This document shows, one piece after another, positions 1 to 64,000 of a stretch of DNA of 64,000 bases. Within the stretch, counting starts at the first letter, position 1. Each line of letters begins with the position of its first letter. Source of the stretch: Tetracentron sinense (Eukaryota > Streptophyta > Magnoliopsida > Trochodendrales > Trochodendraceae); contig CM026564.1 of assembly GCA_015143295.1 (NCBI GenBank), forward strand, positions 15,674,416 through 15,738,415, given 5' to 3'. The notes below the pieces were generated by a model that worked only from the letters and a program-made list of their open reading frames with translations, did not search any database and had not been told where the DNA came from. Position numbers and translations under genes: made by a program.

Positions 1-1727
1 TTGTCGGCATAGCTTTTCTGTCTATCTTGTGTGGTCTTTAACCTCTCCCGGATAAGCTTGACCCTATCCGCGGTTTGTTCAATTAACTCGGGGCCCAAAA
101 TCTTTCTTTCTCCCACTTCATCCCAATACAACGGGGATCTACAACTCCTTCCGTACAAAGCCTCGAAAGGCGTCATTTGTATGCTTTCTTGATAACTATT
201 GTTGTAAGCGAATTCCACCAAAGGTAGGTGATCTTCCCAACTTCCCTTGAAGTCTAGCATACATGCTCGGAGCATATCTTCAATAACCTGATTCACCCTC
301 TCGGTTTGCCCGTCGGTCTGTGGGTGGAAAGCTGTGCTAAAGTCTAACCGGGAGCCCATTGCACCTTGAAAACTTTTCCAAAACCTGGATGTGAATCTTG
401 GGTCTCTATCCGACACAATACTCACTGGCACCCCGTGTAATCGGACTATTTCCTTGATGTATAGCTCCGCTAACTGATTGGAGTTGAATGTAGTCCGGTA
501 CGGTAAGAAATGAGCGGACTTCGTGAGTCTATCGACAACTACCCATATAGCATCGGTCTTCCTAACCGTCTTCGGTAACCCCACGATGAAGTCCATAGAG
601 ATATGTTCCCATTTCCACTTGGGAATAGGGAGAGACTGCAAAAGACCCGCCGGTCTCAAATGCTCTGCTTTCACCTCTTGGCACACCAAACACCATGCCA
701 CATACTCCGCAACCTCCCTCTTCATGTTTCGCCACCAGAAGTGACTCTTGAGGTTCCGATACATCTTTGTCCCCCCAGGATGCACTGTATACTTAGACCG
801 GTGAGCTTCGTCCATAATCTCTCTCCGAAGGTCTGCATTGGCTGGGACACAAAGCCTTCCCTTGAATGTAATAGCACCTCGGCTAGTGAGAGAGAAGTCC
901 GTACTACCCTTGGCCACTTCCTTATCCCGGAAAGCCAACAAGTCAGTGTCTGTGGCTTGATACTCCTGGATCAAGTCTATAAGGTACGACCGAACTGTAA
1001 CATTTGCCAAAACCGGACTGCGGACAGAATCGTTCACACTGATGTCTAGATTTTCCAAATCGTCTAACAGTCTCCATTCCCGCACCAACATGTGAGCCAA
1101 CAACCCCGATGGTTTCCTACTCAGAGCGTCTGCCACCACATTTGCTTTTCCCGGGTGATATTGGATAGTGCACTCGTAGTCCTTTAAGAACTCAATCCAA
1201 CGCCGTTGTCGTAAGTTTAGCTCTTTTTGGGAAAAGAGATACTTAAGGCTCTTGTGGTCCGTGTACACATAGAACTCCACCCCGTACAAATAATGTCGCC
1301 AAATTTTAAGTGCAAACACGACCGCCGCAAGCTCCAAGTCGTGAGTGGGGTAGTTCTTTTCATGCTCTTTCAACTGCCTTGATGCATAGGCAATGACCTT
1401 CTTGTGTTGCATTAGGACACACCCGAGTCCAACATGCGAGGCATCACTGTACCCCTCATACCCAAAAGGTCCAGATGGCACAGTAAGGACAGGGGCTGTG
1501 GTGAGGCGTTTCTGCAACTCTTGGAAACTTACTTCACATCGGTCACTCCAACCGAACTTCACATTTTTCCTTGTCAAGTAGGTGAGAGGTGCAGCCAAAC
1601 TGGAGAATCCCTCCACAAATCTCCGGTAGTAGCCTGCCAATCCGAGGAAACTACGTATCTCCGTGACGCTCTTGGGCCTCTCCCAACTCATGACTGCCTC
1701 AACCTTGGCTGGATCTACAGAAATGCC
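1..1727 (-). pseudogene. pol: pol 3' part: RNase H and integrase of element L, cut by window edge
   Basis: Continues in the frame of the RT segment after an in-frame TAG and appears open to the window edge. Going downstream I see the tether/RNase H segment ([15 protein letters not shown], then a [11 protein letters not shown] block), the integrase zinc-binding region (histidines near [11 protein letters not shown], cysteines in CLVCQ), and the integrase core with aspartates in MDFIVGLPK and [10 protein letters not shown] and the glutamate in QTERVNQ. The integrase C-terminus and chromodomain lie beyond position 1. Without suppression of the TAG this part cannot be made from the genomic message. 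The aligned part of element R is almost identical. Confidence 0.9.
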
Positions 1728-2621
1728 CTAGGCCGACACCACGTGTCCAAGAAATGCGACCTTCTCTAACCAGAACTCGCACTTACTCAATTTGGCATAT
1801 AGCCTATGCTCTCTCAACATCTCCAGAGCAAGGCGGAGGTCTCGTGCGTGATCTTCCCTTGTCTGGGAATACACCAAAATGTCATCAATGAATACAATCA
1901 CGCATCGATCCAAGTAAGATCGGAACACCCGGTTCATCAAATCCATGACTGCCGCCGGTGCATTCGTCAGCCCAAAAGGCATGACAAGGAACTCGTAATG
2001 CCCATACCGAGTCCTGAAAGCCGTCTTCGGAACATCTTCCGCCTTGATCCTTAATTGATGATACCCCGATCTAAGATCAATTTTGGAGAAGAATCTCGCT
2101 CCCTTCAGTTGGTCAAACAAATCGTCTATCCTTGGCAAGGGATAACGATTCTTGATAGTTACCTTGTTCAACTGACGGTAGTCTATACACATCCTCATAG
2201 ACCCGTCCTTCTTCTTCACAAAGAGAACCGGAGCTCCCCACGGTGAGACACTTGGTTGGATGAAACCAAGTTGTTGTAACTCCTCAATCTGTTTCTTCAA
2301 TTCTTCCAGCTCTATAGGGGCCATTCTATACGGTGCCCTTGAAATTGGAGCTGTGCCCGGAGCAAGCTCTATAGCGAACTCAATCTCCCGATTCGGAGGT
2401 AACCCGGGAAGTTCCTCCGGAAACACGTCCAAGAAATCGCTCACGACCGGAATGGCCGAGGAGTTTTGTGCTTCTAGGTTTGCTATACTCAAGGCTGCGA
2501 GGCGAGCAATGTCCCTCTCTCTTAATCCTCGAAAGTGAAAAGGCTTACCCCCTTCCGGCTTGAAATTCACCATCTTCTCAAAACACGCAACATGCCCGTG
2601 ATGGTCTGACAACCAATCCAT
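1728..2621 (-). pseudogene. pol: pol: reverse transcriptase domain of element L
   Basis: About 297 codons. The N-terminal part (GMDWL-like start, [16 protein letters not shown]) is the usual linker between gypsy protease and RT. The RT fingers contain [14 protein letters not shown] and YRQLNK, and the palm contains the catalytic FIDDIL motif. The frame ends in a TAG where element 3 at 44624-49737 has a glutamate codon, so this is a GAG-to-TAG nonsense change. The frame does not match the preceding protease segment because of a small insertion near 2630. The domain is complete but sits between two lesions, so I call it a pseudogene. The same lesions occur in element R. Confidence 0.92.
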
Positions 2622-2623
2622 CC

Positions 2624-2881
2624 CTAAGATGACATCAAATCCAAGTCTTGAAAATCTAGGACGATGAGATCGGCTAACAGTTCATTCTCCCCCACTTGAA
2701 CCACACTATCCCTGAATATCTTGTCCGTATCAACTGACTTGCCGAGTGGAGTTGCAATGGTCAACTCCTGCTTTAACGGAGTAGCCTCAGTCAAAAATCC
2801 CTTTGCGAAACTAGGCGACACAAAGGAGTGAGTGGATCCTGTATCGATCAACACTCGGGCAAGACATTCGTTCACTAACAA
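2624..2881 (-). pseudogene. pol: aspartic protease of element L
   Basis: A short frame with the retropepsin active-site motif IDTGSTHSF near residues 12-20 and the typical downstream hydrophobic strands (LADLIVLDF). It lies between gag and RT as in gypsy elements. It ends early because a few extra bases near 2630 shift the frame just before the conserved LGMDWL segment, which is picked up in another frame by the following ORF. The homologous segment in element R carries the same change. The start codon is uncertain: in this lineage protease is normally translated as part of a gag-pol polyprotein. Confidence 0.85.
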
Positions 2882-3001
2882 AGCGCCTGTGCGATTAAGT
2901 GACTACTATTAGTAGATTTCAAACAACAAGCATCATACATAGGTAACCCTTAGTATAGAAACTCACAAAACAAACCATAGAAATTTTACACAAATTAAAC
3001 C

Positions 3002-4276
3002 CTAGAATTCGTGCGTACCTTGCACGACATCGTCGGATGCACGTGCGTCTCTCTCTGATAGGGCGAAAACTCGACCCTGTGTGGCTGGGCGAGGAAGCCA
3101 TGTAGACGGTGAGGCCCTCGAAGCCTGAGAAGAGCTAGGCTGAGATGTCTGCCTAACCGGGGGCCTGCTCCCTGAAGACTGAGTTGGCAATTGACGCCGG
3201 GGACAATCTCTGACCATGTGGCCTTGGTCACCACAATGGAAGCAACTTCCTGAAACTCTCTGGCATTCTCCCGCTGGATGCCTCCTCCCACAAAGAGTGC
3301 AAACATCATGCAAATAGGAGGAAGGAGCATATCCCGTAGCCCGAGTAACTGCGGGGCGAGGAGCATATGAGGTAGCCGGGCGAAATGCCGGTGGAGCAAA
3401 AGAGCGGGGAGCCTGTGGTGCTGAATACATCCTCTGTGACTGAGCCGGCCCTGCAGACTGATACAAGCTCGTCCTTGCTCTTTTCTCCCCTGAACTACTC
3501 GACTGTCCTTTTTCCATTCCTCTCCTTTTGAAGAACTCCTCGGAGTTCGACTCGGCCAATAGTGCTTTATCAACAACTTCGGAATATGTCTCATGTCTAA
3601 ACATCGAGACTCGGTCCTTGAGATAGGCCTTCAACCCCCTCTCGAATTTCCGGGCCTTCATAGCCTCGGTCGCTATCATGTGTGGAGCAAATCGAGATAG
3701 CTACGAAAATTTGGCTTCATAAGCCGCTACGGACATATTACCTTGCTCCAAGGTAATGAATTCGACTTCCATCTTTTCTTTCATCCCGACCGGAAAGTAC
3801 TTCTTGTTGAAAACCTCCAAGAATTCCTCCCAAGTCCAATCTTGACCTTGCCGGGTCAACTCTCGGATCCGAAGTGCAGACTTCCACCAATGATCGGCCT
3901 CGCCTTCAAGCATAAAGGCGGCCCATGTGACCCTTTCCACTTCAGTAGGTGCTAATACCGAGAATATCTTCTCAAGTTGCCGGATCCAACCCTCGGCAAC
4001 AAGTGGATCAATGCTTCCACAAAAAGTTGGAGGCCTCATCCTTCGAAAAGCTTCTATCCCGGCTTGGGCTCGGTTAGGAGGAGCCGGTATAAGTGCCGCA
4101 TTAGGCGGAGTGGCCGGTTGCCTTGCCGCCAACATAGCCAAAGTCTCGGCTATGGATGCGAATGCTTGGGCAAAGTCGGGTTGATCATCACCCAATGGAG
4201 CATCACCTCCATTACCCCTCGTGTTGTACCCGCGACCCCGGGTATTGCGTCTCATGATTTCTCCTGAGAACGACAA
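3002..4276 (-). pseudogene. gag: gag of element L, interrupted by one in-frame TAG
   Basis: The 5' half (4276-3701) is a retrotransposon gag capsid domain: FRRMRPPTFCGS, a WIRQLEKIF block, a tryptophan-rich WTWEEFLEVFNKKYFP block and a final AYEAKF. It stops at TAG and continues in the same frame (3679-3002) through LSRFAPHMI into the nucleocapsid, which has a CCHC zinc knuckle (CFHCGDQGHMVRDC) followed by a basic, serine/proline-rich tail. Gag would package the element RNA. It starts with ATG about 300 bp downstream of the LTR. The TAG sits at the same codon in element R, so it predates the separation of the two copies. Confidence 0.9.
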
Positions 4277-4560
4277 TACAACATGAGTCTAACTTGGATA
4301 CACAATTAGTACAAATTTCGTAATTCGCTCAATACATATTCATCAAGCATACTTAATAAGCACAACACAATTAATGCACATATGGTATAAAACACTACAT
4401 CATCCATACAATCCGTGTTCCTAGCGTAGGACTCTAAGTTTGGTTGAGATTCAACCTATTTTGACTAGGACTAACTTGTTAGTCCATACTTGGAATACAA
4501 CTAATGCCTTGTTCAATCATGGTCTCTAGTACTATGCGACCCTAGGGACTCTAATGCCTA

Positions 4561-4574
4561 GAGCTCTGATACCA
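4561..4574 (-). other. primer-binding site of element L (initiator Met tRNA)
   Basis: On the minus strand TGGTATCAGAGCTC follows the LTR end (TTACA) after three bases (GAG). This is complementary to the 3' end of plant initiator-Met tRNA, the primer used by most plant LTR retrotransposons. It fixes the inner LTR boundary at 4578. Confidence 0.93.
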
Positions 4575-4862
4575 CTCTGTAACGCCCCAAAATACCCCCT
4601 AGGAGTTTAGGGATATTTTAGGTGTCACACTGCGTACCTATCAAACCATCCTGTAATGCACAAGATAAAATACAATACTAACAACGATAATCAGAGCGCG
4701 GAAGCTAACATATATGCGGAAGCGTAAACAAATTTTCATTTCTTCTGATGATCTAAAATAGTATTCCAAGTTAACATAAAATACAAGACATGTCTAAGTC
4801 TAAGGTGGACAGGCCCACCTATCAAAATATCAAAATACACAAGACCCTCTCATACTCTCCCC

Positions 4863-5003
4863 TCAACAGTAGTCGAGGTATGGCCACGCATCGAGGTCTC
4901 GGTCCGCCTGAGACTGTAATGGAATAGCCGGCTCTCTCTCCTCTATATACTCTTCCTCGACCCAAGGCTCCGGGTCGAGGGCTCCCTCAGTACCTGCCGA
5001 CAT
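4863..5003 (-). CDS. LTR-encoded small acidic peptide, 46 aa (L copy)
   Basis: ATG at 5003 and TGA at 4863. The peptide begins MSAGTEGALDPEPW, is rich in Glu/Asp, contains PWVEEEYIEE and ends in a longer, aromatic tail (WPYLDYC). The ATG lies 10 nt downstream of a perfect hairpin. Homologous ORFs occur at 42790-42909, 44923-45042, 26270-26389 and 61109-61249. Between this 46-aa type and the 39-aa type of the other LTR family the PWVEEEY core is identical in protein while several third codon positions differ. No function is known to me. It could also be a leader ORF that regulates translation of gag. Confidence 0.5.
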   Translation of the reverse strand: MSAGTEGALDPEPWVEEEYIEEREPAIPLQSQADRDLDAWPYLDYC

Positions 5004-5290
5004 GAAAGTACGGCTGAGCATGGAATACTCAGCGAGTACAAGCTACTAGCAGACCATAACAATAATAAAACACACAATAGTAATATCATACAAGCAATAA
5101 TAGAAACATCACAAAGAAACAGTATAGGGCATGACACAATACAAGCATCTTGACGTGCGTACATGAATGCGAAAACGCCGATAAAACTCATGCTTGAAAA
5201 CCCCTGTCATGTCCCGATATGCCTCGTAGAAATCATGTATGCGTGCATGCATGAATGCATGATCATCATCTTGTAAACCTCCATCTTGTA

Positions 5291-5704
5291 ACTTGTGAGC
5301 CAGAGGCTAGCACCCGAATCTCCCTGGGCTGCCAACCTCCTTGATATGCAATGCACTTGTGAGCCAGAGGCTAGCACCCGAATCTCCCTGGGCTACCAAC
5401 CTCCTTGTTATGAAATGCACTTGTGAGCCAGAGGTTAGTACCCGAATGCCCCTGGGCTACCAACCTCCTTGTTATGAAATGCATGGTTTTCTTGTGAGCT
5501 AGAGGTTAGTACCCGAATGTCCCTGGGCTACCAACCTCCTTGACAATAGGTGATTTTTATTACTTGTTTAGTTTTCTTGTGAGCCAGAGGCTAGCACCCG
5601 AATGTCCCTAGGCTACCAACCTCCTTGACAATAGGTGTTTTAAGGGTTATCTTGTAAGCCAGAGGTTAGTACCCGAATCCTCCCTGGGCTACCAACCTCC
5701 TTGA
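5291..5704. repeat. tandem repeat inside LTR of L (six units)
   Basis: Six copies of a core of about 52 bp (starting CTTGTGAGCCAGAGG, ending CCAACCTCCTTG) separated by variable spacers, giving periods of about 64-85 bp. It occupies the part of the LTR between the 5' leader segment and the conserved hairpin. Other LTRs in the window carry unrelated tandem repeats at the matching place. In the 3' LTR of element R most of this block is deleted. Confidence 0.9.
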
Positions 5705-6651
5705 CATGCAATATTTTCTTGTTGTTTATTATATGCACATGCTCTTGAAATCACGGTTCATGCTATCATGCGTGCTCGTGTACGTGTCCATAGTGACAAT
5801 CATGATATGAACATAGGTAACATAAGTAGTTTGCATAACATTTGATCAATTTATTATTTATAAGAACGCATGCATAAAACCCATTTCTATATTCTTCATT
5901 GAAATCATTTATTCATAATTTAGGTATTTTGTCAAACATTTTCATACATTATTCCTTAGTAGTTTATCTCCTTTTTTTAAATGCATATTTTCCATTCAAT
6001 CACACAATGGTAAGTTTGTTATTTGTACTATGCCCATCCTCCATTTTCCAATCCACAACCCACACATCATACATCACACATTCGGCATCCAATCGCCGTA
6101 TCCAACCTCCATCCAAGCATTCCTACCCTTTCTTTATCTTGTTTATATTTATTATAGATGACACATTTTGCAAGGATTAAAACATACTAACAAGAATCAT
6201 ATTTCATAAGGAAAACCTAGATTTATTGCTAGGGTAAGTTAGTAGGGTGTACTAACCTTGCTCAAGGCTTGATCCTTGGTGGGAAACTTGATTGAAGCTC
6301 CAAAAGGGGTAGGGAACAACCCTTGCTTGAGGAAGACTCGAGTTGGGGAAGAAACCCATTTTAAAACATACGTGAGATGGCTGCCCTAGCTTGGAGAGTG
6401 GCTCCCACACGAGCTTGAGCCTTGAACTTGAAGCAAATCCAAGTTTGAGGACGACCAAGGATGGTCCACCCCTTTGATTTCTTCCTCAATGGAAACCATA
6501 GGTCAAAACCCTCTTCTTCTCACTCTCTAGCTCTCAAAATGTCTAAGGGTTGTGAATGAGAGCTCAAAGGGTCGAGCAAACCCTTATGGGTAAGGGTTTA
6601 ACACCCAAAAGATGAAAACGCCCTTACTGAAATTTCTGCAAAAACGCGAAG

Positions 6652-6838
6652 ACCGAGCGATCGGTGTTCATGACCGATCGATCGGTTGCCTACCGAGCGA
6701 TCGGTGTTTATGACCGATCGACCGGTCAAAAATTCACTCTCTAGAAAATTTCCCCATACAAAATTTCTGACCGTGCGATAGCTACCGATCGATCGGTTAT
6801 GGACCGATCGATCGCTGACTGGACCGAGCGATCGGTGC
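6652..6838 (-). promoter_or_regulatory. palindrome array in LTR of L (ACCGATCGATCGGT type)
   Basis: At least seven copies or near-copies of ACCGATCGATCGGT / ACCGAGCGATCGGT in two blocks (6652-6731 and 6770-6838). Between them is a spacer with the core GAAAATTTCCCCATACAAA. The array and the spacer are shared with the copia LTRs at 28422 and 38355 and with other gypsy LTRs in the window. The position, upstream of where siblings have a TATA box, suggests a promoter or enhancer role. That is inference. Confidence 0.7.
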
Positions 6839-7048
6839 TCTGTATGTCTGGACTGTTTTGACCATATCTTTTGACTCGCTCGTCGGATTTCGACGATTCA
6901 ACTTGCGTTGGATCCATCTTTCGAAAATGAACATTTCTGACATTTCGGAATTGCTGATTTCTCCCTTATTTATTAATTAGACTACAAAAACGGCCAATTA
7001 GCTACGAAGGTGCTATTCATTAAGAATGAAAAAGTCCGGGGTGCTACA

Positions 7049-10000
7049 GTCTCAATCAACTCGGTAAAATAAAAGCCCTTACTTAGCTTTTCCCCTTCTT
7101 AAAAAAATTTAAAATATCAATGTTTCCCCTTTTTTCCAAAATGCAATTTTAAAAAATCCAGCACTTAAAATTAGAAACCCAGATGCAGAAAACCACTTCA
7201 AACCAAAGATCATAAAATGAAATCTCTATCATAAAATGAAATCTATAGAGAACAACGAAGTGAATCAAAGAGATATGACCCCATTAGTCATAGTTAAAGG
7301 GGGAAAATCAAAGAGATATGACCGCCATTAGTCATAGTAAAAGAGATTGAAGTGAATACTGATAGAAGGAAAATTGACAGAACTAGAGAAGAGACTTGGT
7401 CCACCAGAATGCCGCGTTAGGATTTATTGGGAAGTACCCTCCTTCTAGAATATCGGGGAGTACTAACCCCACTCTCCTATTGAAATCTCCCATTTTGAAA
7501 TTCAAATGATAAGATATTGAGTCGGTCCTTGTGGGCACCACTAAAAAAATCCTTGCATTTTTCACGAAAATTAGGCAGGCTATCCTTGTCCTTAACAATA
7601 AATTTTAAAAAAAATTCCTTTAGTTAACATATCTACGTGAAGGGTTTTTTTTTGTTTGGATGGTAACCACACATTACGTTGAAATATAGAACAGATGGGT
7701 GATACAGTGTTATCCTGTACCACCGTATTATGTGATTAGCATTGCCATGCATGATACCTATTGGTTAGTAGCAGCATAGATTGATTGGAGAGTTGCATCA
7801 TACTACAATATCCCCTTTCAGATACCCATTCAAAGATCCTCCTTTGGGCAAAGCTTAGATCAGTAGTAGTAGTTGAGAAATATCACCCCCTACGTGAAGC
7901 TACTTGCTGTTACTTAACAAGAACGATTCCTTATCGGATTCAAATACGAAGAAGCTTCGGTAAATGTGAGCTTTGCTCGGAGAGAGAGAGAGAGATTGCA
8001 GGGCATGAGAGTTCTAAAATGACCAAATAAACTTACTTTTGTTTTGGGATATTTTGTATTTTATTAAGGGTATTTATGGAAATACAAAGATAATCTCCTC
8101 AAACGGTCGGCTTCTACGCTGTCTATATTCTAAGCTTCGTCCAAGCGTATCGAAAAATTCTCCCTCTCTGGTTTTTGAATTTGAATCCACATGTGAGTTC
8201 AAAATCTCTGTTTTAATGTCTCTCAAATTGAGTTTAGGTTTTTGTTTCTTCTGCAACTATTTTTTTTTTTTCTGTGTTGTATAGCTGAAGGAATTTGAGG
8301 GAATTCTTTCTAGGTTTTTCGTGTGTGTTTCTGTGGGATTTTCTACTTGAATTTAGGTCTATCCCATATCACCAAATCCGGCCTTTACTAATTTTGCAAT
8401 TTGAAATTCTTTTTTTCAGTTTGATCTTTGTCTTGATACGAATCTCAATTCATTTTTGTGTTTTTGAATTGAAATTTAAGAATACCCTGATTCATTTCTG
8501 CTTAAAAACCCTCATCACACCTTTCTGTGGAAATATTGAGGAACATGTATTCATTTGTATGTAAATCTATTATTAGGTATTCCTCGTGCTTACATCTTCA
8601 GATTCCACCATTATCAATTCAATGTGACATTTCTCGAATTTTCAAAAAATAATCACACCCAATGAAGCACAACATCGACTTCAATACAAAACAAAAAACT
8701 TTTTTTTCTTTTTTTTAAGAGAGAGAAAGAAATGGAAAAGGAAAGGAAAAGGGGCCTTTAGAGCGACTCGGCATCATCACAAGGTTGAGAGGGGAGCAAC
8801 TAGACGAAGAGAGAGAAAGAGAGGAAGAGAAGAAGAAAGAAAGGGACGAGCAGCAAATAAATGAGAAATTTCAGATTGAAAACTAAAGAAAAATGCATCA
8901 TGAAACCCTCAGAGAGAAACAAAAAAGTTTCAGTTTTCTCATCAACATAGGAAGTAACACAATAAGGCAAGCCTTCCGTAATAGAAGATGGGAAATAACA
9001 AAAAACCCTAACTTTGTTCAATCACATTAACACAAAAGATTGGTATATTTTGTACTAGCAAAACCCTAACATCCATTCATAAATGCAATGAACTGATATA
9101 AATATTTAGCAATAACAAGTGCAGATTACTGCTTTAGGCATTTCATTCATGGAGATTGAAGATGGAAAATGAAGAAATGGAAAACCCCAACCGACACCGA
9201 ACATTGGTCGCTTCAAATCTCTCAAACTTCCGCTCTATCTTATGAAAACAAACCCATAGAGCGAACATATCAAATAAACAAGAAAGCCAATCCGAATCTC
9301 AAGCTACAATGTCATAATCAAAAAACCAATCGAAATTCTTAAGAAAAAAAACGCTAAACAGTACTTAGTATGAGATAATCTTAAGAGGAAACAGGAACTC
9401 GTAGACATTATCAAGAGTAAATCACCATCAACAATTCATAAAAAAAAAAAACCACATCTCGACGAGATTTGCAGAGAATATTAGAGAGAAATCAAATTCT
9501 TACCGGTTGCGCAGAACCTATAGATCTGTCGGTCAATCTTGCTTCAATGGCAATAGGAATACTGGAGATCGAGATTGCGCGGCTGAAACCGAATAGACAG
9601 AATTAGGGTTTTGGGGATTGAAATTAGGGAAATATGTCGTCGTCGCTCTATCGTCGTCACTCTATCGAGAAGAAGATTAAAAAAAATGAAAAACCCCTTT
9701 TGTTGTCATCGAGATTGAAGATGGAAATTGCTTGTACAGGCTCGGGAAGAAGATTAAAAAAAATACCTCAGTTCCGACGATGTTGGACGGTCGGAGATGA
9801 CTGGCGGAGATAACAACCAAAACCCTTTGTTTTTTTTTTTTTTTTTTTTTGAAAACTAAACAAGCCGAAGGCGAAGCATGGCCAGAGAAGGTGACCGGAG
9901 CTTGGAGCACGGAGCAGGGGAGCCGGAGAAGGTGGCCGGAGCTTGGAGCTTGGAGCACGGAGCAAGGGAGCCTGAGAAGGTGGCCGGAGCAAGGGAGCCG

Positions 10001-10075
10001 GAGTAGAGAGGAAGGGAAAAAATGGAGGGAAAGAGAAGAGGGAAAGGCTCGGGACCTAAAACCCCAAATACAAGG
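7049..10075. other. AT-rich sequence without recognisable coding capacity
   Basis: No frame here resembles a known protein. On the minus strand a stretch around 9500-9650 looks like a plant 5' untranslated exon: it has an AAACCCTAA telo-box-like motif near 9605 and a good splice donor (CCG followed by GTAAGAATT, near 9503). It is followed by T-rich, intron-like sequence to about 8600. Purine-rich low complexity lies at 8700-8840 and a GA microsatellite at about 7979. Near 8040-8290 the plus strand also resembles an untranslated leader and intron. These could be gene fragments captured by the adjacent CACTA-like element, or a decayed gene. Confidence is low. Confidence 0.4.
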
Positions 10076-10357
10076 CTTTTCACGGCATTTGTTTAAAAAC
10101 GCCATAAAAGGCCCTTAACTAACGCCTTGTTTGCCTTGGCGCGAGATTTCCGGCCAAGTCTTCCGCGGCATTTTTTTTTAAAATGCCGTCACAGATTCCC
10201 CAACAACGGTATTTTTTTATAAAACGCCGTAACAAAGTCTTCCCGCCACCTAATCAACGGCGTTTATATAGAAACGCCGTGTTTTAATGCCTTTCGAAGC
10301 ATTTTTTATTAAACGCCGTTAAAAAATTGCCACTAAAGCCCTATTTTTTTGTAGTGA
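10076..10357 (-). mobile_element. end of a CACTA-like DNA transposon
   Basis: Read on the minus strand the segment begins CACTACAAAAAAATAGGGC at 10357, the classic En/Spm (CACTA) terminus. It continues with several subterminal hairpin-like units of the form AACGGCGTTT...AAACGCCGT (near 10195, 10225, 10262 and 10310), as expected for transposase-binding subterminal repeats. No transposase frame follows and I could not find a matching terminal repeat in 7049-9900, so the other end is lost, diverged or unrecognised. The GC-rich repeated segment at 9850-10070 may belong to the same element. Confidence 0.7.
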
Positions 10358-10377
10358 TTGTTTATTCAGTTTTGTAG

Positions 10378-10536
10378 CTTGTCGCTGCTGACAACACTGA
10401 GAGACAATTCCTACCTCTATTCCCAGATGTCACTTCTGCTTCTGCTGCTACTGATGGGCTAGAATCCTCCCCTGAAGACGGATTAGCACCAGAGATGATG
10501 GTGAAGAAGTTGGATGTGAGAGGAATTCTACTTTGA
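10378..10536 (+). pseudogene. possible terminal exon of a host gene
   Basis: Immediately after the CACTA end there is a T-rich tract and a good 3' splice site (TTTTGTAG, ending at 10377). From 10378 a frame of 52 codons runs to TGA at 10534 (beginning LVAADNTERQFLPLF, ending VRGILL). About 220 bp downstream is AATAAA (10754-10759) after an AT-rich 3' UTR-like stretch. This is the layout of a last exon with the CACTA element inserted in the preceding intron. I do not recognise the protein and no upstream exon is convincing, so chance remains possible. Confidence 0.3.
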
Positions 10537-10802
10537 ATAGCATCCACCAACACGGTGCGAGGACCTCAGACCTTATGTTCAAGGCTGCATTTGTCAGGTC
10601 TAGCATTTTGTTGGAGCTAACAACATACTCTCAAGATACTGTTTGTTTAAATCAGTAGCTTGTTGAAGCTCATAACATATTCTCGAGATACTGCTTGTTT
10701 AACTCGAGTGAGTTCTCCAATTTATGTGGAGTTCCCTCATTTTGTTATCCATGAATAAAAGACTTTATATTTTTTTTTGTCTTGTACTCCTCTTTTTTTT
10801 TT

Positions 10803-12049
10803 TGATGATTTCCCCTTTGTATCTTGAGGAATTGATGTTCTTTTAAAAGAACTGGCTGAACCCATTTCTAGGTTGCCTACGTGCCCATGATAGGATCAAG
10901 TCAAACATAGCTCAAAAGGGGGCGATTTAGACTCGTGATTTACGAGTAGATAGTTTCCGTTCATATCTAGGAAGGTTTAGACTTATAATTTTGGTAACAA
11001 GCAGGTAGTTTCCGTTCATACCCAGGAAGGTTTAGACTTGTAATTTTGAGACAAGTCTTCACAAGATGGTGAATCTTTTTAGCTCGTATTCAAGAGCCTG
11101 TTAGGTTACTCTAATTTTTGCCTAAACTAACTCTTGGAGTGTTAGTTTAGCGAGCTTTTTGTTTTGACTCATTTTTTGACTAAGCTGTCCTTTCGGATTT
11201 TCAACTTAGTGAGCCAGATTACCCTAACTTTTGCCTAAGCCATCCTCCCGGATTTTCAGCTTAGCGGGTATTTTGGTGCCCTAATTTTTTTTTACTTATC
11301 ACCCATATGGAGGGGCAACAACAATAATTTTGTATCCCAGTGGGATAGTGTTCTTTTAAAAGAACCGACTGAACCCAAGTAAATTCCTCAGGCTACCTAT
11401 GTACCAACGATAGGATCAAGTCAAACGTAGTTCAGGAGGGATTTGCATTTTGAGAGCGAATAGGTAGTTTTTGTTCGTACCTAGGAAGGTTTTGACTTCG
11501 GCCTGGTATTTGGGGGGCTTTTGAAGCTTGGATTCGCGTTTTGATAGCGAATAGGCAGTTTCCGTTCGTGCCTAGGAGGGTTCAAACTTCGGCCTTGCAT
11601 TTGGGGGGCTTTTGAAGCTTCGATTCGCATTTTGATAGCGAATAGGTAGTTTCCGTTCGTACCTAGGAGGGTTCGGACTTCGGTCTGGTATTCTGGAGAC
11701 TTTTGAAGCGCCGTGAACCTTTTTAGCTCGTATTCAGGAGCCTTTGTGAACCTTCTTAGCTTGTATTCAGGAGCCTTTGTGAACCATTTTAGCTCGTATT
11801 CAGGAGCCTGTCAAATTGCTCTAATTTTTGCCTAGACTTTCTCTTAGAGTGTTAGTCTAGCGAGCTATTCGTTGCCCTAATTTTTGCCTAAACCGTCTTT
11901 TGGAATTTTGGTCTAGCGGGCATTTTATTTTGACTCAATTTTTTTGTCTAAGTCATCCTTTTTGGATTTTCAACTTAGTGAGTCATTGTTGCTCTAAATT
12001 TTGTATAAGCCACCTTTTAGGGTTTTCAGCTTAGCGAGCATTTTGATTC
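10803..12049 (-). repeat. repeat-rich 3' region or LTR of the Tat element
   Basis: A non-coding stretch built of internal repeats. A block starting TTCTTTTAAAAGAAC and containing ATAGGATCAAGTCAAA occurs at about 10838 and 11349. A block with GAATAGGTAGTTTCCGTTCG recurs several times between 11455 and 11680. Blocks with AGCTCGTATTCAGGAGCC recur at about 11078, 11720 and 11790, with one near-copy (AGCTTG) at about 11757. The left limit at TGATGATTTCCCC (10803) would give an LTR ending in CA on the minus strand, but with no second LTR this cannot be confirmed. Between 10537 and 10802 I see only the possible 3' UTR and poly-T tracts. Confidence 0.5.
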
Positions 12050-13525
12050 CTAGGGGTAATATCGCTTAAAGAATCTTGCATTAGTTAGAGGGATAATTCG
12101 CTCTCTATCCATTGAGGTCAGCATGTATGATCCGTTAGAGTATACCTTCTCGAAGACGTATGGCCCTTCCCATTTTGGTTCAAGCTTCCCCTTGGTTCGA
12201 CGAGTGACGATGATTGGAGTTCTGACTATCAAGACCAAATCTCCCTTTTTAAAAGACCTTAGTCTTACCCTTTTGTTGAAGGCGCTAGTTAATCTTTGCT
12301 GGTACATCTCTAAACTTTGTTGGGCTTGGAGACGACGTTCATCAAGAGTTTCAAGCTCTACAAGACGAACTTTAGCTGAATCTTCTTTTGTGAGAGACTG
12401 CTGAATTGCCACCCGTAGGGAGGGAATTTGAATTTCAAGGGGGAGAACTGCTTCACCGTCAAAGACTAGGGAATATGGCGTGGCCTGTATCGGAGTCCGA
12501 TGAGTAGTTCTATATGCCCAGAGGGCTTCGGGTAGGCGTTCGTGCCAATCCCGTTTGCTTTTATCCATAATCTTCTTGAGGATTTTGTACAAAGTCTTGT
12601 TGAAGGCTTCAGCAAGACCATTCGTAGCTGCATAATACCGGGTAGAATGGTCCTCTCGGATGCTAAATTTGGCATTCAACTTGTGTATAGGGGCACTTCG
12701 AAAAGGTTACCCATTATCCGAGATAATGCTGTCTGGAATTCCGAACCGATATATGATGTTGGTCCCGATGAAGTCTGCCACTGAGTGGTGTTTGACTTCT
12801 TTGAGAGCGATGGCTTCGGCCCATTTTGAGAAATAGTCTGTTGCAGACAGGATGTATTGATGCCCATCAGATGATGGTGGGGTGAATGGTCCTATGATGT
12901 CCATTCCCCATACCGCAATGGGCCATGAACACGTTGTCATGTGAAGAGGCTCGGGAGCCTGATGTATAAAATCAGCATGGAGCTGACAAACTTTGCATTT
13001 TCTTGCATAGTTCAAACAATCAGCGATCATTGTAGGCCAATAGTAGCCTAATCTTTTCAGCTGCATTTGTAACTTAGGTCCAGCTTGGTGAGCACCGCAG
13101 ATCCCAGCATGAGTTTCTTCCATGGCTCGATCTATTTCTTTTTCTGAAATACATCTCATTAAGATACCATCCAGGGACCTTCTATATAAGGTTTCTTCCA
13201 ACATCACAAATTTTGTGACCCGTCGGCGGACTTCAGCGCGTTTAGCACTGTATTCGGGCAATCGACCATGTTGGAGATAATCGATGAAGGGCTGTCGCCA
13301 ATCCTCATCTGTTTCCTTGATTGTCAAGGAACAAACTGTATCCAGGAAATCTATCTCTGGAAGGGGTTTTAGAGTTCTTCTTTCCCCTACTGTGATGGTC
13401 AACATCCTGTCTGCTGGCAGGGTTAGAGATGCTACCAGGCTAGCCAAAGCATCAGCTTGATTGTTAAGTCCTCTACGGACATGGAAGAGGCTGCTTCTTG
13501 GAATTTGAGCAAGTAGCTGGTCCAC
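12050..13525 (-). pseudogene. pol: integrase of the Tat element
   Basis: One frame interrupted once by TAA near 12707, just after the catalytic SDNG of the integrase core. The upstream part holds the zinc-binding region (HAGICGAHQAGPK, then CKVCQLHAD) and the first aspartate (GMDIIGPF). The downstream part holds the glutamate region (NGLAEAFNKTL), WAYRTTHRTP and the C-terminal GPYVF block, ending RFFKRYYP. It would insert element cDNA into the genome. The stop inactivates it, and further stops separate it from RNase H upstream. Confidence 0.88.
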
Positions 13526-13579
13526 TCTCTTCTAATAAGGAAGGAGACTAACCCTCCGCATTGCATAGTCACATCGTAC

Positions 13580-13861
13580 CTATTTAATGATGAGTTCTGA
13601 ATCCCCATAGATAGTTAGCTCATCCACCGGGATCTCAAGAGCCAATTCAAGACCTGCTATCAGGGCTTCATACTCAGCTTCATTATTTGAACATCCTTCT
13701 GTTAGGGCGAAGGAATAGAGTAGTATTGCACTGTCTGGTGTGACAAAAAAAATACCAATTCTTGATTTTTTTTCCTTCGGGTCGATGTGTTTGACACCAT
13801 CAGGGCTTCTTGAAGCTCCATCGAAATACATCTTCCAGCCTGATTTGACTTGAATTTGCAT
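13580..13861 (-). pseudogene. additional (archaeal-like) RNase H of the Tat element
   Basis: About 93 codons with the RNase H strand WKMYFDGASR, the catalytic glutamate in CSNNEAEYEALIAGLELA and the aspartate in IYGDSELIIK. This second RNase H, downstream of the one fused to RT, is characteristic of Tat-lineage elements. It is in the pol frame but is followed by TAG at about 13577 and another stop before the integrase part, so the polyprotein is broken here. Confidence 0.85.
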
Positions 13862-13957
13862 GACTTCTTCGTCCGGGAGGTCAGTGACCAGTGGCGAGTC
13901 TGCAGGAATTGGATGTGCCGCAAGGAAGTCAGCAAGGGCTTATCCTTTCATTGCTTT

Positions 13958-15130
13958 TTAGGGCATGAATTCGATTTCGAATTCGGATAGGAGCACCGCC
14001 CACTTTGCCATTCTGCCAGAAAGAGTAGGATGGGACATTATGTATTTAAGGGGATCGGCTCTGGATATCAATTTCACCGAATGCTCTAGCATATAATGCT
14101 TTAGTTTCTTCAGGGCAAAGATAAGGGCCAGACATATTTTTTCTATCAGGCTATATCTGCATTCTGCTCTAACCAAAGTCCTGCTCAAGTAATACAGAGC
14201 ATTTTCTTTTCCTTGATCATTATGCTGAGCAAGGAGAGCTCCGAGAGATCCCTCGAGTGCTGTGATATAGACAATGAGTGGCTTTCCTCTGATGGGGCCC
14301 ATAAGGACCGGTGGGTTTGTGAGATAAGCTTTGATGCTATCCAGAGCATTTTGACAGGCTTCATCCCATTGAAAAGGTATCCCTTTCTTCATTAGCCGAG
14401 AAAACGGTTGGCATCTTCCAGCCAAATTGGAGATAAATCTCTGGATATAAAAGAGTCGACCCTGAAGTCCTTTCAACTCGCGTAAATTCTTTGGAGGAGG
14501 CATCTCGCGAATGGCCCTTATTTTGGTAGGGTCAATCTCAATTCCTCTATGGCGTACCACAAAGCCCAAGAAAATCCCAGATGTAACTCCGAACGCACAT
14601 TTGAGTGGGTTCATCTTGAGCTGATGCTGTCGTAGTCTGTCGAAGATTTCCCGAAGGTCATCCGGATGATTGCTTCGCTGCCTTGTTTTGACAACCAGAT
14701 CGTCAACATAACACTCAGCTTTTTCATGGAGAATATCTCCAAATATGACAGTCATGGCTCATTGATAAGTTGCTCCGGCATTTTTGAGGCCGAATGGCAT
14801 GACTTTGTAACAGAACACTCCCTTAGGAGTGCGAAAAGTTGTAAGCTCTTCATCTTCTACGGCCATCTTGATTTGATTGTAGCCGGAATATCCATCCATG
14901 AAGGATAAAGCTTCGAAACCTGTTGTGGCATCGACCATCATTTCGGTGATGGGCAAAGGGAATTCATCCTTAGGGCAAGCTTCATTCAAATCCCAGAAGT
15001 CTATACAAACCCGAATTTGTCCGTTCTTCTTTTTCACGGGAACCACATTGGCAAGCCAAGTAGGGTATTGAACCTCTCTTATAAACTCGGCTTTGAGGAG
15101 TTTATCTACCTCAGCTTTAATTTAAGTGAC
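13958..15130 (-). pseudogene. pol: reverse transcriptase and RNase H of the Tat element
   Basis: From about 15130 the RT begins with a WLANVVPVKKKNGQ block and RVCIDFWDLNEACPKDEFPLP. The palm follows with FRTPKGVFCYKVMPFGLKNAGATYQ and then a TGA in place of the usual arginine codon (about 14756). The frame continues with CYVDDLVVKT (the catalytic YVDD), the thumb, the connection and the first RNase H (LSRTLVRAECRY, FEIEFMP). The domains are recognisable throughout and remain in one frame, so the copy is old but not scrambled. A stop also lies upstream of 15130. Confidence 0.9.
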
Positions 15131-15299
15131 CAGTTCTGGGCGGGCTCACCTTTGTGGCTGCTTGATTTGGCCTGACATCTTCATGAATTGTGAGATGATG
15201 GACTGTAATTTTTGGATCTAAGCCAGGCATCTCTGTGTAGTTTCATGCAAAGACATCTTTATACTCTTTTAGGAGACAAAGATACTCCTCTTTTTCTGT

Positions 15300-15887
15300 T
15301 TAAGAGAGAAAGGCGCTAATGAAGGTTGGCCTCGGATCTTGTTCTGAGCCAAGGTTAACTTCAAGAAGGTCATCCACAGTCGCTTGACCTCCTGCCTCAA
15401 ATTCTGGAGGAGCCGGACGAACTTCTGTTTCTTCCGATGGTTCTTCCATGATCATTTCTTCTCCTGAAGAGGAGTCTTCATCTACTGTAATAGTATTTAT
15501 AGTCCAAACCAAGTCTTCATTTGATGGAGGATCAAAATTTTCTGCTTCAGACTTTCCCAAATTGAAACTGACTTGCTCATAGGTAGCCAAAATCCTGGGT
15601 GTTGACATAATTTTATGCTTAACCTACTCTTCCGCTTCAGTATTAAACCCCTGCTTCTCAAGCATTTTATTGATCGCCGGATTAAACATAGACTTCTTTT
15701 GATAAGGATTCATCCTTCTACCCTTTTTGTTGTTACGGAGAGTGGTTTTGCCTATTCGTCCTGCAGAACGAAAAACGATGGGCTTTTCCCTTATTTTTCT
15801 GGACGGGATGATGACATTGGGAATGACTTCTATTGTTGGCCATTTTTGCCATGCACTGAGACTGACCTTAGCCAAGCTATCAATCAT
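15300..15887 (-). pseudogene. linker of the Tat polyprotein with a duplicated domain
   Basis: Two open stretches (15887-15624 and 15608-15300) lie in the same frame as the protease ORF upstream, and the frame then shifts by one before RT. The first stretch, with MNPYQKK and LEKQGFNTEAEE, resembles the C-terminal part of the preceding ORF (LNPYRKK and LKKQGFDPEKEEQ), so a domain of about 85 residues appears twice in tandem. The second stretch is acidic and has no motif I recognise. The role of this linker in Tat elements is unknown to me. Confidence 0.6.
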
Positions 15888-15968
15888 ATCTTGATACGCT
15901 GCCTCAACCCATGGGGATGCCTGTAGAGATTCCGTTTCTTCCGGAAGCCATTCTATGGTGGTTTCCTC

Positions 15969-17300
15969 TTATGTGGACTCCTCCTTGACTGTGACCATAT
16001 TCGCAATCTGATCGTGACTTTTCCCAAATATGAAAACTGAGGGATTATACCCAATTCCTGGCGTATCCATATCTACATAGTCACCAGTATCTAGGGCCTG
16101 ATGTTGCTCTTTTCTGAGCATGTCTTCATAAGCCGGAATGATAGTTCCTTCAACTTGCTCTTCTTTTTCAGGATCAAACCCTTGTTTCTTGAGGAACCTG
16201 GTGATTTTTTCACCAAAGCTTATCTTTTTCCTGTAAGGATTAAGGGTCTTGTTTTTTTCACTGGCCCATGAGGAGTTCATCCTGTCATATGTGCCTAGAG
16301 AGTTGAAGAGTATCGACTTCTGTCCTCTTTTCATGACCGGAACAGTGAAACTGGATGTAGTCTCAACCATTGTACAGTCCATCCTCCTCAAAGGGACTGT
16401 ATGATTGGCTTCTAAAGCTTCAAGTGGGTCGATTTCTTTAACCTCACACGTCTGAGAGAGGTCGACTGGCTTGCCCTTCTTCGGATTCCAGGAAGATTCG
16501 ACCAAAGATAAGGTCGGTTCTCCTTCTTTTCGTTGAGATTTTGGGGTGTATTTAAACACCCTTTTTGGAGCCTCTGTTTGAACAGGCCCATGATTGCTTT
16601 TCGGGCCACTCTCAACCTTTTCCCCTTTGGGCTTTTGTTGAAGGTTTCTTTGGGCACTTTTGAGATAGAAACGCGCATCTACGTAATATACCTCTGCATC
16701 GTTGAATGGATTATCATCAGCGTCGATCCTTGCTTCGTTCCCTTGAGGGTATTTAAGGCATTGATGATAAGTAGATGGCACAACTAAATGGTTGTGCATC
16801 CACTGTCGCCCCAACAGGGCGTTGTATGATGTATCAACATCTATTACCAGAAACGTCGTAGTTTCAGCAATATCCCCGAATCTGGTTTTGAGGTTGACCA
16901 TGCCCATAGGCTTCTGCTCATTTTGATTAAAGCCTTGGATGATCAGAGTGCTTTCATGAAGCCGGCCTATTTGTACGCCAAGCTTGGACAGCATCCTTCT
17001 CGGAAGGATGTTGACAGCTGAACCCCCATCTATCATCACTCTAGAGATTCCGGTTTCATTAACCAAACCTGAGATGAACAGTGGCCGGTTATGCTGGAGA
17101 GTCTCAGCTCGCATATCTTCATCATCAAAAGTGATCGTGAAGAGGCAGGAAGCTCCTGTTTGAGGAGGTGGTGGTGGCTGATTTGTGACTTGTTTAGAAA
17201 AGTCCTCCGGATTAGAGAGGACATATATAAGAGACCTTCTCAATTCTGGAGACATCTTGAGAGCATCATAGACGCTCAGCAAGGAAGGAATTTTCTTCAA
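15969..17300 (-). pseudogene. aspartic protease region of the Tat element (443 codons)
   Basis: The longest open frame of the element. The retropepsin-like motif is MIDGGSAVNILP at residues 89-100, with the active-site Asp at 91, in the DGG form I associate with Tat proteases rather than DSG/DTG. A second hydrophobic strand with LLGRQWMHN follows about 65 residues later. The C-terminal 200 residues are charged and hold the first copy of the NPY(R/Q)KK...KQGF domain that is repeated downstream. The frame is open although its neighbours are broken. The true N-terminus lies in the gag-pro polyprotein. Confidence 0.8.
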
Positions 17301-17492
17301 ATGGGCCAGGATATCATACTTGACCCTTTCATTACCGGTAGCTGTTTGGGCTTGGGCTGGTTGAGGTCTGGTCTAATTTTCATATTGGACTGGAACAAAC
17401 CTCGACGGTAATTTTCTTCCCGACCGGAGGTTGAGTTGATAGACTTTGGCAATCGTCTGGTCTATTGGTCCAGATGTCTCTCCTTCCAAGAG

Positions 17493-18128
17493 TTAGACCA
17501 TGTTGGCAGAACTGAAGTCCAGCTTCCTTTTCTTACTTTGAAAAGATGGTTGAATTCTTCTTTCAGATCGCCCCGTCAGACTCCCAAATTGGGCTGAGAT
17601 TTGTTCAGACATCTGTGAGTTATCAGTCGACTTTGAGTCTAGGACTGCTTCTTCTATTGAAGGGTCACTGTCCATACTGACTGAAGCAGGTGGATCTTGA
17701 TTCTCAAGTTGAGTTGAGACCTGCACCGATCGTCGCATCTGACGATGGTTTGAGTTCAGAACTTCAGGCATACTTAGCCTTTCTTGAGGGGAATCAGACT
17801 GTATTTGTTCGTCTTCTGCCTCTCGCTCTCCTCCGGATGAAAATCCTTCGAAAAGTTCAGATAGCCCTGTAGGGGTCCGTCCTGGTGTGGATGGTCTTCT
17901 TTCTGGGAGTTCGATGTCTTTAGCTTAATCCAGCCAATTCTGAAATGGCCGGTGTCTTTCTAGACTGCAGGCTACCACTTGTCTTGGTTCATTTAACCAT
18001 GACTGGTCTTCATTTGGAACCGTATTGATAACATAGCAGCAGAAGATATTGGATTCGTCTCCTGAATCGGTTGATTGAAGGCTATCATAATCGTAGTCAG
18101 AGCAGAAGCCTGGCGGGATAAAATCCAT
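17493..18128 (-). pseudogene. gag-protease linker fragments of the Tat element
   Basis: Short minus-strand open stretches (17771-17493 and 18128-17925), polar and serine-rich, lie between the gag C-terminus and the protease ORF. They have no domain I recognise. I assign them to the Tat element only by position and strand. The DNA between them contains stops in every frame I followed. Confidence 0.4.
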
Positions 18129-18256
18129 TAAGGTTATTGCCGTTAATGGCTTTTGTTCTATAGTAGCATCTTGGGCAGGGCCATTTTTCTTGGCCTTCCT
18201 CGCCCTTTCTTTCTTTTTCTTCTTTTCAGCTTTGGCTATGCGCTTCCCTTCTTTTT

Positions 18257-19672
18257 TTAGGGCTTGAGCTTGTCTCGTAGCCAGGGCCTACTTTTTAGCA
18301 CGGCGTTTTGAGCCAACTGCCTTTTCTTCTTGGTCCCTTTACTTTCAAAGAGGGTCCAATCTTCTTCATCTGACGGTTTGTCATCAGGAAGTTTGCCACT
18401 TAAAGATGCTTTATTTTCATCCACTGGCTCAGAAGCCACTACCGTATTGGACGTAGCTGCCTGCTGGAGATCATCAATGATAATCTCTTTATTGTCCAGG
18501 AGCCATTGAATAATGTCCTTCAGTACAAAGCAGTCACCTAACTTTTGACTGATCATACGATGATAAGGACAGTATTTGGGATCATTTTTCATCCCAATCT
18601 CCTGAGGTCTCTGGCTCTCTGGGAGAGTGATAAGTTCATTAGCAAGGAAATCTTCAAATAAATCCTCAACAATGTCTTCTGAGAATGAATATGTTTTATT
18701 CATCATCTCTTCCATGGTGATCTTCTTTGGTGGCTCCTTTTTACCTTGCCATTGTGGTTTTCTAGATCCACCTTGGACTTGTTTGGTACCAAACTTAATT
18801 GGTCCTTTGCCGTTGTTTGTTCGACCAGTTGATCTACCAGCATTTGATACTGGTGGCACAGTCTTTTTGGCTTCCACCACTGCAGCTGTTCAGGATTCAA
18901 GGCGATCGGTGCCTCTGCCTCGTCTTCTTTTTCCTACATGGATTTTCATGTCATGTGCTTTTGTGCACAGATCTTCGAAACCCGTAAAGGTTTGGGCCAT
19001 TAAAGAGTTGAAAGGTCGTGCTTAAATTTATTGAAGCACGTCCGAATGAGTTCCATTTGAGTGAACTTTTGTGGGCAGGAGAAGGTCAGAGCTCTCCACC
19101 GGGCAATGAACTCTGTTACTGTTTCATTGTCCCTCTGTCGGGTTTCAATCAATTCTAGAACACCTACTCTTCTTTGGGTGTTGTAGAATTGTTTGCTAAA
19201 TTTTGTCACCATTGTATTCCAATCAGGGATTGAAGCCTCAAGGAGGTTGACATACCATGTAAAAGCGGCACCCTCTAGAGATTGTACGAAGAGCTGGAGG
19301 CAAAGAGCCCCGTTCTTAGATGCCAATCCGCATCTCGAGAGGAAATAGGATAGATGTTGCCTCGGATCTCCAGTGCCGTCGAATATTTTGAATGTCGGTT
19401 GGACAAAGCCTGGTAGGAATAGAACCGCATCCATGATAGTTGGATAAGGCTTCACAATCATCCGTACGTCCTCTTCTCTTTCTTTTGTCTACCGTATTTG
19501 ATTACGAACAGTCTCTTCGATTGCAGCCAAAAGAGACGGTGACACCTCTCCTATGAGAGCGGTCTGATTCGGGATAGGACCTGTTTCAGGCACCCTTGGA
19601 TGATTTGGAGGTATAGGGGCTGTGCCTTGATTGCTGCTACCTCCTTCGTATAGGAAGTGAGGCCCAGGTGCC
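18257..19672 (-). pseudogene. gag: gag of the Tat element, truncated and frameshifted
   Basis: The capsid (retrotransposon gag) domain is in 19461-19000: PGFVQPTFKIFDGTGDPRQH, then LEGAAFTWYVNL, FSKQFYNTQRR and a FIARWRALTF block. A frameshift near 19003 moves the continuation (AQTFTGFEDLC, then the basic KRRRGR segment) into another frame, and a further ORF (18880-18257) holds the C-terminal region with CPYHRM and a KLGDCFVLKD block. Upstream, a coding-like stretch reaches 19672, where it joins the satellite; a TAG separates it from 19461. I could not confirm a start codon. Confidence 0.8.
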
Positions 19673-20281
19673 GATGCAGAACCTCTACTCTAATCCTGGT
19701 TCGAACCGAACCCCAGCTAAACCTTCACTGAAATTCTAACCGAGTCTTGGTTTGAACCTAACCCTAGCTAAACCCTGGTCGACCATCTGCCCGAATCCAG
19801 GTTCGAACCTAATCCTAACTAAATACAATAAGAACTTCTACCCCAATCCAAGTTCGAAACTAACCAAAACTAAACCTGGTTGAAACTCTGCTTGAATACC
19901 GGTTCAAACCTAACCCCAACTAAACCCTTGTCGAACCTCTGCCCGAATCCCAGTTCAAATATAACTTTAACAAAAACCTGGTTGAACCTTTACTTGAATC
20001 TCAGTTCAAACCTAACCCTAACTAAATTGTAGCAGAACCTCTACCCAACTGTCGGTTCGAATCGAACCCCGGCTTATTCGAATACCGGTTTGAACCTAAT
20101 CCCAACTAAACCCTGGTCGAGCCTTTGCCCAAATCACGGTTCAAACCTAATCCTAACTAAATCAGCAAAACCTCTACCCGAATCCATGTTCAAACCTAAC
20201 CCTAGCTGAATCTTCCCCGAACCTTTGCCCGAATCTTAGATTAAACCTAACACCTACAAAACATCTTTTCAAACCTTTACC
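19673..20281. repeat. 51-bp satellite, segment 1
   Basis: About twelve diverged units of a repeat of about 51 bp. A typical unit reads CCCGAATCCCGGTTCGAACC followed by TAACCCCAACTAAACCCTAG and TCGAACCTCTG. Each unit contains two halves that both begin TCGAACCT, so the unit is itself a dimer of about 25 bp. The last bases TTACC (20277-20281) are the target duplication of the copia-like insertion. The same array resumes at 24337, 26669 and 39588. Confidence 0.9.
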
Positions 20282-21757
20282 TATAAAGTCCATGTTTTTG
20301 TGTTGGCATATTCCGATGTTAAAACAAGTGATTCTAGGTGTGTGTCTTGTGTCATTACCTTCAAGCATCCACACCAAAGTGAAGTTGAAGACCAAAGAAG
20401 ACCGGTTGATCCACTCGGTTGATCATTTCCTTCATATGATGGTAAGTGACCTAGATACCATGTGAGTATAGTGGGATTTGACCTACAATAATCCTAACAT
20501 GATACATTAGGTGGTAAGTGTCCTAGTCTAACCATACGGACCCAGATGATGAGATAAGTAGTACAAAACAAGTTAACAATGCTGAAATTTTTCAAAAAAC
20601 CAAGGTTGCTTGCAAGAAGTATATCTCCCAAACCGTAGCTCAGATTTTGCTCTATAATATGTCAAATCGACCATGTCGAAAAGAGATACAACTTTTTTGC
20701 AAGGAACAAGAGCTGAAAACGAAGTTTTAAAATCGTTTTTAGCCTCAAGGTCGACCCTGGGCATTTAGGGTTGACCCTGAAGTGCCAAAAATATGTATGG
20801 ACTTTTTGGACAACAACTTTAAAATGTGGGGGTGGACCCTAGAGGATCCTTTGTTCGACCCAAGTGTACATTTTGGTTGACCAATGGATCCCCATGGGTC
20901 GACCCTGATATGGGAGTTTTGATAAAACGTTTCCTTTGCTTTCCTCTTTGGTTTTTAACCTATTTTCTAAACATGTTTTTTGATTCTCTTTATATATAGA
21001 ACCCTTCCACTTCATGGAGAACAACTTAGGGAGTGTGTTGAGAGTATTTTTAAGTAGCTCCAAAGGTCATGAAACCTATGGAATATATTTTTTTCAACTC
21101 CTTTTATTAGTGCATTAAACCTAGAGTTTACAAGCCAAAAGTTCCAATATTGCTTGTTTGGACTTGTGCATTGAAGGAGTCTATCTAGGTGATGATTTTT
21201 ATCAAACCATAAACCCGTTCTGGATAGAACACCTTGGCTGAAGTGTTCCAGAACCTTTGCGAATGAGATCGATCTGAGAAGGATCGTGGTCGGTGGATTC
21301 CGAAGCCGTCATTAACGGAGATCGATCGGAAGATCGTGGAGTATTTTAGAGACACAAAGAGAAGTACGAGCAGCTGCGGTTGATCACGGGACTTGAGAGT
21401 ACGTGGTTACTTTCTGAGGCATGGAGAACTAAGAATTGAAGGATCGCGGTGCCTAGTCCGAAGGAGTCAAGTTCGAGTGTTGTAAGTTCTTTTTTACTTT
21501 GTCTTAGTGGATTCTCATGGCTGGACTAGGTCCCGTGGTTTTTTCCCGGAAGGGTTTCCACGTAAAAATCCTTGTGTTGTGGTTTGCTTGGCTTTCTTTA
21601 TCCCGCACTTAAAGTACATCATCCCTTAACTTAATAACTTAATTGTTAAAACATCTAAAAGGGTACATAGACTTATAAGAAGCCCTAACCATCCCCTCGA
21701 ACTTGTAGATTCTCAACTCAAAACATAGATTTGGGATTCACCAAATTAATTTTTTCA
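20282..21757 (+). repeat. 5' LTR of the deleted copia element, 1476 bp
   Basis: Bounded by the TTACC duplication on the left and the primer-binding site on the right. A TATA box (TTTATATATAGA, about 20988-21000) lies 85 bp downstream of a cluster of GTCGACC-type palindromes (20748-20906: AGGTCGACCCTGG, GTTGACC, TCGACCC, GGTTGACC, GGGTCGACCCTG). This mirrors the CGATCG palindrome arrays of the other LTR families. The segment after the TATA box is probably R/U5. Confidence 0.85.
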
Positions 21758-21759
21758 AT

Positions 21760-21771
21760 TGGTATCAGAGC
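21760..21771 (+). other. primer-binding site (initiator Met tRNA) of the deleted copia element
   Basis: TGGTATCAGAGC, two bases after the LTR end TTTTTTCA. It confirms plus-strand orientation and the inner end of the 5' LTR. Confidence 0.9.
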
Positions 21772-21804
21772 GGGTTCACTAACCTTTTAGTGTGATCTTG
21801 TCTC

Positions 21805-23030
21805 ATGTTTTCGGTGAATATGAATCTCCAAAGAGAGGGAGGATCCATCTCTTGTCCCCCATTATTTGATGGGAATAATTATGCCTATTGGAAAGCTCGA
21901 ATGAGAGCGTTTCTAAAATCATTAGACGACAGAGTATGGTTCTCCATTAAACAAGATTGGATCCATCCAACAAAGACCATAGATGACCAGACCATCCTTA
22001 AACCTTCTTCTGAATTGACCAATAGGGAACTTGAAAGTTGTAGATGGAATAGCAAGGGTCTAAATGCAATCTTCGCCGCTGTCACACTCGAAGAATTTCG
22101 ACGTATTTCTAAATGTGACACTTCGAAGGAGGCATGGGACATTCTTCAAATTACTCATAAAGGGACTACAATTGTCAAGATCTCCAAACTTCAAATGCTT
22201 ACCTCTAAGTTTGAAAAATTGATGATGGATGATAATGAAACCTTTGACAGTTTTTATGCTAATTTGAGTGATATTGTCAATTCTAGTTTCAATCTAAAGG
22301 AAAGAATTCCAGAGTCCAAAATTATGAGAAAAATTTTAAGATCTCTACCTGAGAGATTTCAATCGAAGGTTACCGCCATCGAGGAGAGCAAAAATGTTGA
22401 TGCTCTCAAACTTGAAGAGTTGGTTGGTTCTCTCCAAACTTATGAGTTACATCTGAACCCATCTAAGAAACCAAAATCCATTGCCTTGAAGTCCATCAAG
22501 GAATCCATAGATGGCTCAAATAGTGACTCTAAGGATGAAGAAGAAGAGTTGGCTTTGTTTGCAAGAAATTCAGAAAATTTTTCAAACTTAATAAGAGATT
22601 TAATCCGAAAGGAAAAAAATCTTTTGAAAAGCCCAAGTCCAAGCACTTTGAAAACAAGAAACATTTTAAACGTGTAGACAAGAAATCCCAAGGTGTTCAA
22701 TGCTATAAATGCCAAGGCTACGGCCATATTACCGTTGAGTGCTCTAATTAGAAAAGATTTAAGGGTAAGGCAAGGGATGACAGTGAGTCTGAATCTGAGG
22801 AATCAGATAGTTCTTCTTGTGAGGAGATTAGGGGTTATGTGGCCTTCACTGCATCCTTATCTGGGATTGAGAAATCTTCTTTAAATGATATGAGTAACCA
22901 AGACTGTAGGGATGGTAAGGAGGATGATGAGAGTCAGAATGACTCTGATACTGAGGGAGACCTTGAGGCAGCCTATGATGAACTATTTCAGGAATGCCTA
23001 AAGCTGAAAAAGGTTCAGTTTTCCATGTCC
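21805..23030 (+). pseudogene. gag: gag of the deleted copia element, fused to the 3' LTR
   Basis: The N-terminal 290 codons (21805-22677) form a copia-type capsid protein: PPLFDGNNYAYWKARMRAFL, KEAWDILQITHKGTT, LTSKFEKLMMDDNETFD and LRSLPERFQSKVTAIEESK. It is clearly homologous to the SIRE gag at 36059-38293. A one-base loss near 22565 shifts the frame. In the restored frame the zinc knuckle CYKCQGYGHITVEC is visible, then a TAG near 22749, then an acidic, coiled-coil-like region to about 23028. There the coding sequence runs directly into LTR sequence. The protein cannot be complete. Confidence 0.85.
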
Positions 23031-24336
23031 AAAGAAGACCGATTGATCCACTCGGTTGATCATTTCCTTCATAGGATGGTAAGTGACCTAGATACCATGT
23101 GACCATAGGTGGGATTTGACCTAGAATAATCTTAACATGGTGCATTAGGTGGTAAGTGTCCTAGTCTAATCATACGGACCCTAGGTTATGAGATAAGTAG
23201 TGCAAAACAAGTTAACAATGCTGAAATTTTTTTAAAAACCAAGGTTGCTTGCGAGAGATATATCTCCCAAACCGTAGCTCAGATTTTTCTTTATAATATG
23301 TCAAATCAACCATGACAAAAAGAGCTACAATTTTTATGAAGGGACCAAGAGCTCCAAACAAAGTTTTAAAATCTTTTTTAACCTCAGGATTGACCCTGGG
23401 CGTTTAGGGTCGACCTTGAAGTGCCAAAAATATGTATGGACTTTTTGGACAGCAACTTCAAAATGTGGGGGTCGACCTGGGAGGATCCTTTGGTCGACCC
23501 AAGTGTACATTTTGGTCGACCAATGGATCCCCATGGGTCGACCCTGCTATGGGAGTTTTGATAAAACGTTTCCTTTGCTTTCCTCTTTGGTTTTCAACCT
23601 ATTTTAGCAACTTCTAAACATGTTTTTTGATTCTCTTTATATATAGAACCCTGCCACTTCATGGAGAACAACTTAGGGAGTGTGTTGAGAGTATTTTTAA
23701 GTGTCTCCAAAGGTCATGAAACCTATGGAATATATTTTTCTCAACCCCTTTTGTTAGTGCATTAAACCTAGAGTTTACAAGCCAAAAGTTCCAATATTGC
23801 TTGTTTGGACTTGTGCATTGAAGGAGTCCATCTAGGTGATGATTCTTATCAAACCATCAACCCATTCTAGATAGAACACCTTAGCCGGAGTGTTCCATAG
23901 CCTTTACGAATGAGATCAATCAGAGAAGGATCATGGTAGAGTGATTTGGTCGGTGGATTCCGAAGCCGTCATTGACGGAGATCGATCGGAAGATCGTGGA
24001 CTGTTTTAGAGACAAAAAGAGAAGTACGAGCGACTGCGGTTGATCATGGGACTTGAGAGTACGTGGTGACTTTTTGAGGCGTGGAGGACTAAGAACTGAA
24101 GGATCGTGGTGTCGAGTCCGAAGGAGTCAAGTTCAAGTGCTGTAAGTTCTTGTTTACTTTGTCTTAGTGGATTCTCATGGCTGGATTAGGTCCTGTGGTT
24201 TTTTCCCAGAAAGGTTTCCACGTAAAAATCCTTGTGTTGTGGTTTGCTTGGCTTTCTTTATTCCGCACCATCCCCTCGAACTTGTAGATTCTCAACTCAA
24301 AACATAGATTTGGGATTCACCGAATTAAGTTTTTGA
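23029..24336 (+). repeat. 3' LTR of the deleted copia element, first ~109 bp missing
   Basis: Collinear with 20391-21757, including the GTCGACC palindrome cluster (23388-23546) and the TATA box (about 23632-23650). The junction with gag is at CCAAAGAAGACC. A block of about 70 bp (near 21610-21690 in the 5' copy) is also missing just before the LTR end. The many point differences from the 5' LTR show this is an older insertion than the SIRE element at 28422. Confidence 0.88.
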
Positions 24337-24395
24337 TTACCCAAATCCTATTTCAAAGCTAACACCCGCTAAACCCTTGTGGAACCTATGCCTGA
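24337..24395. repeat. 51-bp satellite, segment 2
   Basis: About one unit of the same satellite, between the right TTACC duplication of the copia element and the left CCTGA duplication (24391-24395) of the solo LTR. It shows that both elements inserted into the same array. Confidence 0.88.
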
Positions 24396-24606
24396 TGTAG
24401 AGCCCCGGACCTTTTCACATTTAATGCATGACACTTTCATAGCCATTTTGCCTTTAAAGTAGTACAATTAATAAATAAGAAAGAATTTAAAATTTCTGAA
24501 ATGTCTGAAATGTTCCTTTTCAAAGTACGAACCCAACGCAAGTTGAATCATCAAAATCGGACGAACGAGTCAAAAGTTATGGCCAAAACAGTTTGGACCT
24601 GCAGAC

Positions 24607-24795
24607 CACCGATCGCTCGGTCCATGGAGCGATCGATCGGTCCAAAACCGATCGCTCGGAGGCTATCGACTGGTCAAGGCTTTTGTATGGGAAAATTTTC
24701 CAGAGAGTGAAATTTTAACCGATCGCTCGGTTATGAAACCGATCAATCGGTAGGCAACCGATCGATCGGTCATAAACACCGATCGCTCGGTACTC
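24607..24795 (+). promoter_or_regulatory. palindrome array in the solo LTR
   Basis: Seven or so copies of ACCGATCGCTCGGT / ACCGATCGATCGGT in two blocks around a spacer containing GTATGGGAAAATTTTCCAG. It has the same arrangement as in the LTRs of L, R, element 3 and the SIRE element. Confidence 0.7.
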
Positions 24796-26269
24796 GCGTT
24801 TTTGCAGAAATTTCAGTAAGGGTATTATGGTCTTTTGGTCGGTTCACTCTTACCTTAAGAGTTTAACTCGAGCCTTTAGGGCTTCATTTCGACACTTAGA
24901 GAGATTGGGAGATAAGAAGAGAGGAGAGGGTGATTCCTAAACCTAGGGTTTCCATTTTGGAGAGAAATCAAGGGGTTTGTGAACCCACACTCAACTCAAG
25001 CCCATTTTTTCTTCAAGATCAAGGCACAAGCTCGTGAGGAGCATCTCCTCAAGCTAGGGCAGCAACTCACGGTCGTTTTTGGAAGGGGATTTCTTCCTCA
25101 CTCGATCAAGGTCGGTACTTCTTGCTACCCTCCTAGTTATAGTTCCTTCTTTTCCTTTATTTCTCCTTGTTTTCTTTCATTTACACATGTGCTATGAGAT
25201 GGATGAGTGTGAATGGTGAATGGAGACGGAATGGGCAATTGGATGCCGTGTGTATGATGCAATGAGCAAAAAGGGGAAGGGCATTGTACTAATAATAAAC
25301 ATACAAGTATGTTGTGATTGTAAACCCACCTAGAAAAGCATGATGTAGGTTTAACGAATAATGAACACACCATGTTTGATGAAATGCCAAGGTGAATACA
25401 AATGGGTTGTAAATTAAGAAATTGTATGCTTAAATGCTTATGGGATTGCTAGGGCTCATGATAGTGTGATTTCTCGTTTCCCTAAAAATTACATGAATAT
25501 TGACCTGCTCAAATGTTATGTGTATTGTAAATGACCCAATTGTCATGTTTAAATTCAAATGCAAGTATGCACACGATCCCACGAGCACGGCATACATGAC
25601 ATGATTTACCGAGGTTTTCAAGAATGGGATTTAGAGGTGGGGCATATTCGACGATATGTTTTACCTCGCTTTTCACAAGAAAACAAGAACAAACATTCTA
25701 CGAGGGGTCTCCCCTCACTCACAAGTGCAGAGCATAAAGAAGGGCCTCCCTTCCCTCGCAAGTACATACATATCATGAAGAAGGGTCTCCCTTCCCTCTC
25801 AAGGCATCTCACAAGCGCATCTCGCAAGTACATCTTACAAGTGTATCTCACAAGTTACATGATCACAAGCAAGCATGACATGACATAGCATGACAAGCAT
25901 GAGCATTCTAGGAAGAAGGGTCTCCCTTCCATCACAAGTAGATTACTTTTCAGAACAAGCAAGCATGATACACGCATGGCATGATATGACACGCATGATA
26001 CAAGCATGACATGCATGACACGGTAGACAAGGTTTCAAGCACAAAAAGGGTAATTTCAGTCAAGTCAAGTGCACAAGATTTCAAGGGTTTTACCGGCTTT
26101 TATGAATGCAACATGATGAATTATATTGCTTTACTTTATTGTCATGATAGGAATCATTCCTGCTTTATATGCGTGAATTGTTTCCTGCTTTATGTATGCT
26201 ATCCATATGCTATGACTGTTGGTTAGTGCTTAGTACCCGCTGAGTATTCCATGCTCAGCCGTACTTCTT

Positions 26270-26389
26270 ATGTCGGCAGGTTCTGAGGGAGCTGCTGCTC
26301 CATTTGATGTTTGTGCTCCTGGTCCATGGGTGGAGGAGGAGTACGTCGAGGAGCCTTTGGAGGAACCTCCCGTAGAGGTTTATCAGTAG
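26270..26389 (+). CDS. LTR-encoded small acidic peptide, 39 aa (solo LTR copy)
   Basis: ATG at 26270 and TAG at 26387. It begins MSAGSEGAAAPFDVC and continues with PGPWVEEEYVEEPLEEPP. The start is 10 nt after the hairpin at 26239-26259. The copies at 42790-42909 and 44923-45042 have exactly the same length and nearly the same protein, with indel-free reading frames although much of the surrounding LTR has changed length. The peptide has no hydrophobic segment and a strongly acidic middle. Function unknown. Confidence 0.5.
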   Translation: MSAGSEGAAAPFDVCAPGPWVEEEYVEEPLEEPPVEVYQ

Positions 26390-26668
26390 GTGGTGTTAGA
26401 TTCTGAGTGGATTAGCAGTGGGTGAGCATGAGTGATTATATCCATGTATTTTGGCGGGCATGTCCACACTTTCTTTGTTTTGATTTCTTTGTATTAAAAC
26501 TTGGACCATGTGTATATACTTAGAGGTTTATTAGACTTCCGCTGTGTCTTATAGTTATGCTTCCGCTGTTATGCTCTGTGGGTGTTTTGCAGGTGGTTTG
26601 TCAAGCAAGTCATGATTTAGTCGTCCGCGATTCACTCTAACTCCTAGGGTGGGTTTTGGGTCGCAACA

Positions 26669-28421
26669 CCTGAATCCCGGTTCGACCTAACCCCAGCTAA
26701 ACCCTGGTAAACCTTTGCTCAAATCCCATTTCAAACACAACTCCCACTACCCCTAGCCGAACATCTGCCTAAATCCCGTTTCAAACCTAGCACCTGCTAA
26801 ACCTTGGTTAACCCTGTGCTCAAATCCCTGTTGGAAACTAACCCCAGATAAACTCAAGCTGAACCTTTGCCTGAATCCCGATTTGAATCTCTGTGTAAAT
26901 CCGAGTACAAACCTAACCCCAACTAAATCCTAGTCGAACCTTTGCCCGAATCCTAGTTCGAACCTAACCCTCAACTAAACCCTAGTCAAACCTTTGCCCG
27001 AATCCCAGTTTGAACTTAACCCCAGCTAAACTCAAGCCGAGCCTTTGCCTGAATCATGGTCTGAACTTAATCCATCCTAAACCCTGGTTGAACCTCCGCC
27101 CTAATCCCAGTTCAAACTTAACCATAACTAAATCCTTGCAGAACCATTATCCGAATCCTGGTTCGAATCTAACCCCAGCTAAACCCTATTCGAACCTCTG
27201 CCTTGAGTTCCGGTTCAAACGTAACCCCAACTAAATCCTAGCAGAATGTCTACCTAAATCCTTATTTGAACCTAACCCCAACAAAACCGTAGTCAGACTT
27301 CTGTCCGAATCCCTGCTCAAACCTTACCCTAACTAAATGCTAGTCGAACCTCTTCCCGAATCCCAGTTTGAACCTAACCTCAACAAAGCCTGGTCAAATC
27401 TTTGCCTGAATCCCAATTTTAACCTAACCCCAACTAAATTCTAGAAAAACCTCCACAAAAATCACAATTTGAAACTAATCCAGCAAAACGGAAGTTGATC
27501 CACTTCCCAAATCCTAGTTCGAACCTAACCCGATTTAAACTCTAGCTAAACCTCTGCTCGAATCCCGGTTCAAACCTAACCCCAACAAAACTCAAAACAA
27601 ACCTTTGCCCAAATCCTAGTCGGAACCTAACCTCAGTTAAACCCTAGTCGAACATCTACCCCAAATTCTGATTCAAACCTAACTCCAACTAAATCCTAAC
27701 TGAACCTCTACCTGAATCCAGTAACCTAACCCCAACTAAACCATAATCGAACCTCTGCCCGAATCCCGATTCGAACCTAACCCCAACTAAACCCTAGTTG
27801 AACCTTTGCTTGAATCCCAGTTCAAAACTAACCCATCTAAACTCTAGTTGGACCTCTACACGAATCCTGGTTTGAACCTAACCTCAGCTAAACCCTATTC
27901 GAACCTTTGCACCGAATTCCAGTATGAACCTAACCCCAACTAAATCTTAGTAAAACCTTTACCTGAATCCCGATTTGAACTTAACCCCAGCTAAACCATA
28001 GTCAAGCTTCTGCCCGTATACTGGTTCAATTGTAACCCCAGCTAAATCCTTATAGAACCTATGTCGAATCCCAGTTCGAACCTAACCCTAGCTAAACCTG
28101 GTCAAACCATTGCCCGAATCCAAATTCGAATCTAACCCCAACGTAATCATAGCAGAACCTCTACTTGAATCCCGGTTTAAACCTAACCCCAGGTAAACCA
28201 TAGTCAAACTTCTGCTCAAATCTCAGTTCGAACCTAATCCCAACTACACCTGGTCAAATATTTGCCTGAATCCCATTTCGAACCTAACCCCAACTATATC
28301 TTAGCAGAACCTATACAAGAATTCCGATTTGAAACTAACCCTATCTAAACCATAGTTAAACTTCTGTTCGAATCTCGGTTCGAACCTAACCCAATCTAAC
28401 CTTTAGTGGAACCTTTCTATG
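26669..28421. repeat. 51-bp satellite, segment 3
   Basis: About 34 diverged units of the satellite, starting with the right CCTGA duplication and ending in CTATG (28417-28421), the left duplication of the SIRE insertion. Units vary by a few bases in length, and conserved cores such as GAACCTAACCCCAACTAAA recur throughout. There is no coding sequence. Confidence 0.92.
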
Positions 28422-29654
28422 TGAAATTTATCCAGATCAATGATCTCTAAGACCTAGAGGGGGGGTGAATAGGTCTATCTAATAATTTCTAACCAATTTT
28501 AATTTTTCAATTAATATGTTTAGAAATCAATGATTAATTCAATCAAACAATCCACACAAATCAAACACAGAAGATTTTTACGTGGAAAACCCTAACGGGA
28601 AAAAACCACGGGACCTTGTCCAGCAATAAACTTCACTATGAAAAGATATCAAGTACAAGAAAAGACCTTACCAAAATAGAAACTACGTTCCTAGGTATAG
28701 ACTCTTACTCTTGATTTCCACGAACCAGCAGGTTCGATCTCCGCCTTAGCAGCTTCGGTTCCACACCGACCAAAACTTTTCAAGCAACTTCAAATCCACG
28801 ATCACACACGATCGATCTCCTTCCACGAAGGCTCCGGATCAAACACCGGACACACACACAAGGTGTAGGGTTGTGAATCAATTTAGTAAATTTCAAACCC
28901 TAGAGGAATCTCATACAGATCTGAGATCACACAATGCAAGATCAAAGATTTAGATCTATACTTGCATTCTCTAGGATCTAAGAAAGAGGAGGGATCAACA
29001 AAGATCTAATAAAAGCAATGAGAAAAACCCTAGAAGAGTTTCTCAGACCTCTACTCTTTCAAAAATATCAAAGACACGAATTAGGTCTCTCAAAAGTTGT
29101 TTATATAGGGTTAAAAAAAGAATCCAGAAAAAGAAAAATTCTTTTTACGGGGACCGATCGATCGGTGCTCACTACCGATCGCTCGGTTCACAACGGATCG
29201 TTCGGTTCTAATGACCGATCGCTCGATCAGAAATCATCTCTCTGGAAAATTTCCCCATACAAAAATATGGTCCAGTCGATAGCCACCGATCGCTAGGTAG
29301 GCCACCGATCGATCGGTCGCAATACCGAGCGATCGGTTGAGACAGAATTTTTGCAAAAACCATTTTCATTTTATTTTTATTTGATTCAACTAAGATCAAA
29401 TAACTTTGGTAGGCTTAAAACTATCCTCCTAGGTATTTTTAGGGTTATCTAAGTCAAATCCAACCTAGGTAGGGGTCTCTAAGTCCATTACCTGTCTAGA
29501 TCCGGAGTAGAAGCTTTTTCTTCTCTTTCTTCAATCTTCTTTAAGCTTTAGCTCTTCTCTTCTCTTCTGACAAGTTGAACATGACTCGACGACTCGACTC
29601 AACTGACCTATCTAATGATCACGGAATTTGCCAACACCTATTTAGGGATTTACA
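28422..29654 (-). repeat. 3' LTR of the SIRE element, 1233 bp
   Basis: In element orientation it starts TGTAAATCCCTAAATAGG at 29654 and ends GGATAAATTTCA at 28422. It holds a palindrome array (29337-29152) with a TATA box (CCCTATATAAAC, 29110-29099) about 40 bp downstream. The spacer between palindromes (29284-29238) matches gypsy LTRs at 46697-46743 and 6737-6783. Confidence 0.95.
29099..29337 (-). promoter_or_regulatory. SIRE LTR promoter module: palindrome array plus TATA box
   Basis: Copies of ACCGATCGATCGGT and ACCGAGCGATCGGT lie in two blocks separated by a spacer with CCAGTCGATAGCC and GAAAATTTCCCCATACAAA (plus-strand reading). The TATA box CCCTATATAAAC follows on the minus strand. 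The right LTR repeats the module at 39032-39271. Some palindromes differ between the two LTRs by one or two bases, so the array is mutating. Confidence 0.75.
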
Positions 29655-30243
29655 ATCTCCCCCTTTGGCAATTCCGGGACAAAACAAGACTAATTCATAT
29701 ACTAGGTTCAAATTTTCCCAATTGATTCAAAAATGGAAAATTGACCTTTACATGACAAAAAAAATATAATTACAAGACTTTTGACATGTTAGCTTGTAAT
29801 GATTCACCAAACTTAGAACCTGTTTGCCTGCACATGCTAAATCAAAAACCTGTGAAGCATGGGAAATAAAATATAGGATAAGAATGAAAATATGTATAAC
29901 CATTCAAAACCATTCACAATTCCACAATTCACAATCCATAACAGGTTAGTATTAACAGGTTAGTATTCCAAAATCTCATCCATCATCCATAACATCTATA
30001 ATACCATTTAACACATTCTCCCCCTTTTTGGCTCGAAATGCCAAAGGTGGATTAGAAAAGGAAAGCATAAACCATTGAAAGGAGATGAGATAGAAAATAA
30101 TGAGCATAAACCAACAAATGTATACATCCATATCAAGTCAATAATATCCAAGTAGGTTTGTACTAAGTACAACCAAGACAAAATACATCAAAATGTCAAA
30201 TAAAAACTGTCACTTGACTAAGATAAACTTCCATCATGAACTA
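29655..30243 (-). other. 3' non-coding segment of the SIRE element with two polypurine tracts
   Basis: The polypurine tract directly before the 3' LTR is CCAAAGGGGGAGAT (29668-29655, minus strand), the expected plus-strand primer. A second, similar tract (AAAAAGGGGGAGAA) lies at about 30034-30019. The rest is AT-rich with no reading frame. Confidence 0.75.
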
Positions 30244-31534
30244 TCACTCCTGGTCATCATCAGAAGTGAGCTGTGACTCATAGTAAGTCCGAAAATCTCG
30301 AACATCTCTCTGTACTCCTAGCACGGCTGCATCGAGAGATCCAAGTCTACCACGAACCTCTGTAGTAAACTCCTCGTATGATGAAATATGAGTCCGGAGT
30401 TCCATCTGCATCTCTCTCATCATCCTCCCAAGATCATCCATAGTGGTCGGAGGAGGACGAGATGACCCAGCACCAACTTCTGCTCCCTCCTCTGTATCTC
30501 GAACTGAGGCATGTGAAAAACTCTGAGCTAGGGTCTTTTTGTTGATTGGACCCTTAGGAACTCGAGTAGGAACACCAGGAGGAGCGATAACTCCTTGAGA
30601 ACCAAGAAGTTTAGTGATGAGTGAACCAAATGGTAGGGCTCCAACTGCTGTACTAGTTTGATGGGCTTGGATCATCAAGTCAATGATGTGAGCGGCAAGA
30701 TCAATATCACGCCCACGTAGAAGACTAAACAAAAATCTAGCTCTATCTTCCCTAAGGTCCGCAGTATGAACCTTTGGATGGATATTTGCACTCATAACTA
30801 GGTTTACTAGTCTAGCATCCTTAGTGAGTTTCGCCACTTCAATAAGAGACCCAACCCAAAACGTAGGAGTACCACTAAGAAAGGTAACAACATGTTCCAT
30901 GGAGTCTTTATCCTCATCAGTCTTATAAATATAAGGATAATATGCATTTGGAACTCGAGGACACCCAAGGAATTTAGAAACCAAATCAGCATTTATGACA
31001 ACAGATTGTTCTAATGCTCGAGATTTGAATGACCATTTTTTCTGGTTGATTTCAGAAAAATTAGAGTAAAATTCTCTAACTAACTGGACAGAAGCAGGAC
31101 CGGATAAGGTAAGTATACCTTCCCATTGACGATCTGAAATGAGTGTAGGAAGATAATAATCACCAAAATCAGAAATATGTATGTCCCTTTCAACCATAAC
31201 ACCTTTCTTGCTAAAATACTCACTATAGAGTTGAGCAGCAGTAGGACTGATAAACTGGGATAACTTACTGGACTGAGAAGATGAAGCTTTACCTTTATTT
31301 TTTTCGAGTTTTATCAGCTAAAGATTTTTGACGATTCTCAATTGTAGAATCAATCATTCTACGAATTGGCCTGTCCCCAATGGAAATACCATGCCCTATT
31401 GGAGTGAAAGTAAATGGCTCTAGGTTTTCCTCATCTTGAGGAGGATCCTCTTGGTTGTTGAGGACCAACCTCCGACGTTTGGGAATGCCAGACATGAGAT
31501 AGGCAAGAAGGATTAACGACAAAACGAAAGCCAT
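30244..31534 (-). pseudogene. extra 3' gene of the SIRE element (plant transposon protein domain), frameshifted
   Basis: Two frames join: 31534-31295 and 31197-30244 with its upstream extension. A run of seven A's (minus strand) near 31300 shifts the frame, and translating past it gives a continuous product of about 430 residues. The product resembles the domain annotated in many plant genomes as a putative plant transposon protein: FYSNFSEINQKKW, SKFLGCPRVPN, and FSLLRGRDIDLAAHIIDLM. The C-terminus has a coiled-coil-like, charged tail. In SIRE elements an ORF in this place has been called env-like, but here I see no convincing transmembrane segment beyond a weak N-terminal one that precedes an alternative start (MSGIPKRRR). 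Function unknown. Confidence 0.75.
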
Positions 31535-31730
31535 GGAAGTAAAAGCAAGAAAACGATGCCCTAGATGAGAAAATCAATCTAAATCGAAGAAAATGCACAA
31601 ATCTTACCTTTCAGATGCTTGGGAAACCTTTAGAATAGAAAGGAATGACCGTATGGAGGATTTGGAGGAGTAGGAACCGAGGGATCGCTCTGGAGGTCGG
31701 AGAACAAGTGAACAAAAAAAATAGAAATGA

Positions 31731-31791
31731 GGGTTTTATAACTCTGTTCACGAAAGACCGATCGATCGGTCTTTAGCACCGAGCGATCGGT
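31731..31791 (-). promoter_or_regulatory. possible internal promoter for the extra SIRE gene
   Basis: On the minus strand a palindrome (31791-31778, ACCGATCGCTCGGT) is followed by a perfect 22-bp palindrome (31774-31753) containing ACCGATCGATCGGT. About 10 bp further is GTTATAAAACCC (31742-31731), a good TATA box, and then a pyrimidine-rich leader of about 200 bp before the ATG at 31534. This is the same palindrome-then-TATA arrangement as in the LTR promoters, placed directly upstream of the extra gene. Promoter activity is inferred. Confidence 0.5.
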
Positions 31792-32977
31792 GGTTTTAAA
31801 ATTTTTCAAAAATTTTTTACTGTTAAAACCTTTTCTCCCCCTCAACCAATGGAACATTGAAAATACATTTTCACCTCAAAATGACCAACTGACCAAAAAA
31901 ATATGCAACATGTGATTTCATAAAAATCATAAATAATAATCACCCAAGAATTGATATATCAAGTATAGGCATAAACAAGGATTATGTAAACATTAATTGA
32001 TTTTCACCGGTGATTAAATATGGTATTTGCATCAAATTCACAATCAGAGTCAAGATACAATTAGAAGTAATGTGAGTATGAAATCAAAATTCATTACTTG
32101 ACTCTTTGAATTGGTTTCCTTCCTTAATCTAGATTTTGACATTATATTTCAAATGGGACTCTAAAATTTTCAAAAACTAGTTTTAAAACCAATAATCATC
32201 CATATTTATATGATGAGCAATCTTTACCCCATATTTGACTAATAAATTTATTTCATATTTTTTTTTCAGTCAAATTGTACTCATTATGAAAATTCTTTTT
32301 GGAGTACACATATATAGACACTAGCACACTGGTGACTTTCACTCAAGTGAGAAGGTAGCTCTTTCTAATGACAGTAGGGGCTTTCACACTAGCAATCCAT
32401 ATAGATACCTACTGTTTGTCTAGGTAGCCATTACTCACTGTTTGCATTCACTAGTAGCTATCACACAAACTCACAGGTAGTCCTCTCCATGTCAATTATT
32501 TTTATAACTAGGGGGCTCACCTTATAGAATTTTTTATGACATTGGTTATTCTAGATTTGATTAATCTAGGGAACCATATGGTATAATATCAGAACTTTTA
32601 AATAGGAACTAAAACCATCTAAAGAATCAGTCAGAGTGCATGTGCAAATTAGAACATCATTGTATGCTCAACTCTAACTGAGGTTAATTAGCATGACCAA
32701 ATTCAATCACAAGATCGAACCAACAATTGAACTATCCTATTTTATTCAATCCTATGAAATATTTATTCTTGGATTATATGGTTAAATATGATTTCAAGGA
32801 AATAACATTAAGCAAAAAGATAGGACAAATGAGGTCATACAAACACATTATTTTTTGCAAATTTTTCAATTTTTTAATGTTTTTGGATTTTTATTACTTA
32901 AAGAAAATAACAAAAAAAATAGCTCTATGACATAAATAAAACATGAAGAACATATAGGCTATGTAACAAGTACACCA
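31792..32977 (-). other. non-coding spacer between pol and the extra gene of the SIRE element
   Basis: AT-rich DNA with no frame that resembles a protein. It contains short repeats of the type ACTAGC/CACTAGTAGC near 32320-32500. A polypurine stretch (GGTTGAGGGGGAGAAAA, minus strand) lies at about 31845-31829. I see no further features. Confidence 0.6.
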
Positions 32978-35663
32978 TTACTCAACTCCACACAAACCGA
33001 TGGATTTCCTAAGGAGTTCAAACCTAAGGGAATCTAAAGGTTTTGTGAGAATGTCCGCATATTGATTCTCTGTTTGGACATACTCAATAGACACAACTTT
33101 TTGCTCAACAAGATCACGGATGAAGTGATGCCTTATGTCTATATGCTTTGTGCGAGAGTGTTGCACAGGATTTTTGGAGATATTGATTGCACTTGTGTTA
33201 TCACAATACACAATCATAGTGCTTCGATCAATCCCATAATCCTTCAACATCTGTTTCATCCACAGAAGTTGGGTGCAACAACTACCAGCTGCTATATACT
33301 CAGCCTCGGCTGTAGACAAGGAAATGGAATTCTGCTTTTTGCTAAGCCAAGCAACCAAGCAGTTTCCAATATAGAAACACCCGCCGGAGGTGCTCTTCCT
33401 ATCATCAGTATTTCCAGCCCAATCAGCATCGAAATACCCCACAACAATGACATTTGTATCGAAAGAATACCAGAGGCCTAAGGACATAGTTCCACTCACA
33501 TAGCGAATGATACGCTTGACAGCAACTAAGTGAGACTCTTTGGGATTTGCTTGATAACGGGCACATGCTCCAACACTAAAGGCTATGTCGGGTCTAGTAG
33601 CAGTTAGGTAGAGCAAACTACCAATCATTCTTCTATAATTAGTCTGATCGACATCCTTCCCTGAAATATCTTTACTAAGCTTTATAGTAGTACTCATAGG
33701 AGTCCTAGCATGCTTAGCAAAACTCATTCCAAATTTCTTCACTAGATTTTTTGCATATTTGATTTGAGATACTGAGATCCCAGAATCCAATTGCTTGATC
33801 TGAAGACCAAGGAAGAAACTTAGCTCACCAACCATGCTCATTTCAAATTCATTTTTCATTTGTTCAGCAAATGAATGAGCATGTAAGTCTAATGTGGAAC
33901 CAAATACTATGTCATCAACATATATCTGGGCGATGACAATATCACCTTTCACTTTCTTTATGAAAAGGGTTCTGTCTACTCCCCCTCTCGAAAATCCGTT
34001 TTCCAAGAGATAAGTAGTCAGCCTCTCATACCAAGCTCTTGGAGCTTGCTTTAAACCATAGAGGGCCCTTTTTAGTCGATAAACTTGATCAAGGTGATGT
34101 GGATCTTCAAACCCTTTTGGTTGTTCCACATAGACTTCTCCATGTAGAATGCCATTCAGAAAGGCACTCTTAACATCCATTTGAAAAAGTTTGAATTTCA
34201 TATTACAAGCCACAGCTAGAAGAATTCTTATTGATTCTAGCCTGGCTACAGGAGCAAAAGTTTCATCGAAGTCAATACCTTCAATTTGGGTGTATCCTTG
34301 TGCAACTAACCTAGACTTATTTCTTATGATAGTACCTTTTTCATCAGATTTGTTCTTGAAAATCCATTTGGTACCTATCACATTTGTATTGTTAGGCCTA
34401 GGTACTAAATACCAAACATCATTCCTAGTAAACTGAAGTAACTCTTCTTGCATTGCATTTATCCAATTATCATCTGCAAGAGCTTCAGCTACATTCTTGG
34501 GTTCAAAAGATGAAGTATAGCAAATGTAGCTAACTTCATTTTCAATTTGTTTCCTCGTTCTCACTCCACTTTCAACATCACCAATAATATCAGTGGAGGT
34601 GTGAGGACTCATGACCCTAGGATGTGTAGGTTTTAATGGAGATGTTTGCTTATCAATAGGTGGAGTTGAAATAATTTCAACATCTTCATTTTCAGCACTT
34701 TCATCATCCTCACATTGCACATTTTCAACACCGGAGTCATCTACAATTACATTTATGGACTCCATAATTGTAGAGGTTCTCAAGTTATACACTCGATAAG
34801 CTCTACTGTTGGTGGAATACCCAAGAAATATCCCTTCATCACTCCGGGATTCAAATTTTCCCAGTTGCTCTCTATCCTTAAGGATATAGCATTTACTTCC
34901 GAATTCTCGAAAGTACTTGACACTAGGTTTCTTGTTATTCCACAACTCATATGGGGTTTTCCTTGTTCCAGGTCTTACAAAAACTCTATTAACTATATAG
35001 CAAGCAGTGTGAACTGCCTCAGCCCAGAAATGAGAAGCTAGATTGTTGCTATGAAGCATAACTCTAGCCATCTCTTGGAGAACCCTGTTCTTCCTCTCTA
35101 CTACACCATTCTGCTGAGGTGTAATAGGTGCAGAAAATTCATGTTTGATACCCGACTCATCACAAAAGTCGTTGTACTTAGAGTTTTCAAACTCCTTTCC
35201 ATGATCACTTCGTATTCGAGTGATTGAGCATCTTTTCTCATTTTGAATTTTCAGGCAAATACTTTTGAAATTGTCAAAAGCATCGGATTTCTCTCTTATA
35301 AATGCCACCCATGACATTCTAGAGAAATCATCAACCATGACTAGGATGTATCGCTTTCCACCTAGACTTTCAGTTCTTGTAGGACCCATAAGGTCCATAT
35401 GAATTAATTCCAGTGGATATGAAGTAGCAATACTTGAAGTCTTCTTATGTGGGGTCCTAATTTGTTTACCAATTTGGCATGGCCCACACACAGCAGTAGA
35501 AGGCTTTCCTAGTTTGGGAACACCTCTCACAAGCTCTTGCTTAGAGATTTTACATAGGTCTTTGAAGTTCATGTGATTCGGTGCCACAAATCAACCTCCT
35601 CAATTCTAGTCTTATAACAGACATTTGAGGGAATAGGACTGGGAGTTAAGCCGTAGCAATTGT
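32978..35663 (-). pseudogene. pol: pol of the SIRE element: integrase, reverse transcriptase, RNase H
   Basis: A long open frame (869 codons from 35587). The integrase has the zinc-binding end CGPCQIGKQ near residue 35, the first Asp in IHMDLMGP, a second in [12 protein letters not shown], and Glu in [13 protein letters not shown] has [12 protein letters not shown] and the catalytic YVDDIVFGS. RNase H has [26 protein letters not shown] and [11 protein letters not shown]. The frame ends GLCGVE just before a spacer. Two small compensating indels lie in the pre-integrase segment (about 35665-35590: the frame leaves at ENH-stop and returns at HMNFKDLC), which breaks the junction with protease but leaves the rest in the original frame. 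Confidence 0.93.
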
Positions 35664-36046
35664 CAGTGGTTCTCAATCCTTCTTGGAACACACTTACCTT
35701 TACCATTAATGACTAAGCATTTATTTTGGGTAAAGTGCACAGCATGATTATCATCACATAGTTGACTTATGCTAATTAAATTAGCTTTCAGTCCTTCAAC
35801 AAACAAGGCATCTTTCAATTTAGGTATGCCTGGTGAATTGATGATACCCTTTCCTTTGACTAAAGACTTGCTTCCATCACCAAAAGTAACAGTCCCATCA
35901 GGACAGTCCTCAAATTGAATAAATAAGGACTTGTTACCTGTCATATGCCGAGAACACCCACTGTCGAAGTACCACATTTCTGTGTTTTGGGCTTTCAAGG
36001 CAGTATGAATGACAAAGCACTTAAGGTCTTCCTTTCTCACATACAC
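35663..36046 (-). pseudogene. aspartic protease of the SIRE element
   Basis: About 128 codons with the copia protease signature MWYFDSGCSRHMTG (active-site Asp in DSG), followed by VTFGDGSKSLVKGKGI and a LISISQLCDD block. It is in frame with gag upstream, separated from it by one TAA codon (36059-36061). It cleaves the gag-pol polyprotein. The 3' end is lost to a one-base shift, after which the pre-integrase segment (DNCYGLTPSP, then VDLWH) continues in another frame. The GTG at 36046 is only the first codon of an open stretch, not a real start. Confidence 0.88.
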
Positions 36047-36058
36047 AGTCTTTAAACT

Positions 36059-38293
36059 TTATTTAGATCTTTGATCATTAATTTGTGTAGTAGTGACCTT
36101 TTTCCTTTTTGTCCTCCTTGACCTTTTTCTGTTTTGTTCAGTTCTAGTTTTTTGATAAGTCAAATTATTTCCTCTTGAATAATCATTTGGAATAAATTGA
36201 CCAGTCCTTGTCCTAGAGATTTGAGCAATTCTATTAACATCATCGCTCAACATTCTAGACTTTTCAGCTAGAACCTGAATCTGCCTTTGAAGAGTCCCTT
36301 GACTTAGATTTTGGTTCCATGAACCATTTCGGGGAGCTCTCCTAAATGCATTACAATTAGGTCGAATGTGACCTCTCACACCACAAAAGTGACATGTGGG
36401 TATGAATCTTGGTAGAGGAGGAAGATTTCTTCTAACTAGAATTTGATTCCTTAAAGCATTCACTCTAGGAGCTGTATTTCTAGGCTTTACAAAATTTGTA
36501 TAAGCCTTAGTACTTGATGTAGAAGGTAAATTTTCTTTAGGTTCAGAATGTATTGGCTCAAACACTGCACTAGCCATTGTTCCAACAGCTAAAGGACCAG
36601 TTGGTGTGTCAACATGTCCTATCCCAGATCTACTAGAATTTGATCCATACTTTCTAACTAATTCATCTAGGCAGCTGGTGTTACCAAACATTCTTACTTC
36701 TTTTTCAAGAGTATAGACCTTCTGAATCAAGTCAGTCTTGTCTTTAAGGGTAATTTGGTGTTCTTTTTCAAGAAATTTCACCTTATCAACAAGAGAAACT
36801 TTAAAAGTTTCAAGCTCCATTTGCAGAGTTCTTAACTCTTCAATTTCTTTCATGGAAGTGTCTCTTTCAACTTCTAATTTTCTGACCACATTAGTCAATG
36901 AGACATTCTCTTCCAAAAGACATTGAACTTTTATAACAAATGCTTCTTTTTCATTTTCCAACTGACTAACTAGTGCACTCTTCTCTTCTGCTACTAGTTT
37001 ACAGATATCTCTTTCATTTTGAATGAGTTTGAGTTTTTTGCTCAAAGAGATTTTTGTTTTAGTCAGTTTCAAACTTTCAGCATACAACTTATCATAAGTT
37101 GTTTTCAAATCTTCATCACTTTCAGAGTCAGTTTGACTCTTCTGTAAGTCATCACTAGACTCAGTATGAATACTCTCATCACTTCTATCCTTTTCATCAA
37201 CCGCAGAGGTAGTCTCAAGAATCCCAGAAAGGGAAACAGTGAAAGCCGTATGATTTCCAGTATCTTCACTTGAAGAGGAACTGTCCGATTCTTCATTCTC
37301 GGAATCACTGTCATCCCAACAGGCATTCATCACCTTGCCCTTACTCTTCTTCTTGTTAGGACAGTTAGGTGAAATATGACCGAAGCCATGGCATTCATAA
37401 CATTGAACACCTTGGGATTTCTTGTCGCCACTTTTGGAATTTTTCTTGTTTTCCCAGGGCTTAGACTTTGACTTATCAAAAGATTTTCCTCCCTGTTTGG
37501 GATTAAACCTCTTTTTCGTTCTAAAAAATTTTCGAAATTTTTTAACGAAAAGAGCCATTTCTTCCTCATTCATTTCTCCATCACTGTCATCCTCATCCAA
37601 AGTTTCCTTGATGGTTTTCAAGGCTAAAGATTTATTCTTCTTGGATGGACGTAGATTGAGTTCATAGGTTTGGAGTGATCCAACCAATTCGTCAATCTTC
37701 AGAGAGTCAACATTTTTACTCTCTTCGATTGCAGTGACTTTGGGTTGAAATCTCTCTGGGAGAGATCTAAGGACTTTTCTAACTATTTTGGACTCAGATA
37801 TTTTCTCACCTAAATTGAAACTAGCGTTGACAATGTCACTAAGTTTTGCATAGAATTCATCAAAAGTGTCATTGTCTTCCATGTTTAAATGTTCAAATTT
37901 GGTGGTTAACATTTGGAGTTTTGAGATTTTAACAGTGGTAGTACCCTCGTGGGTAATTTCAAGAATGTCCCAAGCCTCCTTTGCTGTTTCACATGAAGAA
38001 ATTCGTCTGAATTCCTCAGCAGTGACTGCAGTGAAGATAGCATTGAGACCTTTAGTGTTCCATCCACTTTAATCGAGCTCTTCTCTGGTCCATTCATCAG
38101 AATATTTGACGACAGTCAAATCACCTACAGTTTTTACGGGCGTAGTCCACCCATTCTGAATAGACATCCAAATTCTCTCGTCAATAGATTTGAGAAAGGC
38201 TCTCATTCTAGCTTTCCAGTATGCATAATTATTTCCATCAAAAAGTGGGGGACGAGAGACGGATCCTCCTTCTCTTAGAGTACTCATGATCAC
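36059..38293 (-). pseudogene. gag: gag of the SIRE element, one nonsense codon
   Basis: ATG at 38293 with RPPLFDGNNYAYWKARMRAFLKSI. A TAA at 38069-38071 interrupts the frame, where the related copy at 21805 has a serine codon, and the frame then continues unbroken for 660 codons. Domains: capsid (KEAWDILEITHEGTT, LRSLPERFQPKVTAIEESK), basic stretch, first zinc knuckle CYECHGFGHISPNC, acidic serine-rich region, a long coiled coil (about 200 residues), second zinc knuckle CHFCGVRGHIRPNC and a basic C-terminus. The long gag with two knuckles fits SIRE/Maximus. It ends at TAA in frame with protease, which may be a readthrough site. Confidence 0.9.
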
Positions 38294-38340
38294 GGATAAT
38301 ACAGGATCACACTTAAGGGATTAGCCTTATCAGTGAACAA

Positions 38341-38352
38341 GCTCTGATACCA
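38341..38352 (-). other. primer-binding site of the SIRE element (initiator Met tRNA)
   Basis: TGGTATCAGAGC on the minus strand, two bases after the LTR end. It is the same primer as the other elements in the window. Confidence 0.93.
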
Positions 38353-38354
38353 AT

Positions 38355-39587
38355 TGAAATTTATCCAGATCAATGATCTCTAAGACCTAGAGGGGGGGTG
38401 AATAGGTCTATCTAATAATTTCTAACCAATTTTAATTTTTCAAGTAATATGTTTAGAAATCAATGATTAATTCAATCAGACAATCCACACAAATCAAACA
38501 CAGAAGATTTTTACGTGGAAAACCCTAACAGGAAAAAACCACGGGACCTTGTCCAGCAATAAACTTCACTATGAAAAGATATCAAGTACAAGAAAAGACC
38601 TTACCAAAACAGAAACTACGTTCCTAGGTATAGACTCTTACTCTTGATTTCCACGAACCAGCAGGTTCGATCTCCGCCTTAGTAGCTTCGGTTCCACACC
38701 GACCAAATCTTTTCAAGCAACTTCAAATCCACGATCACACACGATCGATCTCCTTCCACGAAGGCTCCGGATCAAACACCGGACACACACACAAGGTGTA
38801 GGGTTGTGAATCAATTTAGTAAATTTCAAACCCTAGAGGAATCTCATACAGATCTGAGATCACACAATGCAAGATCAAAGATTTAGATCTATACTTGCAT
38901 TCTCTAGGATCTAAGAAAGAGGAGGGATCAACAAAGATCTAATAAAAGCAATGAGAAAAACCCTAGAAGAGTTTCTCAGACCTCTACTCTTTCAAAAATA
39001 TCAAAGACACGAATTAGGTCTCTCAAAATTTGTTTATATAGGGTTAAAAAAAGAATCCAGAAAAAGAAAAATTCTTTTTACGGGGACCGATCGATCGGTG
39101 CTCACTACCGATCGCTCGGTTCACAACGGATCGATCAGTTCTAATGACCGATCGCTCGGTCAGAAATCATCTCTCTGGAAAATTTCCCCATACAAAAATA
39201 TGGTCCAGTCGATAGCCACCGATCGCTCGGTAGGCCACCGATCGATCGGTCGCAATACCGAGCGATCGGTTGAGACAGAATTTTTGCCAAAACCATTTTC
39301 ATTTTATTTTTATTTGATTCAACTTAGATCAAATAACTTTGGTAGGCTTAAAACTATCCTCGTAGGTATTTTTAGGGTTATCTAAGTCAAATCCAACCTA
39401 GGTAGGGGTCTCTAAGTCCATTACCTGTCTAGATCCGGAGTAGAAGCTTTTTCTTCTCTTTCTTCAATCTTCTTTAAGCTTTAGCTCTTCTCTTCTCTTC
39501 TGACAAGTTGAACATGACTCGACGACTCGACTCAACTGACCTATCTAATGATCACGGAATTTGCCAACACCTATTTAGGGATTTACA
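38355..39587 (-). repeat. 5' LTR of the SIRE element, 1233 bp
   Basis: Same length and ends as 28422-29654. I count about 14 substitutions and no indels between them, roughly 1.1 percent. This indicates recent insertion: with a commonly used plant rate of 1.3e-8 per site per year it would be well under a million years, but the species and its rate are unknown. Promoter module at 39271-39086 and TATA at 39043-39032. Confidence 0.95.
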
Positions 39588-42497
39588 CCATGAATCCCAG
39601 TTTGAACCTAACCCAAGCTAAACCCTAATCGATCATCTGCCTAGAATTCCAGTTCAAACCTAACCCCAACTAAATCCTAGCTGAACCACTACCTGAATCT
39701 TGGTAACCTAACCCCAATTAAACCATTGTTGAACCTCTACCTGAAACCCGGTTCTAACCTAAACCCAAATAATACTAGCTGAACTTCTACTAGAATTCCT
39801 ATTCGAACCTAACTCTAACTGAACCTTCATGGAACTTTTGTCCGAATCCAAGTTCAAATCTAATCGCAGCTAAACTTGTTGGAACTCTGCCTGTATACTA
39901 CGTCAAACCTAACTCCAACTAAACCCTTGTCGAACCTCCGCCCAAATCTCAATTCGAACATAACCCCAACAAAACTTGGTCAAACCTATGTTTGAATCCC
40001 GTTTCAAACCTAAGCCTCAATAAAGCCCTAGTCGAACCTCTGCCCGAATCCTAGTTCAAACTTAACCCCAACTAAACTCAAGCCGAGCCTTCGCCTGAAT
40101 CCAAGTATGAACCAAATCCATGCTAAACCCTGGTTGAACCTCTGCCCGAATCCCAATTCAAACCTAACCACAATTAAATCCTTGCAAAACCTCTATCCGA
40201 ATCCCGGTTCAACCCTAACCCCAACTAAACCATAGTTGAACCACTTCCCAGATCTCAGTTCGAAGTTAGCCCCAGCTAAACCCTGGTCGAACCTCTGCCC
40301 GAATCCCGGTTCGAACCTAACCCCAACTAAACCCTAGTTGAACCTCTACTCGAATCCCTGTTCGAACCTAACCCATCTAAACTCTAGCTGGACTTTTGCA
40401 TGAATCTCGATTTGACCCTAACCCCAGCTAAACCATATATAAACCTCTCCCCCAAATTCCGGTTCGAACTTAACCCCAACTAAATCCTACCAGAACCTCT
40501 ACTTGAATCCCTGTTTGAACCTAACCCCAGCAAAACCATTTTCAAACTTCTGCTCGAATCCCGGTTCAAACCTTACCCTAGCTAAATGTTAGTCAAACCT
40601 CTTCCCGAATCTCAGTTTGAACCTAACACCAGAAAAACTTGATTGAACCTTTGCCCGTATCCCAATTTTTGAACCTTTGCCCGTATCCCAATTTGAACCT
40701 AACCCCAACTAAATCCTAGCAAAACCTCCAAAAAAATCACGGTTTGAAACTAACCCCAGCAAAACAAAAGTTAATCCTCTTCCCGAAACCCCGTTCAAAC
40801 CTAACCCGATCTAAACTCTAGTTGAACCTCCACTTGAATCCCAGTTTGAACCTAACCCCAGTTAAACTCAAAGCGAACCTTTCCCGAATCCTGGTCTGAA
40901 CCTAACACCCGCTAAACCCTAGTCAAACCTATACCCCGAATTCCGGTTCAAACCTAACACCAACTAAATCCTTTCTAAACCTCTACTTGAATCCCGGTAA
41001 CCTAACCCCAACTAAACAATAATCGAACCTCTGCCCGAATACTGGTTCGAACCTAACCCCAACTAAAACCCAGTTGAACCTTTGCTCAAATATCAGTTCA
41101 AACCTAACCCCAACTAAACCTAGTTGAACCTTTGCTCGAATACTAGTTCAAACCTAACCCATCTAAACTCCAGCTAGACCTTTGCACGATTCCCAGTTTG
41201 AACCTAACCCCAACTAAACCCTATTCGAACCTCTGCCCCGAAATCCAGTACAAACCTAACGCAACTAAATCCTAGCGGAACCTCTACCTCAATCCCGATT
41301 TGAACCTAATCCCAGCTCAACCATAGTCAAGCTTCTGCTCGAATCCCGATTCAAACCAAACCTCAGCTAAATCCTTGTAGAACTTATGCCGAATCCCAGT
41401 TCGAACTTAACCCCAACTAAACCCTGGTTGAACCCTTACCCGAATCTCTATTAGAACCTAAGCCTAGCTAAACCCTCATCGAACCTCTACAGAAATCTCG
41501 GTTCAAAACTAAAACCCGCTAAACCTTTGTCAAAAATCTGTGCCTGAATCCTGATTTTAACCTAATCCCAACTAAACCCTAGTCAAACCTTTGCTTGTAT
41601 TCGGGTTCGAACCAGACCCGAGCTATACCCCAGTCGAACCTCTACCTGTATCCCAGTTTGAACCTGACCCCAACAAAATCCTAGTAAAACCACTGCCCAA
41701 ATCCCGGTTAGAACCTAATCCCAACAAAACCCTACCGAAACTTTACCCAAATCCTGATTAGAACCTAATCCCAATTAAACTATACTCAAGGCTCTCTCCG
41801 AATCCCGGTATAAATTAAACCCTAACTAAACCTTGGTTGAACCTCTGCCCGATTCACGGTTCAAATCTAAGCCCAACTAAACCCTAGTTGAACATCTAAC
41901 CGAATCCCCATTTGAACCTAACACTAACTAAACCTTAGTTGAACCTTTGCCCTAATCCCAGTTCAAACCTAACCACAACTAAATCCTAGCATAAGTTTTA
42001 CCGGAATCCTATTTCGAACCTAATCCCAGCGAAACCATTGTTGAACCTCTACCCAAATACAGGTTTTAACCTAACCCAAATAAACCCTTGTCGATACTCT
42101 ACCTGAAATTGAGTTCGAACATAACCTAGCTAAACATTGTCGAAGCTCTGCCTGAATCCTGGTTCGAACCTAACCCAACCAAACCCACTACTCATAATTT
42201 TATTTTATTTTATTTTTATTTTTTCGTTGCATCAGAATCTGATTATACTTGATTGTATTCAATCGGTCGAAGCAAAATAGAGTGTATAAACAGAAATTTT
42301 TTTTATTATTCGAACACACCAACTAGTTATGAAATAACATCGATAGCCTATCGAACCTTTTCCCGAATCATGCTTTGATCTAACCCCAGTTAAACTCTTG
42401 TCGATGACTGCGCGAATCCCAGTTTGAACTTAACCCAAGCTAAACCCTAGTCGAGCCTCTGCGTAAATCCCGATTCGAACCTAACATCTGCTAAATC
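39588..42497. repeat. 51-bp satellite, segment 4
   Basis: More than 50 diverged units of the same satellite. The segment begins with the CCATG duplication of the SIRE element and is cut on the right by a gypsy LTR at 42498. A local duplication is visible near 40660-40690, where a phrase of about 28 bp is repeated. It is interrupted at about 42181-42350 by unrelated AT-rich sequence. Confidence 0.92.
42181..42350. other. AT-rich interruption of the satellite
   Basis: About 170 bp with an ATTTT/TTATT-rich start (TTTTATTTTATTTTATTTTT) and no similarity to the 51-bp unit. The satellite resumes at about 42352 (ATCGAACCTTTTCCCG). I see no terminal repeats, so its origin is unknown. Confidence 0.6.
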
Positions 42498-42789
42498 TGT
42501 GGTGACCCAAAACCCACCCTAGGAGTTAGAGTGAACTTTGGACGACTAATCATGACTTGCTTGACAACCAACCTGCAAAACAACCACAGAGCATATACAA
42601 TAGAGGATAACGGCGGAAGCATAACTATAAGACACAACGGAAGTCTAACAAACCTCTAAGTATATACACATGGTCCAAGTTTTAATACAAAGAAATCAAA
42701 GCAAAGGAAGTGCGGACATGCCCGCCAAAATACATGGATATAATCACTCATGCTCACCCACAGCTAATCCACTTAGAATCTAACACCAC

Positions 42790-42909
42790 CTACTGATAAC
42801 CCTCTATAGGAGGTTCCTCCAAAGGCTCCTCGACGTACTCCTCCTCCACCCATGGACCAGGACCACAAACATCAAATGGAGCAGCAGCTCCCTCAGAACC
42901 TGCCGACAT
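42790..42909 (-). CDS. LTR-encoded small acidic peptide, 39 aa (LTR A copy)
   Basis: ATG at 42909 and TAG at 42790, exactly the same length as the copies in the solo LTR and LTR B. It begins MSAGSEGAAAPFDVC and contains PWVEEEYVEEPLEE. The hairpin GCTGAG...CTCAGC is at 42940-42920, 10 nt before the ATG. Function unknown. Confidence 0.5.
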   Translation of the reverse strand: MSAGSEGAAAPFDVCGPGPWVEEEYVEEPLEEPPIEGYQ

Positions 42910-43195
42910 AAGAAGAACGGCTGAGCATGGAATACTCAGCGGGTACGAAGCACTAACCAACAGTCATAGCATACGGATAGCATACATAAAGCAGGAAACA
43001 ATTCACGCATATAAAGCAGGAATGATTCATATCATGACAATAAAGTAAAGCAATATAATTCATCATGTTGCATTCATAAAAGCCGGTAAAACCCTTGAAA
43101 TCTTGTGCACTTGACTTGACTGAGATTACCCTTTTTATGCTTGAAAACTTGTCTACCGCGTCATGCGTGTCATGCTTGTATCATGCGTGTATCAT

Positions 43196-43527
43196 GCTTG
43201 CTTGTTCTGAAAAGTAATCTACTTGTCAGGGAAGGGAGACCCTTCTTCCTAGAATGCTCATGCTTGTCATGCCATGTCTTGTCATGCTTGCTTGGAAAAG
43301 TAACTACTTGTGAGGGAATGGAGACCCTTCTTCCTAGAATGCTTATGCTTGTCATGCCATGTCTTGTCATGCTTGCTTGGAAAAGTAACTACTTGTGAGG
43401 GAAGGGAGACCCTTCTTCCTAGAATGCTTATGCTTGTCATGCCATGTCTTGTCATGCTTGCTTGGAAAAGTAACTACTTGTGAGGTAAGGGAGACCCTTC
43501 TTCCTAGAATGCTCATGCTTGTTCTTC
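43196..43527. repeat. tandem repeat in LTR A (four ~85-bp units)
   Basis: Four units of 84-86 bp, each with AAAAGTAACTACTTGTGAGG, GGGAGACCCTTCTTCC and TGTCATGCCATGTCTTG. Two shorter related repeats (GAGGGAAGGGAGACCC) follow to about 43635. The units resemble those of the solo LTR but not those of LTR B or L. Confidence 0.9.
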
Positions 43528-44430
43528 CACTTGTGAGATTCACTTGTGAGATGTCCTTGTGAGATGCACTTGCGAGGGAAGGGAGACCCTTCTTATGATA
43601 TGTATGCACTTGCGAGGGAAGGGAGACCCTTCTTATGAAAATGTATGATTGTCTTGTCCTTGCCAAAAGCGAGGTAAAACATATCGTCGGATATGCCCCA
43701 CCTCTAAATCCCATTCTTGAAAACCTCGGTAAATCATGTCATGCATGCCGTGCTCGTGGGAATCGTGTACATACTTGCATTTAAATTTAAATATGACATT
43801 GGGTAATTCACAACACATATAACATTAATGATTTAGCAATGTAATATTCACATCATTTAGGGAAAGCAAGAAAACACACTATCATAGGCCCTAGCAATAT
43901 CCATAATTTATTAGGCATGCATTTCCTAATTTACAACTCACTTTATTCACCTTGGCATTTCATCAAACATGGTGTGTTCATTATTGATTTACCCTACAAC
44001 ATGCTTTTCTAGATGGGCTTTACTCAAATCATGCATGGATGTTCATTATTGGAACAATGCCCTCCCCATTTTAATCATCACAACACAACCATTGGCATCC
44101 AATCCCCTATTCCATCTCCATTCACCATTCACAACCATCCATCTCATAGCACATGTGTAGTTAAAGGAAAACAAAGAGAAATAAAGGGAAAAGAGGAACT
44201 ATAACTAGGAGGGTAGCAAGAAGTACCGACCTTGAAGAAATGAGGAAGAAACCCCTTGAGAAAATCCTCACTTGATTGGAATGATCCAAGCTTGATTTGG
44301 GGAAGATCCAACCCTTGATTGAAGCTCTTCTTGGTTTCAAGCAAAACCCTCTTTGGAATGCTCAAGATCCTTTCCTTCTCTTTCTAGGAACTCTCCTTGG
44401 TTTAAGGTAACCCAAAAACCCTCCTAAGGT

Positions 44431-44623
44431 CTTCTATTTATAGTGTAAGGGGTGAAAAACCCCTAAAAATTGCATCCAAGAAAGTAAAATCACGTATCTA
44501 CGATCGTTCGTAGCGATTTACGATCGATCGTAGCCTTCTACGATCGATCGTGGCTTCCTACGATCAATCGTAGTTTCACCCGAGAGTTTCCAGCATTTCT
44601 GGGGATTTACGATCGATCGTAGC
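44431..44623 (-). promoter_or_regulatory. LTR A promoter region: TACGATCGATCGTA array plus TATA box
   Basis: Five copies or near-copies of TACGATCGATCGTA (44495-44622) lie about 50 bp upstream (minus strand) of CACTATAAATAGAAG (44445-44431). The core CGATCGATCG is the same as in the ACCGATCGATCGGT arrays, but the outer bases differ in a compensated way (T/A instead of C/G pairs), so the palindrome is kept. The start of the LTR at 63602 has the same variant. Confidence 0.7.
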
Positions 44624-44922
44624 TGTCGCGACCCAAAACCCACCCTAGGAGTTAGAGTGAATCTTGGACGACTCAATCATGACTTACATGACTTGCTTGA
44701 CAAACCAACCTGCAAAAACCCACAGAGCATATACAATAGAGGACATTATAGCGGAAATATAACTATAAAACACAGCGGAAGTCTAACAAACCTCTAAGTA
44801 TATACATATGGTCCAAGTTTATACAAAAAGTAACCAGAAGAAAGTGCGGACAGACCCGCCAAAATACATGGATATAATCTCTCATCTCACCCACAGCTAA
44901 TCCACTCAGAATCTACAACCAC

Positions 44923-45042
44923 CTAATGGTAACCCTCTACCGGAGGTTCCTCAAAAGGCTCCTCGACGTACTCCTCCTCCACCCATGGACTCGGAGCACA
45001 GATATCAAATGGAGCAGCTGCTCCGCCGTCACCTGCCGACAT
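44923..45042 (-). CDS. LTR-encoded small acidic peptide, 39 aa (LTR B copy)
   Basis: ATG at 45042 and TAG at 44923. It begins MSAGDGGAAAPFDIC and contains SPWVEEEYVEEPFEEPP, with conservative and synonymous changes relative to the solo LTR copy and no indel. The hairpin at 45073-45053 precedes the ATG by 10 nt. Confidence 0.5.
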   Translation of the reverse strand: MSAGDGGAAAPFDICAPSPWVEEEYVEEPFEEPPVEGYH

Positions 45043-45383
45043 AAGAAGTACGGCTGAGCATGGAATACTCAGCGGGTACTAAGCACTAACCAGTAGTCAT
45101 AGCATACAGATAGCATACATAAAGGAGGAAGCAAGTTGCATATATAGAACATGAACAATTTATATCATACAAGGAAGCAAAACAATTTATAATCATGCTT
45201 GTATTTCGTAGAAAGCCGATGAAACCTCTTGAAAACATCGTGCACTTGACTTGACTTGAAAATACCATTTCCGTGCTTGAAACTTATTATGTTGTCTTAT
45301 CTTGTCATATCATGCGTGTCATGTCATGTCATGCGTGTCATGCGGTTATCATGCTTGCTTGTTCATAATTTAAACATGTTCAC

Positions 45384-45598
45384 ATGCCTAGTTGCCGTTC
45401 ATAGTCCGTCACAACTAGTACCCTATATGCAGATGGGTATGCCTAGTTGCCGTTCATAGTCCGTCGCAACTAGCATCCATGCAGAATGTGAATGCCGAGT
45501 TGCCGTTCATAGCCCGTCGCAACTAGCATCCATGCGGAATGTGAATGCCTAGTTGCCGTTCATAGCCCGTCGCAACTAGCATCCATGCAGAATGTGTG
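45384..45598. repeat. tandem repeat in LTR B (four ~53-bp units)
   Basis: Four units with ATGCCTAGTTGCCGTTCATA and CCGTCGCAACTAGCATCC, period 53-56 bp. The unit is unrelated to the repeats at the same LTR position in LTR A, the solo LTR and element L. Confidence 0.9.
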
Positions 45599-46540
45599 AT
45601 GCTATGTTATGCGTGTCATGCCATGCTATGCTATGCGTGTCATGCGATGCTATGCATGTCATGCGAGGGGATGGGAGACCTTTCCCTATGCAATGCATGA
45701 TTGTCTTGCCCTTGTCAAAAGCGAAGTGAAACATATCTTAGGATATGCCCCACCTCTACGTCCCATACTCAAAACATCGGTAAATCACGTCATTTCATGC
45801 GTGCTCGTGAGATCGTGTGCATACTTGCATTTGGAATTAAATATGACAATTTGGAGTGATTCACAAGGCATAGCATATAACAATTTAAGTAATTAATAAT
45901 CTACACATTCTAAGAAATGTAAGAAACACACTATCATGAACCCTAACAAATTTCAAGAGCAATTAAACATGGGTTCCCTTAATTTATCATTTATTTTATT
46001 CACCTTGGCATTTCATCAAACATGTGGTGCGTTCATTATTCACTTAAACCTAAATCATGCTTTTCTATGTGGGTTATGCTCACATCACACTTGTATGTTC
46101 GTTATTAGTAAAATGCCCTTTCCCATTCGTTCATCACATCATCCACACGGCATCCATTCGCCAACATCCATCTCCATTCACCATTCATACCACCAATCTC
46201 ATAACACATATATATGTGAAGGAAAACAAGGAGAAACAAAGGAAAAGAGAAGCTATAACTAGGAGGGTAGTAAGAAGTACCGACCTTGACAAATGGGGGA
46301 AGAAATCCTCCACCAAACGCACGTGAGTTGCTGCCCTAGCTTGAGGAGAGTGCCCCACACGAGCTCCACGAATGCTTGAACCGAAATCTTGAAGAAATCG
46401 AGCTTGAGGTTGATCTAGGGTCTCAAACCCCTTTGATTTCTCTTCAAAATGGAAACCCTAGGTTTAGGAAAACCTTCTCCTTTCTCTCTATTCTCCCAAA
46501 TCTTCTAAAGGTTGAGAATGAGCCCTAAAGGCTCGGGCAA

Positions 46541-46798
46541 TCCTATATAAGAAAGGGTATAACACCCGAATGCCGAAAATGCCCTTAGTGAAAATTCTGT
46601 AAAAACGCGTGCACCGAGCGATCGGTGTTAATGACCGATCGATCGGTTGCCTACCGATCGATCGGTTTCATAACCGAGCGATCGGTTAAAATCTCACTCT
46701 CTGGAAAATTCCCCCATACAAAACTCTTGACCAGTCGATAGCCTCCGAGCGATCGGTTTTGGACCGATCGATCGCTCCATGGACCGAGCGATCGGTGG
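46541..46798 (-). promoter_or_regulatory. LTR B promoter module: palindrome array plus TATA box
   Basis: Seven copies or near-copies of ACCGATCGATCGGT / ACCGAGCGATCGGT (46798-46611) in two blocks around a spacer (46743-46697) with CCAGTCGATAGCC and GGAAAATTCCCCCATACAAA. The TATA box CTTATATAGGA is at 46551-46541 on the minus strand. The spacer is nearly identical to that of the copia LTR at 29238-29284. Confidence 0.75.
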
Positions 46799-47006
46799 TC
46801 TGTAGGTCCAAACTGTTTTGCCCATAACTTTTGACTCGTTCGTCCGATTTTGACGATTCAACTTGCGTTGGGTTCGTACATCGAAAACGAACATTTCTGA
46901 CGTTTCGGAATTTCCAATTTCTTCCTTATTTATTAATTGCATTACTTTAAAGGAAAAATGGCTACGAAGGGTCATGCATAAATGTGAAAAGGTCCGGGGC
47001 TCTACA

Positions 47007-47019
47007 TCCTTCCCCCCTT
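47007..47019 (-). other. polypurine tract of element 3
   Basis: AAGGGGGGAAGGA on the minus strand directly before the LTR start TGTAGAGCC. It is preceded by the conserved Tekay/Del motif TTTCGAGGACGAAATTTTTG. It is the plus-strand primer for reverse transcription. Confidence 0.9.
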
Positions 47020-47108
47020 ACAAAAATTTCGTCCTCGAAATTTGGATGAGACATGCATTACAGAATCAAACAATATTACAAGCTACATATACAAAACCTA
47101 TACAAAAT

Positions 47109-49736
47109 TCATTCAAACAATTCCGGGTACTTCGCTTTGACTTCGGCTTCACGCTCCCATGTAGCTTCTTCCCGAGCATGGTGTTGCCATTGCACTAGAA
47201 CCAAAGGGATAGTCTTGTTGCGAAGCACTTGATCTCTTCGATCCAAAATCTGAACCGGCTCTTCAATCAAGGTGAGGTCCTCTCGAATTTCCAACGGTTC
47301 CAATTCTAGTACATGCGAAGGGTCCGCAATGTACTTCCGAAGCATAGATACGTGGAAAACGTTGTGAACCGCGGCCATGTGAGGTGGGAGAGCTACTCGA
47401 TAAGCAACTTCACCAACCCGCGTGATAATCTCAAACGGTCCAACATAGCGAGGACTGAGCTTGCCTCGCTTTCCAAATCTCATGATCCCTTTACTAGGAG
47501 ATACTTTCACAAAAACTTGATGCCCTACTTGAAATTCCAAGTCCCTACGGCGCGTGTCCGCATAACTTTTCTGGCGATCTTGAGCGGCTTTCAACCGATC
47601 CCGGATGATCTTGACTATACTAGCAGTTTGCTCAATCAACTCCGGACCAAGTACTTTTCTTTCTCCTACCTCATCCCAGTAGAGAGGAGACCTGCAGCTT
47701 CGCCCATACAAAGCCTCGAACGGAGCCATTTGGATACTCGCCTGATAGCTATTGTTGTAGGCGAATTCAACCAAAGGCAAATGCTCTTCCCAACTGCCTC
47801 TGAAATCCATCATACAAGCCCGAAGCATGTCTTCAATGACTTGGTTCACTCTCTCGGTTTGTCCATCTGTCTGTGGATGAAAAGCGGTGCTGAAATCGAG
47901 TCGGGAACCCATAGCCTCCTGGAAGCTTTTCCAGAATCGTGATGTGAATCTTGGATCCCGATCCGACACAATACTGACAGGCACTCCGTGCAACCTCACC
48001 ACTTCCTTGATGTACAAAGCAGCTAACTGACTAGAGTTGAAAGTAGTTCGGTAAGGCAAGAAGTGAGCGGACTTCGTCAAACGATCCACCACTACCCATA
48101 TCGCATCTGAACCCCTTGCCGTCTTTGGCAAGCCAACTATGAAATCCATGGATATGTTCTCCCATTTCCACTCGGGAATCGGAAGGGACTGTAATAGACC
48201 TGCGGGCCGCATGTGTTCTGCTTTCACCTGTTGGCACACCAAGCACCGTGCTACATATTCCGCAACCTCCCTCTTCATATTCCGCCACCAAAAGTGACTC
48301 TTGAGGTTCCGGTACATCTTCGTACCCCCTGGATGCACAGTGTACTTTGCCCGGTGGGCTTCATCCATAATCTCCCTCCGAAGATTTGCATTGGCTGGAA
48401 CACACAGCCTTCCCTTGAATGTGATAGCACCTCGGCTAGTGAGAGAAAAGTCCTCACTACCCTTAGCAACTTCCTTGTCCCGATAAGCCAACAATTCAGC
48501 ATCCGTGGCTTGGTATTCTTGGATCAAATCTATAATGTATGGCCGAACCGTGACATTTGCCAAGATAGGACTACGGACAGAGTCATTCACACTAATGTCC
48601 AGATTTGCCAAGTCTTCAAGTAGCTTCCACTCCTGCACTAACATGCATGCTAATAACCCCGGAGGTCTTCTACTCAAAGCATCAGCCACTACATTTGCTT
48701 TACCCGGGTGGTATTGAATGGTACAATCATAGTCCTTTAGGAATTCCATCCAACGCCGTTGCCTTAGATTCAATTCCTTTTGGGAAAAGAGGTACTTGAG
48801 GCTCTTGTGGTCCGTATACACATAGAATTCCACCCCGTATAAGTAATGTCGCCAGATCTTGAGTGCAAACACGACTGCGGCAAGCTCTAAGTCGTGCGTG
48901 GGGTAATTCTTCTCATGCTCCTTCAATTGCCTTGATGCATAGGCAATGACCTTCTTGTGTTGCATAAGCACACATCCAAGTCCAACGTGTGAGGCATCAC
49001 TGTACACCTCATACCCAAGAGGTCCGGATGGCACTGTAAGGACAGGAGCTGTAGTAAGCCTCTTCTTCAGTTCCGTGAAACTGATCTCACATTTGTCGCT
49101 CCAAACAAACTGCGCATTCTTCCGTGTTAGGTGAGTAAGCGGTGCTGCAAGGCTAGAGAAACCCTCTACGAATCTCCTGTAGTAGCCTGCCAGCCCAAGA
49201 AAGCTGCGTATCTCAGTAACACTCTTGGGCCTCGCCCAACTCATAACAGCTTCTATCTTCTTCGGATCAACGGAGATGCCTTCCGCGGAAACAACGTGGC
49301 CTAGGAATGCCACCTCTTCCAACCAAAACTCACACTTGCTAATTTTGGCGTATAGCTTGTGCTCTCTTAACATTTCCAATGCGAGGCGAAGGTCGCGTAT
49401 GTGATCTTCCCGTGTCTGGGAATAGACCAAAATGTCATCAACAAATACAATCACGCACCGATCTAGGTATGGTCGGAACACCCGGTTCATCAAATCCATA
49501 AAGGCTGCCGGCGCGTTCGTGAGACCAAAGGGCATCACCAAGAACTCATAGTGCCCATATCGAGTCCTGAAAGCAGTTTTGGGAACATCTTCCACCTTAA
49601 TCTTCAATTGGTGATAACCCGATCGAAGATCTATCTTTGAGAAAAATCTTGCTCCCTTCAACTGATCGAACAAGTCGTCAATCCTAGGCAATGGATACCT
49701 ATTCTTTATAGTGACTTTGTTCAATTGCCGATAATC
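47109..49736 (-). CDS. pol: pol of element 3: RT (partial), RNase H, integrase, chromodomain
   Basis: An uninterrupted frame of more than 870 codons, the best-preserved gypsy pol in the window. It enters inside RT ([19 protein letters not shown]), and the catalytic FVDDIL is about 95 residues in. RNase H follows ([26 protein letters not shown]). Integrase has [11 protein letters not shown] and CLVCQ for zinc, Asp in MDFIVGLPK and [10 protein letters not shown], and Glu in QTERVNQ. The C-terminus ([36 protein letters not shown]) is a Tekay/Del-type chromodomain, thought to guide integration to heterochromatin. Codon 149 or so is Glu where L and R have TAG. The N-terminal half of RT is missing, so the protein is incomplete. 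Confidence 0.95.
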
Positions 49737-49737
49737 G

Positions 49738-52704
49738 GGTCCGTGTTGTCCTTCATTGGCATAATTGCTAGATAATCTAAGAGAAGATAACGACTTATGT
49801 CATTAAAATGAACACCTTTTGAATTTCTCTGCCGGACGAAAGTAATTACTGCATCCCAACTAACCCTTTGCACCAAATAATACTTAAATCGCTTAGGATA
49901 GAAAGCAACACAGTTGTGTGTCACACAGCATCAAAAATAAAAGTTAGTCATCTACAGATGCTGGGAACTGTTGGTTATAGGGTACTATTCGGTATAGTGA
50001 GAGTAGAGAGTGATCTCTATCAATTTAATAGTTTTGGTATATGGCTTCGCCTTCTAGAAACAATTCTAGATTCAGTTTCTCTACTAGGAAACTTGTATTC
50101 TGTTTACAAATATCTTTGTTACAGGACATAGAGATTAAGTATCTCATAATGCGATCCCAAGCTCATCTTCTATCAACTCATACCAAGATAATTCGATTTA
50201 AAACACAATTCATGCTATGGTGTGCTTATGAGAAATACTGAGGAGCACCATACCCACATTATGGTACGGGAAGTACGTTAAATTATGAAAATTTCTATTA
50301 AGAGGTACTCTCTCAATAATGGGTAAAGGACTTACCATAGCTATATTTCTTTCAATGCGGATTCATTGACATTTAAAAGAATGTGAAATTTAAAGTTAGC
50401 TACCTCTTAATGGAGGATTCATAATGCGTCTTCGATCATCAAAACTTTTGTCCCCAGTCCAAAGTAGAAGTTTACCACTCAGATATCTCCTTCTCCTTAA
50501 CAAAAATGCAAACTATTAGTACTTATGCACGATCCTCATACCAAGCTTAGGAGCTGGAGGGGGGGGGTTTCCACAATTAAGTTGGGACTTGATGAGGTAT
50601 ACAAACAGGACAATCCTTACCAAAGGGTTTTGTCTTGTATCTAATGACACAACGTGCCCTACTATGAAAGAACAAATCCTTTAACTTTCCCTTTCTTCTC
50701 AGAAGAGCCTTTGTCCATACTACTAGAATACTTTTTCCAAATGGAAAATCTTGGACACGCGACTTTCCTGTGTGCAATAAATGCGCGCGAGATCTTTAGA
50801 AAATCCAATTCTTTTGAACATCTTTGCAAGTTCACGCATTGAAACTCTTAAAGGTCTCCACGCTATTAAACACGTGGGATTTAAGACAATCTGATTTCCT
50901 ACTTGGTAAACTAACACATATTAAAGGACCTGCGGGAGTGTGTGAGATAATCTCTAATCATAAATTATCTCAATTTATACTCAGCACCAAGGGGGGGGGA
51001 ATTAGGATTTATGAACCCAATGTCGCATATATTCTTGGGATGGTGTTTCCTAGTCAAACTTGTGCCACGTCTTTTTTATATAGGAAGCGGCCTAGCTGCC
51101 TAGTGCGCACCCGCGCTGAAACATATAGAATTTAACACAGTTAGTGAGGAACTTGGCGCAAATTCTTAGATAGGTAAGCAAAATTTGAGATTCCTGTTTC
51201 CATTCAAACACTTTGACTTGGGCAAGAGATTCCTTATAGTCTTTTTAGTAAGGTGGGATAGAAGATATGAAAATAAAACCAATATCATAAGTCTCACCCC
51301 CACCTCTAACTGGTATTCGTCGGGCCTTCGATCTTTGAGTATTATGCACGCACCAAGTCAAATTGTCATAGACCCCTCCAATCTATAAAAATTAGGAAAA
51401 TATGTACTTCTATTCGATGAGCCTGGGGCACTTATAGTGTAGGTGTGTCACTGCTAGTGTATAGTACACACAGTTATCTACACAGGTGGTAGTAACTATC
51501 CTGATTTGAACATATAGCACAGCAACGTCTAATTATTTTGTTTTTTGTCTAACCCCACCCCCCCCCGCAGTGTCCTCCCAATTTCTTGTGACCTCAAGGA
51601 CAACATGACTGCACTGTGTCAGACGCAGCCATGTCGCACCTTTTGGTTTAAGGAAACCCATATTTTATGTCCCGGTGGCATTAGAGACATAGGAAATAGC
51701 CCACCCCCACCCCCCCCACGCTAGTTGCACCCCTTCCACTATCAGGCCATAAACATCCTACAGCTACTATAGAAATAACCACTAGAGTTTAATGAGACTG
51801 AATTATGTCCGAGTCCTGTCAGGAGCGACAAGGACTAGCTACTAATTCCTGTCTTATGATAAGGGAAGGTATCGGGCCACATTATCCGCGCCTTCGTATC
51901 CCCCCCGCGCCGTTAATCCTCACTTTTTCTTGCGGGACGAATATCATGCCTACCTTTCCCCCCCCCACCTTTCTTAATTTTTGATCTATCACCAGCAGTC
52001 ACACTCTTTACTATTGGATCACAGGTAGATAAAACCCATATACCAATATGCACATGATCATCAATCAAATTGCCTTTAATTAGATCAAACTAATTCCAAT
52101 GAATCCCTCGCCCCGCCATCTTCGGATTAAGCCAAGGGTACACACAGGTCATTTTACACATCGGGGGGCTGAAATGGTTTTCCTACATCCATATGAGGAC
52201 CCTTGGCCTACCAAGCCCCAAACTTTAGGCCCAAACTACCACTCACGCCAGGGTCCTGTGTGTACCCCCCCCGCACTAAGCTCCCAAGTCCCCTGGACTA
52301 TCCCTCCACCCCCTTAATCTCTCACCCGCTGTGTGATGTCTTCGTACATTCAGGATGTCACACAACCCTCCGTCTTCCACGAAACTCATGCCGTCTTCCC
52401 CCTCTCAGACCTCTCAGGTTAATACGTGTCTCAAAATTCCATAATCGGAATATGTGTAGACACGCTCACATCTATTGCCACTTCAGACCCCCCGCACTAT
52501 CTCACACCTGAGTACCACATATTCCACGTACAAAATTTTCAAATATTATGGACTACATGAAATATGTCCAAAAGGGCTCTCATATGGGTTTTTTTTAAAT
52601 GTGTTGCCACACAAATCTGTAGTTAACAAAAAATATTGTGGGGTTGATCATGTTATCCAAAATGTGCACCACCCACGATACTCCCATTACAACCCGGCTA
52701 TAGA
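49738..52704. other. unidentified tract with homopolymer runs, next to an assembly gap
   Basis: The sequence changes abruptly at 49738 from gypsy pol to DNA I cannot assign. No frame resembles a protein. From about 50555 on it contains many runs of 7-10 G or C (near 50562, 50990, 51558, 51709, 51900, 51959 and 52266), which are absent from the first 49.7 kb. I see no LTR ends or satellite. Together with the adjacent 100-N gap and the indel-rich sequence on the other side, this suggests low-accuracy sequence used to patch a gap, although a genuine unknown insertion is possible. Confidence 0.5.
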
Positions 52705-52804
52705 NNNNNNNNNNNNNNNNNNNNNNNNNNNNNNNNNNNNNNNNNNNNNNNNNNNNNNNNNNNNNNNNNNNNNNNNNNNNNNNNNNNNNNNNNNNNNNNN
52801 NNNN
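52705..52804. other. assembly gap, 100 N
   Basis: Exactly one hundred N, the usual placeholder for a gap of unknown length. The missing sequence should include about the first 400 bp of the 5' LTR of element R and its left flank. Confidence 0.98.
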
Positions 52805-55163
52805 AGGGACGAGCTCCCCCCCCGCTCGTCTTCGGCGTTTTTGCAGAAGATGTCATAAGGGCGGTTTCACATCTTTTGGTAGTTAAACCCGCACCCTAAG
52901 TTTTGTCGTCGCACCTGGTTGAGCTCTCATTCCGCAAGGCCCTTAGACAGTTTGAGAGCTAGAGAGTGAAAGAAGAGGTTTTGACCTATGGGTTTGGGGC
53001 AATGAGACAATACAAGGGGTGGACCATCCTTGGTCGACCTCAACTGTTGTATTTTCTTCTAGTTGGCCAGGCTCAAAGCTCGTGTGGGAGCCACTCCTCC
53101 CACTGAGGCAATCACGATCTCACGTATGTTGTTGCGAAATGGGTTTCTTCTGGGTCTTCCCAACTTCTGTCTTCCTAACAGCAAGGGGTTGATTCCCATA
53201 CGGCCCTTTTGTGAGCCTTCATGGCCAAGTGTTCCCACCAAAGGATCAAGCCTTGAGCAAGGTGGTATGACACCCTGCGAACCTAAATCCCCCCATAGCA
53301 TAAATCTAGGTTGAAAAAAATCCTTATGGAAATATGGATTACTTGGTTTACGTATGTGTTTTAATGCCGTGGGGTGCGAAATGTGTCATCTCTAAAAAAT
53401 AGGAGATAACGGAGATAAAAGAAATGGTAGGACTGCTTGGATTATAGGTTGGAGTACTTGCTATTGGATGCCGGAGATGTTTGGATGATGATGTGGGGGT
53501 GTAGTGTTTTGGAGAAATGAGGGATGTTCAATTAACAATCCCAAACTTACCATTGTTGAATTGGAATGGGAAAACTATGGCGATGTAAAAAAGAATATAA
53601 AGCAACTAAGGTGAATTGGCGTGGTTTGAAAGATGTTATGACAAAATACCTAAAATTAATTAAATTTTGGCAATGAAACTAAAGAAATGTGGTTTTATGC
53701 CTGGCTGTTCTTACAATAATAGAATTGGTCAAGAGGGTTTTATGCAAACTAGTATGTTTTCCCTATTTTGGATATCAGATGTTCACTATGATCCAACTAC
53801 ACGAGCACGCATGATAAGCGATTGAACCGTGGGAGGTTCAGACATGATGCACATATAATAAACAACAGAGAAAAGTTTTGCATTGGCAGGAGGTTAGGTA
53901 GTCCCAGGGAGGATTCGGGGTGTACTAACCTCTGGCTTTACAATATAACCCGTTCAACACCTGATTGTCAAGAGGTGGTAGCCTAGGGACAGTGTCTGGG
54001 GGGGTAGGGGTGGGGGCTGATCCCTCTGGCGCACAATAACACTAAACAGAGTAATAAAAATCACTGAGTTTCAAGGAGGTTGTAGCCAGTTGACATTGCT
54101 AGTACTCACCTCTCAGCTCACGAGGAGAAACCGGGGTGCTTTCATAACCGAAGTAGGTTGGTGACCCAGTGTCATTCGGATTACTAACCTCTTGCTGCAC
54201 AAGTGCATTTCATAACAAAGGGAGGTTTGTAGCAAAACCAGGATTCGGGTGCTACCTCTGCTCCAAGTGCATTGCATATCAAGGAGGGGTTTGGCAGCCC
54301 AGGGAGCTTCGGGGTTCTAGCCTCTGCGTCACAAGTTAGGGCAAAGAGGTTATACAAGATGAGGATCATGCCTTCATGCATGCACCGCTCCCAATGATGG
54401 TTCGACGAGGCTATCGGGGGGGGACATGGTACAGGGTGGTATTTCACTGGGCATGAGTTTGTGTATATGGCGTTTAAGGGGTTGTTCCGCATGGGCAGGT
54501 ACGCACGTCAAGATGTCTTTGTAGTGTAGTATGCCCTATCCGTTTTCTTGTGTGGGAGGTGTTTTCTATATGCATTGTATGATGAGTACTATTTGGGTGT
54601 TGTGTTATTATTGTTATGGTCTGCTCGTAGCTTGGTTACTCGCGAGTATGGGGGGAAGCCATGCTCAGCCCGTACTTTCATGGTCGGCCAGGTACTGGAG
54701 GGGAGCCCTCGAGGCGGCCGGACCTATGGGTCGAGGAATATATATAAGGATAGAGAGCGCTTCTATTCCATTACAGTGCGGTCTGAGCGTGGACGGCGGT
54801 GAGACCTCTATCGTGCGCGATAACCGTCGACGGCTAGGCTGTTGGCGGGAGGAGTATAAAGGGGGGTCTGATGGTGTACGTTTTTATATTTTGATAGTTG
54901 GGCGCTTCACCTTAGACTTCGGACATGTCCTTGTATTTTATGTTTAACGGTTGGATAGCTATTTTAATCATCAGAGAGAAATGGAAAATGGGTTGACGCG
55001 TGGGGCACGCATATATGTTAGCTTCCGTCGCCAATGATTATCGTTGTGTCGGGGTAATTGTATTTTTACTTGTGGCATTAGCCGGATGGTTTTGATAGTA
55101 GCGATGTGTTGACACCTAAAATAGGCCCTAAACATCCGGAGGGGTATTTTTTGGGGCGTTACA
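52805..55163 (+). repeat. 5' LTR of element R, start missing, indel-rich
   Basis: Follows the reverse complement of the LTR of L from the TTTTTGCAGAA segment to the end GGGGCGTTACA. Insertions and losses occur every few tens of bases, many in homopolymers. The hairpin and the small ORF near 54640-54790 are broken. The primer-binding site just after 55163 is also damaged (GAGTTTGGGGTATCACG). The tandem repeat block is recognisable around 53880-54330. Confidence 0.85.
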
Positions 55164-55515
55164 GAGTTTGGGGTATCACGCCTAGGCATTAGGTCCCTAG
55201 GGTGTCCCCAATAGTACTAGAGACCGGATAATGAACAAGGCGTTAGTTGTATTCCAGGATGTGACTAAACAAGATTAGTCCTAGTCAAGAAAAAATAGTT
55301 GAATGCGTCAACCAGAAGCTTAGCCTACGCTAGGGACCGGATTGGTAATGCTGATGTACTTGTTGTATTTTCAATACCATCATGTGCAGTAATTGTGTTG
55401 TGTTATTAAGTATGCTGATGAATATGTATTGAGCGAATTACGAAATTTGTACTAATTGTGTTATCCAAGTTAGACTCATGTTGTGGGGATTGTCGTTTCT
55501 CAGTGGAGAAATCGC

Positions 55516-56842
55516 ATGAGACGCAATACCCGGTGGTCGCGGGTACACACGAGGGTTAATGGGAGGTGATGCTCCATTGGGTGAGATTATCAACCCGACT
55601 TTGGCCCAAGTCATTCGCATCCTATCCGAGACTTTGGGGGGGGCTATGTGGGCTACAGGCAACCGGCCACAAGTCCGCCTAAGCGGCACTTATAGCCGGC
55701 TCGGCTCCTCCTAATCGAGCCCAAGCCGGGATAGAAGCTTTTTCGAAGGATGAGGCCTCCAACTTTTTGTGGAAGCATTGATCCACTTGTTGCCGAGGGT
55801 GGATCCGGCAACTTGAGAAATATTCTCGGTATTAGCACCTACTGGAAGTGGAAAGGTTCACATGGCCGCCGTTTATGCTTGAAGGCGAGGCCCGATCATT
55901 GGTGGAAGTCTGCAACTTCGGATCCGAGAGTTGACCCGGCAAGGTCAAAATTGGACTTGGGAGGAATTCTTGGAGGTTTGCAACAAGAGTGGGCTACTTT
56001 TGCCGGTCGGGATGAAAGAAAAATGGAAGGCGATAAATGCATTCATTGGGATTACCTTGGAGCAAGGTAATATGTCCGTACGGCTTATGAAGCCAAATTT
56101 TCGTAGCTATCTAGCAAAACGATTTTGCTCCACACATGATAGCGACCGAGGCTATGAAGGCCCGGAATTCGGAGAGTGGGTTTGAATGCCTATCTCAAGG
56201 ACCGAGTCTCGATGTTTAACCTAACATATTCCGAAGTTGTTGATAAAGCACTATTGGCCGAGGGTCGAACTCCGAGGGTCTTCAAAGGAGAGGAATGGAA
56301 AACAAGGACAGTCGAGTAAAATTCAGGGGAGAAAAGAAGATACACGAGGACGAGCTTGTATCAGAGTCTGCAGGGGGGGCCGGCTCAGTCACGAGGATGT
56401 TTCATTCAGCACCACAGGCTTCCCCGCTCTTTTTCCGTCACCGGCATTTCGCCCGGCTACCTCATATGCTCCTCTACTGCCCCGCAGTTACTCGGGCTAA
56501 CGGGATATGCTCCTTCTCCTCCTATTTGCATGATGTTGCAGGCTCTTTGTTGGGGAGGAGGCATCCAGCGGAGAATGCCAGAGAGTTAGTTCAGGAAGTT
56601 GCTTCCATTGTGGTGACCAAGGCCACATGGGTCAGAGATGTCCCCGGCGTCAATTGCCAACTCAGTCTTCAGGGAGCAGGCCCCCGGTTAGGCAGACATC
56701 TCAGCCTAGCTCTTCTCAGGCTTCGAGGGCCTCACCGTCTACATGGCTTCCTCGCCAGCCACCACAGGGTCGAGTTTTCGCCCTATCAGAGAGAGACGCA
56801 CGTGCATCCGACGATGTCGTGCAAGGTACGCACGAATTCTAG
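55516..56842 (+). pseudogene. gag: gag of element R, broken by many indels
   Basis: Homologous to gag of L throughout, but spread over several frames: the RRNTR start near 55516, MRPPTFCGSIDPLVAEG near 55750, WTWEEFLEVCNK near 55955 and the nucleocapsid and C-terminal part to 56842. The TAG found in L (after AKFS) is present near 56105. The first cysteine pair of the zinc knuckle is disrupted. The density of frameshifts is far above that in the clean part of the same element. Confidence 0.8.
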
Positions 56843-56949
56843 GTTTAATTTGTGTAAAATTTCTATGGTTTTGTTTTTGTGAGTTTCTATACTAAGGGTT
56901 ACCTATGTATGATGCTTGTTGTTTGAAATCTACTAATAGTAGTCACTTA

Positions 56950-57210
56950 ATCGCACAGGCGCTTTGTTAGTGAACGAATGTCTTGCCGAGTGTTGATCGA
57001 TACAGGATCCACTCACTCCTTTGTGTCGCCTAGTTTCGCAAAGGGTTTTTGACTGAGGCTACTCCGTTAAAGCAGGAGTTGACCATTGCAACTCCACTCG
57101 GCAAGTCAGTGATACGGACAAGATTCAGGGATAGTGTTGTTCAAGTGGGGGAGAATGACTGTTAGCCTATCTCATCGTCCTAGAATTTTCAAGACTTGGA
57201 TTTGATGTCA
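56950..57210 (+). pseudogene. protease of element R
   Basis: The active-site region IDTGSTHSFVSP is readable near 56996-57032, but several one-base losses break the frame before and after it. The extra bases near 57195 that shift the frame in L are present here too. Confidence 0.75.
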
Positions 57211-57218
57211 TCTTAGGG

Positions 57219-58148
57219 ATGGATTGGTTGTCAGACCATCACGGGCATGTTGCGTGTTTTGAGAAGATGGTGAATTTCAAGCCGGAAGGGGGTAAGCCTT
57301 TTCACTTTCGAGGATTAAGAGAGAGGACATTGCTCGCGCTCGCAGCCTTGAGTATAGCAAACCTAGAAGCACAAAACTCCTCGGCCATTCCGGTTCGTGA
57401 GCGATTTCTTGGACGTGTTTCCGGAGGAACTTCCCGGGTTACCTCCGAATCGGGAGATTGAGTTCGCTATAGAGCTTGCTCCGGGCACAGCTCCAATTTC
57501 AAGGGCACCGTATAGAAGGCCCCTATAGAGCTGGAAGAATTGAAAGAAACAGATTGAGGAGTTACAACAACTTGGTTTCATCCACCCAAGTGTCTCACCG
57601 TGGGGAGCTCCGGTTCTCTTTGTGAAGAAGAAGGACGGGTCTATGAGGATGTGTATAGACTACCGTCAGTTTGAACAAGGTAACTATCCAAGAATCGTTA
57701 TCCCTTGCCAAGGATAGACGATTTGTTTGACCAACTGAAGGGAGCGAGATTCTTCTCCAAAATTGATCTTAGATCGGGGTAATCATCAATTAAGGATCAA
57801 GGCGGAAGATGTTCCGAAGACGGCTTTCAGGACTCGGTATGGGGGCATTACGAGGTTCCTTGTCATGCCTTTTGGGCTGACGAATGCACCGGCGGCAGTC
57901 ATGGACCTGATGAACCGGGTGTTCCGACCGTACTTGGATCGATGCGTGATTGTATTCATTGACGATATCTTGGTGTATTCCCAGACAAGGGAAGATCACG
58001 CACGAGACCTCTGCCTTACTCTGGAGATGTTGAGAGAGCATAGGCTATATGCCAAATTGAGCAAATGTGAATTCTGGTTAGAGAAAGTCGCATTTCTTGG
58101 ACACGTGGTGGTCGGCCTAGGGCATTTCTGTAGATCCAGCCAAGGTTG
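57219..58148 (+). pseudogene. pol: reverse transcriptase of element R
   Basis: Begins [20 protein letters not shown] and can be followed in pieces through [14 protein letters not shown] and the catalytic [10 protein letters not shown] (about 57955-57985) to FLGHVV. At least six small indels occur before about 58110. The TAG that ends the RT frame in L is present at about 58119. After this point the sequence becomes clean. Confidence 0.82.
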
Positions 58149-60291
58149 AGGCAGTCATGAGTTGGGAGAGGCCCAAGAGCGTCACGGAGATACGTAGTTT
58201 CCTCGGATTGGCAGGCTACTACCGGAGATTTGTGGAGGGATTCTCCAGTTTGGCTGCACCTCTCACCTACCTGACAAGGAAAAATGTGAAGTTCGGTTGG
58301 AGTGACCGATGTGAAGTAAGTTTCCAAGAGTTGCAGAAACGCCTCACCACAGCCCCTGTCCTTACTGTGCCATCTGGACCTTTTGGGTATGAGGGGTACA
58401 GTGATGCCTCGCATGTTGGACTCGGGTGTGTCCTAATGCAACACAAGAAGGTCATTGCCTATGCATCAAGGCAGTTGAAAGAGCATGAAAAGAACTACCC
58501 CACTCACGACTTGGAGCTTGCGGCGGTCGTGTTTGCACTTAAAATTTGGCGACATTATCTGTACGGGGTGGAGTTCTATGTGTACACGGACCACAAGAGC
58601 CTCAAGTATCTCTTTTCCCAAAAAGAGCTAAACTTACGACAACGGCGTTGGATTGAGTTCTTAAAGGACTACGAGTGCACTATCCAATACCACCCGGGTA
58701 AAGCAAATGTAGTGGCTGATGCTTTGAGTAGAAGACCTCAGGGGTTGTTAGCACACATGTTGGTTCAAGAATGGAAGCTGCTAAAAGATTTGGCAAATCT
58801 GGACATCAGTGTGAATAACTCTGTCCGCAGTCCGGTTTTGGCAAATGTTACAGTTCGGTCGTACCTTATAGACTTGATCCAGGAGTATCAAGCCACAGAC
58901 ACTGACTTGTTGGCTTTCCGGGATAAGGAAGTGGCCAAGGGTAGTACGGACTTCTCTCTCACTAGCCGAGGTGCTATTACATTCAAGGGAAGGCTTTGTG
59001 TCCCAGCCAATGCAGACCTTCGGAGAGAGATTATGGACGAAGCTCACCGGTCTAAGTATACAGTGCATCCAGGGGGTACGAAGATGTACCGGAACCTCAA
59101 GAGTCACTTTTGGTGGCGAAATATGAAGAGGGAGGTTGCGGAGTATGTGGCACGGTGTTTGGTGTGCCAACAGGTGAAAGCAGAGCATTTGAGACCGGCG
59201 GGTCTTTTGCAGTCTCTCCCTATTCCCAAGTGGAAATGGGAACATATCTCTATGGACTTCATCGTGGGGTTACCGAAGACGGTTAGGAAGACCGATGCTA
59301 TATGGGTAGTTGTCGATAGACTCACGAAGTCCGCTCATTTCTTACCGTACCGGACTACATTCAACTCCAATCAGTTAGCGGAGCTATACATCAAGGAAAT
59401 AGTCCGATTACACGGGGTGCCAGTGAGTATTGTGTCGGATAGAGACCCAAGATTCACATCCAGGTTTTGGAAAAGTTTTCAAGGTGCAATGGGCTCCCGG
59501 TTAGACTTTAGCACAGCTTTCCACCCACAGACCGACGGGCAAACCGAGAGGGTGAATCAGGTTATTGAAGATATGCTCCGAGCATGTATGCTAGACTTCA
59601 AGGGAAGTTGGGAAGATCACCTACCTTTGGTGGAATTCGCTTACAACAATAGTTATCAAGAAAGCATACAAATGACGCCTTTCGAGGCTTTGTACGGAAG
59701 GAGTTGTAGATCCCCGTTGTATTGGGATGAAGTGGGAGAAAGAAAGATTTTGGGCCCCGAGTTAATTGAACAAACCGCGGATAGGGTCAAGCTTATCCGG
59801 GAGAGGTTAAGACCACACAAGATAGACAGAAAAGCTATGCCGACAACCGAAGGAGGGATCTTGAATTCCGAGTCGGTGATTTTGTGTTTGTAAGGATTTC
59901 ACCGACCAAAGGTGTTATGCGATTCGGGAAGAGAGGCAAGCTTAGCCCGAGATATGTGGGTCCGTTCGAGATCATTACTCGAGTTGGCGAGGTGGCTTAC
60001 CGTGTTGCTTTGCCCGCTCACATGGCGGCGGTCCATAATGTATTCCATGTCTCTATGCTCCGGAAGTACATCTCGGATCCTTCTCATGTCATCGAGCTTG
60101 ATCCGATAGAGATCCGAGAGGACCTCACTTTAGTTGAGAAGCTGGTTCATATTTTGGATAGGAGAGATCAAGTGCTTCGCAACAAGACTATTCCGCTAGT
60201 CCTCGTGCAATGGCAACATTATGCACGAGAAGAAGCCACGTGGGAGCGTGAAGCCGAAGTCAAAGCAAAGTATCCCGAGTTGTTTGAATAG
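58149..60291 (+). pseudogene. pol: RNase H, integrase and chromodomain of element R
   Basis: An open frame from 58157 to 59893 carries RNase H and the integrase core with the same motifs as in L and element 3. Near 59805 one A is missing from a run of three present in L, which shifts the frame; the integrase C-terminus and chromodomain continue in another frame from about 59810 to 60291 ([10 protein letters not shown], then [19 protein letters not shown]). Apart from this single base the segment is intact, and it supplies the chromodomain end that is outside the window for L. Confidence 0.9.
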
Positions 60292-60370
60292 ACTTGTGCA
60301 TATGGCTTGTAATTTTGTTTTGATTTTGTGCATGTATGTATCGTCCAAATTTCGGGGACGAAATTTTTGT

Positions 60371-60383
60371 AAGGGGAGGAGAA
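60371..60383 (+). other. polypurine tract of element R
   Basis: AAGGGGAGGAGAA directly before the LTR start TGTAGCACC at 60384. It is preceded by TTTCGGGGACGAAATTTTTG, the conserved Tekay/Del motif. Confidence 0.9.
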
Positions 60384-61533
60384 TGTAGCACCCCGGACTT
60401 TTTCATTCTTAATGAATAGCACCTTCGTAGCTAATTGGCCATTTTTGTAGTCTAATTAATAAATAAGGGAGAAATCGGAAATTCCGAAATGTTAGAAATG
60501 TTCATTTTCGAAAGACGGATCCAACGCAAGTTGAATCGTCGAAATCCGACGAGCGAGTCAAAAGATATGGTCAAAACAGTCCAGACATACAGAGCACCGA
60601 TCGCTCGGTCCAGTCAGCGATCGATCGGTCCATAACCGATCGATCGGTAGCTATCGCACGGTCAGAAATTTTGTATGGGGAAATTTTCCAGAGAGTGAGT
60701 TTTGACCGGTCGATCGGTCATAAACACCGATCGCTAAGTAGGCAACCGATCGCTAAGTAGGCAATCGATCGATCGGTTGGTAGCCCAGGGAGATTCGGGT
60801 GCTAGCCTCTGGCTCACAAGTTACAAGATGGAGGTTTACAAGATGATGATCATGCATTCATGCATGCACGCATACATGATTTCTACGAGGCATACCGGGA
60901 CATGACAGGGGTTTTCAAGCATGAGTTTTATCGGCGTTTTCGCATTCATGTACGCACGTCAAGATGCTTGTATTGTGTCATGCCCTATACTGTTTCTTTG
61001 TGATGTTTCTATTATTGCTTGTATGATATTACTATTGTGTGTTTTATTATTGTTATGGTCTGCTAGTAGCTTGTACTCGCTGAGTATTCCATGCTCAGCC
61101 GTACTTTCATGTCGGCAGGTACTGAGGGAGCCCTCGACCCGGAGCCTTGGGTCGAGGAAGAGTATATAGAGGAGAGAGAGCCAGCTATTCCATTACAGTT
61201 TCAGGCGGACCGAGACCTCGATGCTTGGCCATACCTCGACTACTGTTGAGGGGAGAGTATGAGAGGGTCTTGTGTATTTTGATATTTTGATAGGTGGGCC
61301 TGTCCACCTTAGACTTAGACATGTCTTGTATTTATGTTAACTTGGAATACTATTTTGGATCATTAGAAGAAATGAAAATTTGTTTACGCTTCCGCATATA
61401 TGTTAGCTTCCGCGCTCTGATTATCGTTGTTAGTATTGTATTTTATCTTGTGCATTACAGGATGGTTTGATAGGTACGCAGTGTGACACCTAAAATATCC
61501 CTAAACTCCTAGGGGGTATTTCGGGGCGTTACA
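60384..61533 (+). repeat. 3' LTR of element R, 1150 bp, with a 1.3-kb internal deletion
   Basis: The ends match the LTR of L (TGTAGCACCCCGG ... GGGGCGTTACA). The palindrome array (60596-60780) joins directly to the last unit of the tandem repeat (GGTAGCCCAGGGAG near 60781), so about 1321 bp present in L is missing, including the leader segment. A phrase with CCGATCGCTAAGTAGGCAA is duplicated just before the junction. The hairpin (61079-61099) and the small ORF are kept. Confidence 0.93.
61109..61249 (+). CDS. LTR-encoded small acidic peptide, 46 aa (R copy)
   Basis: ATG at 61109 and TGA at 61247. It differs from the L copy at three codons, two of them synonymous and one Ser to Phe. The hairpin at 61079-61099 precedes it by 9-10 nt. 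Its survival in an LTR that lost 1.3 kb elsewhere is notable but may be chance. Confidence 0.5.
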   Translation: MSAGTEGALDPEPWVEEEYIEEREPAIPLQFQADRDLDAWPYLDYC

Positions 61534-63601
61534 GAGACTTCAAGGATTTGTCTGATCTCTAGTTCTAAATTTTTAAAATATCCCACAAATTCTTTGGAGC
61601 TAATAGTATAATCCTCTATTGATTTCATTATCAGATAGTAGGAAATCATCTTTAATTTTTCTGTCAATATCTGAATTGTTATGTTGTTATATCAATCTCA
61701 GATAGGAGGTTTTGAGTTTTGACAAAATGCTCGTTGAGATTTCAAATCAGTGGTTTTGAGTTTTCAAATGTTTTTAGTTCCAAAGTCTTCGTGCGAGAGC
61801 CCTAGCCAGTGTTGGATTCTGGAGAAAGCTCAGAAATGGAAATAGGAATTTTAATTAAAAAGAATTTGTGGGATATTTTCGGCCCGTGTGGCTTTTAATT
61901 TTTTGAGTTAACCTCTATTTTTCTGATTCCTTTTACTGCTCGAGTAAGGGAAAATTTGGTTGCAGATTTTATTTGAGTGGGTGTTTGTAGACTAATATTT
62001 AGATTTATTTTTTTTATTGGTGCATGACTTGTCTCGGTCAATGAAAAACCTCTTAGTTCTTTATTGAAACACCAATCCAAGGAGAAAGAAAGAAATCAAG
62101 GTAGGATTTTAGAGCCTCTTAGATTTTTTTTGGACACCCAATATGGCCTTTTAGAGAGGTAACATTCATGAACTTTGTTTTTGGTTTGAATTTCTTAGGT
62201 TTGCATTCAGTTTTCCAACGATTGGTTTCCCAGTCCAAAATCCTCAGTACACTCAAAATTTGCCTCAGTAAAGGCCACCAATATTGTGAGTTGAAAGAGG
62301 TGCGTAGTTTACTTTACTTGATATTGGTGCCTACTTTGTTGTATTGAGAATTCGATTGATTTGGAAGTTTAAAGAAATTTTTATTTGATGAAGGACTTAA
62401 TCTGAGCTTTTTCTCTTTTGTGTGTGTCGAATCCCATTTTTCTGATCTAGGAACCTTGACATTTGGGTTGGGACTTTGATTTTCTGAAAATCTTTGGTTG
62501 GTATTCATTTCGACATCACATTGATCACATCAAATTAAAGGGAAATGGAAAAACGGACCACATGGTCTTCTTCCAAATTGACAACCCATTTGCATATTGA
62601 TCACATGTGGCAGTCAAAGTATTATTTTTAAAAAACTTTATTTTTCTTGCCCAATGTGTTGAAATTTGATTGATGTGGTCAACTTGGAAGAGGACCTTGG
62701 GGTCCTTTAATTAAAGCTCTTAGTTAAATCCTTAATTCTTTTATACTAGTATTCAAATGATTAATAGGAGAGTCGAGTAATTCTCAATTATTAACTTGAG
62801 AGATAAACTAAAATGACATGCTAGATCTTTTGATATTAAATTTTCCTTCGATTTAATTGCATTAAGTAATTCTTACTTGTTAACAATCCTGTTCCCGCTC
62901 TACTATACTTTATAGAGTGCATGGTAGAACCCCGTGGTCTATGTTAACTGTTTAAACTACTAATTAAATGTGTTTAATTACTATGTTATGATTGCTTAGG
63001 GATGTTTAAACTTTGTATTTATGATGATTGAAATTTTTTATTGGCTTACGTTCATACTCATGCATGCATTGTACCTTAGATCTCCCGTTCAAGAATCATT
63101 GTGTGACAAGTGCATTTCTTGTATCACCTATTTGGACGGTCTAGTTGTAAACTATGACGTTTAGTTCTCTTGTGGGGCTAAATGCAGGTTTAACAACTTT
63201 TCGGTCTTATTTGTGATAAAGTGTATTTGTCTGTATATGATTCTTGAATTGTCCGGTTGGACAGTTTGGGAATGCATAATCTCCAATATAGTCAGTTGCT
63301 TATGGTTTGTTCAAATTGAGGAAAATTTTGTCAGTCGTTTCTCTTGTTCTCTGGGTACATATTTAGAAAATGTGGCATTCTTGCCCTAGTCTAAGTCGTG
63401 TACTTGGAGAACCCATAGGGAAATGCTGCCGAAATTTCTTTGAAATGGAACAAAGCACTTGAGCTATTGACTTTTGGGGATTATGCATTCCTGAATGGGA
63501 TAGGAACACCCCACCCTTTAGAAGATGAGTTGATGACGATAGGAAGCATGCATGCATGCATACATATTGTAATTGACTGATGATCTCAAACTTTTGCTAT
63601 T
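61534..63601. other. AT-rich DNA without recognisable genes
   Basis: It starts with GAGAC (61534-61538), the target duplication partner of the L flank. No frame resembles a protein. Visible features are a perfect 21-bp inverted repeat (61575-61595 with about 61858-61878, around ATCCCACAAATTCTT) and a GCAT microsatellite near 63546-63560. This may be unique host DNA or a diverged repeat I do not recognise. Confidence 0.45.
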
Positions 63602-64000
63602 TGTAGCACCCTGGATTTTTTCGACATGTGTTAAAGCTTTAAGGTCATTATCTTGAATTGAAAGTTGAAATTCCGGAGCCGAATCTATCGGAGATCCGAG
63701 TTTCTAAACTCCAATTACGGATCGGTTAAACTTAGGGGCAATTTAGTCAATAAATAAAGTGGAATTTAGAAATTCTAAAACACCAGGAATGTTCATTTTC
63801 GAACGACGAACCCAATGCAAGTTGAATCGTCAAAATCCGACGAACGAGTCAAAAGTTATGGCCGAAATAAGAAGGAGGAAAAATATGGAATTTTGCTGCA
63901 AGTTACGACCGATCGTACACAACCTACGAACGATCGTAGGTGAGTTACGATCGATCGTAGAGGGTACGATCGATTGTAGAATCTCAGGAATTGACAAAAG
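63602..64000 (+). repeat. start of a further gypsy LTR, cut by window edge
   Basis: Begins TGTAGCACCCTGG at 63602 and carries the conserved early-LTR block of the Tekay families (GAATGTTCATTTTCGAACGA, then AAGTTGAATCGTCAAAATCC and CGAGTCAAAAGTTATGG). A palindrome array of the TACGATCGATCGTA type follows at 63906-63978. The remainder lies outside the window. Confidence 0.85.

Follow-up and report, generated by a model that had tools for sequence, protein, structure and literature searches.

Palindrome arrays upstream of the TATA box, named "RM boxes", have been described in Sireviruses and were absent from the other Ty1/copia elements surveyed (Bousios et al. 2010, PMC2829016). These palindromic boxes are present in many copies per LTR, are CpG-rich, lie shortly upstream of the TATA box and recur upstream of env. 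Within that Ty1/copia survey they are described as confined to Sireviruses, and gypsy elements are mentioned only in passing, at three places. In maize Sireviruses, the palindrome-rich regulatory region of the LTR evolves rapidly and is a hotspot of small-RNA mapping (Bousios et al. 2016, PMC4728375, via PMC5311732); gypsy elements are absent from the relevant passages of the latter. In Del/Tekay chromoviruses, the 5′ half of the LTR contains a variable, CpG-rich segment that was suggested to aid escape from host control (Cruz et al. 2014, PMC4029996). The text of that study does not contain the word palindrome, and its eudicot Del cluster was without CpG islands. Among elements without LTRs, the targets of VANC, the known element-encoded factor of VANDAL transposons, are rapidly diverging noncoding motif arrays that determine which elements respond (PMC5735166, PMC10398659). 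Copia and gypsy LTRs are held to be separate, and in the part of an LTR-model study concerned with them, Sire and Retrofit LTRs were clearly different from Metaviridae LTRs (PMC3601003).

Here, we analyzed a single window, a stretch of 64 kb from which all compared copies come, and found that a 186-bp block is homologous between the LTRs of a Ty1/copia element, the Sirevirus S1, and four Ty3/gypsy chromovirus LTR copies (A1, A2, B and B′; Table 1). The two SIRE LTRs and four gypsy LTRs listed in a preliminary description of this DNA are all real. Because Sireviruses were already known to carry palindrome arrays ahead of TATA, the SIRE side was expected and the gypsy side alone is surprising; the novelty is the homologous array in chromovirus LTRs. 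No title among the matches listed from the open-licence literature reported an LTR cassette shared by copia and gypsy, which is not proof of absence.

Table 1. Positions of the elements, cassettes and associated features in the 64-kb window.
Feature	Position	Strand	Remark
S1 Sirevirus 5′ LTR, 1233 bp	38355..39587	-	98.9% identity with other S1 LTR; copia gag and pol between
S1 Sirevirus 3′ LTR, 1233 bp	28422..29654	-	PPT AAAGGGGGAGA ends one base before LTR
Cassette in S1 5′ LTR (boxes 1-3, spacer, boxes 4-7)	39086..39270	-	
Cassette in S1 3′ LTR	29153..29337	-	
57-bp spacer of S1 5′ LTR cassette	39161..39217	-	alignable with gypsy copies
TATATAA, S1 5′ LTR	39034..39040	-	45 bp beyond box 7
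TATATAA, S1 3′ LTR	29101..29107	-	equivalent place; read in sequence
Two extra same-type boxes in S1 linker	31757..31791	-	about 440 bp upstream of env-like ORF
Env-like ORF of S1, stop-to-stop	30247..31317	-	Pfam PF20167
S1 pol part, integrase then RVT_2 (copia order)	32981..35590	-	domain matches
S1 gag	36062..38068	-	Retrotran_gag_2
Chromovirus LTR A1 (5′ LTR)	4578..7048	-	
Cassette in LTR A1	6652..6836	-	
Chromovirus LTR A2 (3′ LTR)	60384..61533	+	internal deletion beginning just after box 7
Cassette in LTR A2	60596..60777	+	boxes 5-7 altered
Chromovirus LTR B (3′ LTR)	44624..47006	-	
Cassette in LTR B	46613..46796	-	TATATAG at 46543-46549
Pol of element B: RT, RNase H, integrase, chromodomain (gypsy order)	47112..49799	-	
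Chromovirus solo LTR B′	24396..26668	+	5-bp target duplication CCTGA
Cassette in LTR B′	24608..24791	+	
Gypsy LTR C, 5′ part missing	42498..44623	-	five CTACGATCGATCGTAG-type boxes within 44498-44622; TATAAAT at 44436-44442
Gypsy LTR D, cut by window end	63602..64000	+	four boxes of LTR C type
LTR of copia element S2	20392..21608	+	six GGGTCGACCC-like boxes as 2 + 4; partner LTR at 23029-24268

Judged from its sequence, S1 matches the plan published for Sireviruses, extra boxes ahead of the env-like ORF included. Integrase precedes RT in the copia order (rve 59-158 and RVT_2 390-632 within one ORF). Upstream of the 3′ LTR, identical PPTs (AAAGGGGGAGA) were found at 29666 and 30027, with a two-mismatch copy at 31844, and an inverted repeat (GAATTGCCAA ... 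TTGGCAAATTC) was noted by eye, without a statistic, at the junction of PPT and 3′ LTR. The TATA motif follows the array as closely as that plan expects. Counting one LTR and allowing up to two mismatches per box, S1 has nine boxes, seven in the LTR and two in the linker, compared with the RM-box minimum of eight palindromic copies per element. The S1 box core is CCG-CGG, with CGG..CCG formed only across gaps, instead of the RM-box signature CGG-CCG; therefore, we call these boxes RM-like and not RM. The published Tnd-1 is likewise without this signature (PMC2829016).

For the chromoviruses, the order RT, RNase H and integrase with a chromodomain was found in B and, over three ORFs, in A2. The chromodomain scored 29.4 bits in A2 and 22.9 bits in B, the latter below the Pfam cut-off of 25.1. 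The interior of A1 is 87.7% alike to that of A2, and the LTRs of A1, B and B′ measure 2.27-2.47 kb, the Del/Tekay range being 1.1-4.4 kb. At the U5 att site, where Del/Tekay elements have GGG at −8 to −10, A1 and A2 end GGGGCGTTACA, and T occupies −8 in B and B′. As in the Del/Tekay CpG islands, the block is CpG-rich: in S1 5′, A1, B and B′, the four LTRs tested, its observed/expected CpG ratio was 1.76-1.89 against 0.55-0.80 for the remainder of the LTR.

Each block holds seven 14-bp palindromes, arranged as three boxes, a spacer and four boxes. The preliminary description had claimed the same arrangement of two palindrome blocks around a spacer of about 47 bp in copia and gypsy LTRs. The two blocks and their shared orientation hold; the spacer, which separates box 3 from box 4, measures 57 bp, with 71 bp between the starts of these two boxes, and the measured extent is 186 bp. 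The box period is 19-21 bp, close to two helical turns; the 71-bp step over the spacer does not correspond to an integral number of turns. With up to two mismatches, ACCGATCGATCGGT matched 42 times in the window, 40 times in the six LTR copies and twice at 31757/31778, compared with 0-2 matches in each of 10 mononucleotide shuffles. None of 42 boxes carried a variant in both half-sites, the box copies not being independent. The reported TATA boxes of the SIRE and LTR B copies were recovered as TATA-like motifs 45 bp (S1) and 63 bp (B) beyond the last box; S1 and B both lie on the minus strand, as do these motifs. A1, A2 and B′ showed no TATA-like motif near the block.

In LTR-to-LTR BLASTN, run on the sense strand only, the S1 LTR gave a single main match with each of the four gypsy LTRs, at 74.6-78.5% identity and E-values of 9.6e-29 to 5.7e-38. 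This match joined positions 318-502/503 of the S1 LTR to 211-398 of the gypsy LTRs, and the lesser matches listed fell inside it. Both S1 LTRs contain the block, and strand and box register agree with the gypsy copies. The two S1 LTRs differ from each other at 14 positions; four of these are in the block, each of them within a box. The alignment of S1 with A1 is without gaps, and its ends coincide with the first and last box; identity was 89/98 in boxes, 47/55 in the spacer and 15/27 in the inter-box gaps, whose lengths are equal. For S1 against A1, B and B′, block alignment scores were 163-173, whereas shuffle maxima were 25-30. In contrast, the LTR flanks of the block showed no alignment beyond chance in any of six tests with these three copies (24-99 of 200 shuffles as good). 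The order of the boxes was not informative, as 2160 (S1-A1), 2880 (S1-B) and 1008 (A1-B) of 5040 permutations were equally good. Searches with the spacer pattern in a genome contig collection gave no match. In viral contigs, two DNA patterns gave none and a third gave two, L001 being without CGATCG in 13330 bases; protein patterns matched 2, 8 and 46 stretches, none encoding a relative.

The earlier proposal that a cis-regulatory cassette was exchanged between superfamilies or captured from a third source thus stands as to the homology of a cassette of about 190 bp. In favour of chance likeness or convergence of simple palindromes, the box sequence is of low complexity. Against A1, B and B′ alike, however, the box-free spacer alone outscored 500/500 shuffles; it scored 53-70 in sense and 16-21 in antisense in all four gypsy LTRs, A2 being scored without shuffles, and the next best site in the window reached 29. 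Because this spacer is alignable, convergence or chance appears extremely improbable, and the similarity is not confined to palindromes as the preliminary description had allowed. Recent gene conversion at this locus only, its other reservation, is very unlikely. Related copies are indeed nested close together, and A1 and A2 show patchy near-identity, but S1 and gypsy blocks diverge by 23-26%, more than the gypsy A and B copies (13-19%) or all gypsy copies among themselves (4-19%). The four gypsy copies also represent at least three separate insertions, and each family has states of its own, such as box 2, where one dyad position is broken in 4/4 gypsy copies and perfect in 2/2 S1 copies. Between A1 and B, identity was higher in the block (160/185) than in the upstream (168/210) and downstream (210/301) flanks. 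An origin of the block as a MITE or other insert was rejected, as no target duplication was seen by eye at its edges and the outer boxes do not differ in kind from the other members of the array.

The copia and gypsy cassettes are homologous and were therefore exchanged or acquired from a third source. From the observed homology, position, orientation and compartment pattern, we infer a direction, a recombination route and a binding factor: S1 and the chromovirus family would share by descent a Sirevirus-type U3 cassette that serves as a phased factor-binding array and was transferred through recombination, each breakpoint falling within or at an outer box. The donor would most likely have been a Sirevirus and the recipient the chromovirus, at a time when subfamilies A and B had not yet diverged. 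We regard this reading as fairly probable. The probable direction is read from the distribution published for Sireviruses and from the boxes in the S1 linker, rather than from a rooted tree. Transfer the other way, with S1 capturing the cassette from the chromovirus or from an unseen element, is less probable. In its favour, the window holds four gypsy copies in two subfamilies against one Sirevirus insertion, and the boxes of the second copia element, S2, are of another type. Against it, 13 Sireviruses have been reported to carry such arrays, which the other copia elements of that survey lack (PMC2829016), and S1 repeats the same box type upstream of env. The broken dyad of box 2 in the gypsy copies points the same way, yet S1 also has altered boxes of its own.

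As to function, the array most likely acts as a phased set of factor-binding sites. A putative dimeric host DNA-binding factor would occupy each 14-bp dyad, something else would bind the spacer, and boxes and spacer jointly would set the activity of the promoter below. Two other readings are compatible with exchange. The palindromes may act through nucleic-acid structure (as hairpin RNA, a source of small RNAs or a recombination hotspot) instead of as protein sites. RNA folds beat all 200 shuffles (z −7.3 in S1 and −4.6 in B), in maize Sirevirus LTRs the palindrome regions are hotspots for the mapping of small RNAs (PMC5311732), and the ends of two rearrangements coincide with or fall inside arrays (the A2 deletion, and B in C). 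However, any palindrome array folds well irrespective of its role, the predicted fold of S1 is unlike that of B, and the spacer is kept at 47/55 though box-free, making this unlikely. Still more doubtful is that the boxes serve an element-encoded, VANC-like trans-factor, with the ACC-box chromoviruses hijacking that of S1. Box type varies between families in one window within a similar arrangement, VANC targets are described as fast-diverging tandem repeats in noncoding regions (parts of PMC5735166 and PMC10398659), and extra Sirevirus boxes accompany the env gene in the account of PMC2829016. Against this reading, the S1 env-like ORF has PF20167 as its sole Pfam match, yielded no homologue at E ≤ 0.001, and gave an uninformative single-sequence structure model (pLDDT 38).

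Because the block is common to LTRs with no other matching control sequence, very distantly related retrotransposons appear to have traded a control switch in their presumed promoter region. A cassette that crosses the copia-gypsy boundary would make regulation heritable independently of coding genes and could explain joint bursts of unrelated families. It also provides a natural experiment on the function of Sirevirus palindromes, a question left unanswered in 2010.

Three box types occur in the window: ACC in S1 and chromoviruses A/B, TAC in C/D, and GTC. The different palindrome type in gypsy LTRs C and D suggests cassette turnover. Tentatively, and with considerable doubt, the palindrome type may be an "address" that selects the trans-acting factor of an LTR, with unrelated retrotransposons repeatedly swapping addresses by recombination at boxes and same-address copia and gypsy elements being co-activated as a guild. 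Chromoviruses A/B would then hold the ACC address of S1, and their relatives C/D the TAC address; ACC-type copia and ACC-type gypsy are predicted to share an expression pattern that TAC-type gypsy would lack. The S1 spacer found no counterpart in C and D (494 and 361 of 500 shuffles equally good) or in whole S2 LTRs (347 and 342 of 500), and a likeness between the S2 and S1 spacers, with TGTATGG in common, was not significant (828/2000 shuffles as good). The arrangement of the arrays is similar, with a box period of 20 bp in C, 19-21 bp in D and 20-22 bp in S2.

LTR-to-LTR BLASTN was used to compare S1, the Sirevirus (SIRE, Ty1/copia) element, with the gypsy LTRs. One main match was obtained per LTR pair, consistent with the module that the preliminary description had claimed to be common to the SIRE LTR and several gypsy LTRs. 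S1 318–502/503 matched gypsy 211–398 in four gypsy LTRs with 74.6–78.5% identity (E 9.6e-29 to 5.7e-38), and the alignment with the chromovirus (Ty3/gypsy) LTR copy A1 was ungapped. The edges of the match were the first and last palindromes, plus or minus one base, thereby delimiting a 186-bp block of seven 14-bp palindromic boxes with a 57-bp spacer between boxes 3 and 4. Block scores were 163–173 against shuffle maxima of 25–30, and outside the block 24–99 of 200 shuffles were as good as S1 versus the gypsy LTRs in six tests with A1 and the further chromovirus LTR copies B and B′. The spacer alone aligned to A1, B, and B′ with scores of 53–70, which none of 500 shuffles reached in each case, so that the similarity extends beyond simple palindromes. 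Across all four gypsy LTRs, the spacer scored 53–70 in the sense and 16–21 in the antisense direction, and its best other place in the window scored 29. Judged by sequence, the likeness of the S1 and gypsy blocks is homology and not convergence.

The arrangement of the boxes was then compared. Box start distances in S1 and A1, in element orientation, were 20, 19, 71, 21, 19, and 21 bp, and those in B and B′ differed from these values by at most 1 bp, while boxes 5–7 were altered in A2. A 19-bp box-plus-gap unit was repeated in A2 (60723–60763), which suggests that the array turns over unit by unit. Identities of S1 with A1 and B were 89/98 and 88/98 in the boxes, 47/55 and 48/56 in the spacer, and 15/27 and 14/26 in the inter-box gaps, which kept their length with changed letters. 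Between A1 and B, identity was 160/185 in the block, 168/210 upstream, and 210/301 downstream; for B and B′ it was 177/185, 191/210, and 221/303, respectively. CpG observed/expected was 1.76–1.89 in the block and 0.55–0.80 in the rest of the LTR (S1 5′, A1, B, B′). The TATA box described for SIRE and LTR B was located 45 bp (S1) and 63 bp (B) after the last box, and none was close to the block in A1, A2, and B′.

Two further gypsy LTRs, C and D, carry boxes of another type (TAC, compared with ACC in S1/A/B). Over a 119-bp stretch that stops just short of its array, D was 81.5–84.9% identical to A1, A2, B, and B′, indicating that boxes of two types occupy corresponding positions in related LTRs. 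The first ~370 bp of C, including the array and a TATA box 55 bp after the last box (counted from the box list), differed from B′, with the downstream part alike. C is without its 5′ part, so the place of its array from the LTR start is not measurable. No match of the S1 spacer above shuffles was observed in the C and D sequences.

Principal elements and LTRs in the window
Feature	Coordinates	Strand	Description
S1 element	28422–39587	minus	two LTRs, 1233 bp each
LTR B	44624–47006		adjoins RT, RNase H, integrase, chromodomain match in gypsy order
Gypsy LTR C	44623–42498		five boxes of CTACGATCGATCGTAG type, four at an exact 20-bp spacing
Gypsy LTR D	63602–64000, cut		four CTACGATCGATCGTAG-type boxes, 19–21 bp apart

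PMC2829016 describes palindrome arrays upstream of TATA in 13 Sireviruses and in none of the other copia elements that it covered; env-bearing Sireviruses have extra copies upstream of env. S1 resembles them in both its array upstream of TATA and its extra boxes upstream of env; the two S1 linker boxes are of the ACC type. The simplest account would be that the array originally belonged to Sireviruses and passed into the chromovirus family, probably before the A/B split, since S1 and the gypsy copies are further apart in the block (23–26%) than the A copies are from the B copies (13–19%). The crossing point could be CGATCGATCG, which is common to ACC and TAC boxes. Arrays may be prone to breakage, as suggested by an internal deletion of the A2 LTR starting right after box 7 (60777) and the apparent insertion of LTR B within the C array (44600–44624). 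GGTTGG stands at the A2 deletion junction, in A2 and A1 alike; the far side of the B insertion in C was not found. In PMC6911290, LTR retrotransposons are reported to favor palindromes weakly when they insert.

From its position, phase, and conservation, we infer that the block may serve as a series of factor-binding sites in phase. Four of the 14 differences separating the two S1 LTRs lay in the block, every one of them inside a box rather than in a gap or the spacer, which speaks against a simple constraint story. RNA folding of the block was strong (z −7.3 for S1 and −4.6 for B; 0/200 shuffles as good), so that it may also have a small-RNA role.

The boxes have a CCG-CGG core, unlike the CGG-CCG core of the published Sirevirus repeated-motif (RM) palindromes, reported for 12 of 13 elements in PMC2829016; thus, they were classed as RM-like and not as RMs. 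For Del/Tekay LTRs, PMC4029996 describes variable 5′ CpG islands in monocots and none in the cluster with all eudicot elements; the word "palindrome" is absent from that text. Among the titles listed by a literature search of open-licence papers, none reported a cassette shared by copia and gypsy elements, which is not proof of novelty.

A domain scan of S1 identified a copia gag, integrase before RVT_2, and an env-like ORF with PF20167, and its polypurine tracts, junction repeat, and TATA matched the published Sirevirus plan. Among the matches listed (120 of 7952), the named relatives of its pol part were flowering plants, with those from Rhododendron and Acer at 65–66% over 99% of the query. 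Its target duplication had one mismatch (CATGG/CATAG, element sense; 28417–28421, 39588–39592). The second copia element, S2, carried six GGGTCGACCC-like boxes, a group of two followed by a group of four, spaced 20–22 bp inside each group, without CpG richness (observed/expected 0.31 and 0.56); its spacer showed no significant likeness to that of S1. A 51-bp satellite (19673–20300, 26690–28421, 39588–42190), whose reverse complement contains telomere-like TAGGGTTTAG, was broken by S2, the B′ solo LTR, and S1.

For the chromoviruses, A2 showed RT, RNase H, integrase, and a chromodomain match in gypsy order, spread over three ORFs. The chromodomain scored 29.4 bits in A2, above the Pfam cut-off of 25.1, and 22.9 bits in B, below it. 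A1 was tied to A2 by sequence (1–6659 being 87.7% alike to A2 52823–59846), and B′ was a solo LTR with the target duplication CCTGA. A1 (1–7053) and A2 (52823–61538) are mutually inverted and near-identical in places but 87.7% alike overall, and GAGAC flanks A1 on its 5′ side and A2 on its 3′ side; an inversion may have split one element into these two, or the pattern may be due to the assembly close to the N gap (52705–52804). Chromovirus LTRs A1 (5270–5706, 64–85 bp), C (43208–43529, 85 bp), and B (45384–45596, 53 bp) each had a minisatellite in the 3′ half, and another lay at 11439–11711 (91 bp).
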